Below are positions 1 through 64,000 of a stretch of 64,000 nt of DNA, in pieces. The DNA lies in assembly GCF_964204645.1 (NCBI RefSeq), contig NC_134025.1, forward strand, positions 17,144,001 through 17,208,000. The letters are read 5' to 3'. Position 1 is the first letter of the stretch, and each line of letters begins with the position of its first letter. Source of the DNA: Tubulanus polymorphus. Lineage: Eukaryota; Nemertea; Palaeonemertea; Tubulaniformes; Tubulanidae. Under the pieces are notes generated by a model that ran no database searches, was not told the origin of the DNA, and worked only from the letters and a program-made list of their open reading frames with translations. The position numbers and the translations under genes are program-made.

Positions 1-57
1 TCAATTAATATTCAATTAATTTAAAAAAATTATTTTTTTTGCTTTTTTTCTAAAGTA

Positions 58-426
58 TTAATCCATTTTTTTTATTGTCAATTTTGGAATTTCAGAAGTA
101 TTTTCACTTTTAATAGCAGTTGTTTCAGGATTATAAATATCATGAATTTTATTTGATTTCTTATACCAATTACACCCAATCAAAATGAATACAATTACAA
201 ATCCAACTGTAAAATATAGACATTTATCAAATATTCTATTATTAGAAGGAGTAGAAATAACAATATTTTCACCATTTTTATTAACATTTTTATTACTTAT
301 TTTTTCTTTTACAGCTTTTTTATATTCTTGTGATTTAATTCCTAATTGCCGAGACCATTCAATTTGTTTCTGTGATCTCGGTTTTTTCTTCACAGTTAAT
401 TCCTTCACTTCTTTCACCTCGCTCAT
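58..426 (-). CDS. Small basic single-pass membrane protein (Polinton A)
   Basis: 122-residue protein of unknown function. The N-terminal half is strongly basic with a KKPRSQKQIEWSRQLG motif, a composition seen in DNA- or virion-core-binding proteins. One hydrophobic segment lies at about residues 68-88, followed by a polar tail. It is the last gene of the structural array, and its start (426) lies inside the 3' end of the preceding gene, a 68-base overlap in another frame that suggests translational coupling or co-transcription. The same pair with the same overlap exists in copy B, and a shorter overlap exists in D. I infer a virion or packaging accessory role from context only. Confidence 0.7.
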   Translation of the reverse strand: MSEVKEVKELTVKKKPRSQKQIEWSRQLGIKSQEYKKAVKEKISNKNVNKNGENIVISTPSNNRIFDKCLYFTVGFVIVFILIGCNWYKKSNKIHDIYNPETTAIKSENTSEIPKLTIKKMD

Positions 427-964
427 TTATTATAGAAATATTTTTACTTTCAATATTTGAAAATGTTATAACCCCAGTTGATAATAATGTCATAAATCCG
501 CCTAATTGAAATGATAAATATCCAATCCATTTATTTAATTCAGTCATAACTAAATAATCATTTTTTAAATCAGCGTATAATCTATTTTCATCTTGAATTG
601 GCAGCATATAATTACATAATTTACTATAACCTTTTACTACATTTTCTGATATCGCGTCATTAATTCTAGCTGTTCTCGCGGCTTCATAAATCTTAAATAA
701 TCTAATAATTTCATCTGATTTCATTGTGTCTAATTCATTATAAGTTAAATTTTTACCGACAAAATTTTTACATTTTCCAGATGCTATTAATATTTCTAAT
801 TGATGTTTACAGTAAAGATAATATTCATAATTATTATTTGTTGTAACATTATTTAAAGCACCATCATCTGGAATTAATTTGTTTTCTGTTATTCCTAAAT
901 CATCTAAAGTTTTTTCAATTGGAACATCACCATTTTTAGATTTTATTTTCTTTTCACCTACCAT
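359..964 (-). CDS. Conserved 201-residue Polinton protein with C-terminal hydrophobic segment (A)
   Basis: Family not recognised. The first 45 residues are variable and polar. Residues 45-140 form a conserved, probably helical block containing YYLYCKHQLEILIASGK and an alanine/arginine-rich helix. Residues about 145-170 are hydrophobic and glycine-rich and may be membrane-embedded. It starts after a T-run/TATATAAATG spacer, and a CTAGTT repeat array lies just upstream. It overlaps the next gene by 68 bases. The ORF is intact here and in B, shortened in C and broken in D. Its fixed partnership with the following gene suggests one complex. It shows no cysteine-protease signature, so it is not the adenain-like protease found in other Polintons. 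Confidence 0.7.
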   Translation of the reverse strand: MVGEKKIKSKNGDVPIEKTLDDLGITENKLIPDDGALNNVTTNNNYEYYLYCKHQLEILIASGKCKNFVGKNLTYNELDTMKSDEIIRLFKIYEAARTARINDAISENVVKGYSKLCNYMLPIQDENRLYADLKNDYLVMTELNKWIGYLSFQLGGFMTLLSTGVITFSNIESKNISIINERGERSEGINCEEKTEITETN

Positions 965-965
965 T

Positions 966-1364
966 TATATAACAAATAAATTAGTTGTGTTGTTGCAACT
1001 AGAATTCAACTAGAACGTAACTAGAATTCAACTAGATTAACAAGCTAGTTGAAATATTGTTGTTTTTATTTATTTCTTGTTAAATCTAGTTGATTTTTGT
1101 TCCAACTACCAATAACTAGAATTCAACTAGAATGTAACTAGAATTAAACTAGATTAACAAGCTAGTTAAAATATTGATAAATCTAGTTGATTTTTTTCCA
1201 ACTACTAATAACTAGAATTCAACTAGAATGTAACTAGAATTAAAATAGCTTAACAAGCTAGTTAAAATATTGATAAATCTAGTTGATTTTTGTTCCAACT
1301 ACTAATAACTAGAATTCAACTAGAATGTAACTAGAATTCAACTAGATTAACAAGCCAGTTGAAT
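966..1364. repeat. CTAGTT tandem array, about 3.5 units of 96-97 bp (A)
   Basis: Units begin at about 1111, 1207 and 1304, with a partial unit upstream. Each unit contains several ACTAGAATTCAACTAG-type palindromes, a GTTCCAACTA stretch and AACAAGCTAGTT. The array sits between the ATPase stop and the start of the 201-residue gene, and is found in the same place with other copy numbers in B and C. No coding potential is seen. Confidence 0.85.
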
Positions 1365-1974
1365 TTAAATAAATTCATATTTAAATGGTTGTTGTAATCT
1401 AAATAGTAATTTTGATCTTTTAATATTTTTCAACTTATCCATATATTCATTATGTAAAATCATGTGGAATAATATCATTTTCCTCAAGTGCATTTTTCAT
1501 CGATTTTCTATCTTTATTGTAGAATAAAACTAGAAATCTAATGTTTTCTCTAAAGTCTTTAACAATTGAATTATATTTTTGATTTAAAACCCATGTTGTT
1601 ATCCCAAAATGTTTGCCAGAAAAAGCTATATAACATAACTCACTTTCTCTAATTTTTGAATCATGTAAATTTGCACAATCATCTATAATGAATAATGTAT
1701 TTGATCCTTTATAAATATCTATTGCTATTTTAATACAATTATCTAAATTTTCTTTTACTGTTTTAGGATCTAATATAATAAATTTATTATTTCTAGTAAT
1801 ATTTCTATCATAAGTTTGATTAAATTCATATGTTGGACAAAATAATACTATATTATCAAAATAGTTTTTATAAACATGTTCTAATAAATTTAATATAAAA
1901 TAAGTTTTTCCACAATTTGTTACACCAGAAATTAACATATTATGAGGCTCAAATATAAATAATTCCTTATTCAT
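1365..1974 (-). pseudogene. ATP: A32/FtsK-like genome-packaging ATPase (A), frameshifted near C-terminus
   Basis: P-loop NTPase of the HerA/FtsK superfamily that in related viruses pumps DNA into capsids. Walker A is GVTNCGKT at about residues 17-24 and Walker B is LFIIDDCA at about residues 95-102. The reading frame is open for 174 residues, then an extra T near 1457 shifts it and removes about the last 28 residues that are present in copy B. The gene follows the integrase directly (start 1974, integrase stop 1975). The motif residues are intact, so this is a late, minor lesion. Confidence 0.88.
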
Positions 1975-3099
1975 TTATATATTTTTAATTTTACTTGATA
2001 ATATCCATTCATTGAATTTATTTGGCCATCCAACCCATTTTACTAAAGAATATTTTTTTCTTTTAACAGTTTTTGTTTTTAATACTTTTTCAATTTTATA
2101 TTCTTGTTCTAGATTTTCAGTAGTTAAACTCAATTCTTCTTCATAAAAATACCCATCAACTTCTTCACCATCTAAATCTTCTAATTTATAGACATATGGT
2201 TTTGTTGTTATTACCTTTTTTATTTTATATATTTCTCTAGTAAAATTTCGATCGTATCCTTTGTCAAATATCTTTTTATACTTAGAAATTCTAACATTTT
2301 GACCAACTTTAAATTTAGGTTCACCAAAATCATCTACAAGAAATGCTCCATATAAATTATTCCAAACAATTTCAGCATTTTCAGGTTTTCTAGCATCAAT
2401 AGGTTTCATTCCAATAGAAGAATGATAAGAATTATTATATCCTATCAATTTTGGTAAAACATCAATCCATTTAAAAGTATTATTTGCTGTAAAATATTTC
2501 CACATTCTTGTTCTTAATGTTCTATTAAATCGTTCAACAACTGCTGCTTTTTTATCTGATTTTGTTGAAAAATATTTAATATTATGATTGTCTAAGAGTT
2601 CATGAACAAGTGAATTATCAAATTCTTTTCCATCATCAAATTGTATTTTTTCTGGTTTTAGTTTATCATCCGAAAGAAATTTTCTTAAAACATTTGATGT
2701 TTGTACAGCATCTTTTCTATAAATTGGGAAACTCCATACATAACGACTAAAAATATCAATTATATTCAATAACCACCAATAATCATCATTATCTTTCTTA
2801 ACATTTTTCATATCAATTAAATCTCCTTGCCACTGTTGATCTACATAACTTACCATAGTTTTACGAGTTTTATATTTTCTAACAATTTTTTTATGTGTTG
2901 TGTATGTTGGTTGTTCTAACATAAATTCATTTATATCTTTATATTTAACTAAATTGTGTGGGATTATCTTAATCTAATTTATCTTGTTTTACTTTACGCC
3001 ATATATTTTTGGTAGAAGAATAAGCAACCGAACTCTCAGGGTTGTAATATAAATTTCTTAAATATTGTTCTTTAGTATTAGGAGTTTTTTTTACCTCCC
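1975..3099 (-). CDS. INT: RVE-type DDE integrase with chromodomain-like C-terminus (A); degenerate N-terminus
   Basis: Retroviral-type integrase that in Polintons inserts the linear element and makes 6-bp target duplications. The open frame 1975-2922 encodes 315 residues. Catalytic residues are visible as QGDLIDM (D), IQFDDGKEF (D) and VVERFNRTL (E). The C-terminal 45 residues (YKIEKVL...YSLVKWVGW...WILSSKI) look like a chromodomain. The gene probably starts at 3099 after a TATATAAATG motif, but an 8-A run at codons 4-6 and a second indel near 2962 break the first 60 codons. Compared with B and C one codon (E of LIEGYNN) is missing. The downstream ATPase start touches its stop. Confidence 0.85.
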
Positions 3100-3131
3100 A
3101 TTTATATATCGTTAATTTTAACTTTATATTT

Positions 3132-4379
3132 CTAATATTGAATACTATCTAACTGTGAATTTACAATATTTAATTGTGCATCAGATATAATATAAATGTG
3201 CATTTTAAAATTTTTGTCTCCTCTTTTCTTTTTCATGAATAATTGTATTCCGTCTTTAGTGTTCTGTAGTTTTTTCCCAGAACCATGTAATAAATTATCT
3301 TCAGTTATTCTGAAATCTAACCATAATGAATATTTATCGCCGGTGTAATAATCAATTTGATTAATATTACAATTTTCAAATGATTTTACTTTTTCATTCA
3401 TAAAATGTTTTCTAATTTCTGGCCACTGATCTATCATTCTCATTCCTTGACAAAATATTTTATTTGATATTCCTTCGATAGTTATTTCTACTTTTGTTAT
3501 TTCAGGATTATAATAATTATCTACCTTTATTGCACCATTAGAATATGTTGCAATGGTAAAAAATATTAATATACCTTTAATAGATCTTCTTGGGAAGTTA
3601 ATATTCTCATTAATAATTTCATCATTTGCATTAATAGTTACAGTTTTAAATTTATCAATATAATCATATAATAATGAAAATCCTTGATTGTATTGAGTTT
3701 GAATTGTGCTAGCAATATTTTCATCAGTTACTGTATCATATTCTAAACATATATTCGATAATTTATATCCCATATCTTTAACAACGCTAGATAATACAAT
3801 TTCATTTACAGGAGCAAATGTTATCTCAAATATAATACCTTCTTGAATTGAGTATTTATATAAAGGTGCATTATTATTTATCAATTCAAAATCTAATGGA
3901 ATTTTATATTTGCTTCCATAAATCTTTTTTATCAAATTATCTGTGGCACGAGTTACTATTGCGTCATTAGCTCCTGATCTTAATTTATTATGGTTTTCCG
4001 ATTGTATCCCCTGAAATATCATATTATTTCTATTTTCTTTAGTTAACCATAAATCTTTATAATGCATAAATAAATTATAATCATCTAATGAGAAAACTGT
4101 TTCTGGTCCAATCTTTATAGTTAATTTTTTAATCAAATATCTCCCAACATTATTAACAACATAATTATTATCATGACCAGTTACTTTTATATCAGCTGAT
4201 AAATAAATACTATTTGGAACATAAAAAGTATTTTGTGTTAATCGAGGAATTCTAACATATAAAGTTTCATCGGGATTAATATTTGAAGGATTATGAGTAA
4301 TTATATGATGTGATCTTTCTGCTTTAATAGCATTAGATATTCTAGAAATCTTAGAAGGACTTATATAACTCCCACTCAT
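3132..4379 (-). CDS. MCP: Major capsid protein, double jelly-roll hexon type (A), intact
   Basis: 415-residue protein matching Polinton/adintovirus hexon MCPs. Recognisable blocks are the VGRYLIKKLTIKIG strand followed by YNLFMHYKDLWLT, then YGSKYKIPLDFELI, then IIFEITFAP and LSNICLEYDTV. Family knowledge: trimers of this fold build the icosahedral shell. It is the only fully open MCP of the four copies in this window. It lies 20 bases downstream of the coiled-coil membrane protein, with the usual T-run/TAAATAAATG spacer. It is somewhat shorter than many Polinton MCPs, but no block appears to be missing. Confidence 0.9.
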   Translation of the reverse strand: MSGSYISPSKISRISNAIKAERSHHIITHNPSNINPDETLYVRIPRLTQNTFYVPNSIYLSADIKVTGHDNNYVVNNVGRYLIKKLTIKIGPETVFSLDDYNLFMHYKDLWLTKENRNNMIFQGIQSENHNKLRSGANDAIVTRATDNLIKKIYGSKYKIPLDFELINNNAPLYKYSIQEGIIFEITFAPVNEIVLSSVVKDMGYKLSNICLEYDTVTDENIASTIQTQYNQGFSLLYDYIDKFKTVTINANDEIINENINFPRRSIKGILIFFTIATYSNGAIKVDNYYNPEITKVEITIEGISNKIFCQGMRMIDQWPEIRKHFMNEKVKSFENCNINQIDYYTGDKYSLWLDFRITEDNLLHGSGKKLQNTKDGIQLFMKKKRGDKNFKMHIYIISDAQLNIVNSQLDSIQY

Positions 4380-4399
4380 TTATTTAACAAAAAAATTAA

Positions 4400-5818
4400 T
4401 TATTTATTTTTAATCATATTCACTAACCCAAAAATTATAGCACTTACAACTGTAATTAAAAATAAAATAATATGTTCAGCAGCAAAGTTAAGAATATTAC
4501 CTGCAGATTTCAATATAAAACCAACAATTGATGCAATAATTCCTGGTAAAGCTGCAGCAGATTTTTTAGATAGTTCCCATAAATATTTTGCTAATTTCTT
4601 TAAACCATCCTTAACTTTATCTTGTATAGAATTATTACCTGGGGGCTTATCCGGTTTATTTGGAGTAGGAGTAGATTTTAAAGCATTTGATATTGCTAAA
4701 CCAATTGTTGTAAATAACATAGTTACAGCTGTTAGAATTGAAAGAATTGTTATTCCTTCTAATTTATATAATAACTTTATTCTATCTTTCAATGATATTT
4801 CAGAATTTGGTTTTATCAATAAATCTTTAAAAATAACTTTTAATCTATTAATATTATAATCATATGATTTTAATAATAATTTAATTTCTTCTTTCTGTAC
4901 TTCTAAATTATCTTTTAAATTATTAATTTCTTTTTCTAAACGTAATTCTTTTTGCCTATATTCTATTTCATCAATTACTTGATGATCTAAATCAGACTTT
5001 ATTTGTTCTATTTCTTTATTTGCATTAGTTAATTCTTTTTCCAAATACATAATTTTTTGATCTCTTATACTTTTATTATGTGCAATTTTATCAGCTTCAT
5101 TTCTTATACTAATAATTTCTCTAATTGCTTCATCAGAAAATATATTTAAATCTTCTAATTGTTGATCTGTTGCATCAAGTAATCCATTCGGTAAAAGTTT
5201 TTCAATTGGAACTTTATTTGATTTAAGTTTACTAGTTTTGGAAGTTATATTCTGTTCAGAAGTTGTTTCTGTTTCTGATTTCTTTTTGATTATTTCAAAT
5301 AATTCATTAATTCTTTGTTTAAATACGTCTATATTATCATCTATTTCTTTTTGCGTAACATCAGTTATTTCATTACTATTACTTATTATTTTAATTTTAT
5401 CTGGTTCTAATTTTGATTCTGCTAATATTTTATTTTTATTATTTTTATAAGTGATATCAATATAATAATCACCTTTCAAACGATAATAACATTTACCATC
5501 TAAAAATTTTAATTGATCTGCTAAAAGTCCAACGTCTTCATCATTTATGTTAAGTTTAGATTTTTCAATTAAATCTTCTAATTTAGGTATTTTGTTTAAA
5601 TTATCTAAATCTTGTTTTACTAAATCTGGGTCTAAATTTTCAGGATTTAATTGTGATTCTGCATTTTTAATATAATCAGGCATATTCAAATTATTATTAT
5701 ATTCTGGCTCATTACCATCATTAAAACTTGTTTCATCAAAATCAGGTGGTTGTTCATCAGTTATGCCAGGTTCATCAAAATTATCCATTCCAATATCTTC
5801 TCCACCTTCTACATCCAT
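4400..5818 (-). CDS. Acidic, coiled-coil, C-terminal membrane protein (A), 472 residues
   Basis: Conserved Polinton structural-block protein with no assigned function. Residues 1-60 are strongly acidic. Residues about 235-340 form a long charged coiled coil (repeated E/K/I/L heptads). One hydrophobic segment lies at about 355-380, then a TPTPNKPDKPPG proline linker, then an amphipathic and hydrophobic tail (AALPGIIASIVGFIL, IILFLITVVSAIIFGL) ending in basic residues. Its place directly before MCP suggests a virion membrane, vertex or scaffold component; that is inference. Copies A and B share one N-terminal version, C and D another. Confidence 0.75.
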   Translation of the reverse strand: MDVEGGEDIGMDNFDEPGITDEQPPDFDETSFNDGNEPEYNNNLNMPDYIKNAESQLNPENLDPDLVKQDLDNLNKIPKLEDLIEKSKLNINDEDVGLLADQLKFLDGKCYYRLKGDYYIDITYKNNKNKILAESKLEPDKIKIISNSNEITDVTQKEIDDNIDVFKQRINELFEIIKKKSETETTSEQNITSKTSKLKSNKVPIEKLLPNGLLDATDQQLEDLNIFSDEAIREIISIRNEADKIAHNKSIRDQKIMYLEKELTNANKEIEQIKSDLDHQVIDEIEYRQKELRLEKEINNLKDNLEVQKEEIKLLLKSYDYNINRLKVIFKDLLIKPNSEISLKDRIKLLYKLEGITILSILTAVTMLFTTIGLAISNALKSTPTPNKPDKPPGNNSIQDKVKDGLKKLAKYLWELSKKSAAALPGIIASIVGFILKSAGNILNFAAEHIILFLITVVSAIIFGLVNMIKNK

Positions 5819-5834
5819 TTATATAATAAAAAAA

Positions 5835-7224
5835 TTAAAATTTAAAATATAATATTCCTCCTATAACAATTCCTATACAAGTTAAAGCTAATTTAGTATT
5901 TTCATGGAATTTTTTATCATTATCAGTTTTAATTATATCATGCTGAATATTATCAGTTTTAATATTTTCTGATGTATTATAATCTTTTATTTTGGAGTCA
6001 TTATCCAATTTAATATTCTTAGTTTTAGTTTCTGTTGATTGAATATGTTTTTTATTTTTTTCACCTTCCATTAATTTTGGAGCAGTAATTATCTTTTTAT
6101 TTATATCATTCAATCCAAATGAATTATTTATTGTTGCAGTTTTAATTAGATTATTATAACCAATTATATTTCCCATCTTTAATACTAAATCATTAGAAAT
6201 AATTAATAGATTAGGGCCTATACAATAATTTAATCTAATATGTGATTTATCTAAATAATTTTGATATCTTACAATGTTTTCTGGAATCGATCTATTTTTA
6301 TCATTATGTATGGAATCTTCAAATAAAACTTTAAATTGTTTTTGTGTATCGAATGATGTATTCAAATTTCCAATTATCGGTGATCTTGTTTCAACTTGTG
6401 CACCTAGAATACATATCAAATAAGTTCTAATAGATTGATTTATTCTTTGTATACCTGATTTTGTAAAACCTTCATTATTTTCTAAAATGAAATAAACCCA
6501 ACCATTATTGTTTTCTTGTTTTAAATTATCATAAAATGTCGGTAATTTATTGAAATTTAATGTTTCTAAATCCTTTGTTTCTATTTTACCATAACCTAAT
6601 TTATTACTATAGATATTATAAAAACTATTAGATGGTATGGGAAGTGCACAATATTCTGCAATCTTTTTAGGGCAAGGAAGTGATCTTATCGTTCCAATTT
6701 TTGTTCTAAAATCAGAATTATTTATATCTATATTTAATTCATTACAAATTTTATAAAACTTTGATAAATTAATATTATTATCTAATTCTTTAAAATATCT
6801 AGATCCTGGTAAAGCGCACTCTAATTCATTTAATATTATTCTGATTTGAAAGTATGTATGAAATCTAAATAAACTTTGAATTAATTTATATTATAGAATT
6901 ATTCAAATGATCATTCCAACTAATTCCACAACCTGTTGTTGCACAATAAACAGCAAAATTGAATTGGTTCTGCCAATACTTCATATTAGATTTTAATAAC
7001 CATTGTTTTTCATCTTTCAATTTTTTAAAATTAATTAAATATACATGAAATATATTTTCCATCTTTGCATTAAAATTATTAGTTTCAGTAACATAAATTT
7101 CTAAATTAGTTAATGAATCTAAAACTTCATTTCTATATGTAATATCTTTATTAAAATCTATTGCAGGAATATTATATTTAATTGATTTATTATATTGGAA
7201 AGCTTTTGGAAAACTATCTGCCAT
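5835..7224 (-). pseudogene. Long conserved Polinton protein with C-terminal anchor (A), one frameshift
   Basis: About 460 codons beginning MADSFPKAFQYN and ending in a hydrophobic tail (LALTCIGIVIGGILYFKF). Conserved features are MKYWQNQ, a CATTGCGISWNDHL block, RFHTYFQIRIILNE, GFTKSGIQRINQSIRTY, ILGAQVETRSP and FDTQKQF. I recognise this combination as typical of Polinton/adintovirus structural blocks, but no biochemical role is established. The frame breaks near 6890 (NNSII then stop, where the other copies read on); from there the second frame is open to 5835. It starts after a TATATAAATG spacer. Confidence 0.75.
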
Positions 7225-7240
7225 TTATATAATTAAAAAA

Positions 7241-7682
7241 TTAATAATTAACTAATTCTTTTAATAATTTATCTTGTTCTTCAACTGTTATATGGCCATT
7301 TAAACTTTTTATATAATCTAGTGTATTCTTTAATTTATTAATCTCTTTTATATTAGTTTTAATATTTTCTTTATTACTTTTTATATTTAATTTTGAACTT
7401 ATACCAGTTAATACACTTGAACTTAAACCTAACACACCAATTGATATAGCTAAAGGTGTTAATGGACTGAATATTGCTAGAAATGTTATTACAGAACTAA
7501 TTGTAACCGAACCACTAATAATAAGATAATATATAATTTTAGATTTAAATTTTAAATATTTTTTCTTTTTAACTTTTAAGTCACTTTAAAATTCTAATAT
7601 TTGTTTTTTCTAAATATATCTTTAATTTAGTTTTATTTATATCATGAGGAATAATATCAATATTATCAACTTTATCTTCCAT
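7241..7682 (-). pseudogene. Two-helix membrane protein (A), one nonsense codon
   Basis: Counterpart of the intact 144-residue protein in B. The N-terminal 40 residues are charged. Two hydrophobic segments (IISGSVTISSVITFLAIF and LAISIGVLGLSSSVLTGISS) are followed by a basic coiled tail. A TAA around 7588 replaces a conserved glutamate codon; after it the frame stays open to 7241. Unknown role; it keeps its fixed place between two other membrane proteins. Confidence 0.75.
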
Positions 7683-7701
7683 TTATTTAGCAAAAAAATT
7701 A

Positions 7702-8124
7702 CTAATTAGTAAATTTATATGCTACAAATATAACAATAACAGTTCCACCTAAAATCCAAATTATTTCATATTTCTTCTGTTCATTACTTGGGGTATAATA
7801 ATCTGATAATTTAGGTTTATATAGATGTGATTTTTCTTTATTTGTTACTGCGTTATATAAACTCATTGCATCATCAACTGATTGAAAATCTCTATGTGAA
7901 ATCTTCTGATCATATAATTGTTTATTGATGTAATCCATATAGTTTTGTCGTTTTTCTCTATATTCTTCCGCTGCTTAATTGTATTTCTCTAATGCTAAGT
8001 TATGTCTTCTTTGTTCTCCTAATGAACTATTTTTATCAATATGCTTAAATAAATAACCGCCACCAGTAAATGCTAAAGCGTTAACAATTGCCGATCCTAT
8101 AATAGTTATAATTGCAGAAGCCTT
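7702..8124 (-). pseudogene. Small protein with N- and C-terminal hydrophobic ends (A), start lost
   Basis: Counterpart of the intact 140-residue protein in B and D. The N-terminus is hydrophobic and glycine-rich, the middle is a charged helix (ALEKYNKAAEEYREKRQ), then LSDYYTPS, then a C-terminal membrane segment (IIWILGGTVIVIFVAYKF). In this copy the ATG expected at 8122-8124 reads AAG, and a TAA interrupts KYN-AAEEY near 7977. Conserved Polinton virion-block protein; function unknown. Confidence 0.75.
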
Positions 8125-8148
8125 TTATTTAGCAAAATAATTACGCAT

Positions 8149-8370
8149 TTATATGGGAGGAATATATTTTTGTTTTTCTAAATAATCAATAGTTAAATTA
8201 GATAAAGTAACTGCTAATGTTAATTTTAAGATATCATTTATATCAAATCTATCAACATTAACACTTCCCATTTTAAATACTTTTTTTAATACCATTGAAT
8301 AACCAACAGTTCCAACTGATAGTAATGCGCCATTATATAATCCAGTTATTATCCACTTATTATCACTCAT
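8149..8370 (-). CDS. 73-residue hydrophobic protein (A), intact
   Basis: Short conserved protein starting MSDNKWIITGLYNG, with two hydrophobic stretches (about residues 5-23 and 45-60) and ending KQKYIPPI. The translation is identical to that of copy D although the polymerases of A and D are of different lineages. Its start overlaps the end of the upstream gene by 8 bases. Small membrane protein of unknown role; not a toxin or holin match that I can support. Confidence 0.75.
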   Translation of the reverse strand: MSDNKWIITGLYNGALLSVGTVGYSMVLKKVFKMGSVNVDRFDINDILKLTLAVTLSNLTIDYLEKQKYIPPI

Positions 8371-8674
8371 TTATTAATGAAAAAAAATTACTACTTTTAT
8401 GATTATCATATATTTCGGTTAATATGTTTTTAATATCATCTATGATAAAATCTTCATCTAATTCATCAAATCTTAAAGATTCTCTAATTAAATTAGTAAT
8501 CTTTTCTACATTAAAAGTTTCTTTATCTATTGTTGTTTCATACTCAAATGTTGTTTCATTAGAAAATGCAATATTTTTGATATGTGTAATTACATCATTA
8601 ATGTTAAATTTCATTTCTTTCTCACGTTTAAAATCAAACCCAAAACATATACTCGGTCCAACAGTTATATTCAT
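8363..8674 (-). CDS. Small acidic protein, NITVGPS family (A), altered C-terminus
   Basis: 103-residue ORF starting MNITVGPSICFGFDFKRE. Predicted to be mostly helical and acidic (ESLRFDELDEDFIIDDIKNIL). In C and D the frame runs about 17 further residues (EINVELI...KYFDDS); here that tail is replaced by NFFSLINE, indicating a small deletion. It lies 17 bases downstream of the penton gene. No family assignment beyond conservation among the four copies. Confidence 0.65.
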   Translation of the reverse strand: MNITVGPSICFGFDFKREKEMKFNINDVITHIKNIAFSNETTFEYETTIDKETFNVEKITNLIRESLRFDELDEDFIIDDIKNILTEIYDNHKSSNFFSLINE

Positions 8675-8690
8675 TTATATAGTGAAAAAA

Positions 8691-9449
8691 TTACTCTCTA
8701 CATCTTATAACTAATTCATAAATTACAGGAAAGTTATTCAAATCAATTAAGTATCCATTGTGATTTCTTACTTCTAATCTAAAATTATTAAAATGTGGAA
8801 TACAAGGTTTGAAATCACATTCAGTTAAATTATAATTTATTTGAGTTCCAAATTGTTTGACATTTTTTAATGGTAAAATATTTAATAAACCAGAATTACA
8901 AATTGTATCTTAAGTTGCTTCAAATGTTTTTGTTGGGTCAATCAAATTGCAATAAATATAAAAATGTGTAAAAGGTATTAAGTTTGATTTACCTTCTGCG
9001 TGTGTTGTAACAACATCTGGTTTAATTCCTAACAGTTTACCTAAAGGTTTTCTTACTGTAAATTTAAATTGTTCGTCATTATCAAACCTAATCTTTATTT
9101 TATTAGAATTATCACTTTTTAAAATTCTAATATTAAATTTGGAATCACTTCCTAATTTAGCTCGAGCTTTTCTATTAATTTCTTGTGCTAATGTATCTAA
9201 ATTATATAATCCTGGTTTTAAATATATAAAAAACCATTTATTCCTTTTTTTGTAAAAGATTGGAAAAATTAAATGTTCTAGACTTTTATCCGTTATATTA
9301 TAAAAAGAATTACATAAACTTATATTAACTAATTTTAAATCTACACAATTCGTAAATTCTCTATCTAATTGAACTAGTAAATTATGTGATTTATAATTTG
9401 TAAGTTTTCTAGAATCTACAAATATTCTGTATTCTTTTAATTCTACCAT
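8691..9449 (-). pseudogene. mCP: Penton-like minor capsid protein (A), one nonsense codon
   Basis: About 252 codons, matching in layout the single jelly-roll minor capsid proteins of Polintons: an N-terminal EYRIFVDSRKL strand, KPGLYNLDTLAQEIN, KPLGKLLGIKP, then FYIYCNLIDPTKTFEAT, NILPLKNVKQFG, and a C-terminal LDLNNFPVIYELVIRCRE-type ending. A TAA near 8910 follows KTFEAT, at a lysine codon in B and D; the rest stays open. Family role: pentamers at capsid vertices. It is the first gene of the structural block after polymerase and the divergent gene. Confidence 0.82.
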
Positions 9450-9483
9450 TATTTATAACATAAAAAAATTACCGCTCATCACT

Positions 9484-9517
9484 AAAAATTAATTTTAATA
9501 AAATTTTTCCCTAATAA
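9484..9517 (+). promoter_or_regulatory. Class-2 upstream motif of the divergent zinc-finger gene
   Basis: AATTTTAATAAAA followed by a short T-rich spacer and TAATAAATGG at the start codon. The same TTTTAATAAAA element precedes polymerase in D and E and two D accessory genes, but not the capsid-block genes. Role inferred from position and recurrence. Confidence 0.5.
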
Positions 9518-10844
9518 ATGGATGAGAAGATAGCATGCGAAATTTGTGGTGAACTTCTAAGAAAAAGTAATATGGCTCGACATATGAAAAAACATGATGA
9601 AAATTATAAACCCCCTAAACTAAACTGTCCAAAATGTAATAAATTATTCTCAAGAAATTATGTTAAAAAACACAGAGAAGTGTAAAATTAATGGCGCAAC
9701 GGCTAATGTTGATAGTAACGAAAGTTATAGTAATTCTGCTGAAGTTGAACCTGAAGTTATTTGGAAAAGACCTTTCTTATTCTATGATAAGGATAATATA
9801 AAAGATCATTTCTGTAAGCCTTGTCGAATAAAATATAGCCCTGAAAATATAGAAGATTGGGAGAATCATCAATTTCGTAAAGCACATATAGATAAAATTT
9901 CTAATAAATTTGAAACTGAATTCAATGAAAGAAAAAATAATTTATTAGAAAAAATAAAATATGAGAAAACGTTACCAGATAATAAAGAAACAGTTCAAAA
10001 GTTAGAAAAACAATATAATGAATTAACAAGAAAAACATATTATTGTAAATATTGTAAATTGATTATTACAACAAGTAATTCAAATCTACATAATAGAACA
10101 ATAAAACATAAAGAAAACGTAAGAAAATACCAAGAGCTAAATGAAGATCTATTACCAATAAATTATAAACAAAAATGCCCACAATGTAATTACGCGAGCT
10201 TAAGACAAGAAGGTACTGTGTTATTTTGTAATGAATGTGGATGGCAAAAGAATTTATGGAGTGAAGAAAAAACTAGAAATTTTCTCATAGATCCAAAATT
10301 AAATTATCTAGATGAAATTTTTAAAACATTTTCTATAGAAGATCATACACCAGAATATATGCAATGGCTTGAAAAAATGAAAATAATAGAAAATAAAAAT
10401 GGCGAAATAACTAAAAAAGATATTATAAAAACAATTATTCCGTCAACATTTAACACAAAACAAAAGAAAATGTATTTATATTTATTATTTAACGATTATT
10501 ATGAAAAACCTAAATTAATAGAACAAGATATGAAAAATATAAAAAAAATATTCAAACAAATATTAATGTATTATTTGGAAAATAGAATAACAGATTCAAT
10601 AAATTATGAATTCTTTTTAAATAAGATTGTAAATTATTTAAACATAGATATTATAATTCCATTTGATGAATTAACAAACAAAAAAAAACAAAGAGAGCGA
10701 GATGAAATGTGGCGCAAGATAGAACTGTATTTTAATGAGAAAAATGAAATGGAAGAACCTAAACAAATTATACAAGAACAATTAAATGAAAATGAAGAAG
10801 CCAATAGTGATTTCGAGTATGATGATATTGATTTTATGTTTTAA
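9518..10844 (+). pseudogene. Multi-zinc-finger / zinc-ribbon protein, viral late-transcription-factor-like (A), frameshifted
   Basis: Only plus-strand gene of A, about 441 codons. The first frame (9518-9682) gives a C2H2 finger (CEICGELL...H...H) and a second CxxC finger; the loss of one GT unit near 9678 moves the frame, which then stays open to 10844. Further fingers are FCKPCRIKY...H and YYCKYCKLII...H. A zinc ribbon, CPQC-x(14)-CNEC, lies at 10174-10242. A helical C-terminal domain of about 170 residues and an acidic tail follow. A ribbon plus long helical domain resembles VLTF3-like factors of large DNA viruses, but that is a visual resemblance only. Absent from B, C and D. Its end overlaps the polymerase remnant by 11 bases. 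Confidence 0.6.
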
Positions 10845-13800
10845 TGGCCATAATGGGTAATGTTTTTATACCATCATCTAAAATATGCCTTTTATCATCA
10901 AATGGATTCAAACTAGTTTTTTCTACTTCATTAATGTACATCTCGTGATCTTCTGATCTTAAACAATTCATTTTGTGTTTCATTACAATTGATTTATATA
11001 AACACTTTATATAATCTTGAAATTCTATATGTTTATCAACCACATGTTTTGTTATTCCTTTTAACTTTTTAGCTTCATGATCTTTTGTTCTATAACTATA
11101 CATTTTACTTCTTATCCCAACAAATTCAATCATTTCATCACCCCCTAATTGATCTTTAAACTTACCAGGAATATTTTTATTATCATTGCTAGATAGTTCA
11201 TGATCTTTGGGATAATTGCTAAAATCAAAATGATGTTTTAATGTTTTTAAGTCTTTTGTTATGTCATTTGTCTTGATTTTTAGTATGTAACTGTCAGTAT
11301 TGAAGCAAATTAATGGAAATCCACAGTTAAATGTACCATCTTCAGTTGATAAATCATAAACATAATCTGATGGGTTATATATTTCAAATAAATCTTTAAC
11401 TTCTTCAGTTAAATCTTTTTCTGTGTGGCTTAGATTAAAGCAATTTGGTTTAGATTTAATCAATCCAATATTCATATTGAAGCCTAATGAATTATATAAT
11501 ATATTTAACCCTGATATAGCAAATTATTTTTCGAAATCTTTTTTTGATATGGTTCTCTGTTGAGTATTGAAATCTATATATTTTTCTAACCACTTCGATT
11601 GATTAAATTCAATATATCTATGTACTTTCTTTAATTTCATTCCTTGTTTTAGATAAAATTTTAACATTCTATAATGAACAATATAATTGTATTTATTATT
11701 TTGAGTAAGTATTAATTTTTCTGTAAAAACATGATCTTTCGGTTTTATTTTCTTCTGGTATTCACTTAAATAACTATCATCTACAGTTAAATGTTCTGGG
11801 CAATAAGGTAAGTTTCTTGTTTTAAACTTTATATTTTCAGGATATTCTAAATCAACTACAAAGAAATAACCAATTGGTTCTTCATCTTCTAAACTCATAA
11901 TTGCGCTTTCCCAATTAGTTTTGTCATCATTTTCAACTTCTGTTAATATAAAATTTTTGTATGGTTGAGGTTGCATCATTGCCCAACCATATAAATTATT
12001 GGCGTCAATATATAATAATTTGCTTTAAAATACCTTTAAAAATTTGCTTTAAAATAATCTCCCATAACACCACTAATTCCACCTCTAATTGATTTTTCAA
12101 ATAATAAAACCATGTCTGGTTCTTTTAATAAATCTAATTCTACATTTGTATATTTTAAACCACATTGCCAGGTTAAACCAGGACTAGAGTAGCAATAACA
12201 AGGATCAACATTAAAATGATTCAAATTAACTTCTCTAAATTTTTCAAATATGTCAGCCAATATCATAACATCTGATTTTGAATATAAATCAACTAATTCG
12301 CCATGATTTTTCATCTTAAAATGGTTCCAAATATTTAATGTTCTATTAAACACTTCGTCCTTCACATACTCCTCTTTTAATTCTTCTAAACTCATAATTG
12401 CGCTTTCCCAATTAGTTTTGTCATCATTTTCAACTTCTGTTAATATAAAATTTTTGTATGGTTGAGGTTGCATCATTGCCCAACCATATAAATTATTGGC
12501 GTCAATATATAATAATTTATATTCATCATTTGCTTTAAAATACCTATCTCCCATAACACCACTAATTCCACCTCTAATTGATTTTTCAAATAATAAAACC
12601 ATGTCTGGTTCTTTTAATAAATCTAATTCTACATTTGTATATTTTAAACCACATTGCCAGGTTAAACCAGGACTAGAGTAGCAATAACAAGGATCAACAT
12701 TAAAATGATTCAAATTAACTTATCTAAATTTTTCAAATATGTCAGCCAATATCATAACATCTGATTTTGAATATAAATCAACTAATTCGCCATGATTTTT
12801 CATCTTAAAATGGTTCCAAATATTTCATGTTCTATTAAACACTTCGTCCTTCACATACTTCTCTTTTAATTGATCATAAAATTGATCTTTTAATAATTCT
12901 GTCACATTAAAATCATTGTGTGTTTTATAAAATGAATAAGGAATTGCACCTTTATATCTCAATAATTTAAAATCTTGGTCATTTGGATAATAATATCGAG
13001 TTATAACAAAATCATTATCAACTAAACTTTTTGATAAATTATCTAATGAACTTGCTAGAAATCTATAAGAATCTAAAAATCTAATGCAACCAAGTTGAAA
13101 TGAAATATAATTTTCAGATGTTTTAGCTCATAGTTTAAAATCATATTTTCTTGCATTTACACCATTCATAGTTTTATATTCTTCTATTTCTTGATTAATT
13201 GCGCCCAATTTTCCCGATAATTGTTTTATAAATAGATGGGTATCATAACCTGATAAATTATGAAATAATATTGGTACGAAATTTACTTTTTTAGCTTGTA
13301 TATTACAATCTTCATGAGCAGCTCCACGATATTTTGAATTTAAATGATCATGATCTCTAACTTTTTTATCAAATGAATAAAAACGTTTTTCACAATAACA
13401 ACAATGAGTTGCATAATTAAAATCAATTTCATCTTCTTTTGTCATTACTATTCTTTTATTTTTGTTTAATAATTTTGCAAAAATCACTTTCTAATTCAAT
13501 CATTTTGTTACAAAAATCATTAACTACATTTTCACCTCTAAAAGTAATATATTGACTTTCATATAATTCAGGATAATTTGATTTTATATAAATTCCATAA
13601 GCAGCAGCTCTTTGATGAACTTTTTTAATTTTATTTATAGTTGGTGGGTCTTGTATTGTGTTTTCATTTAATTCATTTCCTTTATCCATTGATTTTAATA
13701 ATTGCTTTTTGTTATATATTTCTTTTCTATCTTGATCAGTTAATTCTTTATTCTACGATTCAAAATCCCCATAAATTACAAATGGAACAATATTCTTAAA

Positions 13801-15256
13801 TTTATGATTAGTAAATTTCAATTTATAATCTTTTTCTGTTGGCATTATTAATTTACAAAAATCTTTATTATCACATAATTTTTTATGTTTTAATAATGTA
13901 TTCTCAGTCATAAATTTAGATAAACATTTTCTACATAGATAAATTTTACGATGATGATCACTTTCTGTTCTAAAGAATAAATTAATTTGTTTTAACCACA
14001 TACAATGTTCATTTTCATCTTTTTTGTAATATAACAAATCTATAGCATTTTCATCATCATAATATTCTGTTAAATATAAAGCTTCTAATGTATAATCTTT
14101 AATATTTTCACCTTTTGTCTTTGGTAATTGCATTAATTCGAATATATTTATTTTTAAATTATTAACTTTTTCTATTTTAGGAATCATTTTTATAGTTACT
14201 GGATATTGATCAATTTTATATAATGTTTCATATTTCCGGTAATTTGTTATTCTAAAACTATGCGTCATATCTTCTGTTGGGTGTAAACAACTAATAATTG
14301 ACCATAGAAAACATTTATTATCTTCATTTTGAACATTTATTACTGCTTTTGTTGTAAATGGTAATTTAATATAAGATGATCCTTTAATATCCTTTTCTGT
14401 TGTAAAGTTTGAATCATTTTAAAACATTTTATTACTTTTTGATGTTTTATTTCTTTTTGTATTATAAACATTTAAATCTAAATATATAATTTCATTCAAT
14501 GTTAAGCCAGAACCCTCAAAATATCTTTCTTCAATATGACGTTTAAATTCATTAAATATTTTTTCTAACTTCTCTTTTATTTGTGTTTTTGAAATTATTT
14601 CTTCAGAGTGTGTTTGAATATTATAATCCATTTATCTTCTGACTTAATAAAACTTACTTTCCCAGAGATACTAATTTTTGGATATTCAACATCTGTTATC
14701 AAATCTAGTATTTTTTCTATTATTTCATTAAATTTACTATAATCTTCTATTGTTGTTCCTTTAAAGAATCTAAATATAATAGCTGCAGGACCAATTTTAC
14801 TACGTAATGTTTCTAATATTTCAATTGTATCTTTTATTTCTAGTGAATCAATATAATTTCTAACATTTTCCATGTAAGGTTTATTTGAAATGGATTTAGT
14901 TTTTGAAGTTGGTTTTTTAATTTTTGAGGTTTATCATCAAAATAATCTTTTCCTAAAACATTATTACTCAAATTTTGATGGTGTTTTTGTGATTCGAGAT
15001 GTCTATTATAATTCCTTTTTACTATAAATTCATTACAAACTTCACATTTTATTTCATCCACATTCATATTTTCTAATCGTTCTTTTCTTTCATTGGAATT
15101 TTCTGGGGTTTCAAAATCTATAACATTTTTTATATGATTTGAAGATTTTTCATGTTTAGATTTATTAGATTTATCGATGTATTTTTTACAATATTGGCAA
15201 TAATATTGATTTTTATTAACATTATTGTTTTCTGTCTGGTACTCACTCTCTCCCAT
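10834..15256 (-). pseudogene. polB: Protein-primed family B DNA polymerase (A), heavily degenerate
   Basis: Remnant reads through at least eight frames. From the N-terminus: two C2H2-type fingers (15200-15000), a further finger near 13920, exonuclease motif I YGDFES (near 13755, followed at once by TAG), an HNH/endonuclease VII-like block CCYC...RDHDHLNSKYRGAAHEDCN (13400-13290), exonuclease motif II GYDTHLF, and polymerase motif A DANNLYGWAM (present twice because of a 497-bp tandem duplication). The motif B region is missing, replaced by about 180 bases of unrelated coding-like sequence near 11480-11300. Motif C reads FNTDS instead of FDTDS. The last 20 or so residues differ from D. Clearly non-functional. 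Confidence 0.9.
11884..12877. repeat. Tandem duplication, two 497-bp units inside polB of A
   Basis: Unit 1 about 11884-12380, unit 2 about 12381-12877. TTGCGCTTTCCCAATTAG occurs at 11901 and 12398, offset 497. The units carry polymerase motif A and flanking regions, and differ by small indels (for example near 12030-12055), so the duplication is not an assembly copy of identical sequence. Confidence 0.85.
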
Positions 15257-15341
15257 TTATTAGGAAAAAAAATTACTTGTGGTGATGAGTGGTGTTTAGT
15301 ACTTAAGTACTCTGGTATGAAACCCACATCTTCCAATTACT
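15257..15341. repeat. Right terminal inverted repeat of Polinton A
   Basis: Read inward: AGTAATTGGAAGATG, CATACCAGAGTACT, a second AGTACT, ACACCACTCATCACCACAAG, then TAATTTTTTTTCC and the polymerase start. Closely matches 25117-25201 (C left end). The next base outward begins the penton fragment of B. Confidence 0.85.
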
Positions 15342-15953
15342 TATAATATATCGGATAGAACTCTTGATTATAGAGTCTTTTTAATTCATATTAGAAATAT
15401 AAATAAATGGTTTCATCTATTTTTAAAACCAGGGTTATATAATTTAGAAACATTAGCCCAAGAAATTAATCGGAGAGCACGATTAAAACTTGGAAGTGAA
15501 TATAAGTTTTCAATTAGATTTATAAAAAGTGATAGTTCTGATTAAATTAGAATAAAGTTAGATGATGAAAGCAAACATGCATTTATGGTAAGGAAAACTT
15601 TAGCTAAACTGTTAGGAATTAAACCACAAACTGTTACAGGAAACGTAGACGGTAATTCAAATATAATACCTTTTACACATTTTTATATTTATTGCAATTT
15701 AATTGATCCTACAAAAACATTTGAAGCAACTAAAGATACAACATGTAATTCTAGTATATTAAATATTTTACCGTTGAAGAATGTTAAACAATTTGGAACG
15801 CAAATAAATTATAATTTAGCTGAATGTGATTTTAAACCTTGTATTCCTCAATTTAATAATTTCAAATTAGAAGTAAGAAATCACAATGGATACTTCATTG
15901 ATTTGAATAACTTTCCTGTAATTTATAAATTAGTTATAAGATGTAGAGAGTAA
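15342..15953 (+). pseudogene. mCP: Penton-like minor capsid protein, 3' three-quarters (B)
   Basis: Corresponds to residues from about 48 to the end of the 251-residue copy in D, starting at the ISNKTLDH-equivalent position. A TAA near 15543 interrupts the first part; after that the frame is open to the conserved ending NNFPVIYKLVIRCRE. The 5' end is cut by the terminus of element A, and the missing part should lie beyond A. Confidence 0.85.
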
Positions 15954-15969
15954 TTTTTTCATTATATAA

Positions 15970-16328
15970 ATGAATATAACTGTTGGACCGAGTATATGTT
16001 TTGGATTTGATTTTAAACGCGAGAAAGAAATAAAATTTAACATTAATTATGTAATTACAAATATTAAAAATATTACATTTTCTAATGAAACAACATTTGA
16101 GTATGAAACAACAATAGATAAAGAAACTTTAAATGTAGAAAGATTACTAATTTAATTAGAAAATCTTTAAGATTTTATGAATTAGATGAAGATTTTATCA
16201 TCGATGATATTAAAAACATATTAACCAAAATATATGATAATCATAAAAGTAGTAAGGAAATAAATGTTGATTTAATCATAAATAAGTTAACTAAATATTT
16301 TGAAGTAATTTATTTGATAAATAAATGA
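15970..16328 (+). pseudogene. NITVGPS-family small acidic protein (B), frameshifted
   Basis: Starts MNITVGPSICFGFDFKRE after a TTTTTTCATTATATAAATG spacer. The frame shifts near 16145 (VERLLI then stop), then the DEDFIIDDIKNILT and NVDLI segments are readable in another frame to about 16328, overlapping the next start. Unknown role. Confidence 0.65.
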
Positions 16329-16550
16329 GTGATAATAAGTGGATAATAACTGGATTATATAATGGAGCATTACTATCAGTTGGAACTGTTGGTTATTCAA
16401 TGGTATTAAAAAAAAGTATTCAAAATGGGAAGTGTTAATGTTGATAGATTTGATATAAATGATATTTTAAAATTAACATTAGCAGTAACTTTATCTAATT
16501 TAACAATTGATTATTTAGAAAAACGAAAAAAATATATTCCTCCCATATAA
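16325..16550 (+). pseudogene. 73-residue hydrophobic protein (B), frameshifted in an A-run
   Basis: MSDNKWIITGLYNG start as in A, C and D, but the VLKKVFK codons contain 8 A instead of 7, shifting the frame. A further small change near 16525 gives KRKKYIPPI in place of KQKYIPPI. Total length 226 bases, one more than a multiple of three. Confidence 0.7.
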
Positions 16551-16574
16551 ATACATAATTATTTTGCTAAATAA

Positions 16575-16997
16575 ATGGCTTCTGCAGTTATAACTATTAT
16601 AGGATCGGTAATTGTTAACGCTTTAGCATTTACAGGCGGCGGTTATTTATTTAAGCATATTGATAAAAATGGATCATTAAGAGAACAAAAAAGACATAAC
16701 TTAGCATTAGAGAAATACAATAAAGCAGCAGAAGAATATAGAGAAAAAAGACAAAACTATATGGATTGTATTAACAAGGAATTATATGATCAGAAAATTT
16801 CACATAGAGATTTTCAATCAGGTGATGATGCAATGAGTTTATATAACGCGGTAACCAATAAAGAAAAATTACATCTATACAAACCTAAATTATCAGATTA
16901 TTATACCCCAAGTAAAGAACAACAGAAATATGAAATAATTTGGATTTTTGGCGGAACAGTTATTGTAATATTTGTTGCTTATAAATTTACTAATTAG
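16575..16997 (+). CDS. 140-residue protein with hydrophobic ends (B), intact
   Basis: Hydrophobic glycine-rich N-terminus (ITIIGSVIVNALAFTGGGYL), charged helical centre, LSDYYTPS, and a C-terminal membrane segment ending VIVIFVAYKFTN. Matches a small protein recurrent in Polinton/adintovirus structural blocks; function unknown, membrane or capsid-interior association inferred. Followed by the canonical spacer into the next gene. Confidence 0.78.
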   Translation: MASAVITIIGSVIVNALAFTGGGYLFKHIDKNGSLREQKRHNLALEKYNKAAEEYREKRQNYMDCINKELYDQKISHRDFQSGDDAMSLYNAVTNKEKLHLYKPKLSDYYTPSKEQQKYEIIWIFGGTVIVIFVAYKFTN

Positions 16998-17016
16998 TAA
17001 TTTTTTTGCTAAATAA
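16998..17016 (+). promoter_or_regulatory. Class-1 spacer/promoter motif (example)
   Basis: TAATTTTTTTGCTAAATAA immediately before ATG. Spacers of this form (T6-8, 3-6 bases, then TATATAAATG or TAAATAAATG) precede nearly all structural genes in all copies, e.g. 17452-17467, 18790-18805, 20269-20289, 23477-23496. The TAAATG core recalls poxvirus late promoters, by analogy only. Confidence 0.6.
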
Positions 17017-17451
17017 ATGGAAGATAAAGTTGATAATATTGATATTATTCCTCATGATATAAATAAAACTAAATTAAAAATATATTTAGAAAAACAAATA
17101 TTAGAATTTGAAAATGATTTAAAAGTTAAAAAGAAAAAATATTTAAAATCTAAAATTATATATTATTTGATTATAAGTGGTTCCGTTACAATTAGTTCTG
17201 TAATAACATTTCTAGCAATATTCAGTCCATTAACACCTTTAGCTATATCAATTGGCGTATTAGGATTATCATCAAGTGTATTAACCGGTATAAGTTCAAA
17301 ATTAAATATGAAAAGTAATAAAGAAAAAATTAAAACTAATATAAAAGAAATTAATAAATTAAAGAATACACTAGATTATATAATAAGTTTAAATGGCCAT
17401 ATAACAGTTGAAGAACAAGATAAATTATTAAAAGAATTAATAAATTATTAA
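17017..17451 (+). CDS. 144-residue two-helix membrane protein (B), intact
   Basis: Charged N-terminal helix (residues 18-42), two adjacent hydrophobic segments at about 46-66 and 68-95, basic lysine-rich coil, and a conserved end (HITVEEQDKLLKELINY). Only intact copy of this family in the window. Membrane location is inferred from hydrophobicity. It lies between two other structural-block proteins with 19- and 16-base spacers. Confidence 0.78.
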   Translation: MEDKVDNIDIIPHDINKTKLKIYLEKQILEFENDLKVKKKKYLKSKIIYYLIISGSVTISSVITFLAIFSPLTPLAISIGVLGLSSSVLTGISSKLNMKSNKEKIKTNIKEINKLKNTLDYIISLNGHITVEEQDKLLKELINY

Positions 17452-17467
17452 TTTTTTTATTATATAA

Positions 17468-18789
17468 ATGGTAGATAGTTTTCCGAAAGCTTTCCAATAT
17501 AATAAATCAATTAAATATAATATTCCAGCAATAGATTTTAATAAAGATATTACATATAGAAATGAAGTTTAAAATTCATTAATTGATTTATATATTTATG
17601 TTACTGAAAGTAATAATTTTCATGTAAAGATGGAAAATATATTTCATGTGTATACAATTAATTTTAAAAATTTAAATGAGGCAAAACAATGGTTATTAAA
17701 ATCTAATATGAAGTATTGGCAGAACCAATTAAATTTTGCTGTTTATTTCGCAACAACAGGATGTGGAATAAGTTGGAATGATCATTTGAATAAACCAAGT
17801 TTACCATTGATGTTAACACTTTTTATATTTCATACATATTTTCAAATAAAATTAATATTAGATGAATTAGAACTCTACCATGTTCAAAATATTTTAAAGA
17901 ATTGAATGATAATATTAATTTTTCTAAGTTTTATAAAATATGTAATGAATTTAATATTAATTCAAATAAAGATTTTAGAGCAAAAATTGGTACAATGGGT
18001 GGATTAGGAATATTATATACTAAAGAATTTGGAAAAATAATAACAAATTCAGATATAAGAACACTAAATTGGAATGAATTACCAAAATATTATAATAATA
18101 TACAACAACAAAACAATAATGGTTGGGTTATTAATTTCATTTTAGAAAATAGTGAAGGTTTTACAAAATCAGGTATACAAAGAATAAATCAATCTATTTG
18201 AACTTATTTGATATGTATTTTAGGCGCGCAAGTTGAAACAAGATCACCAATAGTTGGAAATGATAACACTTCATTCGATGCGCAGAAACAATTCAAAGTA
18301 TTATTTGAAGATTCAATTCATAATGATAAAAATAGATCTATTCCAGAAAACATTGTAAGATATCAAAATTATTTAGATAAATCTCATGTAAGACTAAATT
18401 ATTGTATAGGTCCTAATCTATTAATTATTTCTAATGATTTAGTATTAAAGATGGGAAATATAATTGGTTATAATAATCTAATTAAAACTGCAACAATAAA
18501 TAATTCATTTGGATTAAATGATATAAATAAAAAGATTATTACCGCTCCAAAATTAATGGAAGGTGAAAAAAATAAAAGACATATTCAATCAATAGAAACT
18601 AAAACTAAGAATATTAAATTAAATAATGATTCTAAACCGGATTATAATAGATCAGAAAATATTAAAACTGATAATATTCAACATGATATAATTAAAACTG
18701 ATAATGATAATAAATTCCATGAAAATACTAAATTAGCTTTAACTTGTATAGGAATTGTAATCGGAGGAATATTATATTTTAAATTTTAA
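17468..18789 (+). pseudogene. Long conserved Polinton protein with C-terminal anchor (B), several breaks
   Basis: Starts MVDSFPKAFQYN. Breaks: TAA near 17571, frame changes near 17800 and 17890-17905, and TGA near 18199 just before TYLICILGAQ. Its middle third differs from A and C (TMGGLGILYTKEFGK block), suggesting an older divergence or exchange. The last 193 codons are open and retain the C-terminal hydrophobic anchor. Confidence 0.72.
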
Positions 18790-18805
18790 TTTTTTTATTA
18801 TATAA

Positions 18806-20268
18806 ATGGATGTAGAAGGTGGAGAAGATATTGGAATGGATAATTCTGATGAATCTGGTATAACTGATGAACAACAACCTGATTTTAGTGAAACAAGTTT
18901 TAATGACGGTAATGAGCCAGGACATAATAATAATTTAAATATACCTGATTATATTAAAAACGCAGAATCACAATTAAATCCTGAAAATTTAGACCCATAT
19001 TTAGTAAAACAAGATTTAGATAATTTAAACAAAATACCTAAATTAGAACATTTAATTGAAAATTCTAAACTTAATATAAATGATGAAGACGTTGGACCTT
19101 TAGCAGATCAATTAAAATTTTTAGATAATGGTAAATGGTATTATCATTTGAAAGGTGATTATTATATTGATATCACTTATAAAAATAATAAAAATAAAAT
19201 ATTAACAAAATCAACTTTGAGTTATTTAGATCCAGATAGAATTAAAAGAATTAGTAATAGTAATGTAATAACTGATGTTATAAAACAAGAATTAACTGAT
19301 AATGATATAGACGTATTTAAACAAAGAATTAATGAATTATTTGAAATAATCAAAAAGAAAACAGAAACAGAAACAACTTCTGAACAGAATATAACTTCCA
19401 AAACTAGTAAACTTAAATCAAATAAAGTTCCAATTGAAAAACTTTTACCGAATGGATTAATTGATGCAACAGATCAACAATTAGAAGATTTATATATATT
19501 TTCTGATGAAGCAATTAGAGAAATTATTAGTATAAGAAATGAAGCTGATAAAATTGCACATAATAAAAGTATAAGAGATCAAAAAATTATGTATTTGGAA
19601 AAAGAATTAACTAATGCAAATAAAGAAATAGAACAACTAAAGTCTGATTTAGATCATCAAGTAATTGATGAAATAGAATATAGGCAAAAAGAAAAACGAT
19701 TAGAAAAAGAAATTAATAATTCAAAAGATAATTTAGAAGTACAGAAAGAAGAAATTAAATTATTATTAAAATCATATGATTATAATATTAATAGATTTAA
19801 AGTTATTTTTAAAGATTTGTTGATAAAACCAAATTCTGAAATATCATTAAAAGATAGAATAAAGTTATTATTTAAATTAGAAGGAATAACAATTCTTTCA
19901 ATTCTAACAGCTGTAACTATGTTATTTACAACAATTGGTTTAGCAATATCAATTTCTTTGAAATCTACTCCTACTCCCAATAAACCGGATTAACCCCCGA
20001 ATGATAATAATTCTATACAAGATAAAGTTAAGGATGGTTTAAAGAAATTAGCAAAATATTTATGGGAACTATCTAAAAAATCTGCTGCAGCATTGCCCGG
20101 AGTTATTGCATCAATTGTTGGTTTTATATTGAAATCTGCAGGAAATATTATTAACTTTGCTGCCGAACATATTATTTTATTTCTAATTACAGTTGTAAGT
20201 GCAATTATTTTTGGGTTAGTGAATATGATATCAAAAAGACATCAAGAAAACATAATAAAAGATAAATA
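18806..20268 (+). pseudogene. Acidic coiled-coil membrane protein (B), one nonsense codon
   Basis: Open for 395 residues, then TAA at 19991-19993 in the proline linker (NKPD then stop), after which the frame continues through the C-terminal hydrophobic tail to 20268. The C-terminus is extended (MISKRHQENIIKDK) relative to A. The N-terminal acidic region is of the A type (MDVEGGEDIGMDN). Confidence 0.75.
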
Positions 20269-20289
20269 ATTAATTTTTTTGTTAAATAA

Positions 20290-21523
20290 ATGAGTGGGAG
20301 TTATATAAGTCCTTCTAAGAATTCTAGAATATCTAATGCTATTAAAGCAGAAAGATCACATCATATAATTACTCATAATCCTTCAAATATTAATCCCGAT
20401 GAAACTTTATATGTTAGAATTCCTAGATTAACACAAAATACTTTTTATGTTCCAAATAGTATTTATTTATCAGCCGATATAAAAGTAACTGGTAATAATA
20501 ATAATTATGTTGTTGATAATGTTGGAAGATATTTGATTAAAAAATTAACTATAAAGATTGGTCCAGAAACAGTTTTCTCATTACATGATTATAATTTATT
20601 TATGCATTATAAAGATTTATGGTTAACTAAAGAAAATAGAAATAATATGATATTTCAAGGCAACCAATGCGAAAACCAAAATAAATTAAGATCTGAAGCC
20701 AATAATGCAGTAGTGACTAATGACGTAGATAATTTGATTAAAAAGATTTATTGAAGCAAATATAAAATTCCATTAGATTTTGAATTGATAAATAATAATG
20801 CACCTTTATATAAATATGTAATTCAAGAAGATATTATATTTGAGATAACATTTGCTCCTGTAAATGAAATTGTATTATCTAGCGTTGCTAAAGATATGGG
20901 TTATAAATTATCGAATATATGTTTAGAATATAATACAGTAACTAATGAAAATATTGCTAACACAATTCAAACACAATACAATCAAGGATTTTCATTATTA
21001 TATGATTATATTGATAAATTTAAAACTGTAACTATTAATGCAAATGATGAAATAATTAATGAGAATATTAACTTCCCAAGAAGATCTATTAAAGGTATAT
21101 TAATATTTTTTACCATTGCAACATATTCTAATGGGGCAATAAAGGTAGATAATTATTATAATCCTGAAATAACAAAAGTAGAAATAACTATCGAAGGAAT
21201 AGCAAATAAAATATTTTGTCAAGGAATGAGAATGATAGATCAATGGCCAGAAATTAGAAAACATTTTATGAATGAAAAAGTGAAATCATCTGAAAATTGC
21301 AATACTAATCAAATTGATTATTATACCGGTAATAAATATGCATTATGGTTAGATTTTAGAACAACAGAGGATAATTCATTACATGGTTCTGGGAAAAAAT
21401 TACAGAACACTAAAGATGGAATACAATTATTCATGAAAAAGAAAAAAGGAAGCTTAAATTTATATTATATCTGACGCACAATTAAATATTGTAAATTCAC
21501 AATTAGATAGTATTCAATATTAG
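20290..21523 (+). pseudogene. MCP: Major capsid protein (B), nonsense plus 3' indel
   Basis: Same family as the intact copy at 3132-4379. TGA at 20752-20754 occupies the first glycine codon of the YGSKYKIPLDF block. A deletion near 21455 removes the KMHIYI segment and shifts the frame before the terminal SQLDSIQY. Otherwise collinear. Confidence 0.85.
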
Positions 21524-21553
21524 AAATATTAAGTTAAAATTAAGGATATATAA

Positions 21554-22680
21554 ATGGGTGGTAAAAAACTCCTAATACTAAAGAACAATATTTAAGAAAT
21601 TTATATTACAACCCTGAGAGTTCGGTTGCTTATTCTTCTAACAAAAATATATGGCGTCAAGTAAAACAAGATAAATTAGATAAGATAATCCCACAAAATT
21701 TAGTTAAATTTTAAGATATAAATGAATTTATGTTAGAACAACCAACATATACAACACATAAAAAAATTGTTATATAATATAAAACTCGTAAAACTATGGT
21801 AAGTTATGTAGATCAACAGTGGCAAGGAGATTTGATTGATATGAAAAATGTTAAGAAAGATAATGATGATTATTGATGGTTATTGAATATAATTGATATT
21901 TTTAGTCGTTATGTATGGAGCTTCCCACTTTATAGAAAAGATGATGTACAAACATCAAATGTTTTAAGAAAATTTCTTTCGGATGATAAACTAAAACCAG
22001 AAAAAATACAATTTGATGATGGAAAAGAATTTGATAATTCACTTGTTCATGAACTCTTAGATAATCATGATATTAAATATTTTTCAACAAAATCGGACAA
22101 AAAAGCAGCAGTTGTTGAACGATTTAATAGAACATTAAGAACAAGAATGTGGAAATATTTTACAGCAAATAATACTTTTAAATGGATTGATGTTTTACCA
22201 AAATTGATAGAAGGATATAATAATTCTTATCATTCTTCTATTGGAATGAAACCTATTGATGCTAGAAAACCTGAAAATGCTGAAATTGTTTGGAATAATT
22301 TATATGGAGCATTTCTTGTAGATGATTTTGGTGAACCTAAATTTAAAGTTGGTCAAAATGTTAGAATTTCTAAGTATAAAAAGATATTTGACAAGGGATA
22401 CGATCGAAATTTTACTAGAGAAATATATAAAATAAAAAAGGTAATAACAACAAAACCATATGTCTATAAATTAGAAGATTTAAATGGTGAAGAAGTTCAT
22501 GGGTATTTTTATGAAGAAGAATTGAGTTTAACTACTGAAAATCTAGAACAAGAATATAAAATTGAAAAAGTATTAAAAACAAAAACTGTTAAAAGAAAAA
22601 AATATTCTTTAGTAAAATGGGTTGGATGGCCAGATAGATTCAATGAATGGATATTATCAAGTAAAATTAAAAATATATAA
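21554..22680 (+). pseudogene. INT: RVE-type integrase with chromodomain-like end (B), broken N-terminus
   Basis: Probable start 21554 after GGATATATAAATG. Codons 4-6 are a 6-A run (A and C have 8), so the frame is lost at once; stops follow near 21775 and 21875 (TGA in the YWWLLN block). From 21883 the frame is open for 265 residues with the second catalytic aspartate (IQFDDGKEF), the glutamate (VVERFNRTL) and the chromodomain-like end. The ATPase starts at the next base after the stop. Confidence 0.85.
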
Positions 22681-23289
22681 ATGAATAAGGAATTATTTAT
22701 ATTTGAGCCTCATAATATGTTAATTTCTGGCGTAACAAATTGTGGAAAAACTTATTTTATATTAAATTTATTAGAAACTGTTTATATAAACTATTTTGAT
22801 AATATAGTATTATTTTGCCCAACATATGAATTTAATCAAACTTATGATAGAAATATTACTAGAAATAATAAATTTATTATATTAGATCCTAAAACAGTAA
22901 AAGAAAATTTAGATAATTGTATAAAAATAGCAATTGATATTTATAAAGGATCAAACACATTATTTATCATAGATGATTGTGCAAATTTACATGATTCAAA
23001 AATTAGAGAGAGTGAGTTATGTTATTTAGCTTTTTGTGGTAGACATTTTGGGATAACAACTTGGGTTTTAAATCAAAAATATAATTCAATTGTTAAAGAC
23101 TTTAGAGAAAACATAAGATTTCTAGTTTTATTCTACAATAAAGATAGAAAATCGATGATAAATGCACTTGAGGAAGATGATATTATTCCACATGATTTAC
23201 ATAATGAATATATGGATAAGTTGAAAAATATTAAAAGATCAAAATTACTATTTAGATTACAACACCAATTTAAATATGAATTTATTTAA
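22681..23289 (+). CDS. ATP: A32/FtsK-like packaging ATPase (B), intact
   Basis: 202 residues. Walker A GVTNCGKT (residues 17-24), Walker B LFIIDDCA (about 97-104), and a conserved FGITTWVLNQKYNSIVKDFREN sensor-like region in two halves. Family role: DNA translocation into preformed capsids. It abuts the integrase stop with no spacer and no class-1 motif of its own beyond AAAATATATAAATG. The only intact copy of the four. Confidence 0.92.
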   Translation: MNKELFIFEPHNMLISGVTNCGKTYFILNLLETVYINYFDNIVLFCPTYEFNQTYDRNITRNNKFIILDPKTVKENLDNCIKIAIDIYKGSNTLFIIDDCANLHDSKIRESELCYLAFCGRHFGITTWVLNQKYNSIVKDFRENIRFLVLFYNKDRKSMINALEEDDIIPHDLHNEYMDKLKNIKRSKLLFRLQHQFKYEFI

Positions 23290-23484
23290 ATTCAACTAGC
23301 TTGTTAATCTAGTATATTTTTAGTTACATTCTAGTTGAATTCTAGTTATTAGTAGTTGGAACAAAAATCAACTAGATTCAACAAGAAATAAATAAAAACA
23401 ACAATATTTCAACTAGCTTGTTAATTTAGTTGAATTCTAGTTACATTCTAGTTGAATTCTAGTTGCAACAACACAACTAATTTT
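23290..23484. repeat. CTAGTT repeat array, about 1.5 units (B)
   Basis: Same palindromic units as 966-1364 (GAATTCTAGTT, CAACTAGCTTGTTAAT, GTTGGAACAAAAATCAACTAG) but fewer copies. It lies between the ATPase stop and the 201-residue gene. Confidence 0.85.
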
Positions 23485-23496
23485 TTTGTTATATAA

Positions 23497-24102
23497 ATGG
23501 TAGGTGAAAAGAAAATAAAATCTAAAAATGGTGATGTTCCAATTGAAAAAACTTTAGATGATTTAGGAATAACAGCAAACAAATTAATTCCAGATGATGG
23601 TGCTTTAAATAATGTTACAACAAATAATAATTATGAATATTATCTTTATTGTAAACATCAATTGGAAATATTAATAGCATCTGGAAATTGTAAAAATTTT
23701 ATCGGTAAAAATTTAACTTACAATGAATTAGATACAATGAAATCAGATGAAATTATTAGATTATTTAAGATTTATGAAACCGCGAGAACAGCTAGAATTA
23801 ATGACGCGATATCAGAAAATGTAGTAAAAGGTTATAGTAAATTATTTAATTATATGCTGCCAATTCAAGAGGAAAATAGCTTATATGCTGATTCAAAAAA
23901 TGATTATTTAGTTATGACTGAATTAAATAAATGGATTGGATATTTATCATTTCAATTAGGTGGATTTATGACATTATTATCAACTGGAGTTATAACATTT
24001 TCAAATATTGAAAGTAAAAATATTTCTATAATAAATGAACAAGGTGGAAGAAGTGAAGGAATTAACTGTAAAGAAAAAACCGAGATCACAGAAACAAATT
24101 GA
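23497..24102 (+). CDS. Conserved 201-residue Polinton protein (B), intact
   Basis: About 95 per cent identical by eye to the copy at 359-964, with the same helical block and hydrophobic residues 145-170. It starts after AATTTTTTTGTTATATAAATG. Its last 68 bases overlap the next gene in another frame. Function unknown. Confidence 0.72.
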   Translation: MVGEKKIKSKNGDVPIEKTLDDLGITANKLIPDDGALNNVTTNNNYEYYLYCKHQLEILIASGNCKNFIGKNLTYNELDTMKSDEIIRLFKIYETARTARINDAISENVVKGYSKLFNYMLPIQEENSLYADSKNDYLVMTELNKWIGYLSFQLGGFMTLLSTGVITFSNIESKNISIINEQGGRSEGINCKEKTEITETN

Positions 24103-24356
24103 ATGGTCTCGGCAATTAGGAATTAAATCACAAGAATATAAAAAAGCTGTAAAAGAAAAAATAAGTAATAAAAATGTTAATAAAAATAGTGAAAATATAT
24201 TTTACAGTTGGATTTGTAATTGTATTCATTTTGATTGGGTGTAATTGGTACAAGAAATCAAATAAAATTCATGATATTTATAATTCTGAAACAACTGCTA
24301 TCAAAAATGAAAATACTTCTGAAATTCCAAAATTGATAATAAAAAAAATGGATTAA
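24035..24356 (+). pseudogene. Small basic membrane protein (B), internal deletion
   Basis: Start and basic domain are intact, but about 44 bases present in C (the IVISTPSN...DKC region) are deleted near 24198, shifting the frame. The membrane segment and tail are readable in another frame to 24356. Confidence 0.72.
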
Positions 24357-24385
24357 TATTTTAGAAAAAAAGCAAAAAAATAATT

Positions 24386-24462
24386 GAATATCTCACTACT
24401 TTTGTCTATCTAAGCGGAGCAATTAAATTGTCCAGATAAGTCATTTCGGATTCTAGATATTC
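24386..24462 (+). ncRNA. Conserved structured element (B), possible ncRNA or DNA structure
   Basis: Outer stem GAATATCT (24386-24393) with AGATATTC (24455-24462); inner stem TATCT (24407-24411) with AGATA (24434-24438); hairpin GGAGCAA (24416-24422) with ATTGTCC (24427-24433, one G-T). Internal loops CACTACTTTTG and AGTCATTTCGGATTC are the same in C and nearly so in D. Not tRNA, and no hammerhead core. The strand is assigned from gene direction and is uncertain. Confidence 0.55.
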
Positions 24463-25116
24463 ATTATTTTTATTAATTTATTTTGTTTTTTTAATTTGAA
24501 GTTTTTACTTGAATATTGTATTACAGTCGTTTCTTATTATTAGTTTTTTCTTAAATTGAAAGATGGCAGCACTGGGTGGGGTGTGATGCTAAAATGAATA
24601 TTTGAATTTGAATTTGTTAATCAATTAACATGGTAATTGATTACTAATTTGATTAAAAATTATATCATGATTAAGTTAAAAATCCATAATTCATTTATCA
24701 GTTTTCATTCCTATATTCTTTTCATTCGGAATAATTTATAATTTCAAATTTCATATATTTCTTTAGTAAACACCAACAACATTTACTTAGGTGTTTTAGC
24801 TAAGTAAGGCAATTCATTCGATCACTGGAGTGCCGCCGGGCTTGGCTTGCAGGGGCATTTCGAAAATGCACCTTTGTCCACCCTCCGTGGTTCTCCTTCA
24901 GTTTCGACTTTCGATCCTCCTTTCGGGGGTAAGGGGTTGATAGGAAATGCATCAGGCGCCTTTAATATAATGTGTTTCCTGTCAACCATTGAAGGAGAAT
25001 TGGTGAGGTGTGGGTCACAGGGGTGTAAGTAGAAGTGCTTGGGGATAGGTATCTCGTGGCGCCTCTCAATAACGGGATGCTTATCCCCTAAAAACTCTGC
25101 GAGTCAAGACGGGTGG
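24463..25116. other. Non-coding DNA between Polintons B and C
   Basis: First 30 bases are still similar to C. 24490-24800 is AT-rich and unassigned. 24810-25116 is clearly richer in GC and includes short open frames without recognisable protein. No terminal repeat of B was found here. Likely host DNA or an old non-autonomous repeat. Confidence 0.5.
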
Positions 25117-25201
25117 AGTAATTAGAAGATGGCGTTTTCATACCAGAGTACTAGAGTACTAGACACCACTCATCACCACAAGTAATTTTTTTTCCTTATA
25201 A
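25117..25201. repeat. Left terminal repeat of Polinton C
   Basis: AGTAATTAGAAGATGG, CATACCAGAGTACTAGAGTACT, then ACACCACTCATCACCACAAG and TAATTTTTTTTCC up to the polymerase start. The outer part is of the A type; the inner 33 bases also match C's own right end. Confidence 0.85.
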
Positions 25202-27178
25202 ATGGGGGAGAATAAGACAGAACAAATTGATGTTAATGAAAATCAATATCATTGTCCATATTGTAAAAAATACATTGATAAATCTAATAAATCTAAACAT
25301 GAAAAATCTGCAAATCATATAAAAAATGTAATAGATTTTGAAACTCCAGAAAATTCCAATGAAAGAAAAGAACGATTAGAAAATATGAATGTGGATGAAA
25401 TAAAATGTGAAGTTTGTAATGAATTTATAGTAAAAAGGAATTATAATAGACATCTCGAATCACAAAAACACCATCAAAATTTGAGTAATTGTGTTTTAGG
25501 AAAAGATTATTTTGATGATAAACCTCAAAAAGTAAAAAAACCAACTTCAAAAACTAAATCCATTTCAAATAAACCTTACATGGAAAATGTTAGAAATTAT
25601 ATTGATTCACTAGAAATAAAAGATACAATTGAAATATTAGAAACATTACATAGTAAAATTGGTCCTGCGGCTATTATATTTAGATTCTTTAAAGGAACAA
25701 CAATAGAAGATTATAGTAAATCTAATGAAATAATAGAAAAAATACTAGATTTGATAACAGATGTTGAATATCCAAAAATTAGTATCTCTGGGAAAGTAAG
25801 TATTATAAAGTCAGAAGATAAAATGGATTATAATATTCAAACACTCTCTGAAGAAATAATTTCAAAAACGCAAATAAAAGAGAAGTTAGAAAAAATATTT
25901 AATGAATTTAAACGTCTTATTGAAGAGAGATATTTTGAGGGTTCTGGTTTAACATTGAATGGAATTATATTTTTAGATTTAAATGTTTATTATACAAAAA
26001 GGAATAAAACATCAAAAAGTAAAACAATGTTTGAAAATCACTCAAACTTTACAACAGAAAAGGATATTAAAGCATCAAGTTATATTAAATTACCATTTAC
26101 AACAAAAGCAGTAATAAATGTTCAAAATGAAGATAAATGTTTTCTATGGTCAATTATTAGTTGCTTACACCCAACAGAAGATATTACGCATAGTTTTAGA
26201 ATAACAAATTACCGGAAATATGAAACATTATATAAAATTGATCAATATCCAGTAACTGTAAAAATGATACCCAAAATAGAAAAAATTAATAAGTTAAAAA
26301 TAACTGTATTCGAATTAATACAATTACCAAAGACAAAAGGTGAAAATATTAAAGATTATACATTGGAAGCTTTATATTTAACAGAATATTATGATGATGA
26401 AAATGCTATAGATTTGTTATATTACAAAAAAGATGAAAATGAACATTATATGTGGTTAAAACAAATTGATTTATTCTTTAGAACAGAAAGTGATTTTAAC
26501 AGTCATAAAATTTATCTATGTAGAAAATGTTTATCTGAATTTAGAACTGAGAATGCGTTACTAAAACATAAAGAATTATGTGATAATAAAGATTTTTGCA
26601 AATTAATAATGCCAACAGAAAAAGATTATAAATTGAAATTTACTAATCATAAATTTAAAAATATTGTTCCATTTGTAATTTATGGGAATTTTGAATCGTT
26701 GAATAAAGAATTAACTGATCAAGATAGAAAAGAAATATATAACAAAAAGCAATTATTAAAATCAATGGATAAAGGAAATGAATTAAATGAAGACACAACA
26801 CAAGATCCGCCAATTATAAATACAATTAAAAAAGTTCATCAAAGAGCTGCTGCTTATGGAATTTATATAAAATCAAATTATCAATATATTTCTTTTAGAG
26901 GTGAAGATGTAGTTAATGATTTTTGTAACAAAATGATTGAATTAGAAAGTGATTTTGCAAAATTATTAAACAGAAATAAAAGAATATTCATGACAAAAGA
27001 AGATGAAATTGATTGTGAAAAACGTTTTTATTCATTTGATAAAAAAGTTAGAGATCATGATCATTTAAATTCAAAATATCGTGGAGCTGCTCATGAAGAT
27101 TGCAATTTACAAGCTAAGAAAGTTAATTTCGTGCCAATATTATTAAATCATAATCAAATCACCTTTAGAATATTATGA
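25202..27178 (+). pseudogene. polB: Protein-primed DNA polymerase B, N-terminal half only (C)
   Basis: 658-residue open frame. Two C2H2-type fingers (residues about 16-40 and 77-101), a conserved DKCFLWSIISCLHP block (about 315-328), a finger at about 440-465, exonuclease motif I reading YGNFES (aspartate replaced by asparagine), and an HNH-like block lacking its first Cys pair partner (DCEKRFYSF...RDHDHLNSKYRGAAHEDCN). Near 27150 the sequence jumps into the NITVGPS gene, deleting exonuclease II, all polymerase motifs and penton. Open but not a polymerase; could still make a DNA-binding fragment. Confidence 0.88.
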
Positions 27179-27325
27179 ATTAAATGAAGATGGAATTATT
27201 GATGGTATTAAAAACATATTAACCAAAATATATGATAATCATAAAAGTAGTAATGAAATAAATGTTGAATTAATCATCACTAAGATAACTAAATATTTTG
27301 ATGATAGTAATTTTTTTGATAAATA
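27155..27325 (+). pseudogene. NITVGPS-family protein, 3' part only (C)
   Basis: DGIKNILTKIYDNHKSS to KYFDDSNFFDK and stop at 27323-27325, directly against the next ATG. The 5' part was lost in the deletion that fused polymerase to this gene. It shows the full-length C-terminus of the family. Confidence 0.65.
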
Positions 27326-27326
27326 A

Positions 27327-27548
27327 ATGAGTGATAATAAGTGGATAATAACTGGATTATATAATGGAGCATTACTATCAGTTGGAACTGTTGGTCAATC
27401 AATGGTATTAAAAAAGGTATTCAAAATGGGAAGTGTTAATGTTGATAGATTTGATATCAATGATATTTTAAAATTAACATTAGCAATTACTTTATCTAAT
27501 TTAACTATTGATTATTTAGAAAAACAAAAATATATTCCTCCCATATAA
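27327..27548 (+). CDS. 73-residue hydrophobic protein (C), intact
   Basis: Same protein as 8149-8370, with Tyr to Gln in VGQSMVLKK and Val to Ile later. Starts in the TAAATG motif that also holds the upstream stop. Confidence 0.75.
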   Translation: MSDNKWIITGLYNGALLSVGTVGQSMVLKKVFKMGSVNVDRFDINDILKLTLAITLSNLTIDYLEKQKYIPPI

Positions 27549-27572
27549 ATGCGTAATTATTTTACTAAATAA

Positions 27573-27995
27573 ATGGCTTCTGCAATTATAACTATTATAG
27601 GATCGGCAATTGTTAACGCTTTAGCATTTACTGGTGGTGGTTATTTATTTAAGCATATTGATAAAAATAGTTCATTAGGAGAACAAAGGAGACATAATTT
27701 AGCATTAGAGAAATATAATAAAGCAGCGGAAGAATACAGAGAAAAACGACAAAACTATATGGATTATATTAACAAGGAATTATATGATCAGAAGATTTCA
27801 CATAGAGATTTTCAATGAGTTGATGATGCAATGAGTTTATATAACGCAGTAACCAATAAAGAAAAATTACATCTATACAAACCTAAATTATCAGATTATT
27901 ATACCCCAAGTAAAGAACAACAGAAATATGAAATAATTTGGATTTTAGGTGGAACTGTTATTGTTATATTTGTAACATATAAATTTACTAATTAG
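27573..27995 (+). pseudogene. 140-codon protein with hydrophobic ends (C), one nonsense codon
   Basis: TGA at 27816-27818 in place of the serine codon of FQSVDD; both halves are otherwise open and nearly identical to B and D. Confidence 0.75.
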
Positions 27996-28014
27996 TAATT
28001 TTTTTTCTAAATAA

Positions 28015-28449
28015 ATGGAAGATAAAGTTGATAGTATTGATATTATTCCTCATGATATAAATAAAACTAAATTAAAAATATATTTAGAAAAACAAATATT
28101 AGAATTTGAAAATGACTTAAAGATAAAAAAGAAAAAATATTTAAAAAGTAAAATTATATATTATCTTATTATTAGTGGTTCGGTTACAATTAGTTCTGTA
28201 ATAACATTTCTAGCAATATTCAGCCCATTAACACCTTAAGCTATATCAATTGGTGTGTTAGGATTAAGTTCAAGTGTTTTAACTGGTATAAGTTCAAAAT
28301 TAAATATAAAAAGTAATAAAGAAAAAATTAAAACTAATATAAAAGAAATTAATAAATTAAAGAATACACTAGATTATATGATAAGTTTAAATGGTCATAT
28401 AACAGTTGAAGAACAAGATAAATTATTAAAAGAATTAGTTAATTATTAA
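28015..28449 (+). pseudogene. Two-helix membrane protein (C), one nonsense codon
   Basis: TAA near 28237 interrupts SPLTP-AISIG between the two hydrophobic segments. The rest matches the intact B copy. Confidence 0.75.
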
Positions 28450-28465
28450 TTTTTTAATTATATAA

Positions 28466-29858
28466 ATGGCAGATAGTTTTCCAAAAGCTTTCCAATATAA
28501 TAAATCTATTAAATATAATATTCCAGCAATAGATTTTAATAAAGATATTACATATAGAAATGAAGTTTTAGATTTATTACCTAATTTAGCAATTTATGTT
28601 ACTGAAACTAATAATTTTAATGCAAAGATGGAAAATATATTTCATGTATATTTAATTAATTTTAAAAAATTGAAAGATGAAAAACAATGGTTATTAAAAT
28701 CTAATATGAAGTATTGGCAGAACCAATTAAATTTTGCTGTTTATTGTGCAACAACAGGAAGCGGAATTAGTTGGAATGATCATTTGAATAATTCTAAATA
28801 TAAATTAATTCAAAGTTTATTTAGATTTCATACATACTTTCAAATCAGAATAATATTAAATGAATTAGAGTGCGCTTTATCAGGATCTAGGTATTTTAAA
28901 GAATTAGATAATAATATTAATTTATCAAAGTTTTATAAAATTTGTAATGAATTTAATATAGATATAAATATTTATAATATAAATTTTTAGAACCAAAATT
29001 GGAACAATAAGATCACTTCCTTGCCCTAAAAAGATTGCAGAATATTGTGCACTTCCCATACCATCTAATAGTTTGTATAATATCTATAGTAATAAATTAG
29101 GTTATGGTAAAATAGAAACTAAGGATTTAGAAACATTCAATTTCAATAAATTACCGACATTTTATGATAATTTAAAACAAGAAAACAATAATGGTTGGGT
29201 TTATTTCATTTTAGAAAGTAATGAAGGTTTTACAAAATCAGGTATACAAAGAATAAATCAATCTATTAGAACTTATTTGATATGTATTTTAGGTGCGCAA
29301 GTTGAAACAAGATCCCCAATAATTGGAAATTTAAATACATCATTTGATGCACAGAAACAATTCAAAGTATTATTTGAAGATTCTATTTATAATGATAAAA
29401 ATAGATCGATTCCAGAAGACATTGTAAGACATCAAAATTATTTAGATAAATCTCATGTAAGACTAAATTATTGTATAGGCCCTAATCTATTAATTATTTC
29501 TAATGATTTAGTACTAAAGATGGGAAACATAATTGGTTACAATAATCTAATCAAAACTGCAACAATAAATAATTCATTTGGATTAAATGATATAAATAAA
29601 AAGATTATTACCGCTCCAAAATTAATGGAAGGTGAAAAAAATAAAAAACATATTCAATCAACAGAAACTAAAACTAAGAATATTAAATTAAATAATGATT
29701 CTAAACCGGATTATAATAGATCAGAAAATATTAAAACTGATAATATTCAACATGATATAATTAAAACTGATAATGATAATAAATTCCATGAAAATACTAA
29801 ATTAGCTTTAACTTGTACAGGAATTGTTATAGGAGGAATATTATACTTTAAATTTTAA
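28466..29858 (+). pseudogene. Long conserved Polinton protein with C-terminal anchor (C), one frameshift
   Basis: 174 open residues from MADSFPKAFQYN, a frameshift near 28975-28990, then 261 residues to the C-terminal anchor. Contains the SLPCPKKIAEYCALPIP block that B lacks. Nearly complete: a single lesion. Confidence 0.75.
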
Positions 29859-29874
29859 TTTTTTTATTATATAA

Positions 29875-31355
29875 ATGGATGTAGAAGGTGGAGAAGATTA
29901 TGAAATGGACGGCATGGGAAATAATAATGAAGGATATATTGATGATGATTATAATGATGCAGAAACTAATATTGATAATGATGATGAATCAGCATATAAT
30001 TCTAATTTAGCAGAAAGTGGTTCTAAAGCCCCATCAACTGATGATTATATTAGAAGAACTAGATCGAGAATAAATCCTGAAAATGAAAATCAAGGTTTAT
30101 CGAGTCGGGATTTAGAAAATAAAGAATTTATATATAAGTTCCAACGTGCATTTGAAAGATCTGGATATAATATAAATTACAGAGGTGCCAGATTTTTAGT
30201 AGAAGATTTAAAATATTTAGATGGTGAATATTATTATAAATTGAAAGATGATCATTATATTAATATCACTAATCAAAGGACAAGACTACCTAAAATATTA
30301 GCCGAATCAACTTTGAGTGATTTAGGTCTAGATAAAATTAAGAGAATAAGTATTAGTAATGAAATAACTGATGTTACACAAGAAGAAAGAGATAATAATA
30401 TAAGAGTATTAGGCAGAGAATTGATGACTTATTTAAAATAATCGATGATAATCCAGAAACAGAAACAACTTCTGAACAGAATATAACTTCCAACACTAGT
30501 AAACTTAAATCAAATAAAGTTTCAATTGAAAAACTTTTACCGAGTGGATTAATTGATGCAACAGATCAAGAATTAGAAGATTTAAATAATATATTTTCTG
30601 ATAAAGCTATAAGAGAAATTATTAGTATAAGAAATGAAGCTGATAAAATTGCGCACGATAAAAGTATAAGAGATTTAAAAATTAGAACTTTAGAAAAAGA
30701 ATTAACTGATAAAAATAAAGAAATAGAACAATTAAAATTAGATAGAGATAATAAAGTTATTGAAGAAAAAGAATTTAGAAAAAGAAATGCGTATTTAGAA
30801 AAAGAAAAAGATGATTTAGAATATAACATAGAATTACAAAAAGAAGAAATTAAATTATTGTTTAAATCATATGATTATAATATAAATAGATTAAAAGTTA
30901 TTTTTAAAGATTTGTTGATAAAACCAAATTCTGAAATATCATTGAAAGATAGAATAAAGTTATTATTTAAATTAGAAGGAATAACAATTCTTTCAATTCT
31001 AACAGCTGTAACTATGTTATTTACAACAATTGGTTTAGCAATATCAAATGCTTTAAAATCTACTCCTACTCCCAATAAACCGGATAAACCCCCGAATGAT
31101 AATTCTATACAAGATAAAGTTTAAGATGGTTTAAAGAAATTAGCAAAATATTTATGGGAACTATCTAAAAAATCTGCTGCAGCTTTACCAGGAATTACTG
31201 CATCAATTGTTGGTTTTATATTGAAATCTGCTGGGAATATTCTTAACTTTGCTGCTGAACATATTATTTTATTTTTAATTACAGTTGTAAGTGCTATTAT
31301 TTTTGGGTTAGTGAATATGATTAAAAATAAACAATTAATTTTTTTTGTTAAATAA
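29875..31355 (+). pseudogene. Acidic coiled-coil membrane protein (C), alternative N-terminus, broken
   Basis: The N-terminal third (EDYEMDGMGNNNEGYIDDDYND...) differs from A and B but resembles D. The frame is lost near 30435 and recovered in the coiled coil; TAA near 31123 in KV-DGLKK. The family stop codon is mutated (AAACAA for AAATAA), so the frame would run to TAA at 31353-31355, touching the MCP start. Confidence 0.72.
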
Positions 31356-32604
31356 ATGAGTGGGAGTTATATAAGTCCTTCTAAGATTTCTAGAATATCT
31401 AATGCTATTAAAGCAGAAAGATCACATTATATAATTACTCATAATCCTTCAAATATTGATCCCGATGAAACTTTATATGTTAGAATTCCTAGATTAACAC
31501 AAAATACTTTTTATGTTCCAAATAGTATTTTTTTATCAGCCGATATAAAAGTAACCGGTCATGATAATAATTATGTTGTCGATAATGTTGGAAGATATTT
31601 GATTAAAAAATTAACTATAAAGATTTGACCAGAAACAGTTTTCTCATTAGATGATTATAATTTATTTATGCATTATAAAGATTTATGGTTAACTAAAGAA
31701 AATAGAAATAATATGATATTTCAAGGCATCCAATCAGAAAACCATAATAAATTAAGATCAGGAGCTAATGACGCAATACTAACTCGTGCCACTGATAATT
31801 TGATTAAAAAGATTTATGGAAGCAAATATAAAATTCCATTAGATTTTGAATTGATAAATAATAATGCACCTTTATATAAATACGCAATTCAAGAAGATAT
31901 TATATTTGAGATAACATTTGCTCCTGTAAATGAAATTGTATTATCTAGCGTTGTTAAAGATATGGGTTATAAATTATCAAATATATGTTTAGAATATGAC
32001 ACAGTAACTAATGAAAATATTGCTAGCACAATTCAAACTCAATACAATCAAGGATTTTCATTATTATATGATTATATTGATAAATTTAAAACTGTAACTA
32101 TTAATGCAAATGATGAAATAATTAATGAGAATATTAACTTCCCAAGAAGATCTATTAAAGGTATATTAATATTTTTTTTCCATTGCAACATATTCTAATG
32201 GCGCAATAAAGGTTGATAATTATTATAATCCTGAAATAACAAAAGTAGAAATAACTATCGAAGGAATAGCAAAAAAAATATTTTGTCAAGGAATGAGAAT
32301 GATAGATCAGTGGCCAGAAATTAGAAAACATTTTATGAATGAAAAAGTAAAATCATTTGAAAATTGTAATATTAATCAAATTGATTATTATACTGGTAAT
32401 AAATATGCATTATGGTTAGATTTTAGAACAACAGAGGATAATTCATTACATGGTTCTGGAAAAAAATTACAAAACACTAAAGATGGAATACAATTATTCA
32501 TGACAAAGAAAAAAGGAAGCCTAAATTTCAAAATGCATATTTATATTATATCTGACGCACAATTAAATATTGTAAATTCACAATTAGATAGTATTCAATA
32601 TTAG
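31356..32604 (+). pseudogene. MCP: Major capsid protein (C), nonsense and frameshift
   Basis: TGA at 31626-31628 in the KLTIKIG-PETVF strand (two base differences from the glycine codon in A) and an expanded T-run near 32175 that shifts the frame. All conserved MCP blocks are otherwise present up to SQLDSIQY. Confidence 0.85.
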
Positions 32605-32634
32605 AAATATAAAGTTAAAATTAAGGATATATAA

Positions 32635-33749
32635 ATGGGTGGTAAAAAAAACTCCTAATACTAAAGAACAATATTTCAGAAATTTATAATTCAACCCTGA
32701 GAGTTCGGTTGCTTATTCTTCTACCAAAAATATATGGCGTAAAGTAAAACAAGATAAATTAGATAAGATAATCCCACAAAATTTAGTTAAATATAAAGAT
32801 ATAAATGAATTTATGTTAGAACAACCAACATACACAACACATAAAAAAATTGTTAGAAAATATAAAACTCGTAAAACTATGGTAAGTTATGTAGATCAAC
32901 AGTGGCAAGGAGATTTAATTGATATGAAAAATGTTAAGAAAGATAATGATGATTATTGGTGGTTATTGAATATAATTGATATTTTTAGTCGTTATGTATG
33001 GAGTTTCCCACTTTATAGAAAAGATGCTGTACAAACATCAAATGTTTTAAGAAAATTTCTTTCGGATGATAAAACCAGAAAAAATACAATTTGATGATGG
33101 AAAAGAATTTGATAATTCACTTGTCCATGAACTCTTAGATAATCATAATATTAAATATTTTTCAACAAAATCGGATAAAAAAGCAGCAGTTGTTGAACGA
33201 TTTAACAGAACATTAAGAACAAGAATGTGGAAATATTTTACAGCAAATAATACTTTTAAATGGATTGATGTTTTACCAAAATTGATAGAAGGATATAATA
33301 ATTCTTATCATTCTTCTATTGGAATGAAACCTATTGATGCTAGAAAACCTGAAAATGCTGAAATTGTTTGGAATAATTTATATGGAGCATTTCTTGTAGA
33401 TGATTTTGGTGAACCTAAATTTAAAGTTGGTCAAAATGTTAGAATTTCTAAGTATAAAAAGATATTTGACAAAGGATACGATCGAAATTTTACTAGGGAA
33501 ATATATAAAATAAAAAAGGTAATAACAACAAAACCATATGTCTATAAATTAGAAGATTTAAATGGCGAAGAAGTTGATGGGTATTTTTATGAAGAAGAAT
33601 TGAGTTTAACTACTGAAAATCTAGAACAAGAATATAAAATTGAAAAAGTATTAAAAACAAAAACTATTAAAAGAAAAAAATATTCTTTAGTAAAATGGGT
33701 TGGAAGGCCAGATAAATTCAATGAATGGATATTATCAAGTAAAATTTAA
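32635..33749 (+). pseudogene. INT: RVE-type integrase (C), frameshifts
   Basis: Probable start 32635 with an 8-A run at codons 4-6. The frame 32813-33094 contains the first catalytic aspartate (QGDLIDM); a 5-base deletion near 33070 shifts it; 33066-33749 contains IQFDDGKEF, VVERFNRTL and the chromodomain-like end, shortened by three residues through a premature TAA. Confidence 0.85.
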
Positions 33750-33758
33750 AATATATAA

Positions 33759-34367
33759 ATGAATAAGGAATTATTTATATTTGAGCCTCATAATATGTTA
33801 ATTTCTGGTGTAACAAATTGTGGAAAAACTTATTTTACATTAAATTTATTAGAAACTGTTTATAAAAACTATTTTGATAATATAGTATTATTTTGTCCAA
33901 CATATGAATTTAATCAAACTTATGATAGAAATATTACTAGAAATAATAAATTTATTATATTAGATCCTAAAACAGTAAAAGAAAATTTAGATAATTGTAT
34001 TAAAATAGCAATTGATATTTATAAAGGATCAAATACATTATTCATTATAGATGATTGTGCTAATCTACATGATTCAAAAGTTAGAGAAAGTGAGTTATGC
34101 TATTTAGCTTTCTCTGGGAGACATTTTGGGATAACAGCTTGGGTTTTAAATCAAAAATATAATTCAATTGTTAAAGACTTTAGGGAGAATATAAGATTTC
34201 TAGTTTTATTTTATAATTAAGATAGAAAATCGATGAAAAATGCGCTTGAGGAAAATGATATTATTCCACATGATTTACATAATGAATATATGGATAAGTT
34301 GAAAAATATTAAAAGATCAAAATTACTATTTAGATTACAACACCCATTTAAATATGAATTTATTTAA
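33759..34367 (+). pseudogene. ATP: Packaging ATPase (C), one nonsense codon
   Basis: Walker A GVTNCGKT and Walker B LFIIDDCA are intact; TAA at 34218-34220 in LFYN-DRKS removes the last 48 or so residues. Otherwise as B. Confidence 0.87.
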
Positions 34368-34643
34368 ATTCAACTTGTTAATCTAGTTGAATTCTAGTTA
34401 CATTCTAGTTGAATTCTAGTTATTAGTAGTTGGAACAAAAATCAACTAGATTTAACAATATTTTAACTAGCTTGTTAATCTAGTATATTTTTAGTTACAT
34501 TCTAGTTGAATTCTAGTTGGAACAAAAATCAACTAGATTTAACAAGAAATAAACAAAAACAACAATATTTCAACTAGCTTGTTAATCTAGTTGAATTCTA
34601 GTTACATTCTAGTAGAATTCTCGTTGCAACATCACAACTTATT
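34368..34643. repeat. CTAGTT repeat array, about 2.5 units (C)
   Basis: Same unit as the A and B arrays, with one spacer reduced (GAATTCTAGTTGGAACAAAA), which shows unit loss or gain within the array. It lies between the ATPase and the 201-residue-type gene. Confidence 0.85.
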
Positions 34644-34656
34644 TTTTGTTATATAA

Positions 34657-35175
34657 ATGGTAGGTGAAAAGAAAATAAAAACTAAAAATGGTGATTTTCC
34701 AATTGAAAAAACTTTAGATGATTTAGGAATAACAGAAACAAAATTAATTCCAGATGATGGTGCTTTAAATAATGTTACAACAAATAATAATTATGAATAT
34801 TATCTTTATTGTAAACATCAATTAGAAATATTAATAGCATCTGGAAAATGTAAAAATTTTATTGGTAAAAATTTATTTTATAATGAATTAGATACAAAGA
34901 AATCAGATGAAATTATTAGATTATTTAAGATTTATGAAACCGCGAGAACAGCTAGAATTAATGACGCGATATCAGAAAATGTAGTAAAAGGTTATAGTAA
35001 ATTATGTAATTATATACTACCAATTGAAGATGAAAATAGATTATATTACGATTTAAAAAATGATTATTTAGTTATGACTGAATTAAATAAATGGATTGGA
35101 TATTTATCATTTCAATTAGGTGGATTTATGACATTATTATCAACTGGGGTTATAACGTTTTCAAATATTGAGTAA
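34657..35175 (+). CDS. Conserved Polinton protein (C), C-terminally shortened to 172 residues
   Basis: As 359-964 but a 2-base deletion in ATTGAGTAAAAA ends the frame directly after the hydrophobic segment, removing the tail that overlaps the next gene. The conserved helical core is complete, so the product may be functional. Confidence 0.65.
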   Translation: MVGEKKIKTKNGDFPIEKTLDDLGITETKLIPDDGALNNVTTNNNYEYYLYCKHQLEILIASGKCKNFIGKNLFYNELDTKKSDEIIRLFKIYETARTARINDAISENVVKGYSKLCNYILPIEDENRLYYDLKNDYLVMTELNKWIGYLSFQLGGFMTLLSTGVITFSNIE

Positions 35176-35192
35176 AAATATTTCTATAATAA

Positions 35193-35597
35193 ATGAGCGA
35201 GGTGGAAGAAGTGAAGGAATTAACTGTGAAGAAAAAACCGAGAACTCAGAAACAAATTGAATGGTCTCGGCAATTAGGAATTAAATCACAAGAATATAAA
35301 AAAGCTGTAAAAGAAAAAATAAGTAATAAAAATGTTAATAAAAATAGTGAAAACATTGTTATTTCTACTCCTTCTAATGATAGAATATTTGATAAATGTC
35401 TATATTTTACAGTTGGATTTGTAATTGTATTCATTTTGATTGGGTGTAATTGGTATAAGAAATCAAATAAAATTCATGATATTAATAATTCTGAAACAAC
35501 TGCTATCAAAATTGAAAATAATTCTGAAATTCCAAAATTGACAATAAAAAAATGGATTAATATGAAAAAAAGCAAAAAAAATAATTTTTTTAATTAA
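35193..35597 (+). CDS. Small basic membrane protein (C), altered C-terminus
   Basis: 134 residues. Basic domain and membrane segment as in A. One base fewer in the terminal A-run changes the ending (KKWINMKKSKKNNFFN). Starts at ATGAGCGAGGTGG as in A. Confidence 0.68.
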   Translation: MSEVEEVKELTVKKKPRTQKQIEWSRQLGIKSQEYKKAVKEKISNKNVNKNSENIVISTPSNDRIFDKCLYFTVGFVIVFILIGCNWYKKSNKIHDINNSETTAIKIENNSEIPKLTIKKWINMKKSKKNNFFN

Positions 35598-35610
35598 TTG
35601 AATATTAATT

Positions 35611-35716
35611 GAATATCTCACTACTTTTGTCTATCACTGTGTGGGTGCCGTTTATGGCACCATCTATGCGGAGCAATTAAATTGTCCAGATAAGTCATTT
35701 CGGATTATAGATATTC
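35611..35716 (+). ncRNA. Conserved structured element (C) with extra hairpin
   Basis: Outer stem GAATATCT/AGATATTC and hairpin GGAGCAA/ATTGTCC as in B, same internal loops. A 29-base insertion in the 5' side carries its own hairpin GGTGCC (35644-35649) with GGCACC (35656-35661), so the insertion adds a paired arm and does not disturb the fold. Confidence 0.55.
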
Positions 35717-35746
35717 ATTATTTTTATTAATATATTTTTTTTAAAT

Positions 35747-36073
35747 TTAATCAACAATTTCTAAATCATGATGGCCATCTTCATTTTTTCCATGATGGAT
35801 TATTTTAAATCCTTCTAAATCTTTTAATTCCTCTGTACTCAATGAAACCCATTTATCAGGTAAAAATACTTTAAATTCTCGCGATGTACTAACATTACAG
35901 TAGCTTAAATTAGCTGATACTTTCTCTCCATATTTAGTTTTTATCTTTTCTAATTTCAATATTTTATGTTCAATTTCTTTTGTAACATCAACTAACTTTT
36001 TTATTTCAAATTGTTTTTTTGCTGGTTTTATTCTGTTATTTATTGTTGCTAAGAATGCTTTTCTATCTCCCAT
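35747..36073 (-). CDS. Small inward-facing terminal protein, possible ssDNA-binding (C), 108 residues
   Basis: Starts MGDRKAFLATINN next to the right terminal repeat. Related by eye to the D protein at 45161-45514, sharing KYGEKV...L-Y, FKVFLPDKW, LSTEEL and HHGKNEDGHHDLE. The alternating beta-like pattern (KYG-x-hydrophobic strand, then a basic FLPD turn) would suit an OB-fold single-strand binding protein, which protein-primed replication needs, but this is speculation. In D it follows polymerase; here it is at the other end of the element. Confidence 0.65.
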   Translation of the reverse strand: MGDRKAFLATINNRIKPAKKQFEIKKLVDVTKEIEHKILKLEKIKTKYGEKVSANLSYCNVSTSREFKVFLPDKWVSLSTEELKDLEGFKIIHHGKNEDGHHDLEIVD

Positions 36074-36157
36074 TTATTCGGAAAAAAAATTACTTGTGGT
36101 GATGAGTGGTGTCTCGACCTTCGACCTCTGGTATGAAACAACACATTTCCTATTACT
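36074..36157. repeat. Right terminal repeat of Polinton C
   Basis: Read inward: AGTAATAGGAAATGTGTTG, TTTCATACCAGAGGTCGAAG, GTCGAGACACC, ACTCATCACCACAAG, TAATTTTTTTTCC. The inner part matches C's left end, the outer part matches the tips of D and E. Confidence 0.85.
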
Positions 36158-36743
36158 GGCGATCAACCAATAGTCAACAATGACTCTCCTTATGTTGAAA
36201 TGAATGAACTGGATTATACTGATTGTCAATCGAAATTGAATATTCTTCATTTGAACATACACAGCATTCCTAGTAAACTAGATGAACTTAAATCTTTGAT
36301 AACAAAATTCGACAATAGGAAGTCTGCTTTAGACTTAATTTTATTATGTGAAACTTTTATTACTGATATTAACCGTAACCTTTGTGAAATGCCAGGCTAT
36401 AACTTAATAGAAAAACACAGAATTAACTCAATGAAAGAGTAAGTGAAAGAAAGTGATGCTATAAGATCAGAAATGACATATTTATAGCGTATTTAAAGAG
36501 GGTAAATTCGAATCCTGTTTTATAGAAATAATTTCTAAAACCGGGAAAAACGCTAGAAACATCATTGTTGGAGAACTATATAGAATACCGGGAACTAGCG
36601 AATCTGATTTTTTGTTAGATTATCAAGGCATACTAGAAAAAATAAATCATGAAAGAAAAAATATAATCATTGGGATGGACCAAAACTTGGACCTCATCAA
36701 AACTGAAACCCACAAAAAACACTGCTAGATTTCTTGATTTGAA
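36158..36743 (+). pseudogene. Non-LTR retrotransposon (LINE) endonuclease fragment
   Basis: NILHLNIHSIPSKLDEL and DLILLCETFITD in one frame (36200-36442), and GELYRIPGTSESDF and KNIIIGMDQNLDL in another frame (to about 36740). This is the order of motifs of an AP-type endonuclease domain as in Jockey/CR1-like elements. No reverse transcriptase follows; the fragment ends where the BEL LTR-like sequence begins. Confidence 0.7.
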
Positions 36744-36747
36744 TCTC

Positions 36748-37034
36748 TCCTCTCTCTCATTATCGCTCGCTGTGTGATCAGAGTTTGTGCGCTGAACCTG
36801 TTTGTATTGTGTTTTACATTTTTTCATAACTCTATGAACTTGTACAGTCTTTATTCTGAATCTCTCTTCCAGCACTATTTCTGTGCACTCTGCTGAGCAC
36901 TGTTTTCACGCTATCCCCTCCGATTTGTATATAAACCATGAACTTGTAAATACATTTATTCCGAATAAAACCACGGCAGATAGTCGTCTTCATATTCTGG
37001 GATCTATTGAGTTGGCCGTCTTTACCCAACATTT
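36748..37034 (+). repeat. 5' LTR remnant of BEL element
   Basis: Bases 36748-36775 (TCCTCTCTCTCATTATCGCT...) recur at 59146-59173. The rest leads to ...TTTACCCAACA before the primer site; a TATATAA lies at about 36928 and AATAAA at about 36964. The 5' start of the LTR is missing. Confidence 0.55.
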
Positions 37035-37050
37035 TGGTCCCTCGAGCCGG
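37035..37050 (+). promoter_or_regulatory. Putative primer binding site
   Basis: TGGTCCCTCGAGCCGG directly after the LTR-like end. Its complement ends in ACCA, as a tRNA 3' end would. The tRNA is not identified. Confidence 0.5.
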
Positions 37051-37070
37051 ATGCTAGATGACGTACAACG

Positions 37071-38520
37071 ATGTCTGATGATAATGCGAAACAGATACAG
37101 CCGTCTTCGAGCCTGTCGTTAAAATTAGAGCACCTACGTCGAGCCCGCGGGGCTAAAAAAGGAGCTCTGACTCGTCTTTGTACTCAGGCTACAACATTGG
37201 TCGCTGCCCGTGGAAGCCGGAGTCAACTGAAAAAACTGCTTTCGGCAGTTAGTACAGCATATAACGACGTTTGTACCGTGAATGACGAATATACAAGTTT
37301 ACTGCGCACAGATGCCGAAACTCAAGAAGCAGCTGCCTATGTCACTGAGGAAAGGCACAGTGACACGTCGAATGCGATATTAGGCTACTTGCAGTCTCGA
37401 ATTAATGATGATGCTGCGTCTCAAGCGTCATCTGCATCATCGACTGCATCTCTAGCCGCAGAGGTCAACGCCAAGGTCAAGCTACTGAAGGTCACGCAAC
37501 TGCAAAGACGCTTAGAAATTGAAAGAAAAGAAGCAGCGTTGAAGCACCAACGGATCCTACAGGAAGTGCAAGATGAAGCCGATGTTGCGGTCCTGGAAGC
37601 AAAGTTGATGAGCGAAGCTGACGAACTCGAGCAAGAACGAAAACACGATTTTGATGATGAATTGGTTCCTGACCTGCAAGAGTTTACACAGCCTCAACCG
37701 ACACTCCCAGATCCGCCAGTGAATCGGCAGCCTCAACCACTGCTGCCAGACGACTATTTATACCGATTACCACAACCTCAGTCTCCAAGACGTCCGCCGA
37801 GATCTCCGTTTCTCCGAGGTGCTAACGTCATTGAAGCGGTTATTCAACATGAAACTAGGATTGGTAGACCTAACCAGCCCATAGCCGTTCGGACAGATTT
37901 TGGTTGGTCACTGACCGGGAGAGCTGGTAATTTCTCTTCATTGGAAGATACGAATCCACGTGTCTACTTTTCCGGGGATGCCACACACGAGAATCAACAA
38001 CTGACTTCATTGGTTAAAGATTGGTGGCAAACTGAGTCGTTTGGTGTCAAGAACCTGGTACGTGAAAGTCAATCTGCCGAAGATGTCCGAGCAGTTCAGA
38101 TGTTAGAAGCAAATACTCGATTGGTCAATGGTCACTACGAGACTGGTTTGCTCTGGAAAGATGATGATATGCAACTGCCATGCAACCGTTTAAGTGCGAT
38201 GAAGCGTCTGAAGAATACGGAACGTACCTTAAAGAAGGGTCCTGTCAAGGCTGCCGCCTATGCCAAAACGTTCGACGATTACGTTGAGAAAGGATATTCT
38301 CGAAAACTGAGACTGAAGCTAATCAGCGGAGTCCGAAGAAATGGTACCTTCCACACCATGCCGTTTTTAATCCAAACAAGAAGATACGAGTGGTCTTTGA
38401 CGCTACCGCCTGCTACTCAGGAGTATCACTCAACAACCAGCAATTTCAGGCCCCGATCTACTTCAAAGCCTGCCTGGGGTTCTGCGTTTCCATCAAGAAC
38501 AAGTAGCTGTGATGGCTGAC
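37071..38520 (+). pseudogene. BEL Gag fused by deletion to the start of Pol
   Basis: 482-residue open frame. Residues 1-215 are Gag-like with a helical charged region, followed by a proline/glutamine-rich stretch. From about residue 250 the sequence is the protease/RT linker (PNQPIAVRTDFGWSLTG) and the RT N-terminus (KDWWQTESFG...GHYETGLLWKDD). Zinc knuckles and protease core are missing, so an in-frame deletion joined the parts. Near 38335 the frame shifts away from the RT fingers region. The MITE interrupts it at 38520. Confidence 0.75.
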
Positions 38521-38932
38521 AGTAGTTAGGGTATGTCACTATGGGGCCATTTTAAGGATTTATGGAAAAGAAAGCACCATCTAGGATTCAACTTCACTTC
38601 CCTCTCCCCTCCACATACGCATAGGATCGCGTAATAGTGACGCCATCTAGGGAATTAATCAGACCACTAAACTGATTTGGAATTTACATAGCCAATGATT
38701 TGAATTTTCCCACCTCCCCTAAAGAAAAAAAATCTTAAGAAAAATATCTTGAGGAAATAATCTTAAGAAAAATATCTTGAGGAAAAATTCTTAAGAAAGA
38801 AATCTCAAGAAAAATATCTTAAGACAAACGTCTTAAGACAAGCGTCTTAAGAAATACGTCTTAAGAAAGTCCTCCCTCACTCCTCCTCCTCCCTCCACTG
38901 TGGCCCCATAGTGACATACCCTAACTACTACT
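38521..38932. mobile_element. 412-bp MITE with 29-bp terminal inverted repeats and 6-bp TSD
   Basis: Left end AGTAGTTAGGGTATGTCACT (continuing ATGGGGCCA); right end is its inverse with one extra AGT. GCTGAC is repeated exactly at 38515-38520 and 38933-38938, and removing the insert restores collinearity of the RT. No coding capacity. An AGT terminus plus a 6-bp duplication is what Polinton integrases produce, so a Polinton-mobilised element is possible. Confidence 0.9.
38731..38869. repeat. CTTAAG-rich short tandem array inside the MITE
   Basis: About ten imperfect 12-20 base units of the type ATCTTAAGAAAAAT / ATCTTGAGGAAA / CGTCTTAAGACAA. Each contains a CTTAAG palindrome or variant. Confidence 0.8.
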
Positions 38933-38938
38933 GCTGAC

Positions 38939-40191
38939 GTAGAAGCTATGTATCATCAAGTGCGGATAGCAGAAATGGATCAACCAGCATTACGTTACTT
39001 CTGGAGGAATCTAGAAGACCGTCCACCAGACGTCTACCAGATGCTGGTCAACATTTTCGGCGCCCGATGGTCCGCGTCTATCGCTAATTATGCCTTGAAG
39101 ATGACTGCACGCGATGCTAAAGATGTTCCGCAAGCCGTCCGCGACGCCGTTCTTCGCGATTTCTATATGGACGACTTCCTCAAATCAGTCAAGACAGTTC
39201 TCGAAGCCATTGAGATGTTGTTACAGGTCTCTTCTACAGTTGCTGTTGGCGGTTTTCGGCTTACGAAGTATTTCAGCAATAGCCGTGAAGTCCTCGCTGC
39301 AATGCCTCCGTCCGATGTTGCCGTTGACGTTATCCGACAGTCAACTACCTAAAGAACGAGCGCTCGGCGTATTATGGGACGCTGAAAACGATGTTATTGG
39401 TATACGAGTTCGTGTGTTCGATGCTGCGTTGACGCGACTACTGAAGTGTACTGCGATTGGTATCTTCGATTTTCGATCCATTTGGTATCGCCGCACCGTT
39501 TCTTCTCCACGCCAAGATACTCATTCAACTATCTTGGACTCGAAAGCTTGATTGGGATGCTGACTTACCTGAAGAAGATGTACGTGATTGGAAGTTATGG
39601 TTAGATGCTTTAAGGTCGTTACCAGATGTTCACAAAGTCCGTTGCTACAAGCCGTCTGAAGATGAACCTAGTCGCCGCGAACTTCACCTGTTTTGCGATG
39701 CGTCCACAAAGGTCGCATACTTCCGTTTAGTAATGCCCGACGGTGATCTACATTGCAGTTTCGTGATGAGTAAAACCCGTGTAGCTCCATTAAAGATGAT
39801 GTCAATTGTCCGACTCGAACTTCAAGCTGCTGTCCTCGCTGTTCGTTTGGCTGAAGCTATCAAGAAAGAAGTTACATGTCGAATCGACGAAACTGTCTAC
39901 TGGTCCGATAGCAAGGTTGTCTTAGGCTACATTATGAACGAGAGCAGGCGTTTTCATGTCTTTGTCGCGGTGAGAATATCCGAGATCCACGACTCAACTA
40001 CACCTAATCAATGGCGCCACGTACCGGGCTGCGAGAACCCTGCAGATGATTGCTCAAGAGGTGTTTCGGCTGCTAAGTTATCACCGGATTGTAGATGGCT
40101 GACTGGTCCAAGTTTTCTATGGAACTCCGTCGAATCGTGGCCTGAAGATATTCCCCTGAAGAGTTCGTCAGCACCGATGACCCCGAAGTAA
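38939..40191 (+). pseudogene. BEL Pol: reverse transcriptase palm and RNase H
   Basis: Three overlapping frames. 38948-39352 has MYHQVRI and the catalytic FYMDDFL box. A frameshift lies near 39340, another near 39460. 39457-40191 carries the RNase H domain (LFCDAST and WSDSKVVLGYI) and the C-terminal connection. Broken by indels as well as by the insertions. Confidence 0.85.
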
Positions 40192-40903
40192 AGAAGAATT
40201 TTTGCCTTATATCCGTTAGACGTGCTGTACTGCCAGATCCATCCAAGAAGTCATCCTGGGTCGAGTATATACGAATTACAGCATGGATGCTGCGCTTTAT
40301 CAACAACTTCGTTTCTACGCACCGAAAGGTTAAGTTGGAAGTTCGTCGTGATGGTCCGTTATCTGTTGCAGAATTCAAAAGGGCTGAAACGTTGATCTTA
40401 AGTACTGCTCAGTGACAGAAGTTTCCTATGGAGTATGCTGCCTTGAAGTCTGCTAAAAGACTACCATCGTCAAGCAAGCTGCTGCAACTGGATCCAGAAT
40501 TGGATGCGTCAGGTTTGATGAGAGCTCGTGGCAGACTGATGAACGCAAATATACCGACGGCTGCCAAGTTTCCAGTTATACTGCCCAATGCCCACGACGT
40601 CACTAGAATGGTAATCACGCATACACATATGGCGTGTTTGCATGCTGGTATGACCACACGCTGAATCAGATTCGTCAGAGATACTGCATCCTGAAATCAA
40701 GATCGACCGTCAGAAAGCTATTGTTTCATTGTCCAATCTGCAAGAAGAGGCGCGTCCAGCCTAAAGTACCGAAGATGGCAGATCTACCCGAAGCCCGCTT
40801 TGATGACTCGCATCCGTTCAACAGTGTTGGTATTGATTATTTCGGGCCTTATGATGTTCGCAGATTTAGAAAGACAGAGAAGCGTTTTGGTCTATTGGTT
40901 ACT
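40192..40903 (+). pseudogene. BEL Pol: connection and integrase N-terminal part, cut by Polinton D
   Basis: 40192-40630 is degenerate linker (QLDPELDASGLMRARGRL). 40634-40903 carries the integrase zinc-binding region (CPICKKRRVQP) and the first catalytic aspartate (VGIDYFGPY). The sequence stops at KRFGLLVT, and the following codons come from the terminal repeat of D. The remainder resumes at 58227. Confidence 0.85.
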
Positions 40904-41048
40904 AGTAATAGGGAATATGTTGTTTCATACCAAAGGTCGAAGCTCATAAAAAATAAAAAATAAATTCTCGCAAACTCGAATTTATTTTTTATTTTTTACT
41001 CACTCGCCCCTTCAACCTTTGATATGAAACAACATATTCCCTATTACT
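40904..41048. repeat. Terminal palindrome at the left tip of D
   Basis: Outer arm AGTAATAGGGAATATG...CATACCAAAGGTCGAA; inner arm TTCAACCTTTGATATG...CATATTCCCTATTACT. Centre AAATTCTCGCAAACTCGAATTT-like with A/T runs. Arms pair over most of 145 bases with small mismatches. The right tip (58075-58226) is the same structure. Confidence 0.9.
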
Positions 41049-41095
41049 CTTAAAATATTCATATATATGAATAAAATATAAATGAATAACTTCTA

Positions 41096-41127
41096 AAATC
41101 AATTTTAATAAAACATTTGATATTAAA
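41096..41127 (+). promoter_or_regulatory. Class-2 upstream motif of polB (D)
   Basis: AATTTTAATAAAA, nine bases, then ATATTAAAATGG. Recurs before polB of E (60514-60545), before 45161 and before 51921; absent from the structural-block genes. Confidence 0.55.
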
Positions 41128-44100
41128 ATGGAAGCAAATAAGTACTACTGTCCAACATGTAATATCAATATAGATAAATCCCAAAAAGCAAGACACAATA
41201 AAACTAAAACACATTTAGAGAATAAATTGAAACTAGAATATAAAGATGATATATTAGAAACTAAATTAGATGAATTAAAGAATGAAAAAGAAACATACAA
41301 ATGTGATACATGTAATCAATCATTCAGTGATAAAAGATATTATAAAGAACATTTAAAATCTAAAAGTCATATTAGAAATAAGAATAATGATATTTTAGGT
41401 GAAGATTATTTTGATGAAGATAATGATAAGAAACAGAAGACAATTAAAAGCATAAAAAATAAATTAAACAATAAAAGACCATACATGGAAGATGTAAGAA
41501 AATATATTAATTTATTGGATAATAAAAAAGATATAGAGATAACCGAAGCATTTAAAAGTGATATTGGCCCAGCAGCTATCGAGTTTAAATTTCATAAAGG
41601 AAAAACATTAGAAGAAAATAAAAAACATTTAGAAAATATGAAAGAAATAATAAAAATAATGACTGATGTTGAATATCCTAAAATTAGTATATCAGTTAAA
41701 GTAAAGTTTATAAAATCTGAAGATAAACCAATATATAATATAAATTCTCATTCACAACATATTATATATAAACAACATATAGATGATAAATTAGATAAAT
41801 GTTATAATGAAGTAAAAACTAAAATAGAAGAGAAATATTTTGAAGGATCTGGTTTAATATTTGATGAGATAATATTTATGACTTTACATGTTTATAACAC
41901 AAAATATAATAAGTTAACTAAATCAAAACCAATAGATGAAAATAATGTATCATATTATAAAGAACCAGATATTGAAGCATCAAGTTATATTAAACTACCA
42001 TTTAAAACTAATGCTGTTATAAATGTACAAAATTTTGATGAAGATATTACACATAGTTTTAGATTAACTCATTATAAACCATTTGAAAATAATTATAAGA
42101 TAGATAAGTATCCTGTTATAATTAAAAACATCCCAAAAATAGAAAGAGATAATAATATAAAGATAAATGTATTTGATTTAATCAAATTACCAAATACAAA
42201 AGGTAACAATATAAAACATTATACATTAGAACCTTTATATCTATCAAAAGATTATGATTCAAACGATGTTATAGATATACTATATTATGAGAATCATTAT
42301 ATGTGGATTAAACAAATAGATTTATTCTTTAGAACAGAAAGTGATCACCATAATAAAATATATCTATGTAGAAAATGTTTACATAGATTCAGTAATGAAA
42401 GTACATTATTAAATCATAAACAATTATGTGAAAATCATGATTATTGTAAATTAGTTTTACCAAATGAAAAAGAAAAAATATTAGAATTCAAAAAATTTGA
42501 TTACAAAAATAAAGTACCGTTTGTTATATATGGAGATTTTGAATCATTAAATAAAGAATTAACTGATCAAGATAGAAAAGAAATATATTATAAAAGAAAG
42601 AAATTAAATTCTAATGAAAATAATTATTCTGAAGAACCACCAAAAACAAATACTATTAAAAAGATTCATCAATCAGCTGCAGCTTTCGGGTTATATATTA
42701 AATCTGATTATCCAGAACTAATTGAAAGTGAATATTATCATTATAGAAATGAAAATGTTATCAATCATTTTTGTGACTTATTAATTGAATATGAAATAAG
42801 ATTTAATAAATTATTGAATACAAATATAGAAATTAAAATGACAGAAGAAGATAAAGAAGCATTTCCGTTTGCAGATAAATGTTATTATTGAGAAAAGATA
42901 TTTAATTATAAAGATAAAAAAGTAAGAGACCATGATCATTTGAATGGAAAGTTTAGAGGCGCCGCACATGAGAATTGTAACTTACAAGCTAAGAAAATTA
43001 ACTTTGTACCAGTTATATTTCATAATCTTTCAGGATATGATGCACATTTATTCATCAAACAGTTATGTCATAAAATAGAAGAAATTAATAATGAAATAGA
43101 AAGATTAAATTCAAATAGATCAAAAGATAAAATACCAACTTATAAATTTAGAATGTTAGCTAAAACATCTGAGAATTATATATCATTCCAATTTGGATGC
43201 TTAAGATTTATAGATTCATATAGATTTTTAAATAGTTCATTAGATAACTTATCAAAATCATTAGTTGATGATGAATTGAAGATATTAAAGCAACACTATC
43301 CAAATAATGATGATTTCCAATTAATGAGATATAAAGGAGCAATTCCATATTCATTTTATAAATCACATAATGATTTTAATATAACTGAATTATTAAAAGA
43401 ACAATTCTATGATGAATTAAAAAATGAATATGTTAAAGATGAAGTATATAATAGAACATTGAATATTTGGAATCATTTCAAAATAGAAAATCATGGACAA
43501 TTAGTAGATTCATATCTAAAATCAGATGTATTATTATTAACCGATATATTCGAAAGGTTTAGAGATGTAAACCTAAACTATTTTAACATTGATCCATGTC
43601 ATTGTTATTCTAGTCCAGGTTTAACACGGGATTGTGGATTAAAATTTACAGATATAAAAATGGATTTGTTAACAAATATAGATCAATTATTTTTATTTGA
43701 AAAATCTATAAGAGGAGGAGTTTCAGGTGTATTAGGTGATAGATATTTCAATGTAAATGATAACCCCGGATATAAGTTATTATATATAGATGCAAATAAT
43801 CTATGGTCTATATATGGTTGGGCAATGATGGAACCACAACCATATGGAGTATTTGAATTAACTGAAGTTTTACAGAATGAAAATAATGATAAATTTGATT
43901 GGAAGAAAAGAATTCTAGATATTGCAGATGATTCAGATACTGGTTACTTCTTTGTTGTAGATTTAGAATATCCTGAAGATAAAAAATTTAAATCTAGAAA
44001 TCTAGCTTACTGTCCCGAACATAAAACTGTTACTCATGAAGAATTATCAAATTATCAAAAAAGAATTAAACCCGAAAATCTTATTCATACAGAAAAGTTA

Positions 44101-45131
44101 ATGGTAACTCAAGAAGATAAATATAATTATGTAGTACATTATAGAATTTTAAAGTTTTATTTGAATCAAGGAATGGTTCTAAAAAAAGTACATAGATATA
44201 TTTCATTTAGTCAATCTAAGTGGTTAGAAAAATATATAGATTTTAACACGAAACAGAGAACTGAAGCTAAAACTGATTTTGAGAAAGATTTCTTCAAGTT
44301 AATGAACAATGCATTCTATGGTAAGACTTGTGAAAATATTAGAAATAGAAATGATATTGAGTTAGTTAGTAATGGTAAAAGAATTAGACATTTACAATCA
44401 TACCCTAAGTTCATTGGTAACAGAATATTTGATGAAAATTTAGCCGCAGTTAAAATGAGAAGAACATCAATGAAATTTAATAAACCAATCTATGTTGGCG
44501 CTTCAGTTTTAGAATTATCAAAATTACTAATGTATGAATTCTATTATAATATATTACAACCACTCTTTGGAGAAAAACATATAGAAATATTATATTTTGA
44601 TACCGATTCTTACATATTAAAGATAAAAACTGATAACATAACTGATGATTTAAAAACATTAAAACATCATTTTGATTTCAGTAATTATCCTAAAGATCAT
44701 GAATTGTTTAGCAATGATAATAAAAAAGTTCCAGGGAAGTTTAAGGATGAATTAGGTGGTGAAGAAATGATTGAATTCATCGGTATTAGATCTAAAATGT
44801 ATTCATATAGAACTAAGAACATGAAGCTAAAAAGTTAAAAGGAATAACCAAAAGTGTAGTAGAAAAGAATATTCATTTCAAAGATTACATCAATTGTATA
44901 TTCAATGAAGAAGTTAGAAAACATAAAATGAGATGTTTAAGATCTGAAGATCATGAAATGTTTATTGAAGAAATTGAAAAGATAAGTCTAAACCCATTTG
45001 ATGATAAAAGATATATTTTAGATGATGGAATTCATACAGTTGCTTATGGTTGTAATTTAGATGAATACTTAAAATTTAAAAGAGAAGAAACAAAAGAGAA
45101 CGAGATAATGAAAATAATTCTAACGTGTTAA
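41128..45131 (+). pseudogene. polB: Protein-primed family B DNA polymerase (D), near-complete with few lesions
   Basis: About 1,330 codons. Two C2H2 fingers (YYCPTCNINI and YKCDTCNQSF), a third finger LCRKCLHRF near 42370, exonuclease I YGDFES (42535), HNH-like RDHDHLNGKFRGAAHENCN (42930), exonuclease II SGYDAHLF (43030), exonuclease III SYLKSDVLLLTDIF, motif A DANNLWSIYGWAM (43790; three residues more than E), motif B KLMNNAFYGKT (44300), motif C YFDTDSY (44597). Lesions: TGA at 42889-42891 at a cysteine of the HNH block, a frameshift near 44830, and loss of the CFLWAIISCLHP block present in E. Family role: genome replication primed by a terminal protein. Confidence 0.93.
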
Positions 45132-45160
45132 TCAAATTTTAATAAAAATATGTTATTAAA
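45131..45160 (+). promoter_or_regulatory. Class-2 upstream motif of the small gene after polB
   Basis: AAATTTTAATAAAAA, seven bases, TTATTAAAATGG at the start. Same form as before polB. Confidence 0.5.
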
Positions 45161-45514
45161 ATGGAGAGTAAACAAACACACAGTGAGAACAACAAATTAT
45201 TTCTAGATAGAATAAAAGATATCACAAATGTAAAATCTGTAGATTATAAATTTAAGAAGTTAACAGAATTAACAATCCATAAGAAATATCTAATTACAAA
45301 TATTGATACAGTTACTAATAAATATGGAGATAAATTAGTTATACACTTAGAATATGAAGGATTAAAAGGAAATACACATAAATTCAGAACATATTTACCG
45401 GATAGATTTCATAGATTATCAAGTGAAGATCTAGAAGAATTATGTTCTGGTGATTTCTATTTCGTACACAAAGGTAAGAATGAAAAAGGGCACCATGAAA
45501 TAGATTTCGAATAA
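45161..45514 (+). CDS. 117-residue accessory protein, possible OB-fold ssDNA-binding (D)
   Basis: Intact. A beta-rich pattern (KYLITNIDTVTNKYGDKLVI, then HKFRTYLPDRFH, then DFYFVHKGKNEKGHHEI). Homologous by eye to the minus-strand gene at the right end of C. It sits directly after polymerase and has the polymerase-type upstream motif, so it is probably expressed with replication genes. Function not recognised; OB-fold is a guess from strand pattern. Confidence 0.68.
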   Translation: MESKQTHSENNKLFLDRIKDITNVKSVDYKFKKLTELTIHKKYLITNIDTVTNKYGDKLVIHLEYEGLKGNTHKFRTYLPDRFHRLSSEDLEELCSGDFYFVHKGKNEKGHHEIDFE

Positions 45515-45531
45515 GAAAATATGTAAAATAA

Positions 45532-46287
45532 ATGGTAGAATTAAAAGAATACAGAATATTTGTTGATTCTAGAAAACTTACAAATTATAAATCACATAAT
45601 TTACTAGTACAATTAGATAGAGAATTTAAGAATTGTGTTGATTTAAAATTAGTTAATATAAGTTTATGTAATTCTTTTTTTAATATATCGAATAAAACTC
45701 TTGATCATTTAGCTTTTAAAATTTATGTTAGAAATTTGAATAAATGGTTTCATCTTTATCTAAAACCAGGATTATATAATTTAGAAACATTAGCGCAAGA
45801 AATTAATAAAAGAGCTCGTTTAAAAATGGGTGCAGCTGCTAGATTTGAAATTAGATTTATTAAAAGTGATAGTTCTAATAAAATAAGAATAAAGTTAACT
45901 AATGAACAACATAGATTTCTAGTAAGAAAACCTTTAGATGAACTGTTTGGAATTCTTCCGGATAGACATTATTCAAGTATCGAAACTGATACAAATATAA
46001 TGACTTTTACACACTTTTATATTTATTGCAATTTAATCGAGCCTACAAAAACATTTGAAGCAACTAAAGATACAATTTGTAATTCTAGTATATTAAATAT
46101 TTTACCATTAAAAAATGTTAAACAATTTGGAACTCAAATAAATTATAATTTAACTGAATGTGATTTTAAACCTTGTATTCCTCAATTTGATAATTTTAAA
46201 TTAGAAATAAGAAATCACAATGGATATTTAATTGATTTGAATAACTTTCCTGTAATTTATGAATTAGTTATAAGATGTAGAGAGTAA
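45532..46287 (+). CDS. mCP: Penton-like minor capsid protein (D), intact, 251 residues
   Basis: Complete single jelly-roll-type minor capsid candidate: EYRIFVDSRKL start, KPGLYNLETLAQEIN, KPLDELFGILPD, FYIYCNLIEPTKTFEAT, NILPLKNVKQFG, C-terminal NNFPVIYELVIRCRE. Spacing between these blocks is as in Polinton minor capsid proteins known to me. Role by family: capsid vertices. Only intact copy. The first 60 residues are almost identical to A despite different polymerases. Confidence 0.85.
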   Translation: MVELKEYRIFVDSRKLTNYKSHNLLVQLDREFKNCVDLKLVNISLCNSFFNISNKTLDHLAFKIYVRNLNKWFHLYLKPGLYNLETLAQEINKRARLKMGAAARFEIRFIKSDSSNKIRIKLTNEQHRFLVRKPLDELFGILPDRHYSSIETDTNIMTFTHFYIYCNLIEPTKTFEATKDTICNSSILNILPLKNVKQFGTQINYNLTECDFKPCIPQFDNFKLEIRNHNGYLIDLNNFPVIYELVIRCRE

Positions 46288-46303
46288 TTTTTTCATTATA
46301 TAA

Positions 46304-46659
46304 ATGAATATAACTGTTGGGCCGAGCATATGTTTTGGATTTGATTTTAAACGTGAGAAAGAAATGAAATTTAACATTAATGATGTAATTACACATATCA
46401 AAAATATTACATTTTCTAATGAAACAACATTTGAGTATGAAACAACAATAGATAAAGAAACTTTTAATGTAGAATAGATTACTAATTTAATTAGAGAATC
46501 TTTAAGATTTTATTAATTAGATGAAGATTTTATCATCGATGATATTAAAAAAATAATAATTGAAATATATACAAATGAAACTAGTAATGAAATAAATGTT
46601 GAATTAATCATAAATAAGATAACTAAATATTTTGATGATAGTGATTTTTTGATAAATAA
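46304..46659 (+). pseudogene. NITVGPS-family small protein (D), two stops
   Basis: MNITVGPSICFGFDFKRE start. TAG near 46477 and TAA near 46515 interrupt it; the tail NVELIINKITKYFDDS is recognisable up to the next ATG. Confidence 0.65.
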
Positions 46660-46881
46660 ATGAGTGATAATAAGTGGATAATAACTGGATTATATAATGG
46701 CGCATTACTATCAGTTGGAACTGTTGGTTATTCAATGGTATTAAAAAAAGTATTCAAAATGGGAAGTGTTAATGTTGATAGATTTGATATAAATGATATT
46801 TTAAAGTTAACATTAGCAGTTACTTTATCTAATTTAACTATTGATTATTTAGAAAAACAAAAATATATTCCTCCCATATAA
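46660..46881 (+). CDS. 73-residue hydrophobic protein (D), intact
   Basis: Translation identical to copy A (8149-8370). Evidence for recent common origin or conversion of the structural block. Confidence 0.75.
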   Translation: MSDNKWIITGLYNGALLSVGTVGYSMVLKKVFKMGSVNVDRFDINDILKLTLAVTLSNLTIDYLEKQKYIPPI

Positions 46882-46906
46882 ATGCATAATTTTTTTTGCT
46901 AAATAA

Positions 46907-47329
46907 ATGGCTTCTGCAATTATAACTATTATAGGATCGGCAATTGTTAACGCTTTAGCATTTACTGGTGGCGATTATTTATTTAAACATATTGATAAAA
47001 ATAGTTCATTAGGAGAACAAAGAAGACATAACTTAGCATTAGAGAAATACAATAAAGCTGCAGAAGAATATAGAGAAAAGAGGCAAAACTATATGGATTA
47101 TATTAACAAAGAATTATATGATCAGAAGATTTCACACAGAGATTTTCAATCAGTTGATGAAGCTATGAGTTTATATAACGCTGTAACCAATAAAGAAAAA
47201 TTACATCTATACAAACCTAAATTATCAGATTATTATACCCCCAGTAATGAACAGAAGAAATATGAAATAATTTGGATTTTAGGTGGAACTGTTATTGTTA
47301 TATTTGTTGCTTATAAGTTTACTAATTAG
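46907..47329 (+). CDS. 140-residue protein with hydrophobic ends (D), intact
   Basis: As B, with small substitutions (GGDYLF for GGGYLF). Hydrophobic N-terminus, charged helix, C-terminal membrane segment. Followed by the class-1 spacer at 47330-47348. Confidence 0.78.
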   Translation: MASAIITIIGSAIVNALAFTGGDYLFKHIDKNSSLGEQRRHNLALEKYNKAAEEYREKRQNYMDYINKELYDQKISHRDFQSVDEAMSLYNAVTNKEKLHLYKPKLSDYYTPSNEQKKYEIIWILGGTVIVIFVAYKFTN

Positions 47330-47348
47330 TAATTTTTTTGCTAAATAA

Positions 47349-47736
47349 ATGGAAGATAAAGTTGATAATATTGATATTATTCCTCATGATATAAATAAAA
47401 CTAAATTAAAAACATATTTAGAAAAACAAATATTAGAATTTGAAAGTGACTTAAATTATTAGTGGTTCGGTTACAATTAGTTCTGTAATAACATGTTTAG
47501 CAATATTTTCACCATTAACACCTTTAGCTATATCAATTGGCGTGTTAGGATTATCATCAAGTGTTTTAACTGGTATAAGTTCAAAATTGAATATAAAAAG
47601 TAATAAAGAAAAAATTAAAACTAATATAAAAGAAATTAATAAATTACAGAATACACTAGATTATATAATAAGTTTGAATGGCCATATAACAGTTGAAGAA
47701 CAAGATAAATTATTAAAAGAATTAATAAATTATTAA
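47349..47736 (+). pseudogene. Two-helix membrane protein (D), internal deletion
   Basis: About 45 bases encoding the basic segment and the start of the first hydrophobic segment are deleted near 47452, giving an immediate TAG; the C-terminal part is open from about 47463 to 47736. Confidence 0.72.
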
Positions 47737-47752
47737 TTTTTTAATTATATAA

Positions 47753-49143
47753 ATGGCAGATAGTTTTCCAAAAGCTTTCCAATATAATAAATCAATTAAA
47801 TATAATATTCCAGCAATAGATTTTAATAAAGATATTACATATAGAAATGAAGTTTTAGATTCATTAACTAATTTAGAAATTTATGTTACTTATGTTACTG
47901 AAACTAATAATTTTAATGCAAAGATGGAATTCATGTCTATTTAATTAATTTTAAAAAATTGAAAGATGAAAAACAATGGTTATTAAAATCTAATATGAAG
48001 TATTGGCAGAACCAATTAAATTTTGCTGTTTATTGTGCAACAACAGGATGTGGAATTAGTTGGAATGATCATTTGAATAATTCTAAATATAAATTAATTC
48101 AAAGTTTATTTAGATTTCATACATACTTTCAAATCAGAATAATATTAAATGAATTAGAGTGTGCTTTACTAGGATCTAGATATTATTAAGAATTAGATAA
48201 TAATATTAATTTATCAAAGTTTTATAAAATTTGTAATGAATTTAATATAGATATAAATAATTCTGATTTTAGAACAAAAATTGGAACAGTAAGATCACTT
48301 CCTTGCCCTAACAAGATTGCAGAATATTGTGCACTTCCCATACCATCTAATAGTTTTTATAATATCTATAATAATAAATTAGGTTATGGTAAAATAGAAA
48401 CAAAGGATTTAGAAACATTAAATTTCAATAAATTACCGAAATTTTATGATCATTTAAAACAAGAAAACAATAATGGTTGGGTTTATTTCATTTTAGAAAA
48501 TAGTGAAGGTTTTACAAAATCAGGTATACAAAGAATAAATCAATCTATTAGAACTTATTTGATATGTATTCTAGGCGCACAAGTTGAAACAAGATCCCCA
48601 ATAATTGGAAATTTAAATACATCATTTGATACGCAGAAACAATTTAAAGTATTATTTGAAGATTCCATTCATAATGATAAAAATAGATCGATTCCAGAAA
48701 ACATTGTAAGATATCAAAATTATTTAGATAAATCACATATTAGATTAAATTATTGTATAGGCCCTAATCTATTAATTATTTCTAATGATTTAGTATTAAA
48801 GATGGGAAATATAATTGGTTATAATAATCTAATTAAAACTGCAACAATAAATAATTCATTTGGATTAAATGATATAAATAAAAAGATAATAACTGCTCCA
48901 AAATTAATGGAAGGTGAAAAAAATAAAAAACATATTCAATCAACAGAAACTAAAACTAATAATATTAAATTAAATAATGATTCTAAAATAAAAGATTACA
49001 ATACATCAGAAAATATTAGAACCGATAATGTTCAACATGAAATAATTAAACTAAATGATGATAATAAATCCCATGAAAATACTAAATTAGCTATAACTTG
49101 TATAGGAATTGTAATCGGAGGAATATTATATTTTAAATTTTAA
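47753..49143 (+). pseudogene. Long conserved Polinton protein with C-terminal anchor (D), several breaks
   Basis: A 9-base duplication (YVTYVTE), a deletion near 47930, and TAA at 48187-48189. The last 194 codons are open to the C-terminal hydrophobic anchor. All conserved blocks are recognisable. Confidence 0.75.
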
Positions 49144-49159
49144 TTTTTTTATTATGTAA

Positions 49160-50616
49160 ATGGCAGAAGGCGGAGAAGATTATGAAATGGGAGAAATGGG
49201 AATTAATAATGAAGGATATATTGATGATGATTATAATGATGCAGAAACTAATATTGATGATGGTAATGAATCAGCATATAATTCTAATTTAGCAGATAGT
49301 GGTTCTAAAGGCCAATCAACAGATGAATTTGATAGAAGAACTAGATCGAGAATACCTATTGAAAATGAAAATCCAGGTTTATTAAAGGAAAATTTAGAAT
49401 ATAATGAATATATTTATAATTTCAAACATGTATTTGAAGAATCTGGATATAATATAAATGCCAGAGGCGCCAGACTTTTAGTACAAGAATTAAAGTTTTT
49501 AGATGGTGAATGTTATTATCGTTTGAAAGGTGATTATTATATTGATATCTCTTATAAAAAACAAAACAAAATATTAGCAGAATCAACTTTGCTTAAGTCT
49601 GACTCATTACTATCTAGAATTAAAAGAATAAGAAATAGTAATGAAATAGAAGATGTAACACAAGAAGAAATTATTGAAAATGAAAGAGTATTTAAACAAA
49701 GAATTAATGAATTATTTGAAACAGTCGATAATAATTTAGAACCAGAAACAAGTTCTAAACAGAATATAACTTCCAAAACTACTAGACCTAATTCAAGAGA
49801 AGTTCAAACTGAAAAACTTTTACCGAAGGGATTACTTGATGCAACAGATCAACAATTAGAAGATTTAGATATATTTTCTGATAAAGCAATTAGAGAGATT
49901 ATTAGTATAAGACATGCATCTGATAAAATTGCGCATGAAAAAGAAATAAGAGATTTTAAAATTAGATTTTTAGAAAAAGAATTAACTGATAAAAATAAAG
50001 AAATAGAACAATTAAAGTCTGATCTTGATCGTAAAGCAATTGATGAAAATGAATTTAGAAAAAGAAATGCATATTTAGAAAAAGAAAAAGATGATTTAGA
50101 ATATAACATAGAATTACAAAAAGAAGAAATTAAATTATTTTAAAATCATATGATTATAATATTGATAGATTAAAGGATGTTTTTAAAAGATATCTAATAA
50201 AACCAGATTCTAGAATATCATTGAAATATAGAATAAAATTATTATTTAAGTTTGAAGGAATAACAATTCTTTCAATTCTAACAGCTGTAACTATGTTATT
50301 TACAACAATAGGTTTAGCAATATCAAATGCTTTAAAATCTACTCCTACTCCAAATAAACCGGATAAACCCCCAAATGATAATAATTCTATACAAGATAAA
50401 GTTAAGGATGGCTTAAAGAAATTAGCAAAATATTTATGGGAACTATCTAAAAAATCTGCTGCAGCATTACCAGGAATTATTGCATCAATTGTTGGTTTTA
50501 TATTGAAATCTGCAGGAAACATTATTAACTTTGCTGCTGAACATATTATTTTATTTTTAATTACAGTTGTAAGTGCAATTATTTTTGGGTTAGTGAACAT
50601 GATAAAAAATAAATAA
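49160..50616 (+). pseudogene. Acidic coiled-coil membrane protein (D), one frameshift
   Basis: 327 open residues (C-type N-terminus MAEGGEDYEMGEMG), frameshift in a T-run near 50138, then open through the membrane segments to 50616 (NMIKNK). One lesion only. Confidence 0.75.
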
Positions 50617-50636
50617 TTAATTTTTTTGTTAAATAA

Positions 50637-51888
50637 ATGAGTGGGAGTTATATCAATCCTTCTAAGAATCATAGAATATCTAATGCTATTAAAGCAGAAA
50701 GATCACATCATATAATTACTCATAACCCTTCTAATATTAATCCCGATGAAACTTTATATGTTAGAATTCCCCGATTAACACAAAATACTTTTTATGTTCC
50801 AAATAGTATTTATTTATCAGCCGATATAAAAGTAATCGGTAATAATAATAATTATGTTGTTGATAATGTTGGAAGATATTTGATTAAAAAATTAACTAAC
50901 TATAAAGATCGGTCCGGAAACAGTTTTCTCATTAGATGATTATGATTTATTCATGCATTATAAAGATTTATGGTTAACAAAAGAAAATAGAAATAATATG
51001 ATATTTCAAGGAATCCAATCAGAAAACCAAAATAAATTAAGATCAGAAGCTAATAGCGCAATATTAACTAATGCTGTAGATAAATTGATAAAAAGTATAT
51101 ATGGAAGCAAATATAAAATTCCATTAGACTTTGAATTGATAAATAATAATGCACCTTTATATAAATACGCAATTCAAGAAGATGTTATATTCGAAATAAC
51201 ATTTGCTCCTGTAAATGAAATTGTAATATCTAGCGTTAATAAAGATATGAGTTATAAATTATCGAATATATGTTTAGAATATGATACAGTAACTGATGAA
51301 AATATTTCAAGTATAATTCAAACTAAATACAATCAAGGATTTTCATTATTATATGATTATATTGATAAATTTAAAACTGTAACTATTAATGGAAGTAATG
51401 AAATTATTAATGAGAATATTAACTTCCCAAGAAGATCTATTAAAGGTATATTAATATTTTTTACCATTGCAACATATACTAATGGCGCAATAAATGTTGA
51501 TAATTATTATAATCCTGAAATAACAAAAGTAGAAATAACTATCGAAGGAATAGCAAATAAAATGTTTTGTCAAGGAATGAGAATGATTGATCAATGGCCA
51601 GAAATTAGAAAACATTTTATGAATGAAAAAGTAAAATCATCTGAAAATTGTAATATTAATCAAATTGATTATTATACTGGTAATAAATATGCATTATGGT
51701 TAGATTTTAGAACAACAGAAGATAAGTTATTACATGGTTCTGGGAAAAAACTACAAAACACTAAAGATGGAATACAATTATTCATGACAAAGAATAAAGG
51801 AATCAAAAATTTCAAAATGCACATTTATATTATATCTGACGCGCAATTAAATATTGTAAATTCACAATTAGATAGTATTATGTATTAA
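50637..51888 (+). pseudogene. MCP: Major capsid protein (D), one frameshift
   Basis: Open 50637-50939; a short local duplication/indel near 50897-50920 (KKLTNYKDRSGNSF) shifts the frame; open again from 50940 to 51888. MCP blocks YGSKYKIPLDFELI, VIFEITFAP and LSNICLEYDTV are present. Confidence 0.85.
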
Positions 51889-51920
51889 AATTTTAACTTT
51901 AATAAAAAATCTTATATTAA
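51889..51920 (+). promoter_or_regulatory. Class-2 upstream motif of the zinc-finger gene
   Basis: ATTTTAACTTTAATAAAAAA then TTATATTAAATGG. Shows that gene class, not position, decides which motif is used. Confidence 0.5.
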
Positions 51921-52693
51921 ATGGAAGGAGGTAAAGTATATAAACATATTCCATACATCGATACACATGAAAATAATGATGGTTTATATTATGTAATACC
52001 TTGCAATATAGCTTTGATATTTGATCCTATTTTCAAAAATTATAAACTAAACTAATAGAAATCGATAATAATTTAAGTAATGTAATTGATAATAATGTAA
52101 TACCTTCTACATCTAATAATGTAATACCTTCTACATATAATAATGCAATAATATTAAATGTTAGTAAAAATAGAAATTATTGTGATTATTGTAAAGGTGA
52201 ATTTTCAAACGCCCCATCAAATTGGAATAAACATATGAATACAAATTCACATATTACTTATGTTATAGAACGTGTTGGTTTAAGAGAATTTATAGAACAC
52301 CCATTTAGATATGTTACAAAATTTGTTTCAAATAAAAAAGTAAATGGTAAAGAATTATATGAAGATTTTTTATTAGCAACACCTAATAAAGATGAATTAG
52401 ATTTAACCGATGCTAATGAAATATTAGGATCAAACACTGTAAATGAAATATTAGGAGCAAACACTAATAAAGATGATAATGAAAATACAGGAAAGCGCAT
52501 TGATAATAAAGATTCTATGAAACTTAAATCAGAAAATAAAGATATAGTTGAGATGCCTAATAAGTATATCAATAAACCAATTATTTATGAAGATACGGTA
52601 GAGCATTTGAATAAATTGTTAGGGCCTGATATGAATGAATTGGAGAGTGATGATGAAAGTGATTCAGAAATTAATTATCTAACACTCAAATAA
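51921..52693 (+). pseudogene. C2H2 zinc-finger accessory protein (D), frameshifted
   Basis: Start MEGGKVYKHIPYID, stop near 52053; after indels the frame 52150-52693 encodes a finger YCDYCKGEF...H...H, then a polar acidic region with a duplicated NEILGSNT/NEILGANT. A 22-base unit (AATAATGTAATACCTTCTAC) is repeated near 52095-52135. Found only in D. No function recognised; DNA- or RNA-binding likely. Confidence 0.6.
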
Positions 52694-53073
52694 TAATAAA
52701 GGTTGAAAATTGTATAAAATAATAGTAAATAAAAAAGGGGGTTTAAGTATTTAAGGTATTTTAAGGTATCTAATACATATCTAATACATATCTAATACAT
52801 ATCTAATACATATTATTTGAAAATACCTTAAATTATATTTCTTTTTTAAATTTTATGTTGAAACCTCAGTAATAATAAATAACCTTTATTATTTTCAAAC
52901 TTATTCATATATTAGTTGAAATAATAAAAATAAATTGGTTGAAAATTTTATAAATAATATTTATTTTAAAAAGGGGGTTTTAAGTATTTAAGGTATCTAA
53001 TAGGGTATTAGGTATTAGGGTATCTAATGGGCTATCAGGTATTAGGGTATCTAATACATAGGTATACAAATAG
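52694..53073. repeat. Duplicated AT-rich repeat region between converging gene blocks (D)
   Basis: Two related halves: GGTTGAAAATT...AAAAAGGGGG, TTTAAGTATTTAAGGTATCT, then in the first half about four CTAATACATAT units (52768-52812) and in the second GGTATTAGGGTATCTAAT units. No coding. Probably the shared 3' end of the two blocks. Confidence 0.8.
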
Positions 53074-53685
53074 TTATTTTATAAATTTATATTCATATGG
53101 AAATTGTAATCTCAGTAATAATTTTGAACCTTTATTATTCTTTAATTTATTCATATATTCATCATGTAATTCAGTAGGTATAATTTTATTTTCTTCCAAT
53201 GATTGTTGCATAGATTTTCTATCTTTGTTATAGAATAAAACTAGAAATCTTATATTCTCCCTAAAGTCTTTAACAATTGAATTATATTTTTGATTTAAAA
53301 CCCATGTTGTTATCCCAAAATGTCTTCCAGAGAAAGCTAGATAACATAACTCACTTTCTCTAACTTTTGAATCATGTAAATTTGCACAATCATCTATGAT
53401 GAATAATGTATTTGATCCTTTATAAGTATCGATTGCTATTTTAATACAATTATCTAAATTTTCTTTTACTGTTTTAGGATTTAATATAATAAACTTTTTT
53501 ATCTTAACTATATCTCTATTATATGTTTTATTCATTTCATAAGTAGGACAGAATTATATTATATTATCAAAATGATTCTTATAAATAGTTTCTAACAAAT
53601 CTAATATGAAATGTGTTTTACCACAATTGGTTACTCCAGTAACTAACATATTATGCGGTTCAAATATGAATAAATCTTTATTCAT
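53074..53685 (-). pseudogene. ATP: Packaging ATPase (D), inverted relative to A-C, one nonsense codon
   Basis: Walker A GVTNCGKTHF near 53630; TAA near 53554; 153 residues open from 53535 with Walker B LFIIDDCA. N- and C-terminal parts are of the D lineage, but the middle (about 53220-53500) is almost base-identical to A and C. Its start overlaps the integrase stop by 8 bases. Confidence 0.87.
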
Positions 53686-54763
53686 TTATTCTTTTAATTT
53701 TACTAGATAAAATCCATTCATTAAAGTTATCATCGTATCCTTTATATTTCACCAAAGAATACTTTTTTCCTTTAAGAGTTTTTGTTTTCAATACTTTTTC
53801 TATTTTGTATTCTATTTCATCTGGATTTGGTACAAGTGATAATTCTTGTTCATAGAAATAACCTAATATTTCTTCATCTTTTATATCTTCTAATCTATAA
53901 ACAAATGGTTTAGTTAATATTGTCTTTTTAATCTTGAATATTTCTTCTGTAAAATTAGGGGTATAACCTTTATAAAATGTTTTTCTATATTTAGATATTC
54001 TAACGTGTTGTCCTATTTTAAATTTTGGTTCACCGAAATCATGTGTAACAAATGCTCCATATAAATCATTCCAAACTATTTCTGAATTATCTTCTTTTCT
54101 AGCTTGTATAGGTTTCATATTTATAGAACTATGTTTAGAATTATTATAACCTTTCACTAAATCATCTAACACATCGATATATTTATATGTTTCATTAGCA
54201 GTAAAATATTTCCACATTCTAGTTTTCAATGTTTTATTAAATCTTTCTATAATAGATGCTTTTTTATCTGAGTGTGTTGAAAAATATTCTACATCGTTAT
54301 CAGATAATTGTTTTTTAAAATGTTTGTTATAAAATTCCTTACCTTCATCAAATTGTATCTTATCTGGAATAGCTTCTTTAAATATAGATTTAAAAGCATT
54401 TGTAACTTCTATTCCAGTTTTATTTTTGATTGGAATTGACCATGCGTATCTACTGAATATGTCTATAACATTTAATATCCAGAAATATCCTTTGTTGTAT
54501 TCTTCTAAGTTCTTCATGTCAATTAAATCTGCTTGCCATTGTTGATCGATATATGAAACCATAACTTTTCTTGTTAAATAAGTTTTATCCATTTTCTTGT
54601 GGATTTGATATGTTGGTTGATTTTGTAACCATGATTTTAATTCCCCATATTTTATATTACCATTTTCTTTATCAGATTTAATTTTATTCCATAATTCTGA
54701 AACGCTAGATTTGATACTTCACTTTCTGGGCTATAATATAAATCTCTTAGATTCTTTTTTCAT
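53678..54763 (-). pseudogene. INT: RVE-type integrase with chromodomain-like end (D), N-terminus broken
   Basis: 304-residue open frame from 54592: QADLIDM (D), IQFDEGKEF (D), SIIERFNKTL (E), chromodomain-like YKIEKVL...YSLVKYKGY...WILSSKIK. Upstream, LRDLYYSPESEVS and the QPTYQIHKK region are readable in other frames to about 54763. Clearly diverged from the A-C integrases, so a distinct lineage. Confidence 0.87.
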
Positions 54764-54769
54764 CTTATT

Positions 54770-55137
54770 TTAATCCATTAATAATAATTTAGATTTATTT
54801 TCAATGACTTTATCATTTGACTTATTTTCTGGTATAATAGGTTTATTGTCATTGGAATCATCTTTATCATCAGATTTGAATTTTGATTTATATATTACAC
54901 AGGATAATATAATAACTGTTACTAATCCAATTGTAATATATAAGTAATTATTACTTCCAGCATTAGAAGAATTAGATGGATTATTATTTGAATCAATATC
55001 AGATAAAGTCTGTGATTCATTTATATCAGTTAATTTCTTTTTCTTAGCTTTTTTTTAATTCTGAAGATGTTTTACCTAATTCTTGCCCATTTAATTTGTT
55101 TCTCGGATCTAGGCTTATTCTTTACTCCATCACTCAT
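54770..55137 (-). pseudogene. Small basic membrane protein (D), frameshifted
   Basis: MSDGVKNKPRSEKQIKWA matches the basic motif of A. A 2-base loss near 55090 breaks it. A serine/asparagine-rich stretch, a membrane segment (YLYITIGLVTVIILSCVIYK) and a polar tail follow in another frame. Start overlaps the preceding gene by 8 bases. Confidence 0.68.
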
Positions 55138-55724
55138 TTATTTTAGTTAATTTTTGTTCTGATTCATTTTCTGTTTCGACGTTTGGTTGTAGTACATCTG
55201 TTTCGTTCTTACCTGATTTATATTCCATAGGTTTGATGTTCGAAAATGTTATGACGCCAGTAGAAATTAATGTCATAACCGATCCTAATTGAAATGAAGC
55301 ATAACCAACCCATTTTTGTAATTCAGTCATAACTAAATAGTCATTTTTCAAATCACTATATTATTTATTTTCGTCATCAATTGGTATTAACTGGTTACAT
55401 AACTTAGAATAACATTTGACAATACCATCTGAAATAGAATCATTTATTCTAGCTAATCTAGCTTCTTCGTAAATCTTAAAATATTTTATTACTTTATCTG
55501 GTTTCATAGAGTCTAGTTCTTGAAAAGTAATGATTCTATTTAAAAACTCCTTAGTTTTTCCACCGGCAATCAATAGTTCTATATGATGCTTACAATATAA
55601 ATAGTATTCATAATATATATTGTTATTAACTTGAATAGAATTAGAAACAACTGTATCTTTATTATAATTTATACCCAAATGTTTTTTCAATATCAGTATT
55701 ACTCTTACTCGATTTCTTTGACAT
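55130..55724 (-). pseudogene. Conserved 201-residue-type Polinton protein (D), broken
   Basis: Start 55724 (MSKKSSKSN), frameshift near 55690, helical core YYLYCKHHIELLIAGGK open 55690-55361, TAA, then MKNDYLVMTELQKW and the hydrophobic end open to 55130. Diverged from A-C. Confidence 0.7.
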
Positions 55725-55744
55725 TTATATTAGAGAAATTTAAT

Positions 55745-55945
55745 AAGAAAAATATTTTAAGTATTATAAAATGATACTAGCTAGTTAAAGCTAAAGAATT
55801 CTAGTATTGACTACTGATACTAGCTATTTGAACTTAAAGAATTTCTATTTGAATCTAGTCAAAATATAAAGTATTCTCTTTTTGAAAAGAAAGTATTAAA
55901 AATATAATAGAATTCACTAGCTAGATGAAGTTATTGTTTTTTTAT
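55745..55945. repeat. CTAG-rich repeat region upstream of the 201-residue-type gene (D)
   Basis: ACTAGCTAGTT, GAATTCTAGTA, ACTAGCTATTTGAA, GAATCTAGTC, CACTAGCTAG. Less regular than in A-C but with the same CTAGTT/GAATTCTAG vocabulary and the same position relative to the gene, although the block is inverted in D. Confidence 0.65.
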
Positions 55946-55962
55946 TATATTTTATATTTTAT

Positions 55963-56057
55963 TAGGATTTAGATTATCTCACTACTATTGTTTATCTATT
56001 AGGAGCAGTAATTATAACTGTCCAGATAAGTCATTTCGGATTCTTGATAATAAATCC
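55963..56057 (+). ncRNA. Conserved structured element (D), compensatory changes
   Basis: Outer stem AGGATTTA (55963-55970) with TAAATCCT (56050-56057) and TTATC with GATAA; inner stem TTATCT with AGATAA; hairpin GGAGCAGT with ACTGTCC. Stem sequences differ from B and C but remain paired; loops CACTACTATTG and AGTCATTTCGGATTC are conserved. Here it is on the strand opposite to the nearest genes. Confidence 0.6.
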
Positions 56058-56879
56058 TAAAACTGAAAATAAATTCAAAGAAACGACTGGTGGAAATACT
56101 ATTTCATAAACACACGTATATTTTATTCTACAATCATTATCGATTTCCACATTCCAAGCCGCTCCAGAGAGGAGCGGTAAGTTATGCGTGGAATGCAGGA
56201 ATCAATAAAGTACATACAACATCTGTCACTGTGTGACATTAACAACAGCTTAATGACGCAATTGAAATTCCGATAAACGTAATGCATTGAAAGCCTATAC
56301 AGTATGGCTAAACTGCTACAGTCTCATGAGTTGAAATATCCATAATTTCTGATTCCACATCCATCCATCTTCACTTTCTTGATTCAAATGGTCTTCATTT
56401 TGTTATCTAAAAGATAAATATCTAGCGTAGAATAAAACTAACTTGAAGTTGTAGTTGTAAAATATTAATTACAGCACTTAAACATAACCATTTGTGGCGC
56501 ATCTTACCAGGATAAGTTTTATATGTTTAACGTTTCACAACGCCTTAATAACAACAAAAACAGTACTTACATTTATAACTGTAAACTCCTAAAATTGTGT
56601 TTATAGAGAGAATATCCTATACGTTCCTATGCTTATGTGCTGCGCGTTTATAACTGCCAGTTATTCACTAGCTAAACACCGTCTGGTGCAACAGATGTTA
56701 CTTTGTAATATAATTGATTAATCCTTTTCAACTGAAATAGCACATTCGATCAATATTCAAATGAGGTGCGCCCCATTCAACTGAATATGAAATGCGGCAC
56801 AGATGTTTTTGTAAACAACCTAATATAATTACATACAGGCGGTTTGACATAGATCGAGAGTAACCGGTTTTCTAAGCGT
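56058..56879. other. Non-coding interval of D with a strong hairpin
   Basis: No open frame supported. Base composition is closer to host than to Polinton genes. 56150-56195 folds as CATTCCA/TGGAATG around CCGCTCC-AGAGA-GGAGCGG. GTCACTGTGTGAC lies near 56225. Might be a captured host or SINE-like piece. Confidence 0.5.
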
Positions 56880-57533
56880 TTAACATTCAACGTATTTTTC
56901 ATTATGTGTTGAGTTCCATAATTCAACAAATGTCTTTGCTTTATCCAGTTGATCTAAATATAACTGTAAATCTAGTTTATTAGATTTAATTATGTTTTCC
57001 TTCTTTTCTAAAGGTCTTAAATTTTTCCAACTCCAAATAAGTTTTTTATTGTATTCATCATTCATGTTAAATTTAGATATTGGTAACACATGATCAATAT
57101 GAAAGTATTCACCATAATTATCTATATTCATTTTATCATCGAATTGATATATTATCCATGATATGAAAAATTCATCTGTACAACCCAACAAATTAGATAG
57201 TGTTTCTGAATGTATTTCTTTGTTGAATAATTGTGTTAATCTAGTCCTTAAGCATTGTTTCAATCTAAAATTAAGATCTGTTTGATATCTTTCTCTCATA
57301 TATTCTGTCATATAATCATTATAAGCTTTTCTATTATCTTCTCGATATTGTTTGGTATATAGTTTAAAACAAGTTTTACAGCAATATTGAAAACCATCTT
57401 TGCTAATCTTACGCTTACTAAATTCTGTTAATGATTTATCTAATTCACACTTAGAACACTTCTTGTAATATATATTTATAACACCAGCAGTGTTATTTGT
57501 AATATTGATAATTTGTGGTTGTTCTGGTTCCAT
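56880..57533 (-). CDS. HNH endonuclease with N-terminal zinc finger (D), intact
   Basis: 217 residues. CSKCELDKSLTEFSKRK...CCKTCFKLY forms a CxxC/CxxC zinc site (about residues 26-56). A helical linker with YMRERYQTDLNFRLKQCLR follows. The HNH core is FHIDHVLPISKF...WSWKNLRPLEKKENIIKSNK (about residues 147-190). Such zinc-finger/HNH proteins are common in phages and large DNA viruses as homing or group-I-like nucleases. It lies next to the right terminal repeat, only in D, outside the structural block. Confidence 0.85.
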   Translation of the reverse strand: MEPEQPQIINITNNTAGVINIYYKKCSKCELDKSLTEFSKRKISKDGFQYCCKTCFKLYTKQYREDNRKAYNDYMTEYMRERYQTDLNFRLKQCLRTRLTQLFNKEIHSETLSNLLGCTDEFFISWIIYQFDDKMNIDNYGEYFHIDHVLPISKFNMNDEYNKKLIWSWKNLRPLEKKENIIKSNKLDLQLYLDQLDKAKTFVELWNSTHNEKYVEC

Positions 57534-57767
57534 TTATTATACGTATTTTTTACTAAATTGGTTAATATTTTAGAATCCTCTTCCATTTCTTCGACCAACA
57601 TCATCCTTTTTCATTCCTCGTTGCTTTTGATAAATTGTTTCAATTCCTTGATATCTAAATTATACCACTGGGCAAAAGCGCGCATTCGTGCGCGGTTTTG
57701 CTTAATGCGCATGCGCTAATCATAATTATATATAATTATGTAAATAGAAACAACCGACATGAAATAT
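57534..57767. other. Non-coding interval with CpG-rich hairpin and perfect palindrome
   Basis: CGCGCA-TTCG-TGCGCG at 57679-57694, ATGCGCATGCGC just after, then CATAATTATATATAATTATG at 57721-57740, a perfect 20-base palindrome. No gene seen. Confidence 0.6.
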
Positions 57768-57995
57768 CTAAATCATATCCTTGATATCAAATTCCTCAAC
57801 GTATTGTTCATTATTTGGATCATTATTCCATAATTCAATAAATTTCTTTGCCTTTGTTAACTGTTCTGAATATAACTGTAAATATTCTAGTTTCAATTTA
57901 TTCTCTAAATGTGTTTTAGTTTTATTGTGTCTTGATTTTTGGGATTTATCTATATTGATATTACATGTTGGACAGTAGTACTTATTTGCTTCCAT
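57768..57995 (-). pseudogene. Chimeric ORF: polB start in the terminal repeat joined to an HNH-gene tail
   Basis: 75 residues. The first 38 or so equal the polymerase N-terminus (one C2H2 finger); after LKLEY the sequence becomes LQLYSEQLTKAKKFIELW, matching the C-terminal end of the HNH protein at 56880-57533 (LQLYLDQLDKAKTFVELW). Thus terminal-repeat copying overwrote the 5' part of a second HNH gene. It has the class-2 promoter motif. Confidence 0.75.
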
Positions 57996-58226
57996 TTTAA
58001 TATCAAATTTTTTATTAAAATTGATTTTAGAAGTTATTCATTTATATTTTATTCATATATATGAATATTTTAAGAGTAATAGGGAATATGTTGTTTCATA
58101 TCAAAGGTTGAAGGGGCGAGTGAGTAAAAAATAAAAAATAAATTCGAGTTTGCGAGAATTTATTTTTTATTTTTTATGAGCTCGACCTTTCGACCTTTGG
58201 TATGAAACAACATATTCCCTATTACT
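57882..58226. repeat. Right terminal inverted repeat of D, 345 bp, with terminal palindrome
   Basis: Inverse of 40904-41241; the palindrome occupies 58075-58226. The tip contains the GGTCGA doublet (GGTCGAAAGGTCGAG) where the left tip has one copy. Confidence 0.9.
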
Positions 58227-59051
58227 TACCTGCATGTCAAACCGGGCAATCCATCTGGAAATGAGTAACTCGCTCGACACCGACAGCTTCCTGATGGCTT
58301 TTCGACGTTTTGTTGCACGCAGAGGACGTCCGGCAGTCGTATACTCTGACAATGGCACCAATTTGAAGTCCGGAGAAAAAGAGCTGCGCCAAGCTTTACG
58401 CAAATTTAACCATCAACATATCGAAGATGACATGTCTCAAAAGATGATCCAGTCGTACTTCAACCCTCCCGCCGCCAGCCACATGGGCGGCGTTTGGGAG
58501 CGTCTCGTCTCTTCAAAAGATGCTTGAAGATCGTTATCGGTAAACAGATACTTGCTGATGAGGTCCTCCATACACTATTCGTTGAAGTCGAAGCTGTTTT
58601 AAACTCAAGACCGATTACTCATGTCAGCAGTGACAGTGGTGTTCCGTCAGCACTCACACCCGCTCACTTCTTACTGGGAAGAGCAACACCAAACCTATCT
58701 ACAGGGGTCTACACTGATGTCGACGTGCCGTACCAGCGCAGATGGAAGCAGACTCAAACGCTAGCAAACCACTTTTGGAGCCGTTGGAAAAAGGAATACG
58801 TCCCAACCCTTATTGCCAGACCAAAATGGGATCGCGAAGTTAGAAACATTTGCGTTGACGATGTAGTGTTAATAGTTGATCAAGATGTACCGCGTGGTAT
58901 GTGGAAGATAGGCCGAGTTATTCGTGCGTTTCCTGGCCGTGATGATGTCGTCAGATCCGCAGAAATCAAAACTGGTTCGGGAACTTACGTGCGCCCAGTA
59001 GCCAAGCTATGTGTGCTGGAAGAAGCCAAAACGCTTAAAATGAACTGACTT
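58227..59051 (+). pseudogene. BEL Pol: integrase core remainder and C-terminal domain
   Basis: Continues the frame cut at 40903: MSNRAIHLEMS, LDTDSFLMAFRRF, second catalytic aspartate in VVYSDNGTN, the glutamate in GGVWERL; a frameshift near 58510; then the C-terminal domain (PAHFLLGR, RWKQTQTLANHFWSRW, VLIVDQDVPRGMWKIGRV) ending at 59051. Confidence 0.87.
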
Positions 59052-59084
59052 AAACTGTTTCGTGTAACTTATTTCCTTCCGTCA

Positions 59085-59173
59085 TTTCCGGCGGGAGGAT
59101 GTGAATGACGATTTGATGAATGGGTAACTCTGGATAGGATTACAGTCCTCTCTCTCATTATCGCTCGCTGTGT
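59085..59173 (+). repeat. Polypurine-like tract and 3' LTR remnant of BEL
   Basis: GGCGGGAGGATG near 59091 looks like a polypurine tract; TGTGAATGACG then begins an LTR-like stretch ending with 28 bases shared with 36748-36775. The remainder of the LTR is missing. Confidence 0.5.
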
Positions 59174-59424
59174 CAGGGTTCATAGCCTCCAGGCCAGTCT
59201 TCATTTCAGGCTATTCCAGGCCATTTGAAAGGCAAATTTCAGGCCATTTTGAGAATAAAAAACGCCGCAATTGACAAAATAAAGAGTTGGTATACAATAC
59301 ACGTTATTTTTTATTAAAGTTTTATCAGAAAAATATAACTACAAAATTAAAAAACCTAACTCTAAAAACTCAATTCTTGAGAATAAAAATTCTTGTAGAA
59401 ATAATTTTCAATACTGCAATACAT
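59174..59424. other. Non-coding, CAGGCCA-rich then AT-rich
   Basis: Several TTCAGGC(CA) repeats at 59185-59255; then AT-rich. Nothing further supported. Confidence 0.4.
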
Positions 59425-60003
59425 CTATAATTTTGCATACAACTTCAAATCTCTTATTTTTATTGCCTGTTTCTCGATATCTTTCTCGAGATCTTTCAAT
59501 TCTGCTTCTTTTCTTTTAGCAGATTCTCTCATTCCCACTGACTTGTTGATGAAACTGCGCATATCAACTGCTATGTTTGTTTCAATAGCTTTCGAAGCAT
59601 ATTCGTCAGCTGAACTCTGCAAACTTATTTTGTCACACTCTAGTAATTTTCTCTTCTTTCTCATTTCATGCAAAATCTCCTCCTCATGTGCGCGCTTTAG
59701 GTCTCTTTCAGAGGATTTTTTCTGCTCAGTTTTTTTACTCAAAACTAATTTATACCTACTGTGAGCAGAACTGACATTTTGTAGTAACTGGGGAGTTAAA
59801 GGATATTTCAGAATATCACCATCAGCTTCAGCTAAAATGGAATCATTTATTGCTCTCAGTGCAATGAAAGAACTTTCCAAACTTCAATTTGCCTATTAAC
59901 TGAGAAACCGCGTTCAACGCTTGCCTGACCGTGTGATAACATGAGTAATTTCTGAAATATTGGCCATAGTTTTGAATACTTGGCTTGACGAAAACATGCA
60001 CTG
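59425..60003 (-). pseudogene. hAT-like transposase C-terminal fragment
   Basis: Upstream frame (about 60003-59885) reads LSHGQASVERGFSVNRQ, the hAT dimerisation signature; a frameshift leads into the 151-residue frame (59880-59425), which is a charged coiled-coil C-terminus. Catalytic parts are absent. Could also be a decayed host gene derived from hAT. Confidence 0.55.
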
Positions 60004-60022
60004 TAAAAGAGATGATCTAATC

Positions 60023-60421
60023 AGTAATAGGGGTTTAGTTGGTTCAGGCCAAAGGTCGAACGGTCGAGCTCATTAAAAACAAAACATTAAAAGTAATTTA
60101 AAACTATAATATATTTTCATAACCGTGTACATTTTATATTAAAACTAAATATTTATTCTAAGATATTAATAATTTAAATTTAAAAAGCATATTGTATTAA
60201 ATCAATTGGTCGCTACCGCTCCGCTCCGCGACCAATTGATTTATTTACAATACACACATTCATATAATTAAATATATTCAAATAATAATAATTATTCTAT
60301 TATTCAACTGAAATACACACGGTTATGAAAATATATTATAGTTTTGAATTACTTTTAATATTTGTTATTAATGAACTCGACCATTCAACCTTTAACTGAA
60401 ACCAATTAAACCCCTATTACT
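60023..60421. repeat. Terminal palindrome at the left tip of E, 399 bp
   Basis: Outer AGTAATAGGGGTTTAGTTGG...GGTCGAACGGTCGAG; inner CTCGACCATTCAACC...CCCCTATTACT. Inside, ACTATAATATATTTTCATAA and its inverse, and at the centre ATCAATTGGTCGC with GCGACCAATTGAT around a short CCGCTCC loop. It is followed by CTTAAAATATT, as in D. Confidence 0.92.
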
Positions 60422-60513
60422 CTTAAAATATTATTAAAGTGTGATTGAAATAATGCATAGCTGTTTATACTAGAACATGATTCTATTTGAGCCTATATAT
60501 CATTGAACTTCTA

Positions 60514-60545
60514 AAATCAATTTTAATAAAAAATTTAGTATTAAA
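60514..60545 (+). promoter_or_regulatory. Class-2 upstream motif of polB (E)
   Basis: AATTTTAATAAAA...TAGTATTAAAATGG, as for D. Confidence 0.55.
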
Positions 60546-63500
60546 ATGGAAGCAAATAAGTACTACTGCCCAACATGTAATATCAACATAGATAAATCCC
60601 AAAAAGCAAGACACAATAAAACTAAAACACATTTAGAGAATAAATTGAAACTAGAATATAAAGATGATATATTAGAAACTAAATTAGATGAATTAAAGAA
60701 TGAGAAAGAAACATATAAATGTGATACATGTAATCAATCATTCAGTGATAAAAGATATTATAAAGAACATTTAAAATCTAAAAGTCATATTAGAAATATG
60801 AATAATGATATTTTAGGTGAAGATTATTTTGATGAAGATAATGATAAGAAACAGAAGACAATTAAAAGCATAAAAAATAAATTAAACAATAAAAGACCAT
60901 ACATGGAAGATGTAAGAAAATATATTAATTTATTGGATAATAAAAAAGATATAGAGATAACCGAAGCATTTAAAAGTGATATTGGCCCAGCAGCTATTGA
61001 GTTTAAATTTCATAAAGGTAAAACATTAGAAGAAAATAAAAAACATTTAGAAAATATGAAAGAAATAATAAAAATAATAACTGATGTTGAATATCCTAAA
61101 ATAAGTATATCTTCTAAAGTTAAATTCATAAAATCTGAAAAATAAACCAATATATAATATAAATTCTCATTCACAACATATTATATATAAACAACATATA
61201 GATGATAAATTAGATAAATGTTATAATGAAGTAAAGACTAAAATAGAAGAGAAATATTTTGAAGGATCTGGTTTAATATTTGATGAAATAATATTTATGA
61301 CTTTACATGTTTATAACACAAAATATAATAAGTTAACTAAATCAAAACCAATCGATGAAAATAATGTATCATATTATAAAGAACCAGATATTAAAGCATC
61401 GAGTTATATTAAACTACCATTTAAAACTAATGCTGTAATAAATGTACAAAATGAAGATGATAAATGTTTTCTATGGGCTATAATAAGTTGTTTACACCCA
61501 GTTGAAGATTATAATAAACATACTTATAGATTAACAAATTATAAACAATTTGAAAATAATTATAAGATAGATAAGTATCCTGTTATAATTAAAAACATCC
61601 CAAAGATAGAAAGAGATAATAATTTAAGAATAAATGTATTTGATTTAATCAAATTACCAAATACAAAAAGTAATAATATAAAACATTATACATTAGATCC
61701 TTTAAATCTATCAAAAGATTATGATTCAAATGGTGTTATAGATATATTATATTATGAGAATCATTATATGTGGATTAAAAGAATTGATTCATTTTTTAAA
61801 TCAGAAAATGATTTTGATAATAAAATATATATATATGTAGAAAATGTTTACATAAATTCAGAACTGAAAGTGCATTATTAAATCATAAACAATTATGTGA
61901 AAATCATGATTATTGTAAATTAGTTTTACCAAATGAAAAAGATAAAATATTAGAATTCAAAAAATATGATTACAAAAATAAAGTACCATTTGTTATATAT
62001 GGAGATTTTGAATCATTAAATAAAGAACTAACTGATCAAGATAGAAAAGAAATATATTATAAAAGAAAGAAATTAAATTCTAATGAAAATGATTTTTCAG
62101 ATGAACCACCAAAAACAAATACTATTAAAAAGATTCATCAATCAGCCGCTGCTTTCGGGTTATATATAAAATCTGATTATCCAGAACTAATTGAAAGTGA
62201 AAATTATCATTACAGAAATGAAAATGTTATCAATCATTTTTGTGACTTATTAATTGAATATGAAATAAGATTTAATAAATTATTGAATACAAATATAGAA
62301 ATTATAATGACAGAAGAAGATAAAGAAGCATTTGAGTTTGCAGATAAATGTTATTATTGTGAAAAGATATTTAATTATAAAGATAAAAAAGTAAGAGACC
62401 ATGATCATTTGAATGGAAAGTTTAGAGGCGCTGCACATGAGAATTGTAACTTACAAGCTAAGAAAATTAACTTTTTACCAGTTATATTTCATAATCCATC
62501 AGGATATGATGCACATTTATTCATCAAACAGTTATGCCATAAAATAGAAGAAATTAATAATGAAATAGAAAGATTAAATTCAAATAGATCAAAAGATAAA
62601 ATACCAACTTATAAATTTAGAATGTTAGCTAAAACATCTGAGAATTATATATCATTCCAATTTGGTTGCCTAAGATTTATAGATTCATATAGATTTTTAA
62701 ATAGTTCATTGGATAACTTATCAAAATCATTACTTGATGATGAATTAAAGATATTAAAAGAATATTACCCAAATATTGATGATTTTCAATTAATGAGATA
62801 TAAAGGAGCGATTCCATATTCATTTTATAAATCACATAATGATTTTAATATAACTGAACTTTAAAAGGAACAATTTTATAATGAATTAAAAAATTAATAT
62901 GTTAAAGATGAAGTCTATAATAGAACATTGAATATTTGGAATCATTTCAAAATGAAAAATCATGGGCAATTAGTAGATTTATATTTGAAATCAGATGTAT
63001 TATTATTAACCGATATATTCGAAAGGTTTAGAGATGTAAACCTAAAATATTTTGACATTGATCCTTGTCATTGTTATTCAAGTCCAGGATTAACACGGGA
63101 TTGTGGATTAAAATTTACAGATATAAAAATGGATTTGTTAACAAATATAGATCAATTACTATTATTTGAAAAATCTATAAGAGGAGGAGTTTCATGTGTA
63201 TTAGATGATAGATATTTCAATGTAAATGATAACCCCGGATATAAGTTATTATATATAGATGCAAATAATTTGTATGGTTGGGCAATGATGGAACCACAAC
63301 CTTATGGAGTATTTGAAATAACTGAAGTTTTACAGAATGAAAATAATGATAAATTTGTTTGGAAGAAAAGAATTCTAGATATTGCAGATGATTCAGATAC
63401 TGGTTACTTCTTTGTTGTAGATTTAGAATATCCTGAAGATAAAAAATTTAAATCTAGAAATCTAGCTTACTGCCCCGAACATAAAACCGTAACTCATGAA

Positions 63501-64000
63501 GAGTTATCAAATTACCAAAAAAGAATTAAACCCGAAAATCATATTCATACAGAAAAGTTAATGGTAACTCAAGAAGATAAATATAATTATGTAGTACATT
63601 ATAGAATGTTAAAGTTTTATTTGAATCAAGGAATGATTATAAAAAAAGTACATAGATATATTTCATTCAGCCAATCTAAGTGGTTAGAAAAATATATAGA
63701 TTTTAACACCAAACAGAGAACTGAAGCTAAAACTGATTTCGAGAAAGATTTTTTCAAGTTAATGAATAATGCATTCTATGGTAAGACTTGTGAAAATATT
63801 AGAAATAGAAATGATATTGAGTTAGTTAGTAATGGTAAAAGAATTAGACATTTACAATCATATCCTAAGTTTTTAGGTAACAGAATATTTGATGAAAATT
63901 TAGCTGCAGTTAAAATGAGAAGAACATCAATGAAAATTAATAAACCAATCTATGTTGGCGCTTCAGTTTTAGAATTATCAAAATTACTAATGTATGAATT
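60546..64000 (+). pseudogene. polB: Protein-primed DNA polymerase B (E), broken and cut by window edge
   Basis: Two N-terminal C2H2 fingers; frameshift at about 61140; DDKCFLWAIISCLHP block (absent from D) near 61455; frameshift near 61835 in the third finger; exonuclease I YGDFES (61996), intact HNH-like CYYCEK...RDHDHLNGKFRGAAHENCN (62345-62455), exonuclease II GYDAHLF; stops near 62863 and 62895; motif A DANNLYGWAM (63258) and motif B KLMNNAFYGKT (63756). The window ends before motif C. Complements D in showing which blocks D has lost. Confidence 0.9.

Follow-up and report, generated by a model that had tools for sequence, protein, structure and literature searches.

A conserved, likely structured non-coding element towards the right end of Polintons in the nemertean Tubulanus polymorphus

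Polintons are thought to be viruses, and to our knowledge their non-coding signals have been little studied. Small RNAs encoded near a genome end are familiar from phi29 (pRNA) and adenovirus (VA RNA), and mobile elements carry self-cleaving ribozymes, such as the hammerheads of giant retroelements. For Polinton-like viruses, non-coding RNA genes have been reported that include tRNAs, group I introns and others (PMC12220804). Among the papers listed in searches of the open-access literature, titles and abstract openings describe no Polinton element of the kind reported below, a non-coding element of about 75 bases that stands at several hundred places in the genome of T. polymorphus, the examined ones mostly inside Polintons.

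We analysed 64,000 nucleotides of contig NC_134025.1 (the window), in which Polintons were recognised by an rve integrase, an A32-like ATPase and terminal inverted repeats:

From about 15341 leftward out of the window: Polinton A.
From the end of Polinton A: Polinton B, which lacks PolB.
About 25117-36157, + strand: Polinton C, with short terminal inverted repeats at 25136-25209 and 36066-36138.
About 40904-58226, + strand: Polinton D, with terminal inverted repeats of ~364 bp at 40904-41259 and 57864-58226.
1975-2922, - strand: integrase homologous to that of Polinton D (Pfam rve, E 1.8e-10).
53678-54592, - strand: retroviral-type integrase of Polinton D, homologous to 1975-2922(-) and inverted relative to Polintons A, B and C.
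53074-53535, - strand: A32-like packaging ATPase of Polinton D (Pfam Pox_A32, E 1.8e-6), likewise inverted relative to A-C.

The chromodomain match that accompanies the Polinton integrase lies below the Pfam cut-off. Pfam searches of ten window ORFs named no PolB or capsid family, and the ORFs called PolB and capsid here are presumed to be such from their position and sequence motif. The 415-aa ORF has 172 relatives, with no informative name among the 120 listed. Each terminal repeat of Polinton D (40904-41048 and 58075-58226) is imperfectly palindromic over about 145 bp, so that the ends could fold back on themselves. At about 57774-57998 on the - strand, in the right repeat, the start of a PolB-like ORF and an HNH-like C-terminus are fused, as though the repeat had grown over the HNH-like gene.

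A first-pass annotation of the window had placed one short element in three of these Polintons, and we confirmed it at all three sites:

24386-24462, + strand: copy in Polinton B, recognised by sequence and by covariance model.
35611-35716, + strand: copy in Polinton C, interrupted at 35636-35664 by a mini-palindrome of 29 nt, recognised by sequence and by covariance model.
55964-56058, + strand: copy in Polinton D, with a longer outer stem that has one bulged base, recognised by sequence and by covariance model.

Each Polinton in the window has one recognisable copy; for Polinton A, the 3' half of a fourth copy lies 73-92 bases ahead of the window start (locus L046). A 23-mer of the 3' half, searched with up to three mismatches, has three window matches, all exact, versus none in 100 shuffles. 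Taken by itself, the 18-base 5' pattern does not exceed chance within the window when three mismatches are allowed (three matches, all at 0-1 mismatches; shuffle mean 1.14, with 10 of 100 shuffles reaching three). Nine copies, including B-type and D-type ones, went into a covariance model, which recovers the three window copies and one further match at E 0.98. Across the 268-Mb assembly (77 contigs), the 3' half matches 446 + 440 = 886 times at up to three mismatches and its reversed control 11 + 4 = 15 times, the corresponding counts for the 5' half being 389 + 384 = 773 and 6 + 9 = 15; among the matches listed, exact 3'-half matches on C1 and C2 are mostly mid-chromosome. Viral and prokaryote contigs contain no exact match to the 23-mer, and no relative of the element was found there by way of the capsid-like and integrase proteins; there are protein relatives of up to 77% identity. 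At one locus (L053) a second, partial copy of the 3' half lies at 2299 in element orientation, some 800 bp to the right of the intact element. The element as coding sequence was rejected, as family lengths differ by 1 and 4 nt.

The proposed fold consists of a variable outer stem P1 (7-15 pairs), an almost invariant internal loop with strands of 14 and 17 nt, an invariant stem P2 (TATCT/AGATA) and a hairpin P3 (GGA/TCC plus four pairs, with a bulged G), P2 and P3 being separated by 3-4 unpaired nucleotides on one side. In Polinton B these parts are placed as follows:

24386-24392/24456-24462, + strand: P1.
24393-24406 and 24439-24455, + strand: internal loop.
24407-24411/24434-24438, + strand: P2.
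24416-24423/24427-24433, + strand: P3.

The unpaired segments had been described as constant, and the loops are indeed nearly so among copies; because most copies were fetched by a 3'-half pattern, the conservation of P2b and of the 3' loop strand is overstated. Two alignments were used to examine the stems. The first, fitted to the model (100 of 190 loci entered, 99 matched, 91 distinct rows counted), has 90.8% of 2244 stem cells paired, against 28-38% with one strand slid and with 0 of 500 shuffles as high, a value that leans towards the model because the alignment was fitted to it. Nine pairs are changed on both sides in these 91 copies, seven in P1, two in P3 and none of the five in P2. 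The second, an unfitted loop-anchored parse, kept 164 of 196 rows, and its 127 distinct copies are the basis of the covariation test, the wobble and substitution counts and the deep/terminal test below. The 32 rows dropped include second or spurious matches at 18 loci that are still counted through another row, and leave 13 loci uncounted: four with the C-type insert (L035, L048 with two rows, L056, L186), six with the 5' half missing or replaced (L040, L162, L164, L169, L170, L182), two with 5'-half indels (L057, L187) and one whose P3 start differs (L171). In this parse P2 is paired in 94-99% of copies and P3 in 96-99%. For P1 the values are 81-97% over the six inner positions and 39-80% farther out, where the arms shift by indels.

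The change in P3 from CAAT/ATTG in B and C to CAGT/ACTG in D is as first described. The accompanying swap in the outer stem does not hold, as GAATATCT/AGATATTC of B and AGGATTTA/TAAATCCT of D occupy non-equivalent positions: the inner P1 of Polinton D is ATTATC/GATAAT, of which AGGATTTA/TAAATCCT is the outer continuation. Compensatory pairs do exist, five of them between loci L106 and L146 (four in P1, Watson-Crick in both copies, and one in P3), though not significantly given the tree of copies; in the P1 pair next to the loop, one of the two copies has C-G and its counterpart C-A. Over seven families the pairing of arms with their own partners sums to 82, versus a mean of 75.3 with the arms of others (24 of 5040 permutations as good), one family pairing slightly better with the others' arms. 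RNAalifold on the unfitted alignment returned four pairs only, all in P3, and the consensus fold of another alignment of the element, in which one long insert probably interfered, had three pairs and none of the proposed stems. Fold z-scores of six single sequences range from -1.1 to -3.2, and for the three copies folded singly the + strand gave somewhat better folds. In P3 one family (14 of 127 distinct copies) carries G-T, which can wobble on + RNA only; at P1 position 2 another family (8 of 127) carries C-A, which can do so on - RNA only. As bare counts, wobble-type changes number 27 G-T to 42 A-C, versus 14.2 to 16.9 when columns are re-paired.

The first-pass annotation had taken a lack of covariation above background as a refutation, and formally this is the outcome here: no pair was significant. 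Among the 127 distinct copies, our rough implementation of an R-scape-like test (tree by FastTree, Fitch reconstruction, 100 null alignments, G-test with APC) placed the best stem pair, P3 position 3, at E = 39 and the best of all column pairs, which is not a stem pair, at E = 0.58, the power being low because few P2 and P3 changes sit on deep branches. Over all branches, changes do not favour pairing relative to random re-pairing, in part because of the tree itself, on which reconstructed substitutions number 271 on terminal branches, 82 on branches leading to at least five copies and 75 on those leading to 2-4. The terminal changes look like decay after insertion. The core (loops, P2 and P3) shows 12 deep to 104 terminal changes versus 52 to 124 elsewhere (Fisher p = 8e-5; p = 1.5e-4 without the part used for fetching copies), and deep changes per site number 0.24-0.29 in the loops versus 1.4-1.6 in P1. 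This deep-branch purging, together with a core shared despite unalignable flanks, supports the view that purifying selection has kept the core in the lineages that spread. The earlier claim of a selected structured element is supported in part, as to selection and a conserved fold; compensation is not significant on the tree. Structure is likely, and covariation between the stem arms is suggestive, not proven.

The element lies towards the right (non-PolB) end of the Polinton in a fixed orientation. In Polinton D the block of integrase, ATPase and 201-aa gene is inverted and the orientation of the element to the PolB end is unchanged; since only the block is inverted, the element is tied to the right end and not to that block. 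The neighbouring genes in Polintons C and D are the following:

35193-35597, + strand: 134-aa ORF of Polinton C, stopping 13 nt before the element.
35747-36073, - strand: 108-aa ORF of Polinton C, ending 30 nt from the element and convergent with the 134-aa ORF.
56880-57533, - strand: HNH-endonuclease-like ORF at the right end of Polinton D (weak Pfam HNH_4 match, E 0.062, below the cut-off).

The last of these reads towards the element and ends about 820-840 nt short of it, and in the main D lineage the next leftward gene starts ~240 nt beyond; with such distances (~820 and ~240 nt) the element is not a simple 3' UTR in that lineage. At least two kinds of leftward gene terminate next to the element or within it, and frames of the HNH C-terminus stop in the internal loop at L053 and seven short loci (L097, L100, L103, L109, L118-L120), as do those of a variant HNH-type C-terminus at L099, L101 and L102. 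In 140 of 192 rows the leftward reading frame across the element stays open for under 20 codons, and most of the 52 longer frames are D-type ones that encode no recognised protein. When a lineage B locus (L001) is compared with 38 D-lineage locus entries, some from the same place, ~74 bp align, and in 37 of the 38 nothing else does at E 1e-5 within ~1.5 kb on either side; the remaining entry (L062) has one further 132-bp stretch in common. Right-hand contexts of 164 copies fall into clusters of 85, 56, 8, 7 and 5 plus three singletons. Those of 8 and 7 are ends of one HNH-like gene, and one representative each of the clusters of 85, 56 and 8 (900 nt) have nothing in common next to the element. 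At least three, and perhaps four, unrelated right-hand contexts adjoin the same core; the left contexts, being AT-rich, could not be told apart by this clustering. In lineage B, other sequence common to many B-type loci lies at 24490-25117, separating the element from the right end.

Some loci keep only part of the element. A junction pattern that retains only the 3' half has 14 convincing matches genome-wide at up to two mismatches and one more that resembles chance, the reversed control giving three matches at three mismatches. Five such loci were read (L040, L162, L164, L170, L182), one across 1.5 kb and four across only ~100-200 bases; L040 runs on its other side to the PolB end of a Polinton. 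In all five, GC-rich sequence is joined to the 3' half, with tandem repeats in L040. These loci resemble deletion derivatives that have multiplied despite lacking part of the element, which suggests that an intact copy is not required in cis for spread, in keeping with a role in expression.

The additional hairpin in the Polinton C copy (35636-35664) is, in correction of the first-pass annotation, a separate insert that is found elsewhere too. This GC-rich mini-palindrome (GTGGGTGCC, a few nucleotides, GGCACC) occurs 167 times in the genome versus 0 for the control, and its sites vary within the element, lying at 35636-35664 in the window and in P1 at L046, L044, L168 and L189. At L061-L087 it occupies one site left of the element. 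Of 35 D-lineage locus entries (some from the same place), 12 carry it as an insert of 21 or 27 nt and the others have empty sites; it lies there in a leftward frame, which is open in L061, L083 and L088. Of 32 mini-palindromes listed on C1 and C2, 11 are within 6 kb of an exact element match, with 1.2 expected. It looks like a tiny mobile palindrome, presumably resembling Rickettsia palindromic elements or yeast mitochondrial GC clusters.

Gene order and fold together lead us to propose, tentatively, that the element may be a structured, RNA-level 3'-end signal of Polinton transcripts at the right end. The right-end genes (the 108-aa gene and the HNH-like gene) read leftward and stop beside or inside the element in several families, and a rightward gene of lineage A/B/C likewise ends shortly ahead of it, so that convergent transcription would meet there. 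The fold of P1, P2 and P3 with its conserved internal loop would be recognised, or would cleave itself, and such recognition or cleavage would define, stabilise or end transcripts at the point of convergence.

It is rather unlikely that the element instead acts as DNA, either as paired protein-binding sites or as an end-proximal site for packaging, replication or recombination. Its end-proximal position and fixed orientation suit such a signal, as do the absence of any compensated change in P2 (0 of 5 pairs), whose inverted pair TATCT/AGATA we take to be a GATA-factor core, and the switch of right-hand contexts at the element, as at a recombination boundary. However, P3 and P1 change and yet remain paired, and derivatives with the 3' half only have spread (the 14 pattern matches).

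An independent small structured RNA gene near the genome end, acting in trans, is unlikely. A location near one end in fixed orientation, a single recognisable copy per window Polinton, independence from the direction of neighbouring genes and the spread of derivatives without the 5' half would all fit a trans-acting product. Against it, the flanks are unalignable between lineages, which makes a shared promoter outside the core unlikely, there is no tRNA-like gene in the window, and Rfam yields no match: the whole window at gathering thresholds gave none in Rfam 15 (ribozymes, tRNA-like, Y RNA, snoRNA, miRNA), and permissive searches of the Polinton D region and six loci gave sub-threshold matches only. 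An identity as a tRNA was rejected on the same lack of a tRNA-like gene in the window; resemblances to Y RNA and U7, to tRNA A and B boxes and to an insect snRNA promoter were considered and set aside. A hairpin at 56159-56177, ~100 nt right of the D element, is also present at the same place in D-lineage loci, with arms that vary strongly between copies, constant flanks and a sub-threshold Rfam match to mir-460 (E 0.029).

We consider it quite improbable that the element has no function and is a repeat in which template switching made the inverted arms alike, pairing and conservation being by-products. The negative R-scape-like test agrees with this, as do whole-tree changes, mostly terminal, that do not favour pairing; conservation of the core between lineages with unalignable flanks, the purging of core changes on deep branches and non-palindromic loops with few deep changes speak against it. 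A putative self-cleaving ribozyme of an undescribed class is very doubtful: the small compact fold with its two almost invariant, facing internal-loop strands and the occurrence of self-cleaving RNAs in other mobile elements are compatible with one, but Rfam assigns neither strand to a known ribozyme family, in line with the first-pass annotation, and the cores of the hammerhead, twister, hairpin, pistol and hatchet ribozymes were considered and set aside. It is equally doubtful that Polintons carry a new viral structured-RNA class, a candidate self-cleaving ribozyme or phi29 pRNA-like packaging or terminal RNA, as a right-terminus RNA retained while neighbouring genes were exchanged around it.

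With its several hundred copies, the element offers a direct handle for RNA-seq and reporters and as a marker of once-active lineages. Its resemblance to the adenovirus packaging domain and the phi29 pRNA gene is one of position alone: like them it is conserved and non-coding near one end of a linear genome that has a packaging ATPase and a presumed protein-primed PolB, whereas derivatives without half of the present element have spread. Like the self-cleaving ribozymes of mobile elements it would be a small, structured RNA motif that travels with its mobile host; unlike them, it has no Rfam ribozyme match. The RNA genes of Polinton-like viruses described in PMC12220804 are of known classes, while the present element matches no Rfam family; both are nonetheless non-coding RNA genes or elements housed inside Polinton-type genomes.
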